Source: Oidiodendron maius Zn (taxonomy: Eukaryota > Ascomycota > Leotiomycetes > Myxotrichaceae). Taken from it: a stretch of DNA of 64,000 nt. The stretch spans positions 2,776,096 through 2,840,095 of the forward strand of contig KN832872.1 of the NCBI GenBank assembly GCA_000827325.1. Reading direction: 5' to 3'. Shown here one piece after another: positions 1 through 64,000 of the stretch. Each line of letters starts with the position of its first letter. Within the stretch, counting starts at the first letter, position 1. The position numbers and the translations under genes are program-made. The notes under the pieces were generated by a model that saw nothing but the letters and a program-made list of their open reading frames with translations, made no database searches and had not been told where the DNA came from.

Positions 1-2260
1 AATGTTGGCCTCGAGCCGTTCCACATTTTGTGACGCCACGCTGGCAAGGAATGGTCGATGAATTAAGATACGTGCATTGAGATATCCTGTATAGTCTAGT
101 TCTATTACGTTTTTGAGAAGAGGTGAATCGACTTACTCAATTGCAGCACAAGCTTCTGTTTGCTCGCCCATTCCGGCTCTCTGAAGGCATTCGAATCCAG
201 ATTTAGCCAACTCGGAAGATTTCTTCTCCACGATGTTAACTCCTCGTCGAGCTCTAACGCCCTGACCGACTTCTCAAGCAGGCTCAAGCCTTTTGAATCG
301 TGGTATATCTCTTTTGAGGTTTTGCGAAGCACAATCGCAAACCTCACCATTTCATTGATCATTGACATATTTTGTACTTCGGATTCTGGGCCTGACCCAT
401 CAAGATCCTTGAGCAGTGATTAGTCTTGAATTTCATTATAGCCCAGATGAAACCTTACTTTGATTTTCGGGAACGGTATAACATAGCTTTCTGGCTTCCT
501 CAAACTATCTCGCCGTCCTGCAGAGGAGCACATATCACTGTAGAAAGCATTAATGCTTCTCCGAGTATGGGTTTCAACTCGGTCCTTACATTTCATGGGA
601 ATATATGCACCTATATCGATGGTTAGTGAGACTTCGTACACGAGAGAGATTGTAATGCGCACCACCAAGTACGTCTTGCAGCCTTTCGAGCTACAATGGA
701 TTTCGACATAGATTCACTCGGCATTCCAATCGCAAGAGCAGTGCGTACTGCCATGCCACTATACATATAGCAACTATGCGGCTTGAGAGAGTTTTGACAG
801 TAGAGAGACTTAAGTCGTAGTTTAACAGTCAGTAACTTCGGCCAGTCAACGGATATAGTGACAGAGAGTTGCCTACCATGAGGAAGAGAGTCTGGGCGCT
901 TTCTAAAGAACAAACTTCGAAGACGTCCCCAAGCAAGACTCTTGACTTCCGGAAATATATAACTGACAGCATTATTGACGATGATGTCTGCTGTGTCTTG
1001 CTGCTATCTCGACTCGAAGAGTTTAGTTCGGTTTCAGGTTCTGGCAGGAGGCCTATCCCGGCAATAAGGGCACCAACTGCAATCACAATATTGTAAAGCG
1101 CTATAAAGTGCTTTCGATTCTGTTGTGGCTCTGTTTTCGAGTTACCGCTCCACACTTCTCGTTCGCAGCGCGACATAAACTCATCGACTAAGAGAAATGG
1201 GTGGAGGTGGTGGAGGTTATTGAAAAAAACTTGGATGAGCTTTCTCTCCACATTTTTTTCTGATAAATTTGGAGTATTGTATATCCGCTGGCTGTCCTTA
1301 AAACGTATTCTTGAAGGTTCTGATGCATGATCTCGCGCAGTATCGCAAAAGTCTGCTTCTAGCGACTGGCTGATGTTTGAGGACGCCGGTACATCTGTGC
1401 TAGGTATTACAGGAGTCTTTGGCCTTGATGGTGGAAGCGCAGCGTCTTCGTTGTAAAGAAGATTGACAATAGACAGACGGCCAGCTGCTAGATGGGATGA
1501 CATAGCTGCACCACCACGTTGCTCATCGTTTACTAATGCGTCTGGACTCGATATATACACGGAATGCCCATCACCCGTTATTGGCGATCCCTGGGATATT
1601 CTCATGTTTGAAGCCATGTCTGAATCGGCATCAGACGCAAACAATCGTGCGCTGGAGAAGAGTTGACTAAGAAGCACAAAGTTGGAGGACATTCCGTAGA
1701 ACTCAACGCCACTCGTGTGTCTGTTGATATCCCCAACAATATCGGGGTCGCCAATACCGTCTTCGGCCTCTATAAACTGATCAATCTCCATTCCAATATC
1801 GGGTAATAGAGTAGTCCTTACCGTCGCACACTAGCTGCTCGGAGTCTTCGCTGGAGAATTGCTGCGATCTTATCTTATCCGCCGGCTCGGAGGGAGGAGC
1901 GACCATGGAAGCATTCAATCCACTCCAGTGATTGCCCTGTCGATCCCGCAGTTGCAAGTTGCCAGGACCATAGGGTGCCAGAGACACGCTCATTCTCACT
2001 TCCCTCCGTGCCCGTGCTTTGTGGACCTTGTCATCCGTCGAATATCTCGTGCTTGAAGGACCATCCTTGCGCCCTGAGTACATACAATTGAACGAGTGTT
2101 TTTGGCAGAAGGAGCATGGAGTTTGTTGATCACATTTTGCCTTCTTGAGCCGGCACATAGTACATGCTTGAGACGCGCGTGGCACATACCTGGAACGGTT
2201 GTTCGTGCCAGATGGCTTGCTCGTTCCGTCATTGTCAACCTGACCACCGAGAGAGTTCAT
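1..2260 (-). CDS. Zn(II)2Cys6 fungal transcription factor, 3' end cut by window edge
   Basis: The N-terminal exon starts at 2260 and carries a complete zinc cluster at about residues 33-59 (CTMC, KCDQ, CSFC, then a final Cys; spacing CX2CX6CX5CX2CX6C). This binds CGG-type DNA sites in fungal regulators. Basic residues RLKKAK lie between the first cysteines, as usual. Downstream exons (about 1791-829, then 850-620 and 600-105) read into the fungal-specific regulatory domain (Fungal_trans), seen as a helix-rich stretch with FLLVDEF and, near 740-690, YSGMAVRTALAIGM, a hallmark of that domain. Intron 1 probably runs from a GTAAGG donor near 1823 to a TAG acceptor near 1770. Further introns lie near 900-850 and 630-600. 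The C-terminus lies beyond position 1. The target genes are unknown, and the nearest gene to the right is the unrelated HET protein. Confidence 0.85.
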
Positions 2261-2958
2261 TGTAACTGCGCATCAAATACTTAAGTAGCATCACTCGACC
2301 ATTCGAGTGTTTTGACAGCTCACAGAGTCGCGTGATACATACAGATGTTGTGCAATTTTGAAGGTTCACAGCAGCCCCGCAGCTTCTTCGCCACATAAGA
2401 GTGAAGTCCGTGCGTTCGCGAGTATTCTTCATTTTTGGCCCTGCAGCCAACCATACCTAGGCTCGTTTTCTACGCTCCATTCCTGAGCCTAAAACTGATA
2501 TGTTATTTTAAGACAAGACTCCTTGCAAAGCCTTGCGTGATAGAGATAGGAAAGGAGCCTTCCTTATGTACCGTAATAGTTTCTACACCACTTCCGTCGA
2601 CACCACAAGACCGCTAGAGTTTCCTTGTCGTCTAATAGATTGTACAGAGTCAGGATCAAGCATCTAACGATCAAAACGATGCTTGAACAATTTTATCCGT
2701 CAATGCGATCGGGTTACTGGCCATGTTTGACGTGTAGAATTCGATGATTATCCATTGGCTACTTTATAGGGCTTTGCGCTCTGGGTGGCAATTGTGGATG
2801 CTCATTAACTTAGATTTAGAGAGAAGAATACATATACAAGGTCACATCTGGGGAAAGTAAGGGCAGAATATATGCTTAAGTCGGATAAGAGAGACACAGT
2901 CATTTCATACATCGTTTATAACAGTGAAAGTTGCCAAAATCCTCAATAATTTAGAGAT
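2261..2958. other. Intergenic stretch upstream of the Zn2Cys6 gene
   Basis: No reading frame here looks protein-like. The part next to 2260 should hold the promoter of the zinc-cluster gene. I see no clear element or RNA gene. Confidence 0.4.
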
Positions 2959-3210
2959 GTACGAAGTACGACTCCAAAAGTTTTCAACCACGCTAGCAGG
3001 GATGCGTTCTCCAGGCGGTCGCCTAGCAACTAGAGCCTACTGAAAAATTAGTGAGTAACAGTGATCGCTACGGGCTATAGGCGCTGTAAAATTAGGGGAT
3101 GTGAGCCTGTAAGTCACTAATTTTTCAGTTGGCTCCCGTTGCTAGGCGACCGCCCAGAGTGACGCATCCCTGCTAGCGTGGTTGAAAACTTTTGGAGTCG
3201 TACTTCGTAC
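2959..3210. mobile_element. Foldback MITE with ~95-100 bp terminal inverted repeats
   Basis: The first ~100 bases, starting GTACGAAGTACGACTCC, return as reverse complement ending GGAGTCGTACTTCGTAC. Only a handful of mismatches separate the arms over their whole length, and a core of roughly 55 bases lies between them. Each arm also contains GGCGGTCGCCTAGCAAC. The element has no coding capacity. TA dinucleotides sit at both tips (GTAC/GTAC), compatible with a Tc1/mariner-type TA target, and GAGAT occurs just outside both ends. High arm identity and lack of AT-rich decay suggest a fairly recent insertion or one that escaped RIP. Confidence 0.8.
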
Positions 3211-3757
3211 GGAGATGAATTCACTCCGTAACAAATCGAGAAATTCAAGAAATCAACTGATTATTTTATGACATCTGTGAAAGCAATAGAAGGACAAATT
3301 AATTCGAGATTTACCATCGCATGGTACTTATATTGTATTTATTCATTCGTACAAGATGCTAAAAGACAACAAGACCAAATACCCACCTTCAAGCCACAGT
3401 ACTATGACTCGGCGTACTGGAGTATATGAATTCTTTTATATTCTTAATGACCCACTTCCCTGTGAGACGGAAATCCCGCAGTAATCTAATCACTTCCACA
3501 AAATCGCGGAAATTTCAACAATAAATAAAATTAACTAGTTCTCAATGTTCTAGTATTACGTGCAACCCCTTCAAATCGACATGAAGTAAGTTGGACTCAA
3601 TTTGCCATGCCAGGATATAGCTTCTTAGTAGCAAAGCAATTGTCTCCAACTAAAACTATACCATGTGGGTTTCCTACAGTTTTAGACTTATTGATCATTA
3701 AAAACATTCTGTAATTATAATCTCCATATTGTTATTCGCCCGTGACCCTTACATATG
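3211..3757. other. Intergenic, 3' side of the HET-NB-ARC-TPR gene
   Basis: AT-rich non-coding DNA. It should hold the 3' UTR and polyadenylation signals of the minus-strand gene ending at 3758. No other feature was seen. Confidence 0.4.
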
Positions 3758-6744
3758 CTAAGTTTCTAGAGAGCTAAGCCCACATTCCTCACGCCACTGA
3801 TTAATTGTCTTTAGCATAGATTGCATGTCAGGATGATCTACACCTATGCAGCTCATCTTATGTCTAAAGCAATCCTCTATCAGTGCTAATGCCTTTGTAG
3901 CATGGCCTTGGCCTTTCCATGTAAAGGCAAGATCACTCATGCTGCTTAGCGTATCTGGATGCTCGGTGCCTAGTACCCTCTTTCTTATCTCAATCACTTG
4001 CAGATTTAAGTCCTCAGCCTCTTTCCAGCGTCCCCGTTTCAAAAATGTCCAAGCCAGGTTAGACATGCTAGTTAGTGTATCTGGATGCTCGGTGCCTAGA
4101 AGCTTTGACCTCGTCCCTATAACTTGCAGATATAAGTCCTCAACCTCTTTCCAGCGTCCCTGTTTCAAAAATGTCAAAGCCAGATTAGACATGCTGTTTA
4201 GCGTATCTGGATGCTCGACACCTAGGGCCTTTGAACTTGTCTCCATAACTTGCAGATTTAAGTCCTCGGCCTCCTTCCAGCGTCCCTGATCCAAAAATGT
4301 CAAAGCCAGGTCATCCATGCTACTCAGGGTATCTGGATGCTCCGCACCTAGAACCTTCGACCTCGTCTCTATAAGTTGCAGCTCTAAGTCCTCAACCTCT
4401 TTCCAGCGTCCCTGTTTCAAAATTGTCAAAGCCAGGTTAGACATGCTAGTTAGTGTATCCCGATGCTCGGCACCTAGAACCTTCGACCTCGTCTCTATAA
4501 GTTGCAACTCTAAGTCTTCAGCCTCTTTCAAGCGTCCCTGATCCCAAAATGCTGAAGCTAGGTCAACCATGCTACTCAGCGTAGCCTCATTCTCAGCACC
4601 TAGCACCTCTCTTCTTATCTGTAAGACCTCCATAAATTGGAACTCAGCTTCATTGTAGCGTCCATCGCTATACAGACACCGGCCATACCTCTGTACTAGC
4701 TCAGCCCTGCTCTCTGTATCCTTATTAATAGAAGTAGACATTAGTGCATGTCGTACATGCGGGAGGTACGTCCTCCATATGCTTCGGTTTTGATAGTTAG
4801 GATTCGGGAATACTTCTTCTAACCGTGTGATAGTATTTTCAGCCCATTGAGTGATTAGCTTCTGTTTTCGAAGCCAGTTCCGCGTGGCAAGATGCACTAG
4901 CCGATGAAGGTCCAGCGTTGCGTCTGTCCGCTTAGTGATGAACGAATATGCATCGAGTGTCCCAATTGCATCTATTTCCTTCTTCCGAGACGCCCCCGCC
5001 GGAAGCAGAGATTGTGGAATGTCCTTTGCATCTATACATGCCATAAACGATAGATAGTCAGCCGCTAGAGGATCTCTATATCGGATTTTCTCGAATGAGA
5101 TTAGCCAAGTTGTGGCTACTGGGTTCTTTATATTGTAATATCTCCCGTCGGCCTCAAATTCCTCGCTTAAGAGATCAATCACCTCCTCTTCTTGATCTGC
5201 TAGGAGGGATAGATAATCAACAAAGGCTATTCCATTCTCGTTGATATATGCCGCGGCCTGGACAATGGCAAGCGGAAGGTAAGTAAGCTCCTTGAGTAGT
5301 GCTTTTGTATCTTGTCCGTTGTTGATAAGGTCTGGATTAGCTAAACGCTTCTGAAGCAGCTGTGTAGCTACGTCTTCATTCATATCTGGCACCTCTATTA
5401 TATTCTGTTGTGCAAGTTTAACACCCGCTTTCCTGTCTCGGGTCGTAAAGATAATACAACCTTGCTCACTTCTCGGGAGATATTCGATTAAGCGACCTGA
5501 TCCCGGCTCACAACCAGACTGAGCAATCCACATATTGATATCGTCAGCGTTATCAAACACTAGGAGCCACTGGCCAACGCTTTCTTTACTCAGGAAGTCT
5601 TGCACTGATCTCTTCACGTCTGTCTCTTCATCTTTCCTATCTAGGATACCAAGCTGTTGGGCAGCGTCTAGATATGCTTGATGCAGGCTTTCTGTGTTGG
5701 TTGCGGGCAGCCAGATAATTGTGCAATTATTATACTTGTCTCTCGTTCGGTAGACTAACTCAAGTATCAATTGTGTTTTGCCTATGCCGCCAAGTCCCGT
5801 GATTGCATATTTTGTGGTGCGACCTCTTACAAATAGCTTTTCTTCAAGCTCGGCGAGTTGCGTCTCACGGCCCGTAAAGTTGAGATTTCTATCGAATGGT
5901 ACCAGAAAATGGACGTTATTATCTACGTAATATAACTTAGTATAGGCCAAGCCAAATATGTAAGATATGTCATACCTTCTACGTCTTTCGACTTGCTGCT
6001 ATCCTTGGAGAATTCTTTTACTGTCATGTGGAGCCGTTTCAGTGCCGCATCCTTCCCTTCGCCATAGATGGGCGTCATGGATACCTCGCAGAGTCCTAAT
6101 AAACAGTACACCATATCTTCTTCTTCTGTTGTCTGGCGTTGTACTGCCCATTCCATCCGCTTAGCTATGCTGAAGTCAGAGAAAGGGCCTCCCTGCAGAG
6201 TCTTTATTGGAATTCTGGTAATCTCGTGAATTGGCATTTCGAGTGATTTTTTATCACCTAATTGCTTTCCTTCTTTTGAAAAGAATTTGACTTCGGCTGG
6301 AGCAATAAGCTCTTGAAGAGTCCATCCTCGGGTAAACCATTTACTCTCCCGAAAAGCTGCTTCCCACGTGGTCCGACTTGCCTGAATGTCTGCGTCATAG
6401 CCAGGCGTTAATACGTCCGCAAGGTATACATAGCACTTTGTCGCGTTTCGGTACCAGCGGAACATAGAATTAATTGCCGTTGTAAGCTCAGTAGAGTTTG
6501 ACTTATCAATGCAACAAGTGTCTACCCAGAAGTACAGCAAGCCATCTTTGGCTGCTTGTTCTCCACAAAACTTGATCTTTTCGTAGCCAGTTTTACCTTT
6601 TCCAGAGCCGCTGATCAATTCTTGATAGGTAACCTCTTGACCATGTATCCAAGTGTGCGAAAGTATGGCGTAAGGAAGAGTATTATGGGTAGGAACTTGA
6701 AACAGGCTGAATTCGCCAGGTCCGACGAACTTCAACAGACGCAT
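3758..6744 (-). CDS. HET - NB-ARC - TPR protein (fungal NLR, heterokaryon-incompatibility type)
   Basis: Two exons (6744-5976 and 5922-3758) joined across a 53-bp intron (GTATGA donor, TACTAAG branch, TAG acceptor) give about 977 residues. Residues ~25-175 are a HET domain (YAILSHTW, FWVDTCCIDK, CYVYLADV). Residues ~280-560 are NB-ARC with P-loop GLGGIGKT (~299-306) and Walker B WLLVFDNAD. The C-terminus holds six 42-residue TPR units of the kinesin-light-chain type (pattern LGxEHPDTLxSMxNLAxTF). HET-domain NLRs of fungi trigger cell death after non-self recognition, with the repeat domain as sensor. The middle TPR units are very similar at DNA level (126-bp period), as in repeat arrays that evolve in concert. 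This is the HET-D/E layout but with TPR in place of WD40. Confidence 0.92.
3960..4620 (-). repeat. 126-bp tandem repeats encoding the TPR array
   Basis: About five consecutive in-frame 126-bp units are closely similar. Each contains the + strand phrase CCAGCGTCCCTG (or close) and GTATCTGGATGCTC. The flanking first and last units are more diverged. Variable residues fall at fixed positions (for example E/N/Y in DLxLQ). Such arrays change length by unequal exchange. Confidence 0.85.
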
Positions 6745-8008
6745 AGTATAAGCTTATCCAGTAAAAAAAGGAATGAGAAGTGAATAAGAAGGATGGATAC
6801 AATTTCAGATGCTGCGTGGGCAAGGACGATTTGTGCATGAAAGTAGAATTGAAGATGCCAACACCCGATGAAAGGGACGAGGCTGAGAACACGGCCGTGT
6901 CTGGGTCGCTACGTTGGGGCAGTTGGATAGGGTTGTGCTACCATACCAGCAGCAGGGGCAACGATGATGCGTTAATGTTAGCGCAGAATCTGCATGGAGA
7001 TAGGGAAAGGTGGTGGGCTGAGGGAGAGAATGCTTTTGACATAGCGAAGTTTCAGCTGAAGCCTGGTCATTCTCTTGTAGTGCACGGTCCAGGTGGGGTA
7101 CCCAGTCTGACCAAAACACAATCGCTGAGTGGCCATGAAGCGGCCACGCAGAGATGAAATACTCTGATTTGGATATAAAACACTTTGGAACTGGTGGGCT
7201 ATTGTTGCTCTAAGTCAACACTAGAGAAAATCGTTTTAACTTTATAGTAACGATACCCGGGGTGTTTTTGCAACTCTCCTTGCAGCAAATACATGAGAAG
7301 TCATTCCAAAAAAGTCAACTGCGGTGCTTAGTAATAAGCTCATCTCCTTAGAGCCTGAGGCTGAAAGTAATGCTTCGATCCACTGGAAAGTCACTTTATG
7401 GGTTCCGCCGAGAATTGACTGAACTGTTTTCTCATCACTGCCGACTTCTAATGTTGCAGAACTCTTCGCCCACGATTCGCCTCTTGGAATATTGCTAAGT
7501 GCTCATTCATCTTGTCGGAATGCATGATTTGCGGTGGAAGACGAAATGTCCTTATCCCATCCACCCCACCCAGGAGCGGCAGCGCCAATTTGCGGAGAAC
7601 GGGGTATGCTGAGAGGGCTTGCTGAGAGTGGTTGGGCGTTCCCGTGCCGCCACGAACGGGAAGGCGGACGACATGCATTAATTATGGTGATATTATTATT
7701 ATTATATTATTATTGAACTGTAGTGGGCCTTAGCGTTATGTACAGCCTAGTGACATGACCGGGCCGGTTATCTCTCTTACGAAGATACTGTATCTCCCAA
7801 CTGCAATGCTGTAGATGCGACGCTGCGGTATCCACCTAAATACCCCGCAGCAGACTAGCGTTGATAAGAACAGTAGCCCTCATTATCTCCAAAACTACTT
7901 TCGGGCAAACACCAACTTGAAATAATGCATCCCTTCCAGTAGTTCCTAAATGCCCGTCCTGGCTTCCATCTCTCATCCCATAACCCAAGACAAGTTCTCA
8001 TACCCATT
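6745..8008. other. Intergenic between the HET gene and the UNC93-like gene (divergent starts)
   Basis: The two flanking genes diverge, so both promoters lie here. A short ATT/ATTATT microsatellite sits at about 7690-7715. A 125-residue plus-strand frame at 6780-7157 has no recognisable domain and is not called. No RNA gene was seen. Confidence 0.4.
7690..7715. repeat. ATT microsatellite
   Basis: A short run of ATT triplets interrupted once by a TATT step. Confidence 0.7.
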
Positions 8009-9879
8009 ATGGCGACTTCACAATTTGAAAAGGCCGGCGACCTTCAGCCTGCCAGAGTCGAATCCAACCCCAGCCCTTCTCAAATTGCCAATTGGGAACA
8101 GGTCGTTGAGATTGACGAAGCGTATCTGCGCGGGTCAAAGACTACAAAATTCTGGCGCAGCGTCTTGTTCCAAATGATCCTCTTTGGGGCGTAAGATATA
8201 TCTCGCCACGAAACTCAATACGTGGCTGACATGAGCACAGTCTCTCCTTCGTTGGCCCTGCAATGTCCGATGCAATCTCCAGCCTCGGGGGCGGTGGTCT
8301 CTCAACTCCTTTCTTAGCCAACCTCGCGACCTCCCTCAATTACGCAGCTGGGGTCTTAGTAACACTCTTTGGAGGACCTTTGATCAACAAGTTCGGTATA
8401 AAATGGTCATGTATCATTGCTGCATTTGCAATGCCTCTGGCTGGTTCTGGCTATTATGTCAATGCAAGAGACAAGGTAGACTGGTACCTCCTCTTCTCCA
8501 GGGTATGTGATACCGATATTAAATCTTCGAGATGGCCTTCCAAATCTAGCGGGCAATGGTCTGACCATTTTACAGATTGTTGGAGGTTTCTGCAGCGGCT
8601 TCCTCTACGTTGCAGAGACCACCGCCATGCTCTCATACCCAAATCAAAATGATAGGGGTCTCTTTCTAGGTACGTAAGTTTCAACCAATTCAAGGCAGAC
8701 ATGCTCATACATACGGGCTAGGCATTTGGTCCGCGATGAGAAACAGTGGCAGTATCCTTGGCGGTGCGATCAACTTTTCCACAAATTATGCTACCTCCTC
8801 TGCTGGCGGTATCGCGTGGTCTACGTACCTCATTTTTATCGGCTTTGGTAAGCGGACTCTGGCGTTTTGCACTAATTAGTTGCCTAACGGAGAGAAAATG
8901 CAGAATGTACTGGCGTGATTTGGGCATTTATGCTCTCGTCTACCCGAAAAGTTCGACGTAGCGATGGCTCTAAGATCGCCATGTCCGCTGATATCTCCTG
9001 GGGAGCGGAGATTATTGCTTTGTTGAGGCACATACAACGCAAAAAGGCAAGAAACTTCACAGGAACAGCTTGATTTGTTAGCTGACAATTGCTTTTCAGA
9101 CTTGGCTCATCTTCATCCCCGCATTCTACTCCTTCTTCTACGGCGGGACTTTGGGTACTTACCTCTCTCTGCACTTCTCTGTCCGCGCACGTGCACTCTC
9201 ATCTCTAATCACTCGTACGTACAATGTAATATAATTGTTAACGGTCAATTTCTAATCGTACTTCAGCAACGATTACTGTACCAATGGTTATGGTCTATGG
9301 AAGGCTTTTAGACATGAAACGTTGGTCTCAGAGTCGGCGTGCATGGATGGCCTTTGCTATTTGGGTTATTCCTCAAATCGGTTGCTTTATCTGGATTGGC
9401 ATAGAATACAGTAAATATGGTATCACCAAAACCGCACTGGACTATCGCATGTAAGTTAATTGCCGCAACCTCTAATTATGACTAAATCTAACCCTTCGCT
9501 CCACAGTCAACCAAGGCAGTGGGCCGAGGCTTACCTTCCATACCTCTTTATTTTCACCACTGGATATCTCTGTCAACTGTCCCTGTATTGGATCCTCGGC
9601 ACTTTCTCCACCGATGTCAAGTCCGCCGCACGCACAGGTGGTCTCTTCCGCGCTTTTGAAACCCTCGGTCAAACAGTCTCATATGCCATCAACTCCAATT
9701 CTGGCGCTGATCCCAGGAATGCTTTCTACGTCAACTGCGCAATATTGATCCTCGCTATTCCTTGCATGGTTCTGCTCATTTTGATGGTTCCAGAGGCTCC
9801 AGCTAGCCATGATATCGATGTTGATGGGCCAGTTATTGTAGGTGTTACGGAGAAGGCGGATCAGGAGCAGACTATATGA
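8009..9879 (+). CDS. UNC93-like major facilitator membrane protein
   Basis: Eight exons from the ATG at 8009 give about 500 residues with some 11-12 hydrophobic segments and a ~55-residue cytosolic N-terminus. Matching features of the fungal UNC93/DUF895 family include the GPAMSDAISSLGGGG region, SAMRNSGSILGGAINF, and YLPYLFIFTTGYLCQLSLYWILG near the C-terminus. Members are MFS-fold proteins of uncertain substrate; some sit in biosynthetic clusters. Introns are short (45-62 bp). The fifth (9047-9099) has a GC donor (AAG|GCAAGA): no GT occurs before the in-frame TGA, and GC splicing restores the conserved frame. The stop is 92 bases from the convergent ankyrin gene. Confidence 0.85.
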
Positions 9880-9971
9880 GAGGACTAGGGTTGTTAATAA
9901 TACCTACAGTCATAGACACTGCAGTCATTGTTGACCCTGAATCTCGACAAGAGCGAAATATCATTAAGTAT

Positions 9972-12900
9972 CTATGGAGAACTCGAACTTACCGTAGTGC
10001 CCCATCCTATGTCGTAGGTAATGAACGGGTCTACCTGAGGAGTAGAAAAACCGGCCGATGACGAAAGACTAGCAATATACTCTACGCAGCCTCTATGGCC
10101 TTCCTTTTCAGCAAGACTTATTGCCCTTTCAATCTGCTCACGGCTGAACCCCTGCTCGTGTCCCACTCCTGCGACCCATAGTTCCCAGAGCATATCCAAG
10201 CGGCCGTACTCTGCCGCTCCCTCGAAAGCTGACCGCCCATTCACCTTGGCTGGAGGTGCGTGAACGGAAGCCCCATGATTGAGAAGAAGCTTGGCAATTT
10301 TAATGCTGCCGCTGATTGCGGCTAGCTGCAGAGCAGTTCCTCCACCCCTTTCCGCCGGTGGTTCATTGACATTTGCCTTTTTATCCAACAAAAGCTTGAC
10401 GATCTTGAAGCTACCAATCTCACATGCTTGCTGCAAGGGAGTACGTTTCAATCCCCTTCGTGCAGGTTGGTGCACATCAGCGCCATTATTCAAGAGCAAC
10501 TGCACCATTTGTTCGTTCTTAGTCTTGATAGCGGCCATGAGTGCCGTCTCTAGAGGTTTGACCTCATCATCTCGACCCCAGGGCATGGAAACAATCCCGT
10601 TTAGATCGCCGCCGGCGTTAAGTAACTGTTGAACTAAGCCAGGCTCCTTTCCATTTCGATAACTAATCGCAAATCCCAATGCGTTAATAACCGGTTTGTA
10701 ACTTCTAGCTGTAAAACTGTTCACATCCATCTTTGCCTTTAACAAGTTACTAAGTAAGGTTGCATCTTCTTCTTCAATGGCCGCGATCAACAAGTCTGCA
10801 CCAAATCCCTTCTTTCCTTCCGGGTACCTCGCAGTGAAAAGTCCAAGGAGAACTTTGAGAGTTCCTTGATTCTCCTTGTTGTCCTCGCTCCCTTCGCTTC
10901 CCTCGTTTCCCTCGCCGTTCTCGCTGTTCTCGCTGTCCTCGCTGTCGCCGCTCCCGTCGCTATCCTCGTTAGGCCTGATGGCTGAAAGAAAAGCTTTGTA
11001 GTTTGCCGCGTCTGCACCGTTGGAGATAAGGTGCCGTATCATATCGTGGTCCGCATTGATAGCTGCCGCCCCGAGAGGATAATCCCCGTATTTGCTTGGA
11101 CTAGCTCCGTGTTTGATAAGCAAATCTACCAGAACACTATTTTTTAACTTCACTGCCACTCTCAGTGCTGTTGCTCCCAAATCAGCCCCCATGAAGATCA
11201 AATCTTTGATGATAGATATGTCACCCCACCGCGCAGCAAGTTCCATCACTTCTGGTTCATCGTTAACGTTGACATCGCTTTCTAAGATTTTTTCCACAAC
11301 GGCTTTATTCCTCCTCCGTAACGCCTCACATAGTAAACGGTCGTAGTCGTTATTCACATCTGCTCCAGCATCGAGAAGAATCAAAGCGGCTTCCGTTTTG
11401 TCATTTCTAATAGCCACACTCAGTGCCTGTGCCAGGTGCGTCCCACGCTTCTCGGGTTCCCTTTCCAAGAGTTTCTGTAAGTAAGAGCAATCACCAACTT
11501 CAGCTGCCGCAATTATGGCGGCCTCAAAATGCTTTTCTTGGTTGAGATACGAGAGTGCTCCTAAATTTTCGAATTCTTGTACGAGTTCATAGTCTTGCGA
11601 GCGAATGGCTTCTGCCAAAGGTGTTGTTGGGGGGAGACGATTTAAACCGTATTTGTCAATATCATACCAATGTAAATAGTGTATTGGTCCACCAACGCTG
11701 GCACCGTTTTTCAAGAAAAGATCAATCAGCCCACGGCTACCGTTCCTAATAGCAGCCGATAACGCTGCGTGTCTGTTTGTGGTATAGCCCAAAAGGAACT
11801 TAACAAGCTCATGGTTTCCTCTCATTGCTGCCTCGGAGAGGATAGTGTCCATCAACTTCGAGTAATCTTTGGGACAAATCATGCAATTTTCAACCTGACA
11901 GTAATTGAATATTTGCTTGATGAGCCCAGTAGCAAGATCGTTTTGTAACTTTCCGGCGATATCCGTCAAAATTGTTCTACTCGCGAAGAAGTTGCGGTGG
12001 TTGGCTGGTCGAAGTCGGGAAATCAACTCTTGAATGAGATCCGCCTGTCCCCAGTCAATGGCCGCCATAATGAGGCGAACTCGCACTTCTGCATGGCAAT
12101 CAAGAAGCGTCCTCACAAGCTCCATGTCCACCATTCCTGATCTGCCATATCCAAGAACGGCGAGCTCCAGCGCTCCACGTTCTAGATAATCTCCTCGTTC
12201 ATATGTCTTATTGACGTCGGCATTGGCCGCGAGAAGTGTCCGTACAATACCAAGATGGCGAAACTTGGCTGCCAGTTCAATCGGAGTATACAACCTGCTA
12301 TCGCTACCAAACTTACAGGCAATGTCGTTCGGAATAATTGCGTTGGGCGAGTTCCGAGTAGCTTGGAGGATGAGTATGACAGCTTGCTCATCGCAAGCTT
12401 CGACGGCTGCTCGGAAAAGGTTGTCTGCAAGAGATTTTGCAAATATGGGAGGGCACGACCGGAGTATCTCAAAGAGTCTAGAGCTTATTTGGTGCTGTTT
12501 TCTCAATATCCTCAATATGGATCCGGATGGGACGTTTCTGAGGCCAGCAAAGCCATTGACAATTGAGAACAAGAGCGCCTTATAAAATGTGGAGCCGAAA
12601 ATGACATCCCCGGTGGTGAGCTCAACCGTCTGCTCAGAATAATCCTCCGCCTGGCCCTCAGGCAATAGGGATAACAAACTGTCCAACACATCGTCCGGGT
12701 CAGGCAAGTCCGCTACCTCCCTAAACAATGAATTTTTCCTTAAGATCTCCCCGGCATCTTGGAGAAGTGATTGTACAAGAACCTTTGGAGCATTATGAGA
12801 AGCATTTGTCAACGCCGAATCCCACTCATGGCCAGCTCCGATGTTTTCGGGAGATTGAAATAGGAAAGGGAATCCTTGCACGTGCCTGACTGAGCCAGCC

Positions 12901-13798
12901 ACCTGGAGTTGGAAGAACGGCGATTCCCAGGCCCAATACTGGGGTATAAATGGAGAAATATTGGCCGAAGGACTAGCCAAGGTGAAATGGGACAGTGTGG
13001 AAGACTGCGAAAGGCGAGGATCAAGGGACAAAAGGCTACCTACTTCGGTCGAGGGAACTAGGTTAGAGAAAGGGAAGAAGCCATTCCGCGGTGATAGAAC
13101 AAGATCCATTTGCGGCAATTCGTAACAGCTTCGGAGTTGCCCTTGATCGTCAGGCATGTGCCCCTGAGCCCATAGGCCCTCGACTCCAATAACTGCAGAA
13201 TCATTTGTGGGCAGAGGCTGACGGGAATCTGACACGCTATTTCCGCCAGTATTTGCTGACCATTCGCCATCTGCTTCAAGGATTTCAATGGTAATGCGGT
13301 GTGGAAGTAAGCCAGGCACTTGTATGTTGTTAGTATAAACTCACTACATGGTTCAAAAGCATACCAGATCGATCAGGCTGTAATAGCTCAGTTCCTGCCA
13401 AGGCGTAACGCCTAGACCTCTCGAGCCTTTTCTTGCTGAAAACTTGGCCCGAAACTTTCACACGAGTCTCAATGCCTTTGGTAGCCAGTTCGTCGACCTT
13501 AGCAAAAGCTGCTCTCCACTCGTGCTTCTTAAGATTTTTTGGTCGGCCAGTCTTTTTGAAATATGCCTCGTACTGAGCAGGGCTGCATTTATTCTCAATT
13601 AAGCTTCGCAATGGAGAAACTTAGAAAGGTCGATTCTTACCTAGCAAAGAATTGGTGATCATCCCGCATGACTTGAAGTACGCTTTGACCCCCCTTCTCG
13701 GAATGTAGTGGTAGTCCGCGAACATGATACAGATCGTTGATGGTATCTGCATGGCGGTCCCATTCTTGCTGTGTGATCTTGCGGCGTGGGGTCGCCAT
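9972..13798 (-). CDS. Clr5-domain ankyrin-repeat protein
   Basis: Three exons (13798-13641, 13582-13365, 13318-9972; introns 58 and 46 bp) give about 1,240 residues. The first ~110 residues match the Clr5 domain: an opening WDRHADTINDLY, a variable loop, then KKTGRPKNLKKHEW. This domain is named after fission-yeast Clr5 and is common at the N-terminus of filamentous-fungal ankyrin proteins. The long C-terminal part holds many ankyrin units (LIxxGADxxxx, LLLDAGADVNN, LLLNHGASVHAPP). An acidic Ser/Glu/Asp/Gly/Asn low-complexity insert, encoded by about 10860-10975, interrupts the array. No enzymatic domain was seen. The role is probably protein-protein recognition, and nuclear action is possible by analogy with Clr5. 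The second exon join restores PDRSVPGLLPH. Confidence 0.85.
10860..10975 (-). repeat. Acidic low-complexity codon run (SED/GEG) inside the ankyrin protein
   Basis: On the plus strand this is a TCGCTG/TCCTCG/TTCTCG-type imperfect hexamer run. It encodes alternating Ser, Glu, Asp, Gly and Asn, with no ankyrin consensus in it. Confidence 0.7.
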
Positions 13799-14432
13799 TT
13801 TGATGGACAAGATTGTTGGATGGTTAGCAACTGGAATATATTGATTGCTCTAGCACAATAAGAATAGGTTATATTTATCAGGCTCATGTTTTGTTGGATC
13901 ATGTTTTGCAAGGCTCAGGTTTTGTCAGGCTCAGGTTTTGTCAGACTCAGGTTTTGTCAGGCTCAGATTTTGTCAGACTCAGGTTTTGTCAGGCACAAGT
14001 TTTGTCGGGCTGGGGTTGTGCCACACCTCGAGTTCAGCTACACGGTGTAGGCACGTGGGTGCCTAGTTTAGCCTAGATTGTCGGTGTGCCTTGCCGATGC
14101 TTCAGCCCAAGGATGAAAATGTAAGATCCTTAGACTCTTGAAAAGATATTCTTTTGCCTCCGTGCCGTACAGCGGTCATGAAGGCACATGGAAACTTGCC
14201 TTCTCGTCTAGCCGCTGTAGCGCTTCTATTGCGGCAGCACAGGGGCTACTCCTTTGGGGTATTGTCCATGGGAACTCTTTACTGGAGTTGTTTGGAACGT
14301 TAATTCAACGATCCTGAACCTCAAATGCTACAATTACGTATTGACCAAGCCGTAGGTAGAAAGTAAAATCAGTTGAAAGACTGTGTAATCAATCATCCTC
14401 AGACATCGATCGACATCGCCTACAGGACTAGG
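13799..14432. other. Upstream region of the Clr5-ankyrin gene
   Basis: Non-coding. It holds the 16-bp tandem repeat described separately and, at about 14048-14064, the inverted repeat AGGCAC-GTGG-GTGCCT containing a CACGTG core. The rest shows no gene. Confidence 0.4.
13879..14020. repeat. 16-bp minisatellite, ~9 copies, in the promoter of the Clr5-ankyrin gene
   Basis: The unit is CAGGCTCAGGTTTTGT. Copies from 13926 to 14005 are all 16 bp with one to three changes each (CAGACTCAGG, CAGGCTCAGATT, CAGGCACAAG). The outer copies (13879, 13895, 13909, 14006) vary in length by one or two bases. The array begins 81 bases upstream of the gene's start codon. Confidence 0.9.
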
Positions 14433-14861
14433 CGGAAAGTCTCCGTCTAGCGAAATACACAAACACTTTTAAAATTTAAGTGTATATGATTTAAATATAT
14501 AACTTACTGTATTAGATCCTTTTAATTCGATTATAATCTATAGTTTACTAGATTTAAAGTATAGTTATTATCTATTATTGCAATTTTCTAGTAAATAATA
14601 TTGAGACAAGGTAAAAAGGATACAATTGTGCACCAAAGATCGATTATTATTTTATAATTATAGATTTAATTTCAAAATACGAACTATTAAAATAGATATC
14701 TGATTTTATTAAAATTTATATTAATAGGATGTAAAGATTATTTACCTCTTAAATTCTAAAGGATAGTTTATATAGACAGATTTTTAATTTATCCTGGGGG
14801 GGGGGGGGGTTAATTAAGGATGTTTATTGGTGTAAATTCGCTAAACCACGGAGACTTTCCG
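14433..14861. mobile_element. AT-rich decayed element with imperfect terminal inverted repeats
   Basis: The left end reads CGGAAAGTCTCCGTCTAGCGAAATACAC. The right end, reverse complemented, reads CGGAAAGTCTCCGTGG, then TTTAGCGAATTTACACC. These ~30-bp inverted ends frame about 430 bp of very AT-rich DNA that also contains a run of 14 G. There is no coding capacity. The composition fits a small DNA element or MITE damaged by repeat-induced C-to-T mutation. No clear target-site duplication was seen. Confidence 0.5.
14796..14809. repeat. G homopolymer (14 bases)
   Basis: An uninterrupted G run in AT-rich DNA. Its length may be uncertain in the assembly. Confidence 0.85.
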
Positions 14862-15639
14862 TCACCCATTTTGTAGATATAGCGGCCTGGGGGGTTAGGG
14901 TACCTAAGGGAGACTGAACTAACCCTTTCCTTTATATATATATAACCTCCTGTGCTCTCTAACGCTATAAAAGTAGCAGCTAGAACTAGCTGTGCTGTAT
15001 TAGAATAAAGCACTTACCCTTAATGCGTCGCTAATGAATGCCTGGGATACAAGGCAAAAGGTAAAAAAAACTTACACGCGTTCAGCCAGGCTATATGCGG
15101 CGTACTGAACATGATACGTAGTATTCAACTCTACAACGCTCAATTGAGCTATATGCAGGCTTTAGTCGAGCTATATAGGCGGCAGGGCCGTGCAAAACAG
15201 AGTTGAACATTGTCCACACATCATAACCTCATTTATCTGGATGATACAAAGAGGAACTAAACGCTGCATATCCACTCACCACATTCCCCTTCCAGCCGAA
15301 GCCGCGGCCCCTCCACAGACTCATGCTCATTTCGCTCTTGCAGAAGCCCCTCCGGTCACTGAAACAGTCTCTCCTCCGCTCCCGAGCCGGAATATGCCTT
15401 TCCGGGACCACGACACCTCCCGCCCACCCCACTTTGTCAGCCACAACCGGCTAGTCAATATATTATCTCCGGCTTATCAAGATGGGTCTACTGTACACCT
15501 GCAACTGGGATAAGACCGGCCCGGGTCGATATCGGAGACTCGATGCCTGGCTAGCTCTGCGATGTTAGGATATTTTGACCGAGAAAAAAAATTCGAATGA
15601 GTAGACTCACGGTTCATTCTCGATATGTTCTAACTCTTC
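14862..15639. other. Intergenic upstream of the FAD oxidoreductase
   Basis: No supportable gene. The 108-codon frame at 15190-15513 has no family features. The stretch nearest 15640 should be the promoter of the FAD enzyme. Confidence 0.4.
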
Positions 15640-17510
15640 ATGATGGTTCTTCCAAATGCTAATCCGACGAAGTCGTACTGGATTGAGGCGGCAGAGTCTC
15701 CCTTACGGGTTTTCCGCTCCACAGTCGACTTGCCGAAAGAGACAGATGTTGTGATTGTAGGCAGTGGGTATACAGGCGCAGCGACCGCATATTGGCTTCA
15801 TAGGGTAAGCTTTCCTACAAAATATTTTATATTATTAACCACGAAGCGAAGCTGAATGATGGAATAACTAGTTCACGGAAAAGAATGACTCTCTACCTCG
15901 CATGCTCATGCTGGAAGCGCGGGATATTTGTGGCGGCGCAACAGGTCGCAATGGTCGGTTTTCGCCTACAGTTTTGGATTTTGTAGTTACGCTTCAAAGG
16001 GGATTAAAACTGATCATGGTGCAATATAGGAGGACAGCTGAGACCTCATGCCTATTCGCGTTATCCAAAATGGTCTGGTCTATTTGGGCCAGATGAGGCA
16101 CTTAACTTGATCAAACATGAGATGGCACATCTACCTGCGTTCCGAGAGCTATTGGACCATGAAGGAATTGCTGAAGAGGTGTGCTTTAGGCTTGGTGAGA
16201 CTTTTGATGCAGCCATGACGGAGAAGGCATGGGCGCGGCTTAAGAATGCTTATATGACAATGCAGAGGGATCACGGGGAGGATGGCGACGTGATTAGAGA
16301 TTGCAGGCTTATCGATAACCCCGAAGTTGCAGAGGAGTTCACCCAGATGAAATCATGCATAGGGGCAGTGGTACATCCTGCTGGTCAAGTGTGAGTACTC
16401 CATTGCTCACGTGATGAGGGTATAAGTGACCTTTAATAGGTGGCCCTACAAGTTTGTGCATGCACTTCTCCGTATAGTTAGCCAAAAAGGCAACCTAAAT
16501 CTCCAAGCGGAAACACCGGTCTTGGAGGTGTCGGAGCGAGATGCCGACGGTTGGATCACCGTGAAGACACCACGAGGAGATGTACAGACCAAGGCTGTGG
16601 TCCATGCCACGAATAGATGGGCTTCCCATCTCCTCTCGGATTTTAGTAGCCTGATCTTCGGATGCCGTGAATCATTGGCAAGTATCAAAGCCCCAGAAGG
16701 GTTCATCAAACACACTGGTGCCCAACACTGGGATCACATCGTAAACGTGAGTCTAAACTCTAGTTTGCGACCAACGGAGTAGCTCGCTGAATATCACAGA
16801 ACTACCACCTTCAACTTCCTTCACCATACAACACCATCATCCTTGGTGGGGGGAAATCCGTTATCGTACACAATCCGCGCAACAGCATCCTTAATGATAA
16901 CGAAGACAGGCAATTTGACGGTTTGCCAGAATTCTATCAATCCTGGCCGGCGTCGGATGTCGCTCACTGGCCGGGCAAGGATCCCGCAGAGCTAGGAAGA
17001 CAACTCGACGAGGGCGGAGTTTGGTCAGGTAGTATGTTCTCAACCTTTTTTAAGACGCAAATACCACCAACTACCCCTTGGCAGCTAAGCACTGACACCT
17101 CTCCAGTTGAGTCCTCAAGCATCGATGGATTCCCCTTCGTCGGTGCCGTCCCTCACCACGACGGACACTTCATTGCGGCTGGCTTCACCGGACACGGTTC
17201 GTTATCCTCCTTTATCCCCATTGGTACAGCAAATTAACTGTTGTACTAAGGCATGCCCCGGATTCTCCTCTCCGCTGCGCATATCACGCCACTAATTCTC
17301 TCCTCACTGGGCATCGAGTTCACACCCCCAGCACTCGTAGCACCCTACCCTCCCCTCCCGAAACCCTTCCATCTCACCTCCGACCGCATTGAGCGGTTAC
17401 AGAAGTTGGATGCAAAGGCCAAGTATGAGGCAGACATGAAGGATGCTTTGGAGAGTGCAAAGGAGCCGTTTTGTAATACTGAGCGGAGCCGACCGAAGAT
17501 GTTGCGATAG
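15640..17510 (+). CDS. FAD-dependent amine oxidoreductase (DAO family, PuuB-like)
   Basis: Seven exons give about 500 residues. The N-terminus has the FAD-binding Rossmann motif (VVIVGSGYTGAATAYWL), followed by MLMLEARDICGGATGRNGGQLRPH, the ARxxxxGATGRNGG signature of DAO-family flavoenzymes such as glycine oxidase and gamma-glutamylputrescine oxidase. The C-terminal FAD contact is SSIDGFPFVGAVPHHDGHFIAAGFTGHGM. Joins such as N-G-G-Q at 15958/16028 and V-W-P-Y at 16392/16441 restore a continuous product. Such enzymes oxidise amines or amino acids to aldehydes or keto acids, releasing H2O2 and ammonia. Immediate neighbours are GABA aminotransferase and SSADH, so an amine feeding the GABA route is a reasonable guess. 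The substrate is not shown by the sequence. Confidence 0.85.
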
Positions 17511-17925
17511 ATGCAGGGTCCGTCAGGTCAATCCGTCTTTCAGTTTATTTATGTGGATAAAATAAATGAGACATGTAAAGATTGATGTTGAGATGTGAAA
17601 TATTTGCACAGCAGTAGTCTTTAGAACGTCTGAAAGATCGGAAGCCTGAGAATGCACATCGGTTATCACGTTACTGAAAGTAAATGGAGGCGGCGATTGT
17701 CGTCATGAAAAGACCTATTGAATGCTCTATAGAAATAAAGAATACTTTTCCTACATGGTCGAGGCTAACATCCATTCGTACGTCGCAGAAGGCAGAAGTA
17801 CTGATGATCACAACCCGAACAATTTTAGATTATTTTGAATTTTGAATTTGGTAATAAAGACACCACCCAATTACGAAAATGATACGAAGTCCCTACCAAG
17901 GAAGCCGAGGTTTTATGTTTCGTAA
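17511..17925. other. Short convergent intergenic region
   Basis: Lies between the stop codons of the FAD enzyme and GABA aminotransferase. Only 3' UTRs are expected, and nothing else was seen. Confidence 0.4.
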
Positions 17926-19726
17926 TTATTGCTCGAATGCCTTTTCAAATGCCTCAATCAACGGTGCCACTAGTTTCAGTCAGCTCACTGGGAACAATAA
18001 GATTGAGCACTCGGAAGGCCACTTACCATGCTTCTCCTCAAAGATCAACATAGGGCGCAGTCTGATAGTCTCTTTACCACAAGATCCTATGTTAATCCCG
18101 AGATGTTTCATCTTCTTCAGCAACGGAGCTGCTGACACCGTGTCAAAAGCAATGTATGTTCTGCCGAGAAGTATAAGTATAAGTTCACAGGAATCATGCA
18201 TGGAGGGAAATAACTTACCCTTGGCCTTTGCCACGCAGATTTTGGATCAGCTGAGGGTATCTGCTTGCGAGCTTCTCAAGCTCGGCATACAAGACAGCCC
18301 CAACTCGCGCAGTCTGTTCAACGAGTTTCTTTTCAAATATCTCCCCAATAACAGCGCTGCTGAGAATTACACGTGCGGCATCACCCATCCAGCTACGTGA
18401 TGCATTAGCGAGGTTGCATTTTCGTAACGATAGAAAGAGAGAACTTGCGTGTTAAATTGACGGTACGGCTTATCAGGCCGAAGCATACTGTCCGAGAAGA
18501 AATATCCGGCGGTTTGTGCCTTCTTGGAGAATGTCACAATGTCTGGTGGAGAAGACAGGTCCCAGTGGTCGTGGCCCCAGAATTTTCCAGTGGCACCGAA
18601 GCCTTCACACTTTGTCAGTATGGTGCTGAAAGGTAGATGATTAGATTCCAAAACTACCGGTTTGAACCTCGTCGACAATCAACAAAACATTATGCTTCTT
18701 GGTTATTGCTCGCAGACCTTGGAAAAATGCTACTGAGGCGTGGTTGTCACCGCCTTCGCTTTGGATTGGCTCGACAATAACAGCTGCGACGGGAGAATGC
18801 CTATAGACAATGTTAGTTTCATTATTTACAGTCAAATATCACACGAAACCTGCCATGTCTTAATCAAACTCTCCACCTCTTCTAAACATCTCTTCTCCTC
18901 TGCTGCGTTCTCGGCAGCGTGTTTTTCGAGCGGGTACTTGAGCGCAGGGAAGGTAGCTTTAGGCCAGTTAAATGCTGGAATATCTAGCTTATGGACTGCC
19001 TTCGATCTGGTAGTCGACAAACTTCCAAATCCACGTCCATGGAATGAATTATTAAAACTCATAATTGCCAGGTCTGGAGATCCGGGCTTGGCGTTGTTAA
19101 GACAAGAGCTGATCTCTTCTTCCGTCCATTCAACGCCCTCGCCTCGCAGCCGTCTTTGGTGTACCATAAACGCAGCTTTGTATGCCAGTTCATTCGCTTC
19201 GGAACCTGAGTGGGCTGTAAATATTTGATCAAGTCCCTTGGGTGCGGCTCTCATCAAATTGTCGCGGAGAATGGACATCCAGTTCTCGGCGGGGAAGTTG
19301 CCAATTGCCGGACGGTTGACAAGAGCGGATATCATTTCTGGCGACCTCGCGGCTTCCATGAGAGTCTTATTGTTATATCCAACGGGGATAGATGCAATTT
19401 GAGCGTAACTGGTCAACGTAAGCCCGGAAAAACAGTCATTATTGGTCCTCAGCATTTACACATCCAAATACTTGTTTCCATCCACGTCTACAATACTGAT
19501 GAATTGTCAGCAAGGGTTGCGCGACGCAATTTATGGCAGCGCACTAGTTCCCTGAGCTCTTAGCATAGTCCGCCACGAAGTGCACCGCTCGCGCATCGAA
19601 GATGGAATCCAGCTGTTGTGCTGCGACCTTGGATTTCGGTCCTGGGACCTCGGTAGTCACGATGTTAATAGTGTCCGTCATGTCTGTAGCGAGCGAATCC
19701 TTTGACAGGACGGTCACGAGAGGCAA
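17926..19726 (-). CDS. 4-aminobutyrate (GABA) aminotransferase
   Basis: This is a class-III PLP aminotransferase of about 470 residues in eight exons. It transfers the amino group of GABA to 2-oxoglutarate, giving succinate semialdehyde and glutamate. Visible signatures: [71 protein letters not shown], and the PLP-lysine segment [13 protein letters not shown]. Two introns use GC donors: 18448-18393 (AC|GCAAGT) and 18853-18801 (TG|GCAGGT). They restore FNTWMGDAAR and LIKTWHSPVAAV, which the family conserves, while the available GT choices break the frame. The last exon gives [14 protein letters not shown]. No mitochondrial presequence is evident from the chosen start. It is divergent from the bZIP gene. 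Confidence 0.95.
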
Positions 19727-20302
19727 AGATTGTAGAGAATAGCGGGACGACGATATCGAGAGTAGAAATTGGGAAGCGACAAATTTGTAGGCGATGATGT
19801 AACGCTACAATGGTGGCCAGCTCAGAACTTTGATTCGGCCAGCACGCCAGAGCTTCAGCCGCTTGTATCCGCCTGCAATTGGAGCAGTAATCGAGAACAT
19901 GCAATCGGTGGGTCATCACCAGGCATTCCTTGCTGTGTTTCTACCACGGGCACGGTTCCCTCCACCCAGCCCTGTGTCAGTGACCGGCCCGGTGCAACAA
20001 AACAGACAAACCGAACACTGCCGGTGCGCATCACGCGAATATTCCATTAGTCAATGCGAAGAGCTAACCAACCCTAACCCGGCTGTCGACACGACGTGAA
20101 AGAAAGGGTTTAGCGATGTAACTGGGTGGTATCTCTAGGCATTCGAATCCTCGGTAGGCGTTGCTCAGTGCGGGTTCCGGCCCCTGACCGATCTCCCAGT
20201 CAGGCGTGCATTTCGAATTATCTCAGCGTGTCTCTGAGGGCTTCATTTCAGGGCAAATATCTCATCTACAGAGACTCACTGACAACAAGCTCCTCCATTT
20301 TC
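19727..20302. promoter_or_regulatory. Divergent promoter of GABA aminotransferase and bZIP regulator
   Basis: 576 bases separate the two start codons, which point away from each other, so control elements for both genes must lie here. No specific operator could be assigned by eye. Confidence 0.45.
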
Positions 20303-21986
20303 ATGATGTCAAACTCGTCTTCTCACACTGGCTCTTCATCTAACTCGGAACGGGATAAGAGGTAACTCGTGCATACCGCTTTTATTGGATGTCGCTGACT
20401 TCATTTTAAGAAGAACTCTTAATCGCTTGGCCCAAAGGGCCTTTCGCCGTAGGCAAGCTGAAACTTTGAGGGAACTGAAAACCCGTGCTGATGCCGGCCA
20501 AACATCCAATGGTGACGTGGTGGCAGCACTAAAGCAGGAAAACAGCCTCCTACGCAAGCAGCTCACAGAGACGCAGGGGCAGCTAGAACGGATTCAAGCT
20601 ACTTTACAGTTAATGACAGGATCCATTACCAAGGCTCTGGATAAGAGACAGGCGAGCATAACCAAGGATTACAGAGAGTCCCAGGAACTACATCCTGCCG
20701 AGGGGGTTGAGAGTAAGGGCAATGCAGGCATGACATATAAATTGAAAGACCTAACTGAGTTTGTGTAGCACCGTGTGCAACTAGCGTAATTCCAGGTGAT
20801 GACTGCCAGACTCTGCACGACAATACGACAAGTGAGTCTGTCGTTTTAAATAGCGCTCTTAATGCCCCGCTTTGTTGCTAATAATGGCCACAGCTCAGTT
20901 GTGTATTGGCCATTACACTCCGGGTACAGATGATTCTTCATCAGCATCGCTCTGCCAGCAAATACCGAACACATGGATGTTCCAATACCAAATGGGTCCC
21001 CAAGTTTATGACGATTGCCTTAGTGCAAATCGGCAGTCGAGTTCCGCCCTCGGACAAGACTGGGTAGATTCGAATTCCCCATTCTCAGACCATGTCAGAG
21101 TTCTCAAAGGCCTTCTGAAGAGCAAATTGAACCAGACGGCTCTCATGATGTCTCTCCCCCAATTGTGAGCCCTATCGCGACTTGCTAAACAAGTACTCGA
21201 GTTAACTGAAACCCTAGGCTTTACCAGCCTGTCTCAATGGTTTTGGCCATGTTTAATAGCATTACCCGTCCAGACGTCATGGCTTGGTATGTGCATACAC
21301 GGTTCTACCATATTATAGAACTTACAGCTTGGCAATTGTCTCCATCTCCCACAACATTCTCTAAGCTTCATGAGCGATACAGACAGACAGATATACAGAT
21401 GAAGTTTCATGATAGATACCCCTGTATTATTGATTGGATACCTTTTCCACCAATACGAGACCAACTGATACAACTACATACAGCAAACCCGCGCATCGAC
21501 CAGGTCTTCTGTGATGCAGTGAGCGCTTATGTCGTCGAGACCTTTCTATCAGACTTGATAATAGGCGGGCCTCCTGTAACTGCATATATCCGGGTCACAG
21601 ATCTAATCCAGGCCATGTCCTTATTTCCCGAGGTTGATGACCTAGGTCTTACAGCAACACTTCCGATTTTTGACGTGTCGACGATCTTTACGTCACCACA
21701 ACACGCTCTTTTAGTGTTTAAGCTCTTAAAGATGGACCGTGGGGTGTCGCAATATAAAATTGATCCCGCATTTTTCGGCAAATATCCCGAACTATATCAC
21801 CCTGGAATGGATGGTATGATAGCGAGTGGGATACCACTGAAACCAGACATTCAAACCACCCTTACATGCCCAAAACCCCTTGATAATTTGACGGTTGGGA
21901 CCTACCGTAGTTTTATCAACTTTTCTTTCGACGCGGCTGCTCAGATTATCAATAATAAAGAAATGTGTGGCGAGTTGGTCCTGTAA
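20303..21986 (+). CDS. bZIP transcription factor with C-terminal DUF3425 domain
   Basis: Five exons (20303-20361, 20411-20712, 20769-20831, 20894-21164, 21218-21986) give 487 residues. The basic region NRLAQRAFRRRQ matches the fungal bZIP consensus NxxAQxxFRxR. It is followed by heptads with Leu/Val/Ile (LRELKTR, VVAALKQENSLLRKQL, LERIQATLQLM). The C-terminal half (from WYVHTRFYHIIELTAWQLSPSP to FPPIRDQLI and a long helical tail) is the DUF3425 domain found behind many fungal bZIPs. The intron joins keep the frame throughout; intron 2 carries a CTAAC branch site. Lying between GABA-T and SSADH, it is a candidate local regulator of that pathway, which is an inference from position. Confidence 0.9.
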
Positions 21987-22280
21987 TGGTTCAGCTCTTG
22001 GACTTCTTGTCCTCAATAACTTTCACTTAGACTTGATATTGATAGAGAGAATTTCAGTTTTGACGAATGTGGGATACTGCCGCAAGGGAAGGCCGTTAAG
22101 CATTGTGTTAGATTTAAATGCAAGCTTGTAATCCCTGGAATAACATTCTCTATCCGCCAACGGTATAAGTGCTATTCTCAATGTAAATGACTGCTTGCAC
22201 GATTTTCATAACCTTTGGAGCCTTGTAATGTCCACAATTATTTTCAGGCCGGCTCCATCATCGAGCAGTTTTATACATAA
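21987..22280. other. Short convergent intergenic region
   Basis: Lies between the ends of the bZIP gene and SSADH. Nothing beyond 3' flanks was seen. Confidence 0.4.
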
Positions 22281-23948
22281 CTATGGTGTCGGTGCACCAT
22301 CAACTGTGAGAGTTCCCGTCTTCGCAATTAAATACTCTTCAATAGCTACTTCTTTGCCGGCCTCCTTGCCATAGCCAGAATCTTTAATACCGCCAAAGGG
22401 TGATTCGGCAGCTGAGGCATTTCCTAGACTGCGCGTTAGTACTAGTTATAGCAGACATGTTAGGGAAATAATGAGGCTTGCCTGTATTCATGCCAATCAT
22501 TCCAGCCTCGAGATTTTCCAGCAGTCTCCAGGTTCGGTTGACATCCTTCGTGAAAAAATATGAAGCCAGACCCATGGAAGTATCATTTGCCAACTTCACA
22601 GCCTCTTCCTCAGTGTCGAATTTGTACAAGGCCAACAAGGGGCCAAATATTTCCTCCTGAGCCGCCAGCATTGAGGGTGTCATATCTGAGATAATCGTCG
22701 GCTCAAAAAAGTAACCACTCAGGCTCTCAGGCTGCTTCCCGCCGCAGAGGATCTTGCCTCCTTTCTGGACGGCATCGGCGACAAAGCTTTGAAGCCTCTC
22801 AATGGCTCGATTGGTGGTGAGCGATCCCATAGTTGTGTTAGGATCTGTTCCATGTCCAACGCGGATTTTCTGTGTTGCCTCCAACAGCATTTGTATGAAC
22901 GTATTATATATGCCGCTTTGGATGTAAACGCGATTGGCGTGAGTGCATGCTTGACCAGCAGTTCGCCACTTTAGAATCATGAGTGCGGCGATGGCTTGCT
23001 CCAAGTCTCCATCGTCGAAGACAATGAATGGGCAATTGCCTCCTAGTTCCATGGTGACCTTTTTCAGGCCATAGCTGCAGTGATTTGCAATGATCTTGCC
23101 CACAGTCGTGCTACCAGTGAAAGTCACCTTGCGCACGAGTGGATGCTTGCAGAGTGTCTCACTGACCAATGGTGTGTTGGCATTATCGGTAGTAATAACG
23201 TTCAGGACACCTGGAGGTAGCCCTGCACGGAGAGCGAGGTCAGCTAAAGCCATTACACTCAGAGGTGTCTCAGGTGATGGTTTGACGATCATAGTGCATC
23301 CCGCCGCCAAAGCAGCGGCGACTTTACGAATGATCATGGCGACAGGAAAGTTCCATGGGACGAGCGCAACGCAAACACCGATAGGCTGCTTAATTACAAT
23401 TGTGCGGCGGTTGGAGATAGATGGTATGGCGACCGATCCACGAACTCGCTCAGCTTCGCCAGCAAACCACCATGCAAAGCCGAGTGCGTAATCGACCTCC
23501 CCTATCGCTTCTGTCATAGGCTTTCCGGTCTCGTAGACAACAATCTTAGCTATGTCCTCTCGAGCCTTAGTGATTAGATCGTGCCACCTGACGAGAATCT
23601 TAGCTCGCTCGCGCGGATTTACATAACGATAGTGTCCGAAAGCCGTCTGTGACGACTCGACAAATTTATCCACATCGGCCACCTCGTTTGTCGGACAAGA
23701 GGCAAAGATCTGTCTTGATCCGGGATCTATAATAATGATAAGCAACTTGATCCTTACTGTGGTATGTGATACAAGACTCACCCTCAACATCAAAACGCTT
23801 GCCGGATTGGGACTGAACCCATTCTCCTTGAAGCAGCGAAGCCTCATGGAGTAGGGATTGATCATGCAGCTGTAACTCAGTCAGCCAAAAACCGACAAAA
23901 GTTAGACAGGTCACAGGTAAGAACCTTTAATGGCTCGTACTGAGACAT
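22281..23948 (-). CDS. Succinate-semialdehyde dehydrogenase (aldehyde dehydrogenase family)
   Basis: Four exons from the ATG at 23948 give about 500 residues. It is NAD(P)-dependent and oxidises succinate semialdehyde to succinate, the last step of the GABA shunt. Family marks: LVPWNFPVAMIIRKVAAALAAGC, KPSPETPLS, FTGSTTVGK, catalytic Glu in VTMELGGNCPF, catalytic Cys in AGQACTHANRVY, EEIFGPLLALYKF, and the ending SPFGGIKDSGYGKEAGKE. Intron 3 (22481-22424) has a GC donor (CAG|GCAAGC). Splicing there gives NTGNASAAESPFGG, whereas reading through loses the conserved C-terminus. Intron 2 joins DVE to DPGSRQIF. A short first exon (MSQYEPLK) is set by a GTTCTT donor, a weaker site. It works with the GABA aminotransferase 2.6 kb away. 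Confidence 0.93.
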
Positions 23949-24983
23949 GATATCTGTGCTGCCGTACAGTAATCGAGTAGCAATGGAGTGAACTTTCCAG
24001 AACAATCAGTTCGAGAGCCTTTATATATATGAAATCTCCCCAGGAAATCCCGGAAAGCATACCGGCATCTTTAATCACATTACTCCTTGAAGCCGTTTCA
24101 TCCGTCGGAATGCTCGAATGGAGATCTCTCAGACAAATGGACACAATTTAGAGTGGGGCATTACTCATCGCATCATTATGTTATGGAAGCCCCTCGTGTC
24201 ATTCGGACTAAATAGGTCAGAGCGTGGTGGCTCTTCTCTGTTGAATGAAAGTCCAATCTAGATCATTAGTCATTGGTTGATGTGTCATTGGAAGCCCAAT
24301 TGATCCATTGTTTAGCCGATGATCCACCAAGACTCGCTATAGTCATTTTCGCGGGAGGAGCAATTTCATGATATTCTCCTATTATTGCCATCTAAGAGAT
24401 TAATCCGGATTTGGACGATGGTATCTTCCAGCACTGGTTTACAATTCCCTACCCACCTACTATAGGAGCTGGAAGAGTCGGTGGATGATTTTCTCTCGGC
24501 TCACGTGACTCGCAAAGTGCCACGCCTGGCATCTTCACCTTTGAAGAGGTCAGCATCCCTCTATTCTCAACTAACAAAACACACCCTGCTTTCACGTTCC
24601 CGCGCATGATAACCAGGTGCATTAATTGTGAAGTTCCTGAGTTGCATGACTTAGTCTCAAGAGTCGCCAACCCTGGTCCAGCGCCAGTTCAAGTTTCTCC
24701 TCCATCACAAGCCGACAACCTAGAAAATATTGCTGTGCCCTATATATTTTTCTAGTCTTTTAAAGCCTGGTACTTATATTTTAAAGTAGAATTATACAAA
24801 GACTTCTTTATTTTCTTTATAAGATTGGATTTAATTATTAGTTCAAAGTAATCAGATATCGAGATTTCGAAAATACGTCAGTGACGTCATAACGTGTTTA
24901 GTTACTGATACAAAAGATAAAGATCGCTCCGACCTCGATCGCCACTCTTAATGACATGAAGCTCTGCAGATAAAGTATCTACA
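23949..24983. promoter_or_regulatory. Divergent intergenic region: SSADH and alpha/beta hydrolase
   Basis: About 1 kb between two outward-facing start codons. It includes an AT-rich patch (24720-24870) and the TGACGTCA-like palindrome CAGTGACGTCAT at 24880-24891. That palindrome is the CRE/ATF-type site many bZIP proteins bind. No gene was seen. Confidence 0.45.
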
Positions 24984-26243
24984 ATGTGCAACGACTCTTC
25001 ACAGAACTCCACTACTTCTAATCAAGCCAAACCTCGCCCACAATGGCTCTTGCATGCCCAAGCAACCTGGTGGCGCAGTCTCATGGCCATAGGCATGTTT
25101 TTGCACCGACTGGCGCCTCCTAGGCCTCCAAACTACACTTTTCGACGGTCTATACCCAGCCACTTCTCTAGCCAGCCGGGATCCTTCTTTTTATACTTCT
25201 ATTGCCCTACGTCGTGGCGCCATCGCGACCCAGGCCAGAAGTACCCTACCGTCATCAACTTTCACGGCGGTGGTTTTACCATTGGTAATGCCTGTGACGA
25301 TGCTCGATGGTGTCATGCTGTCGTATCCCAAGTCGGGGCTGTCGTTGTAAGCGTCGATTACCGTCTCGCTCCCGAGAACCCCTTTCCCGTCGCCGTCAAA
25401 GATGGCGTAGAAGCAATGCTGTATCTGTCTGAGCACGAGGCCGAGCTCGGACTCGACGTCCATAACTTCGCCGTTTCGGGCTTCAGTGCCGGTGGGAACA
25501 TGGCATTTTCTGTTCCACTACGTCTGCAGGCCGAAGTACAAGCATCACAACGAGGTCCGGTTGCTGACACCAGCAGCGTATATAGTGGTCGCGAAGTCCT
25601 CGGAGAAGTAAAAGCCGCGACTATTAAAGCGATTGTGGCCTGGTACCCTAGCGTTGACTTCACGCGGCCACGGCCAGAGCGCGAAACAATCCCCACGCGC
25701 CCAGATTTGATGATGCCAAAGTTCTTCACGAACCTCTTTGACGCATCTTATCTCCAACCGCCAACGCTAGACTACACGTCCCCATACCTGTCGCCTGCTG
25801 TGGCGCCAGCGGAATTGTTGCGAGACCTGCCCGACATGATCATGATATATCCGTGCGAGTACGATGGGCTACGTGTAGAGGCGGCTGCGTTCTGCAAGAG
25901 GCTGAAGGAGGAGATTGGGAAGACAGTGAGGTTGAGGGAGGTGGAGGGGGTACCACACGCCTGGGATAAGAGCCCGAATCCTTATCGAACGCCAGTCAAA
26001 GTGAATGAATATTATCGCGATGCGTGCGATACGCTGAGGATTATATTTTGGGGGAGGGCCGAAGAAAACCGTGAAGTGGAGATCGTTGGGGAGCTGGAGG
26101 GGACGGAGGAATGTCACGACAGAAAGGGGCATGAGGTTGACGAGAGAGGGCTGGATGAGGAAGATACCGGAGATGGTGTGCAGATAATACCATCGAGTGG
26201 AAACAAGCTCTTACATCGAATTTTCAATGGAGAGGATGCTTAG
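24984..26243 (+). CDS. Alpha/beta hydrolase of the HSL (hydrolase-3) family
   Basis: A single exon of 419 residues. The oxyanion motif HGGG (FHGGGFTIG), the DYRLAPENPFP segment and the nucleophile elbow GFSAGG identify the hormone-sensitive-lipase type of carboxylesterase. The likely acid is the Asp in YPCEYDGLRVEA, and the likely His is in VPHAWDK. A hydrophobic/aromatic N-terminus without a clear cleavage site suggests membrane association or none. The C-terminal ~65 residues are charged (Glu/Asp-rich) and lie outside the family core. It should cleave esters or lactones of small substrates. It lies divergent from SSADH, but a link to GABA metabolism is not shown. Confidence 0.88.
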   Translation: MCNDSSQNSTTSNQAKPRPQWLLHAQATWWRSLMAIGMFLHRLAPPRPPNYTFRRSIPSHFSSQPGSFFLYFYCPTSWRHRDPGQKYPTVINFHGGGFTIGNACDDARWCHAVVSQVGAVVVSVDYRLAPENPFPVAVKDGVEAMLYLSEHEAELGLDVHNFAVSGFSAGGNMAFSVPLRLQAEVQASQRGPVADTSSVYSGREVLGEVKAATIKAIVAWYPSVDFTRPRPERETIPTRPDLMMPKFFTNLFDASYLQPPTLDYTSPYLSPAVAPAELLRDLPDMIMIYPCEYDGLRVEAAAFCKRLKEEIGKTVRLREVEGVPHAWDKSPNPYRTPVKVNEYYRDACDTLRIIFWGRAEENREVEIVGELEGTEECHDRKGHEVDERGLDEEDTGDGVQIIPSSGNKLLHRIFNGEDA

Positions 26244-26875
26244 ATGTTTCACCTCCTTGCGACAAACTCGACTCGTGTTTCGTCGTCTGACTGTGATCAA
26301 CATGCAGACTTCGTAAGTGAGAGTCAGTTTGACCTTGTCCGTTAATTGCCTCGCCTCACAGCCAGTTAGGCGTACCCGAATTTTGAACTGGTGTATCTCC
26401 CGAACTATTCATAGCATCATGCTTTGGTTTGGCTAAAATCTATATTAGGCAATAGCTATAGATAATGGAAAGCTATAGATAAAGGATCTTGAGCTGGTAT
26501 AAGGCTTCAAGCATATCTACACATGCGATACAGCTGCCTACTAGGCTGCCCACTGGTGCCTATAGGGTGACTAAGTGGGAGCCTATTTGGTGACTCAATT
26601 GAGTGTATAGTGTTGAGCATAAAAGGCTCTAGTTCTCCTGAATCTCTTCTTACTTTAGTTGTCTCTGCATCACTTAATATAACGCTGAGTTTCACCTTGA
26701 TTCCTGACTACAACCTGTGCACTATGTGACCTCAGTTCAAGAAAGGATAACCTAGTAGCTATTTATATATTAAGCCCCCTTTTAAGCTCTTATATTTTTC
26801 TTCTTCTTCTCTCTTTAGCTTAGTATTTATATTATAATATAATACTTCTTGCCTGTAACTCTATTATTAAGCTTA
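26244..26875. other. Non-coding DNA with transposon-like remains
   Basis: From about 26430 the DNA becomes AT-rich with short repeats (AGCTATAGATAA twice). At 26548-26605 GTGACTAAGTGGGAGCC and TGGTGACTCAATTGAG occur, resembling a decayed end of the neighbouring Tc1-like element, though this cannot be proved here. No host gene was seen. Confidence 0.35.
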
Positions 26876-27169
26876 CCTATGCCGCTTAAGGATCTTCTTA
26901 ACTGTTGTAGTCTTGCAAGAAAGCCTACAACTATTAATGACTTGCTAACATGTATCCTTTGGGTTAATTCGCATATGGCAGACAATAAGTCGTTTATCGG
27001 CATTAGCATAAGACTTCTTGTAAGGGGTTCGTGGTAGGGTGTGTCTGTTATCGCGTAACTTGTCTTGCCTGAGGGTGCAATTTACGGTACATCGGTCTAG
27101 TTTCAGGTCTCTCGCGATATCTGCAGGTTTAGGACCCTTAAAAGCTTGCCCTATAACTTGACCGCGCAT
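26876..27169 (-). mobile_element. Tc1/mariner transposase N-terminal fragment (relic)
   Basis: The minus-strand frame encodes a helix-turn-helix typical of fungal Tc1/mariner transposases: GQAFKGPKPADIARDLKL, then LPRTPYKKSYANADKRLIV and INPKDT. After an in-frame stop the same frame continues as a QVINSC...TTTVKKILKRH segment, the second HTH. The DDE catalytic part is absent, so this is a 5' remnant that cannot move by itself. Confidence 0.7.
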
Positions 27170-27315
27170 ATAAGGAGGGCACGCAAGTGGGATACCCTAA
27201 TACTAGAGGAGTTATATGTGTTTATCGGCGCTATTATATACATGGGGATACATAACGAGCCTGATATATCAATGTATTGGAATACAGATATAAATAAAGG
27301 GCCTTTACACTCACT
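27146..27315 (+). mobile_element. piggyBac-like (DDE_Tnp_1_7) transposase fragment
   Basis: The plus-strand frame HIRRARKW...ELYVFIGAIIYMGIHNEP followed by YWNTDINKGPLHS is the conserved opening of fungal piggyBac-like transposases. Only about 55 residues remain before similarity ends near 27315. It abuts the Tc1-like relic on the opposite strand, so one element probably inserted beside or into the other. Confidence 0.65.
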
Positions 27316-27489
27316 CTGTTCCAGCTCTGGAGAGACTGCAACCATGCATGGTCCACGTTCTAGGAAATGACTATGGATATTTTAGTGTATGAAGGATAAA
27401 TAAGTCTTGCTCTAATGGAAGATCACCACCGCTCTCTGCCGACGTGGGTTAAGCGTGTCAATAAGTGAGAGGCCTTCGGATCGGCCCAA

Positions 27490-28506
27490 TTAGAGGCGAC
27501 TCGCTATGCCTTCTCTTCCTCGCGGTTGCGGACCTAATTTCGCCCACAGCTCTAACAGTTCATCAGCAACGATTTCAGGAGTCTCCTTCATTATATAGTG
27601 ACCCGCGCCTTTTGCAATAATAGGGCCCTTTCTTTTTTCCGGCGAGGTAATCGTTACGAGCCTTTCATTGAATGCCTGCCATGCTGGATCGAAATACGTT
27701 TTTGTCATAATGCCGGGTAATTTTATCAACTTCTCAACCTGTGCTGGGAAAACTGCAGGGTCATGGCCAACAACTGTGACGAAAGGACCATTTGTCCCTC
27801 TATTCCCTACCAGTTTGGGCTCATCAGCTCGAGCCAGTGGGTCGGGCAGTGTTCCTCTCCAAAGCCCTTCTCGGCTCGCCGCTTGCGATCCATATAGCTG
27901 CAATATTATCTTTCTCGATTGACGACACATGTCTCTCGTAATTCCCATTTTTAATAAGCCATGCTCATCAAATCGTTCGGAGTCAGGGTCCGGGAAGAAG
28001 TTATCAATGTCGTCATTTGTCGGGATCGAATCGAGGAGTAATAACGCATCAACAGTGCCTGGGTAGGCCATTGCATAGAGCCTCGCGATTGCGCAACCAG
28101 CTGAATTTGCTACGAGAATCAGTCTCAATTCTCCAAATTGCACATTGGTGATGCCGAGATACGTTGCTGTGAAGGTGAGAAGTAGCTCATTGAGATCCTG
28201 AACAGCATCCCGTAAGTCCCGACCATGGTCTTTCGGCCGTCCCAGAGTATCCGCGTTGCGATCAGTAGTGGTGCCTTGCCCAGGCCTGTCGAATAGCAGG
28301 ATCGGAGGGAGACCTTTGATACCGTAGCGCTTCTGCAGGGTCTTGACCAAGGGATACCAGAGTGCTTGCGGGGCGTCGATACCGTTGAGAAATACCGTGA
28401 GAGTACTAGGAACAGATGGATTGCCAGGTGCCGCACCTAGAAAACTGCAGCTCAGATGGACGGTGGTGTTCCTTGTTCCCTTGACCGGTATATGAACTTT
28501 ATCCAT
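27490..28506 (-). CDS. Alpha/beta hydrolase fold-1 protein
   Basis: A single exon of 338 residues. VFLNGIDAP near the start is the first strand and turn, FDRPGQGTTTDR is the DRPGxG loop, and VANSAGCAIARLYA is the nucleophile elbow (Ser in N-S-A-G), followed by LLLLDSIP. The catalytic His is in GAGHYIMKETPE. The likely acid lies in the intervening cap region, where VVGHDPAVF is a candidate. There is no signal peptide. The substrate is unknown; fungal relatives include hydrolases and epoxide-hydrolase-like proteins. A rather G+C-rich coding sequence contrasts with the AT-rich transposon debris to its left. Confidence 0.85.
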   Translation of the reverse strand: MDKVHIPVKGTRNTTVHLSCSFLGAAPGNPSVPSTLTVFLNGIDAPQALWYPLVKTLQKRYGIKGLPPILLFDRPGQGTTTDRNADTLGRPKDHGRDLRDAVQDLNELLLTFTATYLGITNVQFGELRLILVANSAGCAIARLYAMAYPGTVDALLLLDSIPTNDDIDNFFPDPDSERFDEHGLLKMGITRDMCRQSRKIILQLYGSQAASREGLWRGTLPDPLARADEPKLVGNRGTNGPFVTVVGHDPAVFPAQVEKLIKLPGIMTKTYFDPAWQAFNERLVTITSPEKRKGPIIAKGAGHYIMKETPEIVADELLELWAKLGPQPRGREGIASRL

Positions 28507-28850
28507 CTCTTACTAGGAGAAGGGCGGGTAGAAATGAGTCCTAATTCATAAACTGACGGGTGATCACAGAAGAGATGATTTGATTAACATCAATCTCAAA
28601 ACAAGCACCAGAGTGAATGAGCGTCTAGATACCTACACGTATAGGAGGGGGCTAGCCGTAAAGGGATACGCTATTTATATTCGCACCTGTCAACCTATGA
28701 ATACGCAGGTGTACGTGTGCTATCTAGGGCTACAGTGAAAATATTAAAAGAGGCAAGAGAGACTAGTCCTGACCTGGTAAATCACGCGACTATGTATTGA
28801 CAGCACCATGTCCGGCCGAAAAGGGTAATTGATATGCAGTGGTACAAATT
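28507..28850. other. Upstream region of the alpha/beta hydrolase
   Basis: Probable promoter of the minus-strand hydrolase. No other feature was seen. Confidence 0.35.
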
Positions 28851-29395
28851 TTAGTTATCTCTTGTGGTGCGAATGCAACACGAACCAGCCGTCTTCGTAC
28901 AGAGATGTGGTCCGGGTACATCAAGACCCACCCCGCGAGCCACTTTGCTAAACGTCCACTTATTATGCAGCCAATATAAAATATCAAATCTGGGCGCGAA
29001 GAGTCTATTAAATACCTTCTTGTCGCCGCACTCTGCTAGATAGAAGATTTCCTCGTGAAGTGGAATAATAAGATCAATGTTGCTTTTCCGAATTACTTCC
29101 TTCACTGTCTGGATATAACCCCGTGCGTCCACGCTCGGTGCTGGCGAGTAATACGAATTCTTGACAATAATACTGAACTTGCATATGTGGTATTTCATAG
29201 GGTCAACGACAAAACAGGATAACCTGCGATGTGAAGCTGTCGCACCAGGTCTAGAGTCACGGTGAAGGTGCCATTAATGGGAAGGACATTTAGAGGCTGC
29301 GACAAGGCTTGATGCTTATTCTTCTTGCTTGAATAGCACGGCAGGCAGTGGGACATCTTGGTGTCTTGTGTAGCGTTGTCGCGATGAACGGGCAA
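28851..29395 (-). pseudogene. Truncated ATP-grasp-type protein gene (N-terminal stub)
   Basis: Two overlapping minus-strand frames read as consecutive parts of one fungal ATP-grasp family protein. The first has LPINGTFTVTLDLVRQLHIAGYPVLSLT. The second has DLIIPLHEEIFYLAECG, then NRLFAPRFDILYWLHNKWTFSKVARGVGLDVP. They meet at 29195-29198 with a one-base frame change (P-V-L-S-L-T ... D-P-M-K-Y), so the frame is broken there. Similarity stops shortly after GLDVP, and the ATP-binding core and C-terminus are missing. The recognition rests on remembered family phrases (IPLHEEIF, LHNKW). Confidence 0.55.
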
Positions 29396-30298
29396 GCTTA
29401 ATCATACTAGAGTCTATGCCCTGCGCCAAGCTGCGGTATTCGGCGCGACACGATCGCGAGGCATGGGCTTCCGTCATGGAATCCAAATTACGAAGGGAGG
29501 AGGCAAACAGAAGTTACTATGGGTGCGAGTGAAATGGTATCACCGCGTACCACCTCCCTAAAGTAAATTGAGGCATGTAAGCAAGAGTTGTATTTTGTAT
29601 GCATTACGCGGTCTTAATTTACCTGATACTGATAAAGCCCTCCCAGGCATGTCGATATAAAAGCAGAAATCCACGCCATGTATCGGTTTTAAGCAGCCAA
29701 TACTGTTACTGATTTTGAAGCGCCATGAATCAAAATAGCATGTTGGAGGCCAACACACGCTACTGCGGGCCGTATTATCAGCTATGGTTTTCCAACATCA
29801 CCACCATATTTAGCTTGCTGACAATCTCGACAGGATAGATCATTCACCTGCACTGCCATGGCATTTCTTCGGCTTTGAAGAAAGACAATGCGCTTCTTAT
29901 GCCTCCATGGAAAGGGAACGAATAGTGAGGTAGGTAGGCTGCATCATTACATCCTGTCAACTACACTGAATATACTCTTCTTTGGCGGGCTGTTTTGATT
30001 TCTGTCACGTATACTGACTATGTTGGCAAAACAGATATTCAAAATGCAAACTAAGAGGAAAGATATTGCGACCTTCACAGAAAGAAACTGATAGTTGTGT
30101 TATGTGATTATCTGTCAAGTTCCTTATTGAAGAAGAGCATGGCCCATAACAATCTGCATATTCCAATCTCTGTCCAATCTCTGTCCAATCTCGACTTGAT
30201 ATTCCTAGATATGACACTTGATAATACCCATTCCTAAGAAAATGATTGATATTCTTCCCATCAGCTTTCTCAGTGGTGTGAAAAGCAATGACTGACCA
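29396..30298. other. Intergenic, no gene seen
   Basis: Short frames only, none protein-like. The direct repeat TCTGTCCAATC occurs twice around 30170-30190. Near 30299 this is the 3' flank of the dynamin gene. Confidence 0.4.
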
Positions 30299-32598
30299 CT
30301 AGGTTTTGAGGATCTTTAAGGCGTTAGACAAATCTTCGATCTTCTTTACAAGTTTCGAACGACGCTTCTTGGCAGATTTGGTCTCGCCGACGATTAGCTC
30401 GAGCTGCTCGGATTCCAGGTTGATAACCCAGTCCTGAGTGAAAACTTTCATGGGACTAGAAGGGCCATGCAATAGGCAATAGTCAACAGCGAGTTGGAAG
30501 ACATTGTCAATGAACCGGTCAAGCGCTAGGTAGTAGTAAGCATGAAGAATGTCATGAATCTCTTCTTGCAACTGCTCCACATTGCTCTTGCCTTCGGCGG
30601 CTTTGGCAATGTCGTCCAAATTAACCATAAATTGAAGCTCTCCGTACTGCCTGCCGTCCTTTCTAGCCTTAGGACGCAGTAACTCAGTGACTCTGTAGCC
30701 CCGAGCTTTCGAGAGCTCTTCGGCAAACCGTCGGTTGAGAGTATAAGGCTGTTTGCGCTGTTCGACTTCGATCAATAGGCTCGCTTGGGCCATTGCCATC
30801 TTGTAGCGTTCCAGTAGGCTCTCGAGAATTGCGGACCACAACTGTCTGCGGGCCTGCTCTTCCGGGCAGACGGAACGAAGTGCGGCAGCGATGAAGCGAT
30901 GAATGGTGACGATGACTCTGCTCATATAGATCTTGGTCATGTCGCCCCACTTGCGTGACTGCTCTGCAAAAGCCATAGAAACTAAGTTTGCGTTGAACGT
31001 GCCAAGGTCCAGGCCTCTAGATTGCAAGTAGACGTCATTAATCCATGCAGCAAAATCGTCGCGCGGCACTGGTGTCCTATGCGGAGGGAGAGGGGCAATG
31101 ATGTCGCCGAGTTCAGCAAGCTCCCCCGGCGCAACATCATCCACTCTTGCCTTTTGCAGTAGCGCTCGCAGGTTATCTATCATCAACACGACTGGAGTTT
31201 CTTCACAATCGTAATCATCAGGTATCGCAACTGCCACAGACGATACAGACAGGTTAATATTCTCGAAGTTTCGTGAATGGGCACCCTGTTGAAAATCGTC
31301 ACTGAAAACATTAGTAATGTTTACCACGTTGGTGATGAGACGAAGCTCGTCTTGGCCAAAAACTGGGTCTGCGTTATAATCGGCGGCTAATGCTGCCCTA
31401 GCACGATCCTGGAAAGTCTCAGCAATGCGACTAAGAAAGCTGCGTTGCTCGCGCTCATCCTGGCGAGGCGGTCCAAGGCTGTTTAGTTCTCTCTTGCATT
31501 CTTTTATTTGATTGCTGACATCCTGGAGCAATTTAGGAAACTCGCGTCGGGTAATCTCGACCAAGAGCGATCTGAGCTGCTCTTTGAGGGCTGGGATACC
31601 CACACGATCCCGTGGAAGGTCAACCCATGGCTCCTTTCGGAATATCTGATCTAGGTCTGACTGCTCCTTTGAGCCGCTAAACGCTCCACGATTGCGGACA
31701 AGGAAGTAGCCAAGAGCGAGAGGCCGTTTCTTGCCCTGAACAAGGTCGCAGACGGCAGCCTGCGCACTAGGTTCAAGTACTAAGTCGGGCTTGGTAAGCA
31801 CACCGAGGGTACGCTCACCACTCTGGTCGTAATCATCCGCAAGCTCTAAGATCTCTTGTGTGGCAATATCGACATTACTCGGCAGCACTGCTAAGATAAT
31901 GGTGCGATCGTCCCTAATATATCTCTTGACCAGGTCCTTCACCATGACCATGTCATCTTTAGTAGTTCCTTGCGTAGTGGTGCGAAAAATTCCTGGAACA
32001 TCAATGATGGTGAGATAGTCCTCGTTAGGCCCCTGCACCTCGATCTTAAGAACGTCTTCACTAAACACGGCGCCGTTCCCAGTTGAGATATCGACGCGCA
32101 AACCCATTCTTTCATTGGCCTGATCTTTCTTGAGCTGTCTGAGTTGATCAGAGATATTCAAGTCTCACTAACCTTCTTCAAGATGTCTACAAACTGCTCC
32201 CGAAATTCCAAACCTGAAGACATGTGCATGTGGAATGCCTCGACATGCTTCCGATGCTCCTCTGACGCATGTGGGCCAGGATTAATGCGTATATCAACAC
32301 GGTCATCGCTATTGCGTCGAGATGTGATCTGCGTTGCATGACGAGTGCAAAGGCTTTGGTCTTTAGGAAATGGAATTCCGCTCAGGCTTTCCAGTAAGGA
32401 GGATTTGCCAGAGCTTTGATCTCCGACCACAACAAGCTATTTTACGAGTGAGCTTATGTGGAATCATCCTAATTATCGGTCTTCTGATCTTACTTGAGGG
32501 AGAGGCACATGTTGGCCGATATTCAAGTCCCGGAGCCTGTCGACCTTTTCAAGCAATGCCGGGTTTGATAAGATGACAATATCCCGGCTGACGGTCAT
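30299..32598 (-). CDS. Dynamin-family large GTPase (Mx/DRP-like)
   Basis: Three exons (32598-32494, 32436-32173, 32128-30299) give 732 residues. The GTPase domain has all G motifs: P-loop GDQSSGKSS (~40-48), the switch-I Thr in LCTRHATQI, DVPG (~166) and TKPD (~234). A dynamin middle/stalk region follows. The C-terminal part (EEIHDILHAYYYLALDRFIDNVF to the end) resembles the GTPase effector domain. There is no PH or proline-rich domain, as in Mx and short fungal dynamins. These proteins oligomerise on membranes and remodel them. The start MTVSRDIVIL is chosen because family proteins begin close to SNPALLEKVDRLRDLN; an upstream ATG at 32730 is in frame but adds an atypical leader. Intron 2 is only 44 bp. 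Confidence 0.9.
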
Positions 32599-33506
32599 TT
32601 TTTGAACTGATGGGCAGAATATTCGATATTTATCGAAAGGAGGATAAGACAGGGTCTTGACTTGTTGAGGAAACCAATGCTTAAATGGAAGAAGATTGTG
32701 GGGATTTTTGAATCCATCGTCAAGGTCCATCCATCCCTTTTATAAGTAAAGGAGTCATTCCTTCTGCTAACAGTTTCGATAAGAGGCGATGAACCAGCAG
32801 CTGCGTCTCGGCGTTGGTGTAGGGCTTGGCTCACAATTGGCTCTTTTTGAGGCCCTCAATATCCTAAAGAGTATCACTAGCCTGCTAGATGCATGGTTGT
32901 GTAGCATTTCTGTCCATAAGAGCGATAAATTCCAGCAAAAGTGAAATAACCAATGCAGATTGGTCCGGATGCGGGAAATCGAGCGCAATTCTGATCTCTG
33001 ATATCATCTGCGTTGGCTCGGTGTGAGGCATGCATGTGTACTTCTCCCCTGTTGGCCAGTTTTGAGGCTCGTACGGGAAAATGTTCTTATTCTGTGGTTG
33101 GGTTGATGCGAGGCATGTATTGCCACTTCACCTCCCCCATTGGCCAGTTTTGAGGCTGCTTCTGCGCTAAGCCTTGCACCTCAGCAGATTGCCATAGTGA
33201 TTGGCCAACCACACGGGCACAGCCTCATCGAATATGCAAGAATCGGGCAGTCTCTTTGTGTAGACTTGAGTTGGTTTAGCCTGACAAAGGAGTTATGAAG
33301 AGAACGGTGAATATAAAGTCGGTGGTGTCTCACTAAGAAAAGTGTTCTGAAGCAACCTCCCTCGCCTCAATCTCATACACTTGATCTCTCATAAACAGTC
33401 CTGGGCGTAGCTACTTTGTGAAGTGGCCCAGGACTGCATAGTTCTCAACTCTATACCTTTAAACAACTGGAGCCGAGTCTCCCGTGCACAAAGCAGGAGG
33501 CTCGTA
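32599..33506. other. Upstream region of the dynamin gene and of the C2H2 frame
   Basis: Two partly similar stretches (33040-33070 and 33130-33170) share the phrase TTGGCCAGTTTTGAGGCT with nearby GTTGATGCGAGGCATG/GTGTGAGGCATGCATG, which indicates a local diverged duplication. A hairpin lies at 33396-33436. No gene with a clear start was seen. Confidence 0.4.
33396..33436. repeat. Inverted repeat with 11-bp perfect arms
   Basis: CAGTCCTGGGC (33396-33406) and GCCCAGGACTG (33426-33436) are perfect complements with a 19-base loop. They sit just before the C2H2 reading frame. Confidence 0.75.
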
Positions 33507-33516
33507 ACGCCTAACC

Positions 33517-34191
33517 TTGTCAGGCAACGAGCCGCGTGTTTGCAGAGCTTTAAATCTAGACGTTTCCAATCACCGTTCGGACGACTACGATCCTTCAGCA
33601 CCCTCGTCAGAGGACTCCGACTATTTCTACTATAGTGGGTGTGTGAGCGACGACGCGCGCGAGCCTTGGGGTGTGCGCGAAAGTTCCCCACCACTCGCGA
33701 CTTTCTCGTTTATATCGGAGACCGAGAGTGCCGACAGTGTCCATTCAGGACTAGGAGTGTCTTTTAGTGCTCAGCAAGTCAATTTATCGAGTTACAACTG
33801 GTTTGACGCCCACAATCTCCCTCACTCTCCTGTACCAGATTCTGCCCATCCTTGGGATGAAACCCACCAGCAGTCTTACGACTCAACCTTGGTCGAAACA
33901 ACAGCAGAAATCCAGCAGCCGTCCTGCGACTCGACCTCGGTCAAAGTTACGGCGGGTTCTCAAGACGATTGCACCTCTCGCCACCGTTGTGATATCTGCG
34001 ACAAGAGCTTCGCTGGCAACAACGGCTTAAAGCGTCACGTCGAAACCATTCATGAATATGGCCAGGTCTACTGGGTTTGTACTGTCAGGAGTTGTGGCAA
34101 ATATGATAGACCAGTCTTTAGGAAGGATAATTTCAGGCGGCACTGCAAGAAGAAACACCCTTTGGTGAATCTCAAACAGTTTGGTCTTTGA
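33517..34191 (+). CDS. C2H2 zinc-finger protein, 5' end unresolved
   Basis: The open frame ends with two fingers. CDICDKSFAGNNGLKRHVETIH is a regular C2H2 finger; the second (CTVRSC ... FRKDNFRRHCKKKH) has a longer, atypical spacing. The N-terminal ~150 residues are Ser/Asp/Glu-rich, like an activation region. The in-frame stop at 33505-33507 is followed by no ATG anywhere in the frame. The true start must therefore come from a spliced upstream exon (CTTGTCAG at 33516-33523 could be an acceptor), or the gene has lost its 5' end. The coordinates given are the coding frame only. It is probably a DNA-binding protein with unknown targets. Confidence 0.55.
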   Translation: MSGNEPRVCRALNLDVSNHRSDDYDPSAPSSEDSDYFYYSGCVSDDAREPWGVRESSPPLATFSFISETESADSVHSGLGVSFSAQQVNLSSYNWFDAHNLPHSPVPDSAHPWDETHQQSYDSTLVETTAEIQQPSCDSTSVKVTAGSQDDCTSRHRCDICDKSFAGNNGLKRHVETIHEYGQVYWVCTVRSCGKYDRPVFRKDNFRRHCKKKHPLVNLKQFGL

Positions 34192-35158
34192 TTATGTACG
34201 CGTCTGCGTCTCTTCGGCTAAGAGGCCATGGCATAAGACTTCTCAGGATCGAAGGTCTTTGCAATGTCTTCTCATCGCGCGGAGATAGACCGTCATTACA
34301 GATCATTACGTGTAGTGTATCTCCAAATCATCTAGTTTAAGACTGGTGATTCCCAGATCCACAAAGCGCGACGACTGTATTTTTATTTATTGACCAATGA
34401 TAAGACATAGCCACTTGCTGCAAAATCTCGACTGCATCTTTAATATGTCCATTCACCTAAGCAAATTGGGTGAGTGTATCTTGTAACAATCGATTTGACG
34501 ATTTCCTAAGGCGTGCTCCATGTAGTTCAATCACTTTCAAGAGGACTAATCACTCAATGCATAGGCTCTGTGGGTGTATCGGTGCTGTATCACCCTCTAT
34601 ATACTTGAAGCCCTGGTGTTAGTCAATATTATCAAGTCACATTAATTGAGCTCAACTTAATCCACTGCCTAAACTAGGCTGTTCGCATTCAAATGTAAAT
34701 CGTTTATTTAGTATCAGGCTCGAGGAAACGTTACCGGAATTACGTTTATTTCAAATTTCAACAATTGTTTTCATTAGCCATCATAGCAATAGAGCGTTGA
34801 CTCATTTTACTTTTCAAGCGATGGGCAGTCCATTCCGGAAAGTAGCTTATGTTCAAGAGACTATAGTAAAATTAATTTGTCACTAGAGCTGGATCCTACT
34901 ATAAATATACTCAGACACCTGAAGCCGCATGAAAGCAATTTTGTCCACAGAAGCCATTCACCATCATCCAGTTAGATCCTTTTCCGCACAGCAATTTCTT
35001 ACATATGGTTGCAAGCTCTCTCTACTTTCACTATTTAGCATACCTTGAATCGCCTGTATAACCACAAATCGCAAGAAACTTATTAAAATGACTAGTTGGA
35101 TGTCATTATCGCTGCTGAAGTTAAGAGTTGTTTTCTCCGCTTGGAGTTCCCTTACACC
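34192..35158. other. Intergenic, no gene seen
   Basis: AT-rich non-coding DNA between the C2H2 frame and the first CmcJ/NvfI-family gene. Confidence 0.4.
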
Positions 35159-36263
35159 TCAAAATCTGTTGAATACTATCACTCGCATTTCAACGCTTTT
35201 TCGCGGCTGAGCGTCAAGTGGGGCTGAAGCGTTTATAAATGATGCGTGTGGACAGTCTCAAGTGCCGTGAGAATTAGATATCAAAACATTCAACTTGTTT
35301 CGGGGGCCACAAAAGGCTTACAGGTTAACTGCCTTTCCATTCTCGAGTCAAAAGCAACGAATAGCCAAAGCTCATTTCGCTTTTGCTTACTTAGATACCA
35401 CCAGCGCTGTTCAGAGTTGTGCTTTATTAGAAATATCTCTCCTTCCCATTTGTTAGTAATATTATCAGCCTCTAAAATGTCGCACGGCTTCACACTCCGC
35501 GGATCTAAAAGCCCTAGAGGGTTATCCTCTATGACATCAATCAAGGGTTTCCAGAGACTGATGTGTTAGTTGGTTAGTCCAACTACAAATCGTCTATGAC
35601 GTACTTAATTATGCGATAGTAGTACTCGCCCGAAAGATACTTTTCTCTCTCGACAGGGTTTAGTTGGTCTTTAACAAATCGTAGGCCCTCATTAAGGGTA
35701 TGGTCTAGTGTTACCTGAGTTATGTGTATTGCTCCCGCGGTAGAAGAATGGAGAGCCCACCTGTGTGAACGAGTGTTGCAGCACCTGTTGGTGTTGCCCG
35801 TGTCTCCGTAGCCCTGTTTCGAAGTTCATGCTTGACGGCACTTGGTTCACGGATCTAAAGATAATCATCTGTACGTGACTTATCAAATTAAATGAGTCCG
35901 GGAACACACTCGAAAGTCGGTTCGTATTGCCTTCTCTGCTTGTAGCTCGTTCTTAACAAATATAGTCATTGCCTCTATGTCTTCATCGAATTTGTCATCC
36001 TCGAACCGAGTCCCAAGCAACGTTTCGTGTATGAAATACTTAAATCCATCCTCGTCAAGTGATAGTTCGCCATTGTGATTTCTTACGTCGTGGACTTTTA
36101 CATCTGTCACCCACTCCGTTTTGATATTGGTGTGCTCCACATCAAATCCCGTTTCTAGATTGAAGATAGTAAGACGGTATGGCTTCTCCTGCTTGTAGAG
36201 ATCTAAGTCCTTAATAAATTCGAAAGAAGCGCAAAGCGAGGAGGGCGAGCCCTCGTGCAACAT
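35159..36263 (-). CDS. CmcJ/NvfI-family oxygenase-like protein, copy 1
   Basis: Five exons (36263-35910, 35854-35761, 35704-35605, 35557-35322, 35256-35159) give 293 residues. The family includes fungal AsaB-type hydroxylase/desaturases and NvfI; members act in natural-product pathways. Shared marks: VHTDHT (HxDxT, probable metal ligands) spanning exons 2/3, LWKPLIDVIEDNPLGLLDPRSV, RWWYLSKQ, FVAFDS, and the ending YCPHASF...PRKSVEMRVIVF. The acceptor for exon 3 was set at ACTAG|ACC because it restores VHTDHT, matching VHSDHT in the paralogue at 44.4-45.4 kb; a nearby CAG acceptor would not. Exons 1, 3 and 5 are 354, 100 and 98 bases, exactly as in copy 2. The start is divergent from the MFS gene. 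Confidence 0.85.
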
Positions 36264-36553
36264 GATATCTTGCTTTCAATCAGTCAAAATGCTTTCGCAT
36301 GTGAGGCCTTGGAACCAAGACCAAAGCAGAGAAAGTCATCGATTAAGTCCACAGAGCCGTCAATGGGGATGTCTCAGAAGCCATAGGGCGGCACGGGGTG
36401 GCGCTGTCTCAAGTCGACACGCTATGCGAAAGTACTGTGCATGAAAGTACATAAAAAGCAACTTGCATGCATGAGTCAGATGGGGTAGTTTACTAATTAA
36501 AGCTCCCTGAGAGCCACTTTGTCCAACTCCAGCCACAAATTGCCACAGAAAAA
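36264..36553. promoter_or_regulatory. Shared divergent promoter: oxygenase copy 1 and MFS carrier
   Basis: Only 290 bases lie between the outward-facing start codons, so regulation is likely to be common to both genes. No operator was recognised. Confidence 0.5.
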
Positions 36554-38510
36554 ATGCCGCCAGCAATACCGCCCACAAACGATGGTACCGACGGCAGGTC
36601 TCAGCAACGGCAGTGCTGCTATCGCCGTCGATTATACATTTCTTGCCTTATGTTTGTGGTATCCACGAATTTCGCAACAAGGATCGCAACTCCGCCATTA
36701 TATCGCTTGGTGGAACTTACCATATGCCGTGCCTATTACCAGACCAACAATCCCTCTGTAATCGGGCGCACAGGTGACGTTGAAGAAGAACTCTGCAAAC
36801 TGAATGTTATACAAGAAAAGCTAGCCTATTTAATGGGAGTTGTGGAGACTATCAGAATTGTCTGTGGTAAGAAAGAACTGGTCCTTGACTTCGTCACCAC
36901 TATTTATCTCTCTCAGCATTTACTGACTTAGGCTTTTCTGAAAATAGCTCTCGTTGTAACAGTCCCCTTTGGAATGGTGTCTGATAGGTATGGACGCAAA
37001 ATTGTCTTGTACTTAAACGTAGGTACAACAATATTATACTTCGGCTGGATCATGGCTGTTGGTTAGTCTGCGAGCTCTGGTGTGAGAAATGTCTTGTATA
37101 CTAATATTAGTATAGGGTATTGGCATGATACACTACCAGTTGAATATATTTTCTATCCGGGCTCACTTACCTTCTTGGCGGAGGCGACAGCATCGCTTTT
37201 GCAAGTCTTTTCGCTGCCGTCACGGATTTCATCTCCAACGATATAGAAAGGTAATTTTTTACACGTATTGTTGAAAATTCCTTGGTAAAAATTTAATGCG
37301 AGGCAGAACTACACTCTTTGCGCACCTTAATACAGCAAACTATGTTACGATGTTTCTTAGCACTTCCGCTGCCGCGGGAGCAATGACGATCTATCTTTGG
37401 CTTCCATTGTGGATAGGAATGTTCGCCCTTCTGATTAGTTTCGTCTCAATCTACACACTCCCTGTATCTAATTACGCAGATAACTATGCAGCTGTTCCGG
37501 ATTTGGATTCCGAAAACCTCCCAGCTCCGGCGGAGGAAGATGTTCTTATTACTCACAGTACTCTTGAAAATGGCCAGCGTAGAAGCTATAGAATCAGGGC
37601 GGCCGCTAATACGGAAGAATCCTTCGGCGCAGCACTTTCCAGGAAAGCCGTACACCAAACACGCGTGATGATCAGATGTCTCAGAAACTTCTCAAAATAT
37701 CCGAAAATTTTCAAGCTCTGTCTTGTGGTCTTTTTAGTTACTACGCTAGCTAAAGAGAGCATTGATATTCTTCTCCAGTATGTCTCAAAAAGATACCATG
37801 TCTCTATTGCAAAAGTATGTTTTCCCTTCCTGTTATATGATAAAACGCTCTAAATGCTTTGCTAGGCCGCAATTCTTTTTACAATCAAAGCTGCTGTCAG
37901 CGTACTGTTGTACACAGTTTTCGTTCCCTTTGCGTTAAACTTTTTTGTATTTCGTTTGGGTCATGAAAATGTAACGGCGAATCTTTATTGCGCCAGATTG
38001 AGTATCGGGTTCCTCTTCGCAGGAGCATTAGCAATCGCCTTGGCAACTACCGTGTTTTGGGCTATTGCAGGCAAGTCCAATCCTGATGGATTTAATCTAA
38101 CAGTCTTTGGCCGTTAACCAGATACTATAGCAATGATTATTTATACAATGGGTTCGGCTCTGTTCCTTTTCATGCTCTCTCTAGCAAAGTCGACTTTTAC
38201 ACCATTATGGCTGAATATAGATCATGGCATGCAGCCTGTAGTCAGCGAGGGCGAACAAAATGGATATTTGTACAGCATTATCGGCGTAATGGAATCAGTT
38301 GGATCTGTTATTGGTAGGCCATTGATTATGATGTTATGGATATGGGGGATGGAAATTGGTGATATGGGTGTGGGACTGCCGTTCTTTGTTAGCGCTGTAA
38401 GTATTTCGATTCTTTGTGTCTGGTCATATTCCATGCCCAAGCTGAATAGCAATTCAGGGTGCATATCTGACTATTTCTGTGGCACTGTGGCAGATGAAGC
38501 CATAAGCTGA
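36554..38510 (+). CDS. Major facilitator superfamily transporter
   Basis: About six exons and roughly 540 residues. The N-terminus contains the family segment TICRAYYQTNNPSVIG...EEELCKLNVIQEKLAYLMG found in fungal MFS carriers related to drug and metabolite exporters. Motif A is GMVSDRYGRK. Further helices follow (FLGGGDSIAFASLFAAVTD, MFLSTSAAAGAMTIYLWLPLWIG, then a long cytosolic loop and about six C-terminal helices). The intron at 38071-38121 uses a GC donor (GCAG|GCAAGT). GC splicing gives WAIADTIAMIIYTMG, while reading through hits a stop and the nearby GT gives a non-hydrophobic frame. Sharing a promoter with an oxygenase suggests it moves a product or substrate of that enzyme, which is an inference. 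Confidence 0.85.
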
Positions 38511-38728
38511 CTATGAAATGGCTGTGGTGCGGCAACAATAAGCTTAAAATTATATGCACAACTAAATATAAATCCACTTGCTTTCCTCAATTTTATTGCT
38601 AGGAAATTAAGCAAAATCGTTTACATGAAGAGTCTCGTTAGGTCATTCTCACCTAGTTATGTGTTATTGCAAGCTGCCTAATTCTAGAACAGCTATTGCA
38701 AATGTGGCCTTTCTAGCGATTGTTTCTT
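38511..38728. other. Short convergent intergenic region
   Basis: The 3' flanks of the MFS carrier and the amidase. Nothing else was seen. Confidence 0.35.
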
Positions 38729-41005
38729 TCACATCATGCTCTCCTTCTCCATCCTGCATTTTCCCGTCAGGTCTTTTATAAGTCGAGGTGGCACTTGCCG
38801 CTTCGGGAAGACAGCCTCAAAGGCGCTCATGAATTGAAGTAGCAAACCGTCATCCCCTGCCCTAGCCAATACTGCCAATCCATAAGGTTTGCTATTATAG
38901 TCCAGATAGCCCAACGGTATTGTCCCTATTGGAAAGCCTGTCTAAGGTAAGTAAATATAGGAAATAATTGTACGTTAGAGATTATACCAGACACTGAAGT
39001 TAAACTGCAGATCCTGGAATCTGTTGGAATAGCAATAATATCTATATCATGGTCCTCGAAGACTTTTCCTAGATTTGCCGTTACCTTCTTGAAGTGCGAT
39101 TTCACTGCTTCATAATCTTCTCTAGATGGCACTTTGTCGCGAGCGGCTATCAAACGAGCCTGGCTAGGATATTCTACCTTTATTAGATCTGATTTAAGTT
39201 ATTAAAAACACTGTTGGATTACCTTTTGGAAGTTCGAGACTAGCATGCATTTTATTCCATGCGATAAGCTCATTAAGACTGCGAACCTCCGACTCTACAA
39301 GGTTTTTTAGGTAAGAGTCAACAAGAGGGCCGTATTCATATGCTGCAGTCCGATTAGAAACATTATCAAATAAGAGCTTAAAACTAACTAATAGTAGTAA
39401 AGAAACTAGATTTGCCCCCGAGATTAAGATCATCTGGAAGAGGAATCGAAAGTGGATATTCGATTTTAGCTGCTAGTTTTTTGATTTTGAATATCGCGTC
39501 AAGATATGACTTTTTCTATATACTTAGTTAACGGCAATGAATGACGCACAATTTAAGCCGGTTTATTACTCACCATTTGCTCTCTTACTCCTTCAATAGG
39601 ATGGGAGTAGCGATCGGGAAATCTCCAGACGTCAGGGTCCACGAAACCTAGCTTTAGGTTTCTAAAAGACTTTGTCAAGGCCTTGTGAAATTCTGAAGAG
39701 CTATCTTCGACGACCACGTCAAGCAAGTTTGCCAAGTCCGAAGATGACTTTGCTATACAACCAATTACATCAAAGCTAGTAGAGAGCTGCCAAACTCCGT
39801 CTAGGGAAATGATGTCGTGCGTTGGCTTTATGGCAAATAATGATGCACGATTTGCCGGCTGGATAGTCGACCCGTCTGTCTCCGTTCCAAGTGAAAGTGG
39901 ACTATACCCTGCAGAAACTCCTACAGCTGACCCTGTCGATGAGCCTCCTGGCATCTTTTTTGATCAGCAGTGGAGCTTGTTCTAGAAGGACTGGAATACT
40001 AACTGAAGGCCCTCCAGATCCCTGGTCATAGCGAATTCCTCCCCGTACGTATGCCGAAGTGGTTTGACCGCCAACTGCAGACCAGCCAGTAGTTATATTG
40101 TCGCCTCTAGACCAGTATTAGGGGAGTAGGATAGGATGAGCGATTGAGTATACTTCATTTGACAGAATTCCTATGCTAGCTGTTAGGTTTAAAGTACATG
40201 TCTATGGGGTGGGTCATGCCTACCGTGAGGTTTGCTTTACCAAGAATAATCACGCCAGCGTTTCGTAACTGCTGAAATAAGACGGTGTTTGGAAATAGTA
40301 TCTTGGAGGGGCATAGCCTTACCTTTTCAATCACCCGGGCATCTCCTGGGACAATAGAGCTGATCAAAGCATGAGAGCCACAGGAGGTTTTCATTTTCAA
40401 ATCAGGATGTGTCGCGATGGCGTCCTAAGTGTATCAACATATAGCCATTGAGTGAATATATACAAGTTTGGACTTCAAACCTTGACAATAATCGTGATAC
40501 CGTGGAGTGGGCTGCGGATATTTCCTTCTGCCCGCTCGCTGTCAAGTTCTGCAGCAGTCTTCAGTAACTCATCTTCAGGCGCTGTTGAGATCATGGAATT
40601 CAAGTTCAAGCCATTACGATCCTCTTTTCGGATCTGGTCGAGCCCAGCCTTGACGAGCCGAACACTGGTGAGCTTTCCTTGTTTAAGGCAGGACTGCAAT
40701 TCCACGGCATCCATGCTCAAAAGATCCGTCGGAGAAGGAAATGCCAGATGGCCTGCACCGCAGTCCATATTTGCTGACGGCATGATGTACTCGGCTGGGA
40801 ACACACGTGCGGAAGAGTAGTGTTCCGGTGTTACAGGCTGCTGAAGATGTGTGAAAAACCGTCGTGGATGTAGGTTAGGAACAAGCCAGAAGATACTTCG
40901 AGACACTCTCATGGCCCCTTTTAAAACTGACCAGAAGCAGCGGTGAGTAGCAGGTGTGTGGAGGTCAGGCGATGCTTCGCCGGTATTAATTAGCCTTTGG
41001 GCCAT
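38729..41005 (-). CDS. Amidase-signature family protein
   Basis: A multi-exon gene of about 600 residues. The Ser-Ser-Lys triad is visible: Lys in ITIIVKDAIA (across the intron near 40480), the cis-Ser in PGGSSTGSAVG, and the nucleophile Ser in the glycine-rich stretch LGTETDGS. Other family phrases are LRNAGVIILGKANLT, GWSAVGGQTTSAYVRGG, IKPTHDIISLDGVW and the C-terminal GFPIGTIPLGYLDYNSKPYGLAVL. An intron about 60 bp long removes the stretch between GGPS and MPGGSS, as family proteins read on directly. The enzyme hydrolyses an amide bond (substrate unknown). The start at 41005 gives an ~75-residue leader before the family core; a later start is possible. Confidence 0.85.
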
Positions 41006-41700
41006 TCTGATGAGGCTGCGGTTTCACTCTCTTGTCTCGGGTCAAGGATGGATGCCTGCATAAGCTGAAGCGGCGATACTTTTCGTGATCGGAAGTTTAT
41101 ATTCGGGGCATGAAATTACAAAACCCCTCAGGTAAGAATCTCGTGGCATCTCGGGGGAATGGCGATAATCTCGCGGCCGATTTTAGCTGGCACACAGACC
41201 TGCCTCGTCGACCTCAGTCGCTTACTTGGATCCGCCGGACCGAACTGTACCGGTCCCTCCGAGGCTCCACAAGAGCCGCATAAACAGCGCCTGGAGTTGT
41301 TGGCAGTGGTGGCATAGTGGTGGTGGGCCATAGGCTCCGAGAGGCGTTGAATTTGCTTCCTCCCGTGGCCTCGAGGAATAGGGACAATGCCATCGTGGCT
41401 ACGCTGGCTGGCTAGTCATTTCACTGGTCTTCATCAGATTATTTACTGCGCCCAGAAGAACACTTTGTGCCCAACGTCAGGCCAAGCATAGTCGGAGGGT
41501 GGGGCTGAAATGAGAATATGCCTTGGCTGGCGCGTTGCCAGTCGCTATGTCAAACCAAATATCGGATCTAAGCCTTCAAATATCAGGAAACAAGACAAAA
41601 AAGGGAAAGGTGTGCAGTAAGGCTGATCATCAAGACGTAGATATATGCCTTAGAAATATCCAAATACTTCTGCTCAATATGTATCTGTTGCTAATATCGA
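41006..41700. promoter_or_regulatory. Divergent intergenic region: amidase and membrane protein
   Basis: About 700 bases between outward-facing starts. It contains the probable promoters of both genes, with no further feature recognised. Confidence 0.4.
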
Positions 41701-43118
41701 ATGGAGACCGTCACGTCTAGTCTCTCGCCCTATCTACTACAAAGACGCGGAGGCCAAGTAGGGAGAAATGGCGATCAGGCAGAACACACCGTTCGAAGGC
41801 TGTACGGGGCAATATTTGCTGCTCCATCTGAGAATTTCCCATTGTCGCCAGAAATGACCACCTGGGGCAGGTTTCTGACCAGACAGATCACAGCTTTCTC
41901 ACCCAACTACTTCGAACCAATCTTGCCAGTTTTGGAGTATCTCAGAGATGGTCAGGCATCAGCATTTGAACTTTTCTTAGAGGTCTCGACGATTTTGCGA
42001 GATTCAGTTTGGCATGTCACTACAATAGATGACGTCGCCGAGACGCTCTACACCAAACGCCACGTCGCATCTGCTGAGATAAAAAGTGCCACGCAACACG
42101 AAGTTCGACAAGCAATATTCGCCGTTATTGGCCTCCTCACAATGCTGTATACGCCATCGCCAGCAATCACTGCAGGGAGCTTTACACTTCTCATTCCTGA
42201 TGGGATGAATTCGATCCGCCGCCAGGAGCCTTGTAACAAGTCTCGGAACACGCTATCTAGTTTTTTGAGGGGGTTTGGAAAGTTGATACCGCTGTCTACA
42301 ATTGAGCTTTCGGGTGAATCTATGGAACAACGCGACAAAGGGGAGCTAATAGTCTCAAAGTTAAGCTACTTCTCTTTGCGACATATCAGCGACATGCGCA
42401 TATCGTGGACCAACGATCTTAGCTCGCATTTGTTCTTCAATGAGAAGACGCATGTGCTAGTACTCTTTCGTCTTCCCTCATTTTGCTACTTTCATATCCA
42501 AAATCATGACCAGGCATCAGTTTTTCGCTAGTTAGTTGCTCTTCTCATCGCGTCTGCCAGTCTCATTCTGACATACCCTACAGTGCTGTTGAATCGCTCT
42601 GTACGCAGTTAAATATTGACTACGACGACAAAAAAGACTCATGCCGAATGTTTCTGGATGAGGTACTTCTCTCCTATCGCATAATCTTTGGTCACGAGAG
42701 CGGCTCTAGGAGGCTCTTCAAATCTACTCAGAGGAAGAAAGCCGCTGACGGAGGGATAACTGACCAATTCCTCAATCGTTTATGTGGCAGCGCAATTATT
42801 GACTCTCACGGTCCATTGGATATTCGTTTAGGCGGCTCAACTGGGGTATACAGTAAAGAGGATTTCCCAATTTTTGGGGGTCGAATGATGATTCTGCAGT
42901 CCTTTAGCACACGTCAGAGACCTAGCAAGTTATTGGAATTCTGGAGAGACCGTCGGAATCCTCTTGCCTTTCTTAACCTTTGGTCTGTAATTTTCTTCGG
43001 GATAATAACAATACTACTGTCAGCTCTTCAGCTTCTTGTAGGTGTCATTCAATTGGTGGTCGCCTATGAGCAGTTGTCGCAGGGCCAAAGTCAAAGTCCA
43101 AGTCCAAGCCATGGATAA
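41701..43118 (+). CDS. Fungal protein of unknown function with a C-terminal membrane helix
   Basis: Two exons (41701-42519 and 42561-43118; intron 41 bp, GTTTTT donor, GCCAG acceptor) give 458 residues. Choosing the GCCAG acceptor keeps the frame (DQAS|SHSDIPYSAVES). I recognise a general fungal pattern but no named function: ISWTNDLSSHLFF, VLFRLPSFC, EVLLSYRIIFGH...SRRLF, then FPIFGGRMMILQSF and FWRDRRNPLAFLNLW. This is followed by a single strongly hydrophobic segment (SVIFFGIITILLSALQLLVG) and a short polar tail. It is probably anchored in a membrane with most of the protein in the cytosol. It lies between the amidase and oxygenase copy 2. Confidence 0.7.
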
Positions 43119-44367
43119 TATAGCAATCATGTCAAGATAGGTCGTTTTTGAGTAACTAAGTACAAAACTACAAACAAAGTCGTGATCACATATTGAATAG
43201 CGACAATATTTTCCAACAAGGCAACTCTCAACCATTCGTGTTTAAAATCTGACTCCGAAATAACCATCTCCATGATTCTCTACCAGTCGTTACCCAGGTA
43301 CGGCTTCCCTCGTACATTGCCATTCATTACGGCTGTCAGTATTATTTCCCTGCTGGAGTTTCTGTGCACTTACGGCTATTATCCACCAAGAAATACATGC
43401 TGGTCCCGCTCTCTCTGGAGGTGAACCTCACCTGAGACACATCTGCCACCGTTCTGCTTCTCTAATAGCTCCTTCACCTCAAAAATATCCTTCCATGGCT
43501 GCTTTTTTGCTGCCTTGACAGCAACCCGAGCTTGGATCTGTTCACCAAAGGATGTTGGTGCAGGAGATCCTTCGAGGTGCGACCTGTCAGCCATGATCTG
43601 AAGCAATAAAGGTGTTAAATTCGATTAGTACTGGAAGAAAGGCTAGTTACACGTTTGGAGCGGGTTAGAGAAACTTCTATCCTTTATATCTAGTACCACG
43701 GCAAGAATCTATTTCCCGAAGAGCAGTTGCATCAATTCCTCTGCGGCCATCCGACTTTCCAACTCTAGCAAGGCACATTAGAAACTCGGTGCTGTGCAAC
43801 CTGAATCATGTCAAAAGACAACTGCGCCCAGAATGTATGATAGGTTGATATCGCTAGGGTAAGATCACGGTGTCAACTTGGCCGCCAAGCGGGGCGAGGA
43901 TTGAGGCTCTACAATCAAAACCGCGATGCGGTCAGACAGATGGTCGTGAAGGCTCTGCTCACGTTTCGTTGGATTTGCAAGGATGTAAAATTCAATGTCA
44001 GCTACCGTGTGAGTGAGGCAACACGGCTCTGGAGCTTATTGGCTCTCAATTTTCCCATTCACGGCTGGTACCAGTGGTTGATGGTCATATGCTCGACCTC
44101 AGAAAGGAGCATCACTCATACTAGTTCAAACATGCAGACCGAAAGATACGAACAGGGATTTAGAAGGTAACGGTGACAGGCCCGTGGTGGGTGTATGCCC
44201 GAGGCTCCAATCAGAATGCTGGCTATAAAGCGGCGAGCGGCTTAGCAGGATTTGAAATTTTTTCGCAGAGCCGCATCTCACTTTATCCAACGAATCATAA
44301 CTCCTGCTCATACCACACCGGGATTCTGTACCGCAATCTAAAGTAATACAAGGCTGATAACGGAAGG
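43119..44367. other. Intergenic between the membrane protein and oxygenase copy 2
   Basis: Mostly non-coding. Contains one small minus-strand frame listed separately. Confidence 0.4.
43379..43606 (-). CDS. Small hypothetical protein
   Basis: A 75-codon frame. An inner start gives MADRSHLEG..., a polar, Lys/Glu-rich sequence with a possible helix (QPWKDIFEVKELLEKQ). No domain, signal peptide or membrane segment was seen. It is kept only because its composition looks protein-like; it may be spurious. Confidence 0.25.
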   Translation of the reverse strand: MLQIMADRSHLEGSPAPTSFGEQIQARVAVKAAKKQPWKDIFEVKELLEKQNGGRCVSGEVHLQRERDQHVFLGG

Positions 44368-45445
44368 TCAAAGTGGTGTGAACACAAGAGTCCTGGTCTC
44401 CACACTGCGTCGCATGGGAGCACCCGGTCTTGAGTCTGGATCAATGAAAGCAGAATGTGGACAGTCTTCCACATGTCAGTTATTTCCGCGGTTTTGACGA
44501 GGCTCGACTTACAATTGAACCTGTCTTCTAGAGGACTTGAGTCGAAGCAAACAAAGACGGCAGCTTCCTCCCATGTTTGGTTGCTGAGCCAATACCATCG
44601 GTGTTTCGGATTGTACTTCAAGTTGTAGATCCTCCCGATACTGATGGGTGAGACCCGGTCTACTTCAACAAGATCTTCTTCGCTCACCGAGGATGGGTCA
44701 AGGAACGCAAGAGGGCTGTCTTCCACGATAGGATTCAGAGACCGCCAGACACTGCAGCATTAGAATGGTTAATCAGGACTCGTAATTCTTGCAAGAGGGC
44801 AAACATACTTGACTATGCGTGCTCGCCAACGACCTGACCGGTACTCGACCAATTCCTCATTAGTGAGGGTTCGTGCGATACGGTCCCATCCACCTTCTTT
44901 AGTATGATCTAGGAGTTTTTAGTCGCAATCCGGTACTTGATATTGAGCAAAAGTACCTGAATGAACAACTGAGACTGGGGGTGACGGAATAGTACGGCTC
45001 TTTGACAAAGTCTCTTCTTTCATGTAGATACGATTCTCCCGAAACTATTTGACAATCAGTAGCCGTACCACTTGAAGATCCGAATGCTTACACGTAGATC
45101 GTAGGTAATGACACGATCTGTGTTGAACATTCTCTTTATCAGAGAGTTTATCTCCTCAGCGTAAGGAGTCATCATTTCTTCCTCGGGGAGATTGATCAGG
45201 TCTGTAGGGTGCTTGATGTATGCGAATGAGTTCTCGAAGATATTGAGCTGATCTTCAGATCCGCGAAGGTCGTGAAGACTCTCTGACTCGTGCTCTTCAT
45301 ATTGAAGATTAGAAATCATTCCGTCGCAGACATTTTCCACTTGGTCAATGGCGTATGGCTTCTCAATTTCCCATAGAGGAATATTGGCGATATATTTAAA
45401 CTTCACAAGCCTAGGTGGGTCCGAGCAAAATATCGCCATATTCAC
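44368..45445 (-). CDS. CmcJ/NvfI-family oxygenase-like protein, copy 2
   Basis: Five exons (45445-45092, 45044-44957, 44908-44809, 44751-44513, 44465-44368) give 292 residues. It has the same domain and intron positions as the copy at 35.2-36.3 kb. Marks: VVHSDHT (HxDxT) across exons 2/3, VWRSLNPIVEDSPLAFLDPSSV, YNPKHRWYWLSNQT, VFVCFDSSP, and the ending YCPHSAFIDPDSRPG...RRSVETRTLVF. The predicted proteins are clearly different in sequence, so the duplication is not recent. Family members hydroxylate or desaturate small molecules, and some are Fe(II)/2-oxoglutarate enzymes. The substrate is unknown. The gene is divergent from an NB-ARC gene 340 bases away. Confidence 0.87.
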
Positions 45446-45785
45446 ATTTATTTAACGAATACACGGCGAGAGGTTGCAAATGTTAGATTCGAAGTCTTTC
45501 TCTGCTGGGCTGCAAGAATTATGCGACAATCATTTCGCTAAGGATGCCTACGCACTGACTCGAGGCCTGTAATTATGCTTTAATCTAGGCAATTTGACCC
45601 GGGGTTGGTGACTGCGCCATCATGCGCCTCTGACAGGCGGCTGTGCGTTCAAAACTGCTATGCCTGACAGCCTTCCCACTTCAACTTTTCACATGAACAC
45701 CCTCCTGCCGTCGAAGAAGGGTGGTTTGGATCTGGCTTTGCCAAAGACACCTTTCTAGAGCTTACTCTTCGTTAACCGAGTCAAG
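45446..45785. promoter_or_regulatory. Divergent promoter region: oxygenase copy 2 and NB-ARC gene
   Basis: 340 bases between outward-facing starts. No defined motif was recognised. Confidence 0.4.
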
Positions 45786-48700
45786 ATGAAGGTGGACGAT
45801 TTCGGGTTTCAAGGAGTGCAGCTCAAAGAAGATGGCAAGTCAGTGCTGGCAACCTCACCTAGGTATCGAGCATCATCAGAACACACCGTTAATACTGACG
45901 CTGTATCGAGTACTGTATATCAATTGTTGGTATTCTTTCGATTTTGGCCTACCAATCAACCAGCTAATGATTAGTGATGCCGATGATATATATTTCAAAG
46001 CCTGGCGGTCCGTGACAAATGATTGCAAATACAAACTGGAAAACGACCAGTTGTGTGAAGCGCTCAAAGTCACGTCTTCCATGGAATTCAAGGCTCAATT
46101 GGAACTGCTTTCGCATCAGCATAAAAATAAACTGCAGACTCAGGTTTTGTATATGCTCTATATGACAGTCCCACACTATGAAGAGTTTGCGGTCATGTTC
46201 GTCAAAATGATGAAGAGAGATATTGACATGTCGATGATGTGGGGCTTGCTCTATCTTGTGGTTAAGGTAGCTATGTTTCACTTATTAATCTACCGACTCG
46301 ATGAATATCTTTCTAAGAGAACCCAAAGTTGTCCATGGAATCGAGGGATTCTTTGGACCGAATCTTCCAACTATTAAAGGCAATCGGCAATAATCTAGAT
46401 TCTCTGAGCGAGTTCGGTCAGACCACGCCCCCGGAAAATTTAAAAGAAGACTCAGTCCTGGTGCATAACGAAATTATGGTGCTATGGCTAAATATTATAT
46501 TGCTCTTCCGTGCTAATCCTGGTGAGCCAAACCCTTCTTGCATGCTCTTTGAAATATACATTTTCCTCCCACCATACAAGAAATGCTAATAAGCTGCAGG
46601 TAAGATACCCGAAGAGGAATGGAAGCCGATACAAGAAAAACGCGATACCATTGTGAACGCGATCAAGGATGCCGTCGAGAAATGTTTAATATATGCTAAG
46701 ATAGACTTAACAAAGAAGCAGCAGAAGGATATGGAACTCCAGTTGCATTTTAAATCTACATCAATTAGTGATGAGTTACTATCACAAGATCCTACTAATC
46801 TATCCAACGGCATGTCCACATGCCACAAGCTCCCTGCTTCACGAAATTTAAACTTCTTCGGCAGGGAGACTGAAATGAAGGAAATTGAAATATTTCTCGG
46901 GATCAACGGAGAACCAGCTGCCACGGGGTTTCTATCAGTGGTTCTGCATGGTTTGGGAGGTATGGGCAAAACTCAAATTGCTCTCGAATTTGCCTACCGT
47001 AACGTAGACAAGTTTCCTGTCATCTTGTGGTTTAACGGCGAAACCGAGACCTCAATGCAGCTGAGCTTCAGCGCTGCGGCGGTTGACTGGCTATGTTTGC
47101 ATGATGCAGCGCTCAACAGTGATGTGGACAATCGATTTGCTCTATTGAAATGGCTTCAAGAAACGAGTAAGCTATGGAAGTGTATATGTGTTGAGAAATA
47201 CGGAGCTGATCGTATGATAACAGAAGTAAACTGGTTACTAATATACGACAATGTAGAAGACAGCAGGATACTCAACGAGTACTTGCCAATTTCACCAAAG
47301 AAGGGTTCAGTAATCATTACCTCTCGGAAGCGTAGTTTTAACTGGAATCGAGGTGCCATCGAAATCGTCGAGTTTGCCGCATTCACGGGGCTAGATTTCA
47401 TCACCCATCTCCTCAAGAACCGCCCACTAAGTGATAAGGACCGAGAAGCAGCCATAGAACTCTCAGGCAAACTATATGGTCATCCCCTAGCCATTAATCA
47501 GATGGTGGCGCTTATGGATAGCAAAATGTGGTCGTTTTCTAAGTTCTTACGTAAATACGAGACCAGACGCCCAAGTTTGTTAAAAGAAGCCAAAAAGGAA
47601 TGGTCTCATGGTGGATATGAACTTCTTCTTGGAAGTCTCTTCTCAATGTCATTTGGCGCTTTGAGTCCCACTTCACGTCATATGCTTGGTATACTGTCGC
47701 TGATTTCGCCGGACATTATTACACAAGATATTTTCAAGCTAGATGAAAGCCTCAAGGTACCTGAAACACTCAGTTATTGTCAAGATGAAGACGAGTGAGC
47801 TGCATACTCTTCTGTGTAAATGCTACACATAATAATAACTCTCTCAGGATTGAATCTATAATAAAGGACCTGGTTGAACTCTCCTTGATCAAGTGTGATC
47901 CAGATAACGACAATTTAAACATCCACCGTCTAGTGCAAGATGAGTTCAACTTCCAACTCAGTGATTCAGACCGAGAAAGTGTTTTCAACTCGGCCGCACT
48001 GTTGCTATATGAAGCTTTCCCAAAACAGGTCAATGGCGAAAGGTTTGAGGATCGCCTGCCGATCTGCGGTAAATACATTCAGCATGTTTACTGCTTGATA
48101 GGTAATTTGAATGCTGCTTTGAATGCAGATAAGCAATTAAAGCGACCACCGAGTATTACTCCTTGCGCTGAATACGTACGGCTTATGACAAATGCCGCGT
48201 GGTACTGTGCTGAGCGACAAGATCACTTCAAGCTTGAATCTGTCTTGGAAAATGCTTTCCAAGCCATAAATATTAATGGGATGAAGGATATAGACCCATT
48301 GCCATGGGCCCATCTTTGTAACTCCGCTGGCCGCTTGTGGGGTCAACGAGGCCACTTTGAAAGAGGCGAACGCAATTTCCTTGCATGCCTCGAAATTCGC
48401 AAAGAGATATTTGGAAGAGGAGACGAGAATATCGCAGGTCTTTTAAGTAACCTAGGTAACATAAACCTATCTATGGCAAGATACGATACAGCGTTAGATT
48501 ATCAAAGGCAAGCGCTGGATTGGGGAGTTGTCAATGGTCGCAACGAACTATCGCCTAGAGCGCAGGCAATCATCATGATAAACACAGCACGAGTATTGAC
48601 GGATCTGGGACACACGGAGGAGGCTCGGAATATGTTTAGGATGAGCGATGAGATAACTTCTAATAAACAATCGTCCCTGTAAGTCGGAGCCTCAAAGATA

Positions 48701-49228
48701 CGTTTCCTGACTAATAAATTCCTAGCCGCTTCTTCTATGGAGGTAGGCTTTACTTAAAAGAAGGAAATTTGAAGGAGGCTAAAGAAGCCTTCACAAAATC
48801 TAAATATTTCGAGGAACATTGTGAAAGACCAACCTCAATGCTTGTTGCTAGTTGCCATTATAGGTTAGGTATTATTGCTTTAAGAGAGAACGATCCACAG
48901 ACCGCACTGTACTACCCCCAATTATTTGACAATCCGCAAAAACATCAGAGCTAATCTAAAGTCTAGTCGACTTCTCAGGGAATCTTGTGCCATTCTCGAA
49001 CTGCGCCAAGCGCCAGAGTGCGCCAAAGCCCGTGTATTGTATGCACTCTGGAAAGCTAGAAGTCAAGCTGGATTCGAAGGAGACAGCCAAGAGGGAGATT
49101 TCAACGATATGCTAGAACAGGCACAGAAAATTCGGAAAGAGCTATCCGGGAAGGGCGACAGTGACAGTGACAGTGACAGTGACAGTGAAGAGGCTTACGA
49201 CTTACTTGTGGATTGTCAATTACGATAA
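45786..49228 (+). CDS. NB-ARC - TPR STAND NTPase (fungal NLR) with DUF7708-like N-terminus
   Basis: Multi-exon, about 1,000 residues. Exon 1 (MKVDDFGFQGVQ...) splices at CCTAG|GTATCG to SDADDIYFKAWRS. The N-terminal ~230 residues are helical with MWGLLYLVVK and LDRIFQLLKAIGNNL, which resembles the DUF7708 domain in front of fungal NLRs (from memory). The NB-ARC part starts at NLNFFGRE and has P-loop HGLGGMGKTQ and Walker B WLLIYDNVED, then GSVIITSRKR and a GHPLAINQ motif. After the winged-helix region (NIHRLVQDEF) come TPR-type repeats (RGHFERGERNFLACLEIRKEIFG, YDTALDYQRQALDWG). The last exons are short and the final joins (48680-48960) are approximate. The tail has an SDSDSD run. The likely role is cell-death or non-self signalling. 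Confidence 0.85.
49157..49186 (+). repeat. (GACAGT)5 hexanucleotide repeat in coding sequence
   Basis: Five perfect copies encode alternating Asp and Ser near the C-terminus of the NB-ARC protein. Length changes would stay in frame. Confidence 0.9.
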
Positions 49229-49555
49229 ATTTTTGTGAAGGATGTCGGATATTCGGGTCCTCACGGATAGTGATGATATCCTTAACGGGCCATGTTACGG
49301 AGCGAGGGCACACAATGCACAATATAAATAGTGTGGTTATATGAACCTACAGTAGTAAACAACCCGCTGTTCTATACATCAAGATCAATTCTAACGTGTT
49401 CGGCGCGTTGAGCTTAATTGCGCGCCACGATGCAATATGAAAGGAGAGCAGACGGAATGAGAAGGAGTCACCTGAGAGCGAGGAGGTCGAATCGGGTTAC
49501 GAGGATATGGATTAGGGTTTGAGGTCAAATCAGAATAAAAGTACAGGAAAGCTGC
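49229..49555. other. Convergent intergenic region
   Basis: Lies between the ends of the NB-ARC gene and the beta-propeller gene. No feature was seen. Confidence 0.4.
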
Positions 49556-51680
49556 TCATCCGAGGTACGAGTTAGGCACGTAGAGCGGCATGGAGTCCTC
49601 CCATATAGTGTCCGTAAGCAGCTTCTTGTCAGAGCCATCGTAATTCATGACCATGATCTGTCCATACGGCTGGAATGTATTGTCATACAGGTGGCTCTCG
49701 TCCTTGAAGCCATACATTCCTGTATTCCACATAATACGGCCGTCATGGGTCCATACGGCACTGATTGTGTCTGTTAGCATGTGACTCTTGTCTAGCAGGG
49801 GCAACAAAATGAAATTAAATGACGCACTGGGCATCGTTAGCCAGGCTATCCGTGAGGCGGGTAAGCCCGGTGCCATCGGGATTGATAGTGAAGATGTCGA
49901 AGCGGTCCTCGTACCAGCGGCTACCGTAGGACACGGTCCAATTACTATTTCGCGTAAAGACGATGCGCTCACCATCGGGAGACCAGCCAGGTGTGTTGTC
50001 CCAGCCGTCTGTGAGGACAGTAGTCAACCCGCTTGTGAAGTTGAGGACATGTAGGCCCAGCGGGGCACCTGTGTCATAGCTCCAGACGCGGTAGACAATG
50101 GCGGTACCGTCGGGTGACCAGGATGGTAAGCCCGCGTTGTTCAAACCGTCAGTTAGGTTCATGTGGAGGGTGCCGTTGGCGTAGGTCCTATAGATGACTG
50201 CCGGGGCCTCGACCCGCGTAGTAAACCATGCCCCGAACCCAACGACAAGCTCGGTCCCATCGGGGTTCCACGATGGCTGAAAGGCACCAGCCTGGCCCTC
50301 CTCAAGCCACAGGACCTCAGTTGCGTTACTGGTCGAGTAGATGTCATACGAGTCAAGGGCATCGACCAAGTCGGTATACAGAGGCGACGAAGTGACAAGA
50401 GAGCCGTTGGCTGCGCCCAACACTTTCTGCGTTGAGGCCAAGCGGTTCGTCACGTTGTTAATCACGGGGAACACATCCATGTAACGATAGTCCCAGTCAG
50501 GGTCGTAGCTAAAGAGTTCTGTCTCACCTGGGAGCTGATCCCAGTTGGCGATCTCGTACACGACCTTGGAGCCGTCGGGTGACCAGGAGGGACTGCGCAG
50601 GTTTGTGAGATTGAAGGCAGCGAGTGCTGTATCTGCGGCTGTGTAGTTAATGCCCTCGACGGGGATGGCCCCTTTGAGGACGTAGCCAATGTTACTGCTG
50701 TTGCCAATATAGTGCGGGCTGACCTTGAGGTAGTTGCCCGATGTGTGGGCCACAATGTCTGTGCCTGTTGCGATATCGACGCTGTAGATCTGCGACGTCA
50801 CGGCAGCTTGCTCAGGGCCAACTCCGTGTGCAAAGTATGTGTTCTCGGTCGTTATATTGCTGTAAATGAGGCGCTGGCCGTCGGATGACCACTGCGGTGA
50901 GCCCAGTGAGTAGCCGCTCTGCTTTATGATGAGGCGGAAGTCGGACCCATCTGGACGGATGATGTAGATCCCCAGGCTCTGTGTATGTTCCCAGCCCACA
51001 CCATCACTATGGCCCGTCCAGTCTGTGTTCCGGTCAGAGCTGAAGGCAATCCACGCGCCGTCGGGGGACCACGCGGGACGAAAATGGCCTGACGGCCAGA
51101 TGTCGCTAGGGCGTGTCAGAGCCGTATCGGTGAGATTCCGGGTCTGGCCTGTTTCCAGATCCATGAGCCAGATATTGGCCGTGTAGTTGCCGCGAGTCGA
51201 CATGTAGGCTAGTATGGTCCCGTCCGGTGACAGCGCCCCGGTATCCTCGACGTAGTCCGTCTGCACAATCGCCTGGACTCGCGAGCCGTCGGTCTTGACG
51301 CGATAGAGGTCGGACTGGCCAAAGGCGCGACGCTCGCTGGTGAAGATGATCCAATCGCCGTCGGTCGACCACGACGCATGGTAGTCGAAGGCGTGGGTTT
51401 GGTTTCCCATCAGGGCCAATGCATTGCTCCCATCAGCGTTGGCGATGTAAAGCTGGGACCCTGAAGGGGCAATGCGGTTCACTAGCAACTAGAATCAGTC
51501 AATGTACTGCGGAGAGAGATTTTATACGGATCTCCTACTGTACATGATGCCCTTCTTTCCCTCGATGGTACGGGCGACGGTCGAGTCCCGCTGCGCCCCG
51601 CGCTTGACATTGGCATAGGGGCAGTTTGCTGTGGCCAGACCAGCCACCAAGGCGACGATCAGAGCGTCGAAGAAATGCAT
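49556..51680 (-). CDS. Secreted PD40/TolB-like beta-propeller protein, candidate polysaccharide lyase
   Basis: Three exons (51680-51539, 51481-49828, 49760-49556) give 666 residues. The N-terminus MHFFDALIVALVAGLATANC is a signal peptide, and there are many N-x-S/T sites, so the protein is secreted and glycosylated. The body is built of PD40/WD40-like blades with repeating SPDG-type turns (WSTDGDWIIFTSER, LSPDGTILAYMSTRG, WSPDGAWIAFSSDR, WSPDGSKVVYE, WNPDGTELVVGFG, WSPDGERIVFTR), about seven or more. Intron 1 uses the acceptor GCTAG|TG, giving IMYMNRIAPSG. TolB-like propellers have diverse roles. Oligouronide lyases of PL22 and, as I recall, rhamnosyl-glucuronate lyases of PL27 also have propeller folds. 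Given GH105 and GH115 neighbours, a lyase role is a hypothesis, not a reading of active-site residues. Coding G+C is higher than in flanking genes. Confidence 0.8.
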
Positions 51681-52153
51681 GTCCGCAGCAGTTCTTTGGG
51701 GAGGAGGGCCCAAGGCCGCAATGCGAGGATGGCCTAGGTACCATTATATATTTTTGCTCCAAGTGTCTACGTAAGTGCTGCGTCGTAATGTAGCTAGGAA
51801 TATATATTAGATAGATGATGATAGGACCACAGAACCACTCAAAAATGACCGGCTTTTCTAGCGAACTGCCGATCCCGCAGCTTTGGAGCCCGATCGGTGG
51901 CTAAGACCGAAGCTATTTGTACAATACAAGCAAAATTATAGCATGGGTTATCTACTATATCCTACTATATCCTACTGCTGTAAATATAGGGTTAACAGAA
52001 ATATTTCTATTATTTATATATCTGAGCCATTCTTCCTACGATAACTATGTGTATAGTGGACATTTTAACAATTAGCTTAAAAGACCTTTAGTATTCCACT
52101 GTAAGTCGCAGTCAACTCAAGTGTGCCTTTATAATGAGATCTATCTCTTCTCT
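51681..52153. promoter_or_regulatory. Promoter region of the beta-propeller gene
   Basis: Non-coding and AT-rich on the side of the GH38 gene. It includes a short direct repeat (CTACTATATC twice near 51953-51975). The upstream activating elements of the propeller gene are expected here. Confidence 0.4.
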
Positions 52154-55100
52154 CTAGGCTAGAACAAGCCGGTATGTGCACACTTGGAAGGGACCCAAAT
52201 CCACTTCAAACTTGCCGTCATTGAAAAGAACTTCATCTCCATCATCTTCGAGAAGGTTAGTCTTGAAAACCTTGCTGACCGGCCAAGTCGTCTCGATGCT
52301 ACCTCTCCCTCGTCCTCCTAGGGCATCATACACGCGGATAATAACACTCCTGCCCTGTCTCTTCCGCAGGTCACTCACACTCACATCCTCATCGTCCTCG
52401 GCGCGCTTGACAGTATCAAGGACCAGGTTGTCGTCGCCCTTTAGGACAATAGGTGGTTTAGCCAGACACGACCCCTTAGATGCAGTCATTAGCTTGAGTG
52501 GGCTGTTGAAGTTGAAAGCAGCCCGAACAGTCTGGACACCTAATCCACCTTGGTGCGGCATGATGGCCCAGCGAATGCTATGGCGTCCCATGTCCGCCGT
52601 GTCGTCTGGTGCTTTGGGCGAGCGGAGCAGGGACAACCGCATCACATCTCCGACCGTGGAGAAGCCGTACTTGCTGTCGTTAAGAATGGAGACGCCGTAT
52701 TTGTACTCAGAAAGGTCCGCAAATTTATGACAGCAGACCTCGAATTTGGCCATATCCCATCTGAAAGGTTGTCAGCAGCCATCTTTAGGGCCAGGGGGAG
52801 TGAGAATTGCTTACGACGTATTGTAATGAGTTGGTCTCTTTATGATACCGAATTGGGTTTCATAAGATGCCTCGGTATTCTGCACGTTGACGGGGAATTC
52901 TACTTTGAGGAACTTCATGGTCTCATGCCAGTCGACCTCAGCCGTGCACTCGACGTAGGACTGCTGGCCATGTTCATCAAAGGCGGCCGACAGCGCAATA
53001 GTTGTACGGATGGAGCTCACGTCGCTTATCTTGGTCTCAGTAACCACACTAACACGGTGTAAATTGTCTTCTAGAATAGAGGTGGTTGATGCGCTTAACT
53101 CCTGGCGCGTTTCGAGGTGATATACCTCGACATCCCAGGCCTGCCAGTAGATAGGCTTATCGTCGAAGATGACGAAGTTGTTGGCCTTACCGGAGAGAAC
53201 CTCCCTCTCCGTCAATCGGTCATATAGAGAGGTGATACAGCCATTTTCGACTGTCGCTGAGAGCTGGCTATTCTGTAACCAGAAGACGCCGGGGGACATC
53301 TCCCGAATGGTCACTGGCTTCTCCTTCTGTGATGTGCTGCTGATCTTTTCAACAGAAAGCAGGCTACTGTTGCCATAAGCCATAACAGCTTCGTTATTGG
53401 ATATCTGGATGATTTCCTGCCGGGGCCATGGTAGAGTATTTAGAGCCACAACATCTTGGCGGTTACTAACTGAATCGGCTTCAATATCATTAATACGGAG
53501 GACCGCGTAGATTTGCTGTAGAAGGTTGTATCCGGTTTTGTAGACTTTGGCATATATCTGTTTAGGCAATTAGTCCTATTTGGTGTCCCATCATGGACAA
53601 GGACACATACTTTATCCGAGTCGTCGTAACACATCTTGATCGCGCTTCCCGGAAGGCAGTCATGAAATTGACACAACAGCACGCCCTCCCACATCTCGTC
53701 AATTGCTGCCTTGGGGTAATGATATGTGCTATCCTCTATCGAAGCAATCGTTGCGAGGAGTTCAATGTCCTTTAGCAGGAACTCTGACTTACGATTATTT
53801 ATCTTAGTGTTAGCTTGGGTGGTATATACGCCCCGGTGCAGCTCGAAGTAGAGCTCGCCGTACCATGTAACAAGCGAGCTGGCTTTCTTCTCCAAGTTGT
53901 CAAAGAAATCGTCTACAGTGCCTCCAGAATGAACACGTGGAATCCGTCCAACTGTATCCGACATGCCTCGAAGTCGTCGAAGCCTCTCCAAGTGCTGCCA
54001 AGTTGGTCCGCCTCCACCGTCGCCTTTTCCGAACTATTCAAATATTAAAATCAGTAAAATTCGGGCACTATATACTGAAGATTAATAGGAGGCCTTTGGC
54101 TATTGAGTGCGTACCACAAGGAGAGAGGAATTGTCTTGGTCAAGGGACCTATGATTTGACACGCTTCGTTCGATATCGCCGAAGCTAGCTTCCGCGCAAT
54201 ACGTCTTTGCCGGGGGCATATGGCATATCACTTGACTTCCGTCAAGCGCCACCCTATTTTATTTACAATTAGCAACAGCACTAAAGTGTAGTTAAGAAGT
54301 TAACTGGAGTGTTAGGCTGAGAATATGCGAATATATTTCTGATGATCCAGCCGAGGCTGTCCAGGTACAGTACAAGGACTGAGAAGCAATTCTGAGTTGA
54401 AAATTACATACCAGTTGAACGTCGTATGTGGGAAGTCATTGACACTGTTAAAACAAGGCTTTTGGGTGAGGAAACGGTTCATCCCGGCCTGCCTACAGAG
54501 CTGTGGAATCTGACTTGAGAACCCGAATGTGTCGGGAAGCCAGCATGTCGTAGAGCGGGTTCCGAAGTTGCTTTCGAAGAACCGTTGGCCGTACAGAAAC
54601 TGTCGAACCAGGGACTCGCCACTTGGGAGATTGGTGTCATGCTCGATCCAGCAACCTCCGATTGGATGGAACTGTCCTGCCTTGACTTTTGACTTTACTC
54701 GCTCCCAAGCCCAAGGATAATCTTCCTTTAGCCATTTGAACTATCGAATAATATCAGCGTCTATTCTGCGCCCTTTAGCGGGCCATGTAATTGGATACAA
54801 AGTTGGCCGTTCCAAAACACGATGTGAGTCACGAACCTGCTGAGCCTGTGAACATGCAAAATTGAGCTCCGGGTACCGGTCCATCAGATCGCACTGGTTG
54901 GACCACGATCGGACGACTTTCCGCCTTGTCTCCGCCCAGGGCCACAGCCAGCAAGTGTCAATGTGACAGTGACCGATTGCAAAGACAGTCGGCTTCTTGT
55001 CATTGAAGCTCTTGTGAACCTTCTCTGAGTTAATATCCGCACCGAGGTATTCCTCTGCAATCTTTCGGCATCGCAAGATGGAGCTCTTGTCTGCAGCATT

Positions 55101-55931
55101 GAACGTGTCGATTATTCTGGAGGCTATATTTAGCGCCTCATGCTGCTCCCAGGAATCCTCCGGAAGCTCCATGGCTGCATCGTGTATGATCTGAAAATCC
55201 AACTGAAGCATCCTGGCTTGCATATTAGGGGCAACAAGCTCGGCCTTTGAAAGCGCGAAGTGCTTGTTCGGGTCAGGAGGTTGGATAGAGTCGCCTCCTG
55301 CGTTGTTCTTGAATATGGGCCGGCCTGGGCCATTCCCGAACATACCATTGCATGCCATTTCGAGATACAGGAGGTGACTCTTTCCATCCTTGAAAGAACG
55401 TGGCAAAATCCACTCGATACGCTCTCCCCTCCCAGTCAAACCCTGAAGGGGCATACCATCCTCGGTCCAGACTGTTGCTTCATTGCTACAGTCCCAGTGC
55501 AACTCAACGTGCGTATCATTTTGGCACAGCTCTTCGGGCACCGTGAGATGGGCTTTGAACCAATGGGTCGTCCAAGAAGGCCCAAAGGACTGCTCAGTAT
55601 GAGCCTCCACATAGGTGTTTGACTTGTCTGTGGCCTCTTCGAAAGTCGGCCGGGTCATGTCAGGAGCATGCCAAACAGATAACTTGATGTTTTCAGGGCC
55701 AGGGTATACGCCATCATGCAGTGCGCTGTCAAGACTGGTCAGCAGGCTTTGCTGCGTTACATCATTTGATAGCGGGCTTTCTCACGCAAGAAGGTTGACC
55801 TTCTCCCATTGTCCTTCAGAAAAGAAGTTCGTCATGCGTTTCTTGTAAAGGCTAGTGATACGCTTGCCTACAGGTCCCAAGGCCCGCAAGGGATATCCGG
55901 TCCTTCGAGTTGGACCTTCCTCACCACTCAT
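52154..55931 (-). CDS. Alpha-mannosidase, GH38 (Ams1 type)
   Basis: About seven exons give roughly 1,080 residues. The start MSGEEGPTRR (55931) leads into KRITSLYKKRMTNFFSEGQW, as in vacuolar/cytosolic Ams1-type enzymes. The catalytic domain shows GHCHIDTCWLWPWAETRRK (near 54960; His and Asp bind the catalytic zinc) and CWLPDTFGFSSQIPQL (near 54530; Asp is the nucleophile). ELYFELHRGVYTTQ and LLCQFHDCLPGSAI are further family marks. The C-terminal beta domains run to 52154. The first intron (GTGAGA...GACCAG) joins NLLA to LDSALHDGVYPGPENIKLS. There is no signal peptide, so it is intracellular. It removes terminal alpha-mannose. Ams1 normally trims free N-glycan oligomannose; here the neighbouring GH115/GH105 genes suggest a polymer-derived substrate as an alternative. 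Confidence 0.93.
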
Positions 55932-56840
55932 GGCGACACCTTCATGAGAGCACATTGAGAAAAGTCTTATGGGGTGCAATGAACTTAATTCGCACCTATT
56001 CCTCTTCACTTTTGTAGAGTTTCGCTCCAACTTTACGGCGAGCTCGCCAGCTAGGCTGATCACTGGACCAAAGCTAGCGCCGATTTAGATGGCCTACGGA
56101 GGATGGGGTGCGAAGTGTTGCTTTCGGAATACCCCGATCCTTCAAAGCCCGACCCTAAAAGCCGCTATTTTAACTGTGATGTGGGCCAATATGGTGCGGA
56201 ATAGATTCGGCCAAAATCGCCTGCGGGACATTCTACTGGAACACCCCTGAGCCCGGTGCGGCGCCAACGTAGCGGTGACCCAGACTTTAACCTATCGGAG
56301 CAAGATGTTCCCTACCTCACGTGGTACTGTCAACCAGGGGAGCTTTACGAGGTAGTGGTCATCATGGCCATCGCTGCTTGCAGATGCGATGAGACGATGT
56401 GGGGCAGGTATTAGATGCAGACATTCACCTCCCCATGCGAATCCAGCCAGAGATAATTGCATTCGAACGGCACTAAAATTCCGCAGAGGACTGTTCAACC
56501 CATACAAATAATGAAATAGCCCTCAACTCCCTACAAGATAGCTATAATGGCGAGGTGGTTAGCATCAATCAGCTCCATGGACTTTTCTTCCATTTCAAAC
56601 GCCGAGGTTTGTAGATTCAAGCAATCGCAACAAGTAGTCATGGGCAAAGCACTATAGAGTTCGAGACAAGAAAAGTACATGTCACAGACAACAATGATAG
56701 ATAGTGGATGGCATTAAATACATAATGTCATGATAGTGATGTATAGGCCATAGCTCGTCACCTTAAAACACACCAGTCACGACTAAAAACTGAAGGCATC
56801 ACCCCGTTGTATGCAATCATTTGAAGCAGAAAATCAAGTT
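55932..56840. other. Upstream region of GH38 and 3' flank of the carrier gene
   Basis: Non-coding. A CGG-N6-CCG pair lies at 56125-56136, a possible zinc-cluster regulator site. No gene was seen. Confidence 0.4.
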
Positions 56841-58605
56841 TTAATATATGTATCTGAAATTCACATTTGCCTATTTCATATTAGATCAATTCTCTGCACA
56901 GTATCATAGTAAAGGGAACTCACTCTGTCAGTCACATCCTCAAAGGAGTGGGTAAACAACACATCCGCAAGCACCTCGCCACGGGCAACCTTGTCATCTC
57001 GTCTCTTGTTCTGCCAGACATAGTAGGTCCGCATCGCGAATAGCGTTACCTCCAGCAACGCGAAACAGCCCAGAATGATGGCCAATGCAAGAAAGTAGCG
57101 CGGGGCATCCTTGGATCGGAATACTTGAGGTCCTATGGCGTTGCCTGTTGCCCAGAACACGAAGTTGGTTGCGATTACGACGCTCTTCTTCGTTTGGCCA
57201 GCTACATTCCGAGTGACAAGTGACAACGCAAGACCAGAACAAGCCCAGAAGGAAATCATGATGTAGTAAGCAAACAGCAAGCCTACACGCTTGTGCACCT
57301 CGAATGGAACGGTAAGCAGCACAACGGTACCTGCGATGGTAGGCAGCACAGCTGCCATCATAGCCAAGATGGTCTGATGAAAGCGTTTATCCACCCAGAC
57401 AGCAGACAGCATACTGATGATCTGGATAGCGCCAGACACCATTTGTAAAAGCTGAGTCTGCCAGGTTGTGAAACCAAAGGACTTGATGATGATGTTGGCA
57501 TATGCGCCAAGTCCACCTGACGGGAGAGTCGTGAAGAGTTGGATGAGGGCGAAGCCGTAGACTATGGAGAATGTTAACAGGGAACACAATTACGGAGGGA
57601 TACGGTGCTACTTGCCCTGCGGATCACATATGGCGTCCCATACCTGCTCCTTGCGAAACCTGCGGTTCTGGAGTCCGGTACGGTTCTGGCGCACGCGCTC
57701 GACCATAAGCTTCTTGTCTTCCTCGCTGAAGCAGTGTGCTTTCATAGGGGAGTCAGGCATCCACCATATGACGAAGGCACCCCAGAAGACGGTGATGATG
57801 CCGTATGTCATGAAAAGTGCCTGCCACGATACGATAGGACCAGTCGCGGGTACGAATGAGAACCCAAATGCTAGAAGACTGCCGATCATCTGTTGAAAGC
57901 CGTTCATCATGTACCTGATATCTCATGAATATGATTCCCAACACTTTTTGGGGAGGTGCCTGTAACATTGAACATACCAGAAGATTACGGTGCCTGCTTG
58001 CTCTTCGCGCTTGTACCATATGCTGGAGAGGAGGACGAAGGAGGGCTGAGAGGTGGCTTCAAAGGCACCGAGCAATGCCCGAAGCGTGACCAAGCCCGTG
58101 AAGTTTTTCATTGCGGCGTGAAGAGAGAGCACGATGCCCCACAGGATGATATTTAAGCCGAGCCACTTAGCGATGGGGACCCTCTGGATGATGTAGTTTT
58201 CCGGATACTCGACAACCAGGATAACGATGTAGATAATAGTGGTCAGCCATGAGTACTGTTACATGCTTAGCACTCTGCACATCTCGCCCGCATTTCGTAT
58301 CACGGCCTTACCTGGTTACCAGTTAGATGGGTATCATTTATGATTCCCATGATGGAGGCAAAGGACATCGTTCCCTTGTCCAGCGTCTGGATGAAGTAGG
58401 TGAAGACCATGACGGCGAGGACGCGCTTGTCGATAAGCCGTTTCAGGCGCTTGTCGGTCTCTTCATCGATTTCGACGATGGTCTCGCTCGCATACTGGGC
58501 GACCTCCTTGTCAACAAGGTCGTAGTTCATGTGCGCATTCTTGAGTCCCTCATCCTCGACAATTTCGGGGGCATCAGTTATCTCGATCCTCTTATCGTTC
58601 GCCAT
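56841..58605 (-). CDS. Dal5-type anion:cation symporter (MFS, ACS family)
   Basis: Five exons give about 510 residues and 12 membrane helices. The start MANDKRIEITD precedes a ~65-residue cytosolic segment and then KRLIDKRVLAVMVFTYFIQTLDKGTMSFASIMGI, the ACS-family first helix. Helix 4 region ALLGAFEATSQPSF and WWMPDSPMKAHCFSEEDKK are also typical. The last intron (56923-56871, GTGAGT donor, AATAG acceptor) is inferred because it replaces an atypical tail with DRANVNFRYIY, the FRYxY ending common in this family. Members import allantoate, vitamins, organic acids and, in some fungi, L-rhamnose. Divergent start with GH115 suggests uptake of a sugar, uronide or oligouronide. Confidence 0.9.
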
Positions 58606-59071
58606 CGCTCTAGCTGGACGGTGATGATAGTATTGCACACTTGGGATGTCGAGGCTGGGTTTAACGAACAAGCTCGAAGATCCCTTCCCCAGCCTTTAAG
58701 TAATTTCTCTTTCCCCCGGCTTTTACCCATGTGACAAGAACACGCCAGCCCCCGCGTTACTCCGCAAAGTTTTGACGGGGATAACCCTTTCCGGTTCAAT
58801 GCTTAGCATCCCACATGCTAAGACAGCCTGGCTGCAAGTTCAAGTTAAAATCGGCGAAACTCCGGGATTGGGACAAGCTAAAATGCAGCATGGTTAAAAA
58901 ACCGGAAAACTCCACCGGCGGTCTGGTGGCAACGGGGTTCACAGCTAGAGTCCAGGCACAGTAATTAGAAGTAATTACTCACCCATGTAAGCCTCATCCT
59001 TTGTGAACTTAGTCAGTCTGTGTACCTGAACTGTGAATACAGAGGAGACCTGACTGGGACAGCGTTCGAAG
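58606..59071. promoter_or_regulatory. Shared divergent promoter: Dal5-type carrier and GH115
   Basis: 466 bases between outward-facing starts. A CGG-N9-CCG inverted pair at 58903-58917 is followed directly by GCGG, a layout zinc-cluster (Zn2Cys6) activators can bind. The function of this site is inferred only. Confidence 0.45.
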
Positions 59072-62000
59072 ATGTTCGAGGACCAGTTTGTCTGTTTTTC
59101 CAAGTCGCCGGGACGGCTCGATCTGGTTGGTGCGGCAATCGTGGTGGAGCAAGCCGACTTCGCCGGTGTTCACATTGCTGTTCGCAACCTAGCAGAAGAT
59201 TTCGCCCGAGTCACGAGCAAGTCCCCGAGCCCGGTGCAGATATTGACAGCTGAGCATGACGGCCTCGCCAATGAGGCTGGCACCGCTATCATTGTGGGCA
59301 GTATTGAGGCAAGTCCAATACTCCAGCGTCTCGAGAAGGATGGGAAACTTGACTTCAGCAAGATTCGAGGCAAATGGGAGTCGTATACTACATCCGTGGT
59401 TGACAACCCTTTCAACTGCTGTCGTAAGGCACTCGTTATAGCCGGCAGTGACAAGAGAGGTGCTATATTTGGGGTGTACTCGCTATCAGAGCAGCTCGGT
59501 GTCTCACCGTATGGTGGACTCTCATCTAATACCTCCTTCATCGATCACTAACCTCCAGGCAGATGGTACTGGTGGGCTGATGTCCCTCCGAAGTCACACA
59601 CAGAGATCTATGCGCTCCCTATAGTCACGACGCAGGGCGAGCCCAGCATCCGATTTCGCGGCATCTTCATTAATGACGAGGCGCCGGCGCTCACAGGCTG
59701 GGTGCGAGAGAAATTTGGAAAGTATGGTGTTGAGTTCTACACGAAGGTGTTCGAGTTATTGTTACGGTTAAAGGTAAACATAAGATGAATGAGCATTATT
59801 CTGCTCGGAGTCGGGAAATACTGACGACAGGACAGGCCAACTTTCTGTGGCCAGCCATGTGGCCTGGATATCCTAACCCTGGTGCGTCGTTCTTCGTCGA
59901 TGACCCGGAGAATCAAAAGACCGCCGAAGAGTATGGTATCTGCGTTTCCACATCTCATCACGAGCCAATGCAACGTCTATCTAACGAGTGGTTTGCCGAC
60001 AATCCGGATGGAAGCTGGAACTGGCTCACAAATAAACAGAAAATCACGGAGTTCTTTGATGAGGGTGTCCGTCGAGCGAGGGGGTGCGAGTCGTACTTCA
60101 CGCTGGGAATGCGTGGGGAATACGATCGGAAAATGGCTACTGATGACCCGGCCGCCGTTGTCCGAGACGTGATCCAAACTCAGCGGGCAATTATTAAGGA
60201 TGTTCATGGTAGCGAGGATGCAGTGCCCCGTATGCATTACGGCCATTATCATCTTGCTTCGGGAGTAACTAACTAATTCTTAGAACTTCTGGCTCTGTAC
60301 AAAGAAGTACAGGAACAGTACGAAAGCGGTCGACTAGATGTTCCGAAGGATGTCACACTTCTCTTTGCAGATGACAACTTTAGCACAATCCGACGCCTTC
60401 CATATGGTAAGGAAACTGAGAGGAAAGGTGGAGCAGGTGTCAGTGCAGGCCCGATCTTGCATGTTTATGCATGCCGACTGATAGCGCGTTAGATCTACTA
60501 CCACTTCGAGTATGTCGGAGATCCTCGGAGTTATAAATGGACCAACAGTAACTCACTAGTAAATCTTCCAACCTACCATCATTGACACCACTAAGTAAGG
60601 AAACAGGGCAAGACATGGCATCAGCTTCAAGAAGCCCACCGACGTGGCGCAAGACAGATTTGGATATTCAACGTCGGTGATATCAAACCTCTAGAGATCC
60701 CATTGACATTTGCCATGGCACTCGCTTGGAATATCAATTCCATCAAAGCGGATCAATTTGTACAGTTCTTCAGCACTTTGGCGGAACGAGAGTTTGGCCA
60801 AGAGTTTAGCCAAGAGATCGGTGCGGTATGGCACGAGTACGATCGCCTTGTCTCTCTGCGTCGACACGAGCACATTGAACCTCAAACCTTCTCCCTTCTG
60901 CACTATAATGAAGCAGAGACCATTCTAGGCCGGTGGAAGGCTCTCCTGGCTGACGCAGAAGCGATATATACGTCCGTCTCAGAAAATCAGCGCCCCAGCG
61001 CTTTTGAGCTCGTGGTGCATCCCATCAAGGCATCGTATATATTTGTGGCCTTACAGATCACCCTTGGACGTAATCAGCTATATGCTCGCCAACGTCGTAA
61101 CTCTGCCAATTCTCTGGCACAGCAGGTCCTCAATCTCTTTGACTCTGATTTTAGTCTTTCTGAGGAATTCCACGAGCTGCTTAACCGGAAATGGATCCAT
61201 ATAATGCGACAGCCTCATTACGGCTTCGGGGACACATGGCACGCACCGTCGCGAGATATGATCAGTGGTCTTTGCTATGTCCAGCGTCGGCAGAATTCCA
61301 ACCCTATTGTGGGGCAGATGGGCATCGCGGTCGAGGGCCACGAGGGTGTGCGGCCAGGACGATGTAACGAAGAGTCAGACAGAACACACCCAAGTAGACG
61401 AGACTTGATACCAGGCGTGACACTTGGAGCCATGACACGCTACGGGCCTAAGAGCCGGTGGTTCGATATTTTTACCCGTGGGGCCCCAGCAATACACTGG
61501 ACGGCTAACGTACCTTATGGTTGGATCAAACTTTCTGCTTCTGCGGGTGAGCTGGTCCCAGGGGAGGATGACGCTCGCATTGAAATTACTATTGACTGGG
61601 GCCAAGTACCCCCGAGCTTCAACCAAAAAGTTCTGGTAGATGTTCGCTCCACCGATGGCGACTTTGAGCAGATTCACCTCCCAATAATTGGTCGGCAGGT
61701 CCCAGAGACATTTAAATATGGATTCGTTGAAGGTGATGGGTTCATCTCCATGCCGGCGACATCTTGTGTCATTAAATCTCCATACCGGGTTCTTCCAGAT
61801 ATGGGGAGATCATTAGCTGGCTCCGTCACCATTGACCCGACTTCAGACAAAGCCTTGCCCTATCTTACCTTCGATATTTATGTCTTTACAGAAGCCCCCA
61901 CAGCAACTTTGCTGCTTTACTTTAGCATGACTCTGGACCTCGACCCGACTGATCCTATGAACTATGGTATACTAGTGGATGGAGACCTGGTGCAGACACA

Positions 62001-62244
62001 CCGGCTTGTACCGGAGGCGACGAAGGCCGGCGAACTTCCTGATGGCTGGATCTCAGCTGTGCAGGAGTGCGTATGGGTTAGAAAACATGTGGTCACAGGG
62101 AGCTCTTTCAAACCCGGGAAGCACAGCATACAGCTTCAGCTGAGACACACGAACATGATATTGGAGAAGTTGGTTGTGGATCTCGGTGGCACCAAGGAAA
62201 GTTACCTGGGCCCGCCGCCGAGCATATGTATACAAAACATGTAG
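59072..62244 (+). CDS. GH115 alpha-glucuronidase
   Basis: Six exons give about 965 residues. Joins verified by frame: SP|WYWWADVPP, RLK|ANFLWPAMW, P|QLLALYKE, GAG|IYYHFEYVGDP and NSL|GKTWHQL. GH115 marks: YSLSEQLGVSPWYWWADVP, FRGIFINDEAP, LWPAMWPGYPNPGASFFVDD, TSHHEPMQR, TLLFADDNFSTIRRLP, WIFNVGDIKPLEIPL, and a C-terminal GH115 beta domain. The family removes glucuronic or 4-O-methylglucuronic acid side chains from glucuronoxylan and related polymers, also from internal positions. No signal peptide is visible at the chosen start, unlike many fungal GH115 proteins, so intracellular action on imported oligosaccharides is suggested; an upstream secretory exon cannot be ruled out. Confidence 0.93.
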
Positions 62245-62925
62245 CACATGCGTTAAATACAAAAGTTGCATCCGTGTACAATTTATTGCTGCTTAGCTAT
62301 CTCTTCCACTCCCATCATCACTGCATAACGCCGCGTAGATCGATGCTTGAACGATAGTTCGGCCACTGGATGACCTTCCTGGTGGCGATTTACATCTTTA
62401 GGCCACCCGCATTACGATCACTGAATTCCACCACTGGTGCTTCGTAAGCGCTGACTTTCCAACACTAAAACCCCTGCTATCCCAGTTTAGAAAACACTGC
62501 TAAAATGCAACTAGCGAGAAGATGGGAAAGCGTCGGTCTTCTCTTGGCCGAAGGCTTGGGGTGTGTTCCGGTAAGGCGGAGGGGAATCCGGAGAAGTATC
62601 AAATAGTACTCGCCTACAGGTTGAAATTTGAAGCCTTTCTGGGAGCCTTATTTAGTCTCTCCTTTGGTGGCAAAATAGGGTAATTAATTCCGAGTCTTGT
62701 TGAGCCGAGGCAAAAGATCGTTTCGACCTTCAGAAAAATCGGGTGGAGACTTTAAGGCTGGCTCGCTTACACCGGCCGCCATTAAAGAATTTCGAAGGCA
62801 GATTAAAATGCAGAAAGGAAGGGAAGTAGCAAAGAACTTCTCATTCTCCTCAGCCAGCTACATCGAAACCTCTTTCTACCGTTCAACTTACAGTCGTGAG
62901 CAGCCGTTATACGAGTGCCATCAAT
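62245..62925. promoter_or_regulatory. Intergenic between GH115 and GH105, promoter of GH105
   Basis: Non-coding. A CGG-N8-CCG pair lies at 62577-62590, with another CCGGTAAGGCGG just before it. No other gene was seen; the short frame at 62697-62942 overlaps the GH105 start and is not supported. Confidence 0.4.
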
Positions 62926-64000
62926 ATGCCTACGACCGTTGAGGGTATCGAGTCCTCTGAAATTCATAAGTCTGTCAAGCTGCTCATCAATAACCTCGTC
63001 AACATCACCGACACGACTGGGGAGTTCCTTCTCACCCTCCCGGATGGACGGGTAATTGACACCAAAGGGTGGAATGACTGGGAATGGACACACGGCATCG
63101 GTCTTTATGGCCTGTATAGATATCACGTGTTAACGAACGATGCATCTACACTACAGATTATCGAGGATTGGTTCAGGGACCGCTTTGCGGCAGGAGGCAC
63201 AACCAAGAATATCAACACAATGGCAGCTTTTTTAACCCTAGCGTATCTCTACGAGAAATCTGGAAACCAGACATACCTCCCATGGCTAGATTCCTGGGCC
63301 GAGTGGGTGATGTATGATCTTCCGCGCACAGAATACGGTGGCATGCAGCACATCACCTATAATACCGAGAATAAACAGCAACTGTGGGACGATACACTTA
63401 TGATGACTGTTTTACCACTCGCCAAGATCGGGAAGGTGTTGAATAGGCCGCACTACGTGGAAGAGGCTAAGCGGCAATTTCTGCTACATACAAAGTACTT
63501 GTTTGATACCCAGACAGGCCTGTTCTTCCATGGATGGTCGTTCGATGGAAATCACAATTTTGCAAGGGCGAGGTGGGCGAGGGGCAATTCCTGGCTTACA
63601 ATCGCGATCCCGGAATTCATTGACCTACTTGATTTGGATGAGCGGGACCCAATCAGGATACACTTAATAGATACACTAGAGGCACAATGTCGTGCCCTTA
63701 AAACCCTTCAGGATGCTTCTGGTCTGTGGCGAACATTGCTGGATCATGACGATGAGGGATCGTACGTGGAATCATCAGCAACTGCAGGGTTTGCATACGG
63801 GGTTCTACTGGCGCGGAGGAAGCGCTATATCGGCCCAGAATATGATGATATGGCCATCAAGGCTGTAAAAGCGGTCATAGGCCAAATCGATGAGAAGGGC
63901 GAGCTGCAAAACACAAGTTTTGGTACCGCCATGGGAGACTCCTTACAGTTCTACAAAGATATCGCGAGAACGAGTATGCCGTATGGGCAGGCAATGGCGA
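62926..64000 (+). CDS. GH105 unsaturated uronyl hydrolase, 3' end cut by window edge
   Basis: An uninterrupted frame from the ATG at 62926 (MPTTVEGIESS...) runs past the edge; 358 residues are visible. Family marks of GH88/GH105: KGWNDWEWTHGIGLYGLYRYH, INTMAAFLTLAYLYEKSG, QQLWDDTLMMTVLPLAKIG (the Asp pair is in the catalytic region), FFHGWSFDGNHNFARARWARGNSWL, and QDASGLWRTLLD with ESSATAGFAYG. The enzyme hydrates and releases the 4,5-unsaturated uronic acid that polysaccharide lyases leave at non-reducing ends of pectin-, gum- or glucuronan-type oligomers. No signal peptide is visible, so it is probably cytosolic. It implies that a lyase acts upstream in the same pathway. Confidence 0.93.
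   Translation, partial: MPTTVEGIESSEIHKSVKLLINNLVNITDTTGEFLLTLPDGRVIDTKGWNDWEWTHGIGLYGLYRYHVLTNDASTLQIIEDWFRDRFAAGGTTKNINTMAAFLTLAYLYEKSGNQTYLPWLDSWAEWVMYDLPRTEYGGMQHITYNTENKQQLWDDTLMMTVLPLAKIGKVLNRPHYVEEAKRQFLLHTKYLFDTQTGLFFHGWSFDGNHNFARARWARGNSWLTIAIPEFIDLLDLDERDPIRIHLIDTLEAQCRALKTLQDASGLWRTLLDHDDEGSYVESSATAGFAYGVLLARRKRYIGPEYDDMAIKAVKAVIGQIDEKGELQNTSFGTAMGDSLQFYKDIARTSMPYGQAMA

Follow-up and report, generated by a model that had tools for sequence, protein, structure and literature searches.

The stretch of DNA analysed here (the window; 64,000 nucleotides of contig KN832872.1 of Oidiodendron maius Zn) ends in a run of genes for proteins of carbohydrate metabolism, which raises the question of whether these genes serve one task and, if so, on which glycan. 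An earlier note had read five of them as coding for a secreted beta-propeller, an alpha-mannosidase, a Dal5-type importer, an alpha-glucuronidase and an unsaturated-uronyl hydrolase, acting together in extracellular cleavage, import and intracellular trimming. All five families were found in the places noted, with intact spliced frames and Pfam scores far above the cut-offs. The note had also suggested extending the contig to the right of position 64000, and this revealed a sixth, co-oriented gene for a secreted protein, here called UNK, 942 bp after the GH105 gene and beyond the window. Intron positions were assigned manually, on the basis of splice sites, reading frame and likeness to known families rather than of transcripts, and leaders were judged from the sequence together with a crude hydropathy scan. 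The features are as follows:

49556-51680, minus strand, 3 exons (51539-51680, 49828-51481 and 49556-49760): PROP, secreted beta-propeller of the TolB/PD40 type, 666 aa
52154-55955, minus strand, 7 exons: GH38 alpha-mannosidase of the Ams1 type, 1102 aa, without a leader
56841-58605, minus strand, 5 exons, one intron of the GC-AG kind: MFS transporter of the Dal5 / anion:cation symporter type, 512 aa
58606-59071, no strand: divergent promoter of 466 bp, common to the MFS and GH115 genes according to the gene models
59072-62244, plus strand, 6 exons: GH115 alpha-glucuronidase, 966 aa, read as leaderless
62926-64038, plus strand, 1 exon: GH105 unsaturated-uronyl hydrolase family protein, 370 aa, without a leader; the final 38 nt lie outside the window, which ends at 64000
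64981-66728 in continued numbering (contig C3, 2841076-2842823), plus strand, 3 exons (64981-65361, 65417-66588 and 66644-66728): UNK, secreted, 545 aa

These six adjacent genes, some divergent and some co-oriented and separated by 466-942 bp, are flanked by unrelated genes. Within the cluster we saw no gene for a regulator, and no convincing shared promoter motif was found, the promoter k-mers being near chance. By a rough count, near-chance values were also obtained for a 13-base match between the upstream regions of GH105 and of a PL4 gene on contig C16 (see below), a 12-base match to the MFS/GH105 promoter of C16 and an 11-base match between two promoters of the window.

We lean towards a reading in which the six genes form a fungal cluster for the catabolism of an acidic heteropolysaccharide. 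Outside the cell, UNK would cleave the chain by beta-elimination beside a uronic acid, leaving 4,5-unsaturated uronyl ends, and the propeller would assist in a role that we leave unspecified; the MFS protein, which we take to be of the Dal5 type, would take up the oligosaccharides; and in the cytosol GH105 would take off the unsaturated uronate, GH115 alpha-1,2-linked (methyl)glucuronate and GH38 alpha-mannose. The single task proposed earlier, with its extracellular cut, import and intracellular trimming, is supported, and UNK fills, as a candidate, the gap left by the missing extracellular producer of unsaturated uronates. We infer the lyase activity of UNK, the direction of flow and the co-regulation. 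With its co-located secreted proteins, carrier and predicted intracellular glycosidases, the cluster would be a fungal polysaccharide utilisation locus in the loose sense if a secreted protein of the set is an enzyme, as we presume. Contig C16 of the same genome carries a partial parallel of the gene set.

The family assignments are shown by database matches for PROP (PD40, 2.4e-35), GH38 (GH38N, 6.7e-93), MFS (MFS_1, 3.6e-29; TIGR00893 at 6.6e-57, yet below the family cut-off), GH115 (4.9e-138) and GH105 (PF07470, 1.7e-96, profile positions 2-351 of 352; top match in the PDB 4xuv, itself from GH105, E 1.4e-173). PROP begins with MHFFDALIVALVAGLATA and has a leader, the latter as noted before. 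The GH38 protein has all GH38 domains plus the Ams1 N-terminal jelly roll (PF01074, PF09261, PF07748, PF17677, PF22907), its best PDB relatives are Ams1 structures, and its gene is one of three GH38 genes found in the genome, 53-70% identical in segments to the copy on C4 and 44% to that on C14.

The view that the hydrolases lack signal peptides held for GH38 and GH105, neither of which has a strongly hydrophobic start in the sequence or the hydropathy scan. The leaderless state is usual for Ams1-type enzymes, so in GH38 it is no special evidence. For GH115 the scan left the matter undecided: around residues 18-25 it peaks at 3.0, as high as in real leaders. We still read this protein as seemingly leaderless, because its first residues line up with the mature portion of enzymes of known structure (residue 4 with residue 32 of 4c90, residue 21 with residue 23 of 4zmh), because a stop codon in the same frame precedes the start by about 20 nt, and because no ATG peptide in the promoter common to MFS and GH115 is leader-like. 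The genome's other GH115 protein, on C12, starts with the leader-like MKLLIFSGLITFLPDVLA. The window enzyme matches 4zmh, presumably SdeAgu115A, with 633 bits over residues 21-960, C-terminal domains included, and differs from it in the apparent lack of a leader. It keeps the catalytic and xylan-contact residues of characterised xylan-type enzymes: R309, D313, D184, Y406 and W632 align with R299, D303, D177, Y408 and W633 of wtsAgu115A, and Glu405 stands for the metal-linked D407, given an inferred constant offset of 2 between the chain numbering and that of the paper (PMC9063842).

UNK has no match in Pfam or NCBIfam and no firm match in the PDB. Its remote relatives, gathered by tblastn on plasmids and by profile searches, come from Streptomyces, Bacteroidota, Alphaproteobacteria and haloarchaea; a pattern search of prokaryotes returned members from Bacteroidota and no close relative, and on plasmids tblastn found no match with the G151 member and only itself with the Streptomyces member. 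Four residues, Asn192, Glu236, Tyr242 and Arg295, are the same in all 19 aligned sequences; 14 of these have a His directly after the Asn, and the Asn-Tyr spacing is 49-61 in 13 sequences. In the table consulted (Table 4, PMC12088678), this spacing is 53-57 in PL12, PL17, PL35 and PL39, 59 in the PL8 AC lyase and 63 in PL23; the same source gives toroid lyases without the Asn, with Arg in the PL15 alginate lyase and Glu in PL21. The invariant residues of UNK resemble those of toroid-type uronate lyases and, together with the linkage to GH105 described below, make it a good candidate for the extracellular enzyme that the five-gene model had lacked. Set against the alpha/alpha-toroid lyases as a whole (PL8, PL12, PL15, PL17, PL21, PL23, PL35, PL38, PL39), UNK is alike in having an invariant Asn and Tyr, at a spacing similar to that of most of them, and GH105 as a frequent neighbour; it differs in having no significant sequence match and in its extra invariant Glu and Arg, and a third catalytic His is not supported, the protein of this locus having Gln in that column. 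Such a His was present in 9 of 13 sequences in one alignment and was lost on realignment. None of 13 members matched a Pfam lyase model. A sub-threshold likeness to PL35, from a PDB profile search with 6 sequences (E 0.12), was gone with 13 (a ribosomal protein only, E 0.37).

UNK relatives are recurrently linked to GH105 and GH38. Among six plasmid loci taken from 13 UNK-bearing plasmid records, the four from Alphaproteobacteria have a GH105 open frame starting within 20 nt of the end of the UNK frame; in Thioclava 0 nt separate the annotated genes, and in the other three the distance is that between open frames, not from start codons. KduI/KduD are present in two of these four loci, and the Thioclava pair adjoins rhamnose genes. 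The Thioclava relative shows no obvious leader, so its site of action may differ from that of the fungal protein. Elsewhere, GH105 lies less than 10 kb from an UNK relative in two of nine searched records having PF07470 (2.5 and 9.1 kb); no GH105 was found within 10 kb of the relatives in C24, L050, L060 and L078-L081, nor in the UNK-bearing stretches of L085 and L086. GH38 occurs in 7 of the 13 UNK-bearing records searched, and in four of the seven it lies within about 8 kb of UNK (match to match, about 2 kb in G005, G015 and G201 and about 8 kb in Streptomyces); such closeness has a probability of 4e-5 under uniform placement, a model that ignores that such genes cluster anyway. No GH38 was found within 10 kb of the relatives in C24, L060-L062 and L080 or in the stretches of L082-L087. 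This proximity in four of seven records agrees with an alpha-mannose-containing acidic glycan. Among the loci examined, only the window has both GH105 and GH38 near UNK, and no GH115 turned up next to the UNK genes of bacteria; GH115 matches occurred in 29 plasmid records, whose regions lay outside the neighbour survey.

The sugars implied by the locus had been thought not to match plain xylan or pectin, a view that the paralogs and relatives of its genes do not bear out. A GH105 paralog on C16, 88% identical over 371 aa, adjoins the closest MFS paralog (by summed score over 104 exon-level matches, with scores for 97 of the 161 candidates) and lies between two PL4 genes, an arrangement that supports a carrier/GH105 unit. 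Bacterial GH105 relatives of 63-64% identity are in rhamnose or rhamnogalacturonan loci in three of five regions examined, from 293 plasmid records with GH105 (a sixth region came with L082), and in the fourth region an oligogalacturonate lyase is alongside; GH115, as described above, has the residues of xylan-type enzymes. Removal of unsaturated uronyl ends by GH105 would fit this context of KduI/KduD, rhamnose and rhamnogalacturonan neighbours of its relatives. NCBIfam names the window protein 'beta-galactosidase BglB', a label that six of seven further GH105 proteins, three of them from two KduI loci, also received above its cut-off; our literature search found no paper on this name for the GH105 group. 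Given the PL4 gene on each side of the nearest GH105 and MFS paralogs, a glucuronomannan and a pectic substrate are equally plausible, and the substrate would be either a glucuronomannan-like glycan, which would engage GH105 and GH38, or a rhamnogalacturonan- or xylan-linked pectic glycan.

The C16 arrangement also invites the reading of the locus as a second rhamnogalacturonan-I module, in which GH105 and MFS, copied from a pectin pathway, would deal with unsaturated galacturonyl-rhamnose, while this pectin would also be the target of UNK or the propeller, with GH115 and GH38 being incidental or working on attached side chains. The flanking PL4 genes, the loci of the bacterial GH105 relatives and the rhamnose genes beside the Thioclava pair all speak for it; nevertheless, none of the proteins of the cluster was recognised by Pfam as a known pectin lyase or rhamnosidase, four other records have GH38 close to an UNK relative, and we know of no place for GH38 or GH115 in rhamnogalacturonan-I. 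We regard this reading as rather unlikely. We consider it improbable that the locus is a loose neighbourhood with no single substrate, each enzyme acting on its own polymer: the xylan-type residues of GH115 beside a pectic-looking GH105, an Ams1-like GH38 that could be a housekeeping copy and the want of a common promoter motif beyond chance would fit, but six adjacent genes of this layout and spacing amid unrelated ones, the recurrence of UNK near GH105 and GH38 elsewhere and a GH115 that seems to be without the leader of the other genomic copy do not.

It would also be possible for the propeller to be the lyase, in the manner of PL42, PL24/25 or PL22, and for UNK to be something else, which we hold to be very improbable. 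PROP has a leader and, like FoRham1 (PL42) of Fusarium oxysporum, whose product would feed a GH105, is a fungal secreted beta-propeller; the structure of FoRham1 was reportedly published in 2021. PROP was considered as a PL42 enzyme on this ground and dropped for want of a sequence match: at E <= 0.001 the PDB matches comprised 12 TolB chains plus a single uncharacterised protein, although the set searched may not contain FoRham1. Because of this, PROP gives no support to the earlier suggestion of arabinogalactan caps. A Pfam model exists for the PL22 oligogalacturonate lyase, yet PROP matched only PD40, DPPIV_N and DUF5050 (E <= 0.01). AlphaFold, run on the long frame of PROP as a single sequence, gave an unusable model (pLDDT 38). 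A pattern search for prokaryotic relatives returned one amidohydrolase with PD40-like repeats, in L049, a genome with no match to the Streptomyces UNK member. In favour of a propeller lyase, seven-bladed propellers are among the known uronate lyases, FoRham1 being an example (PMC8377490).

The six-gene catabolic cluster that we favour resembles, in part, two kinds of known system. Rhamnogalacturonan-I loci (Sphingobium, Sphingomonas and C16) have the same GH105 subgroup beside an MFS carrier; they differ in carrying acetylesterase, GH28-like or beta-helix genes and PL4 or another rhamnogalacturonan lyase, none of which is in the window, and the Sphingobium locus has rhamnose catabolism genes that the window lacks. 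Bacterial use of xanthan is known to involve an extracellular lyase and intracellular unsaturated glucuronyl hydrolase and alpha-mannosidase (PMC10881899). Bacillus GL1, Microbacterium XT11 and Ruminococcaceae R.UCG13 share with the pathway proposed here a lyase followed by an alpha-mannosidase, of GH38 in several, while Bacillus GL1 and R.UCG13 have the unsaturated glucuronyl hydrolase too, with intracellular trimming in Bacillus GL1 (PMC10881899). These systems use a PL8 xanthan lyase, GH88 and backbone glucanases, with ABC carriers in Microbacterium and R.UCG13; the cluster has UNK, GH105, GH115 and an MFS carrier, and no glucanase.

A limited literature search found no described fungal locus with this gene set. 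To our knowledge, import and intracellular finishing of unsaturated uronyl oligosaccharides is little described in fungi, the bacterial counterparts being well known. It is possible, at a little short of an even chance, that UNK founds a new toroid-type polysaccharide lyase family across fungi, Bacteroidota, Actinomycetota, Alphaproteobacteria and haloarchaea, that it cuts uronic-acid glycans, in part alpha-mannose-containing (glucuronomannans, for example), in a conserved unit with GH105 and GH38, and that the locus would be the first fungal utilisation cluster of the glucuronomannan type. Should UNK prove to be a lyase, a single assay would give access to an enzyme family missed by Pfam and NCBIfam, with bacterial partners ready, and would point to a substrate class for genes next to GH105 and GH38 that are annotated as 'hypothetical protein'. 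The carrier/GH105 unit, paired with different extracellular genes in one genome, is a testable case of module swapping.

Gene models with short introns gave five intact proteins at the positions where the earlier note had placed them on this contig (C3 of the 45.9 Mb assembly), and Pfam bore out the family of each; the observation of a five-gene block stands. One intron, in the MFS gene, is of the GC-AG type (window 57562-57615, donor GCAAGT), and the fungal origin of the window was judged from introns and gene types. The GH105 gene ends 38 nt beyond the window. Extension of the contig to the right of 64000, suggested in the same note as a way to find more CAZymes or a regulator, revealed a secreted sixth gene next to GH105, which starts 942 bp to its right in the same orientation and codes for a protein of 545 aa with a leader. 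This protein had no match among Pfam or NCBIfam models, and we refer to its family as UNK. The genes of the cluster are (the last in numbering continued past the window):

49556-51680, minus strand, beta-propeller protein
52154-55955, minus strand, GH38
56841-58605, minus strand, MFS carrier
59072-62244, plus strand, GH115
62926-64038, plus strand, GH105
64981-66728, plus strand, UNK

To the right of UNK lies a ferric reductase gene (Pfam). NLR-like genes stand on both sides of the cluster, at 46593-48682 on the left (NB-ARC by Pfam) and, about 6 kb right of UNK, at 72668-76809 in continued numbering (open frames, with NB and TPR-like repeats recognized by eye). Elsewhere in the window, Pfam recognized part of a class III aminotransferase and an aldehyde dehydrogenase at 18835-23880, which may form a pair for GABA-type degradation; a Fungal_trans match at 832-1830 fell below the cut-off.

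Four residues of UNK, Asn192, Glu236, Tyr242 and Arg295, are invariant in 19/19 aligned members of the family; the residue following the Asn is a His in 14 of the 19, and the distance from the Asn to the Tyr is 49-61 in 13 members. This spacing is close to that of the PL12, PL17, PL35 and PL39 lyases, for which we calculated 53-57 from the residues tabulated in PMC12088678; the same table gives 59 for the PL8 AC lyase and 63 for PL23, and lists other residues in place of the Asn for the PL15 alginate lyase and PL21. The third catalytic His of those lyases is not supported in the UNK family, as it was seen in one alignment only, in which the O. maius protein has a Gln in that column; in a second alignment the His did not recur. 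Profile searches of the PDB with UNK were negative, and the case for a lyase therefore comes from gene context and residue pattern rather than from homology or fold. UNK is a candidate polysaccharide lyase.

The O. maius genome holds two paralogs of UNK, on two other contigs (C24 and C37):

C24, 88963-95701 (stretches L035 and L036), intact, 34% identity, with neighbouring genes for a LacZ-type GH2 protein and a sugar carrier
C37, about 110900-112150 (stretches L037 and L038), decayed, with in-frame stops, near frames that by eye resemble hexokinase and glucosamine-phosphate deaminase

Pattern scans of prokaryote and viral contigs found no relatives. A tblastn search of plasmids identified a Streptomyces protein (E 1e-19, 23%), in the neighbourhood of which are a GH38 gene 35% identical to that of the window, a gene of the acetyl xylan esterase family and an ABC sugar carrier (the latter by eye). 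Of 395 Bacteroidota genomes, 4 were hit by a three-sequence UNK profile and 12 by one of six sequences; several of the 12 are weak, and three hold members of the profile itself.

Seven stretches from six of these 12 genomes were read. In two genomes (G201 and G005), a Pfam-confirmed GH38 gene lies about 2 kb from the UNK relative, separated from it by a PfkB-type kinase gene that was recognized by Pfam in G201 and by eye in G005; the G201 locus also holds a DeoC-type aldolase and that of G005 a heparinase II/III domain protein. A third (G015) has three UNK copies on one contig, one of them 1.9 kb from a GH38 gene. GH105, GH43, GH95 and Melibiase_2 genes surround UNK in G151, and SusC/SusD-like proteins (by eye) and large secreted proteins in G183. 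Overall, GH38 was present in 7 of the 13 UNK records searched, and within about 8 kb of the UNK relative in four of those seven (P = 4e-5 for 10 kb under uniform placement, which makes the link look stronger than it is, as such genes cluster anyway). By the same calculation, GH105 was within 10 kb of UNK in 2/9 records (P 0.01).

A Bacteroidota member used as query matched 13 plasmid records, six of which were fetched: four from Alphaproteobacteria, one haloarchaeal and a second Streptomyces stretch. In 4/4 Alphaproteobacteria (Thioclava, Allorhizobium, Pararhizobium and Ciceribacter), a GH105 open frame starts no more than 20 nt from the end of the UNK frame, and the annotated genes abut in Thioclava. 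The Thioclava and Pararhizobium clusters also hold an ABC sugar carrier, LacI, KduI and KduD; KduI and KduD take up the product of an unsaturated uronyl hydrolase. About 10 kb further on, Thioclava has rhamnose genes and a second GH105, 61% identical to that of the window. The annotation of the Thioclava stretch names no lyase, which makes the UNK relative the obvious candidate to produce the substrate of GH105. No GH105 was seen in the haloarchaeal and second Streptomyces stretches, and blastp found no match to the window GH38 in any of the six. Of the loci examined, that of the window alone has GH105 as well as GH38 no more than 10 kb from UNK, which would favour, as substrate, a glycan with uronic acid and alpha-mannose, such as glucuronomannans or xanthan side chains.

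The lineage of GH105 would favour a pectic glycan. The nearest paralog of the window gene, itself close to PDB 4xuv, is on contig C16 (88% identical over 371 aa, 77% at the DNA level) and adjoins the MFS paralog with the top summed score among 104 exon-level matches; the two are divergently transcribed, as are MFS and GH115 in the window. The cluster is:

C16, 494697-503278 (stretches L039 and L040), two PL4 genes flanking an MFS and a GH105 gene, which are the window pair's nearest paralogs

Among the four open frames of the two PL4 genes, PL4 domains scored above the cut-off in two, a third had a sub-threshold match to rhamnogalacturonan lyase and the fourth had none; this is an apparent rhamnogalacturonan-I cluster, and the carrier/GH105 unit therefore exists twice, with different neighbours. 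The window GH105 also matched 293 plasmid records (tblastn), of which five regions were read: rhamnogalacturonan loci with an MFS gene adjoining the GH105 relative in Sphingobium and Sphingomonas, a rhamnose locus with a TRAP carrier in Paracoccus, an oligogalacturonate lyase with MFS pieces in Pseudoalteromonas, and a Salmonella region without carbohydrate context. These contexts suggest that the GH105 unit is pectic in origin, and they argue against the exclusion of pectin in the earlier note, which was too confident. The GH115 residues would point to a third substrate, a glucuronoxylan branch: residues 21-960 align with PDB 4zmh, and Arg309, Asp313 and Trp632 correspond to Arg299, Asp303 and Trp633 of wtsAgu115A, the Trp being reported as conserved in xylan-specific GH115 enzymes of solved structure. 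GH38 is an Ams1-type enzyme; three genes of this family, this one included, were found in the genome.

NCBIfam NF051900 labels the GH105 proteins of five stretches (L051, L053, L054, L082 and L084) beta-galactosidase BglB. The label may be too broad for proteins encoded, as these are, in KduI, rhamnose or rhamnogalacturonan loci.

The signal peptide ascribed to the propeller agrees with its clear hydrophobic start, which UNK shares. That the hydrolases lack leaders holds for GH38 and GH105, which have no hydrophobic start, but is less clear for GH115, as residues 18-25 or so are as hydrophobic as a leader. Because this stretch aligns with one in the mature solved enzymes, an in-frame stop lies upstream of the start and no leader-like ATG peptide was found in the promoter, we read GH115 as intracellular; the other GH115 of the genome (contig C12) has a leader-like start.

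The window propeller matches only TolB-type and related PD40 repeats. UNK relatives in four Bacteroidota genomes (G201, G005, G244 and G015; stretches L078-L081) have secreted propellers of BNR/sortilin type as neighbours, frequently as tandem copies (Pfam was run on two, both from G201). The parallel is suggestive, but comparison of the fungal propeller with the bacterial ORFs gave nothing at 1e-3 (blastp).

The five-gene model was right in outline, but it lacked the presumed key enzyme, since the window stops short of that gene; the UNK family is the new point of the analysis. UNK would cut the glycan outside the cell, leaving unsaturated uronyl ends, the MFS protein would import the oligosaccharides, and GH105, GH115 and GH38 would complete the breakdown inside, an order of steps similar to that of the bacterial xanthan systems described in PMC10881899, which use other families.
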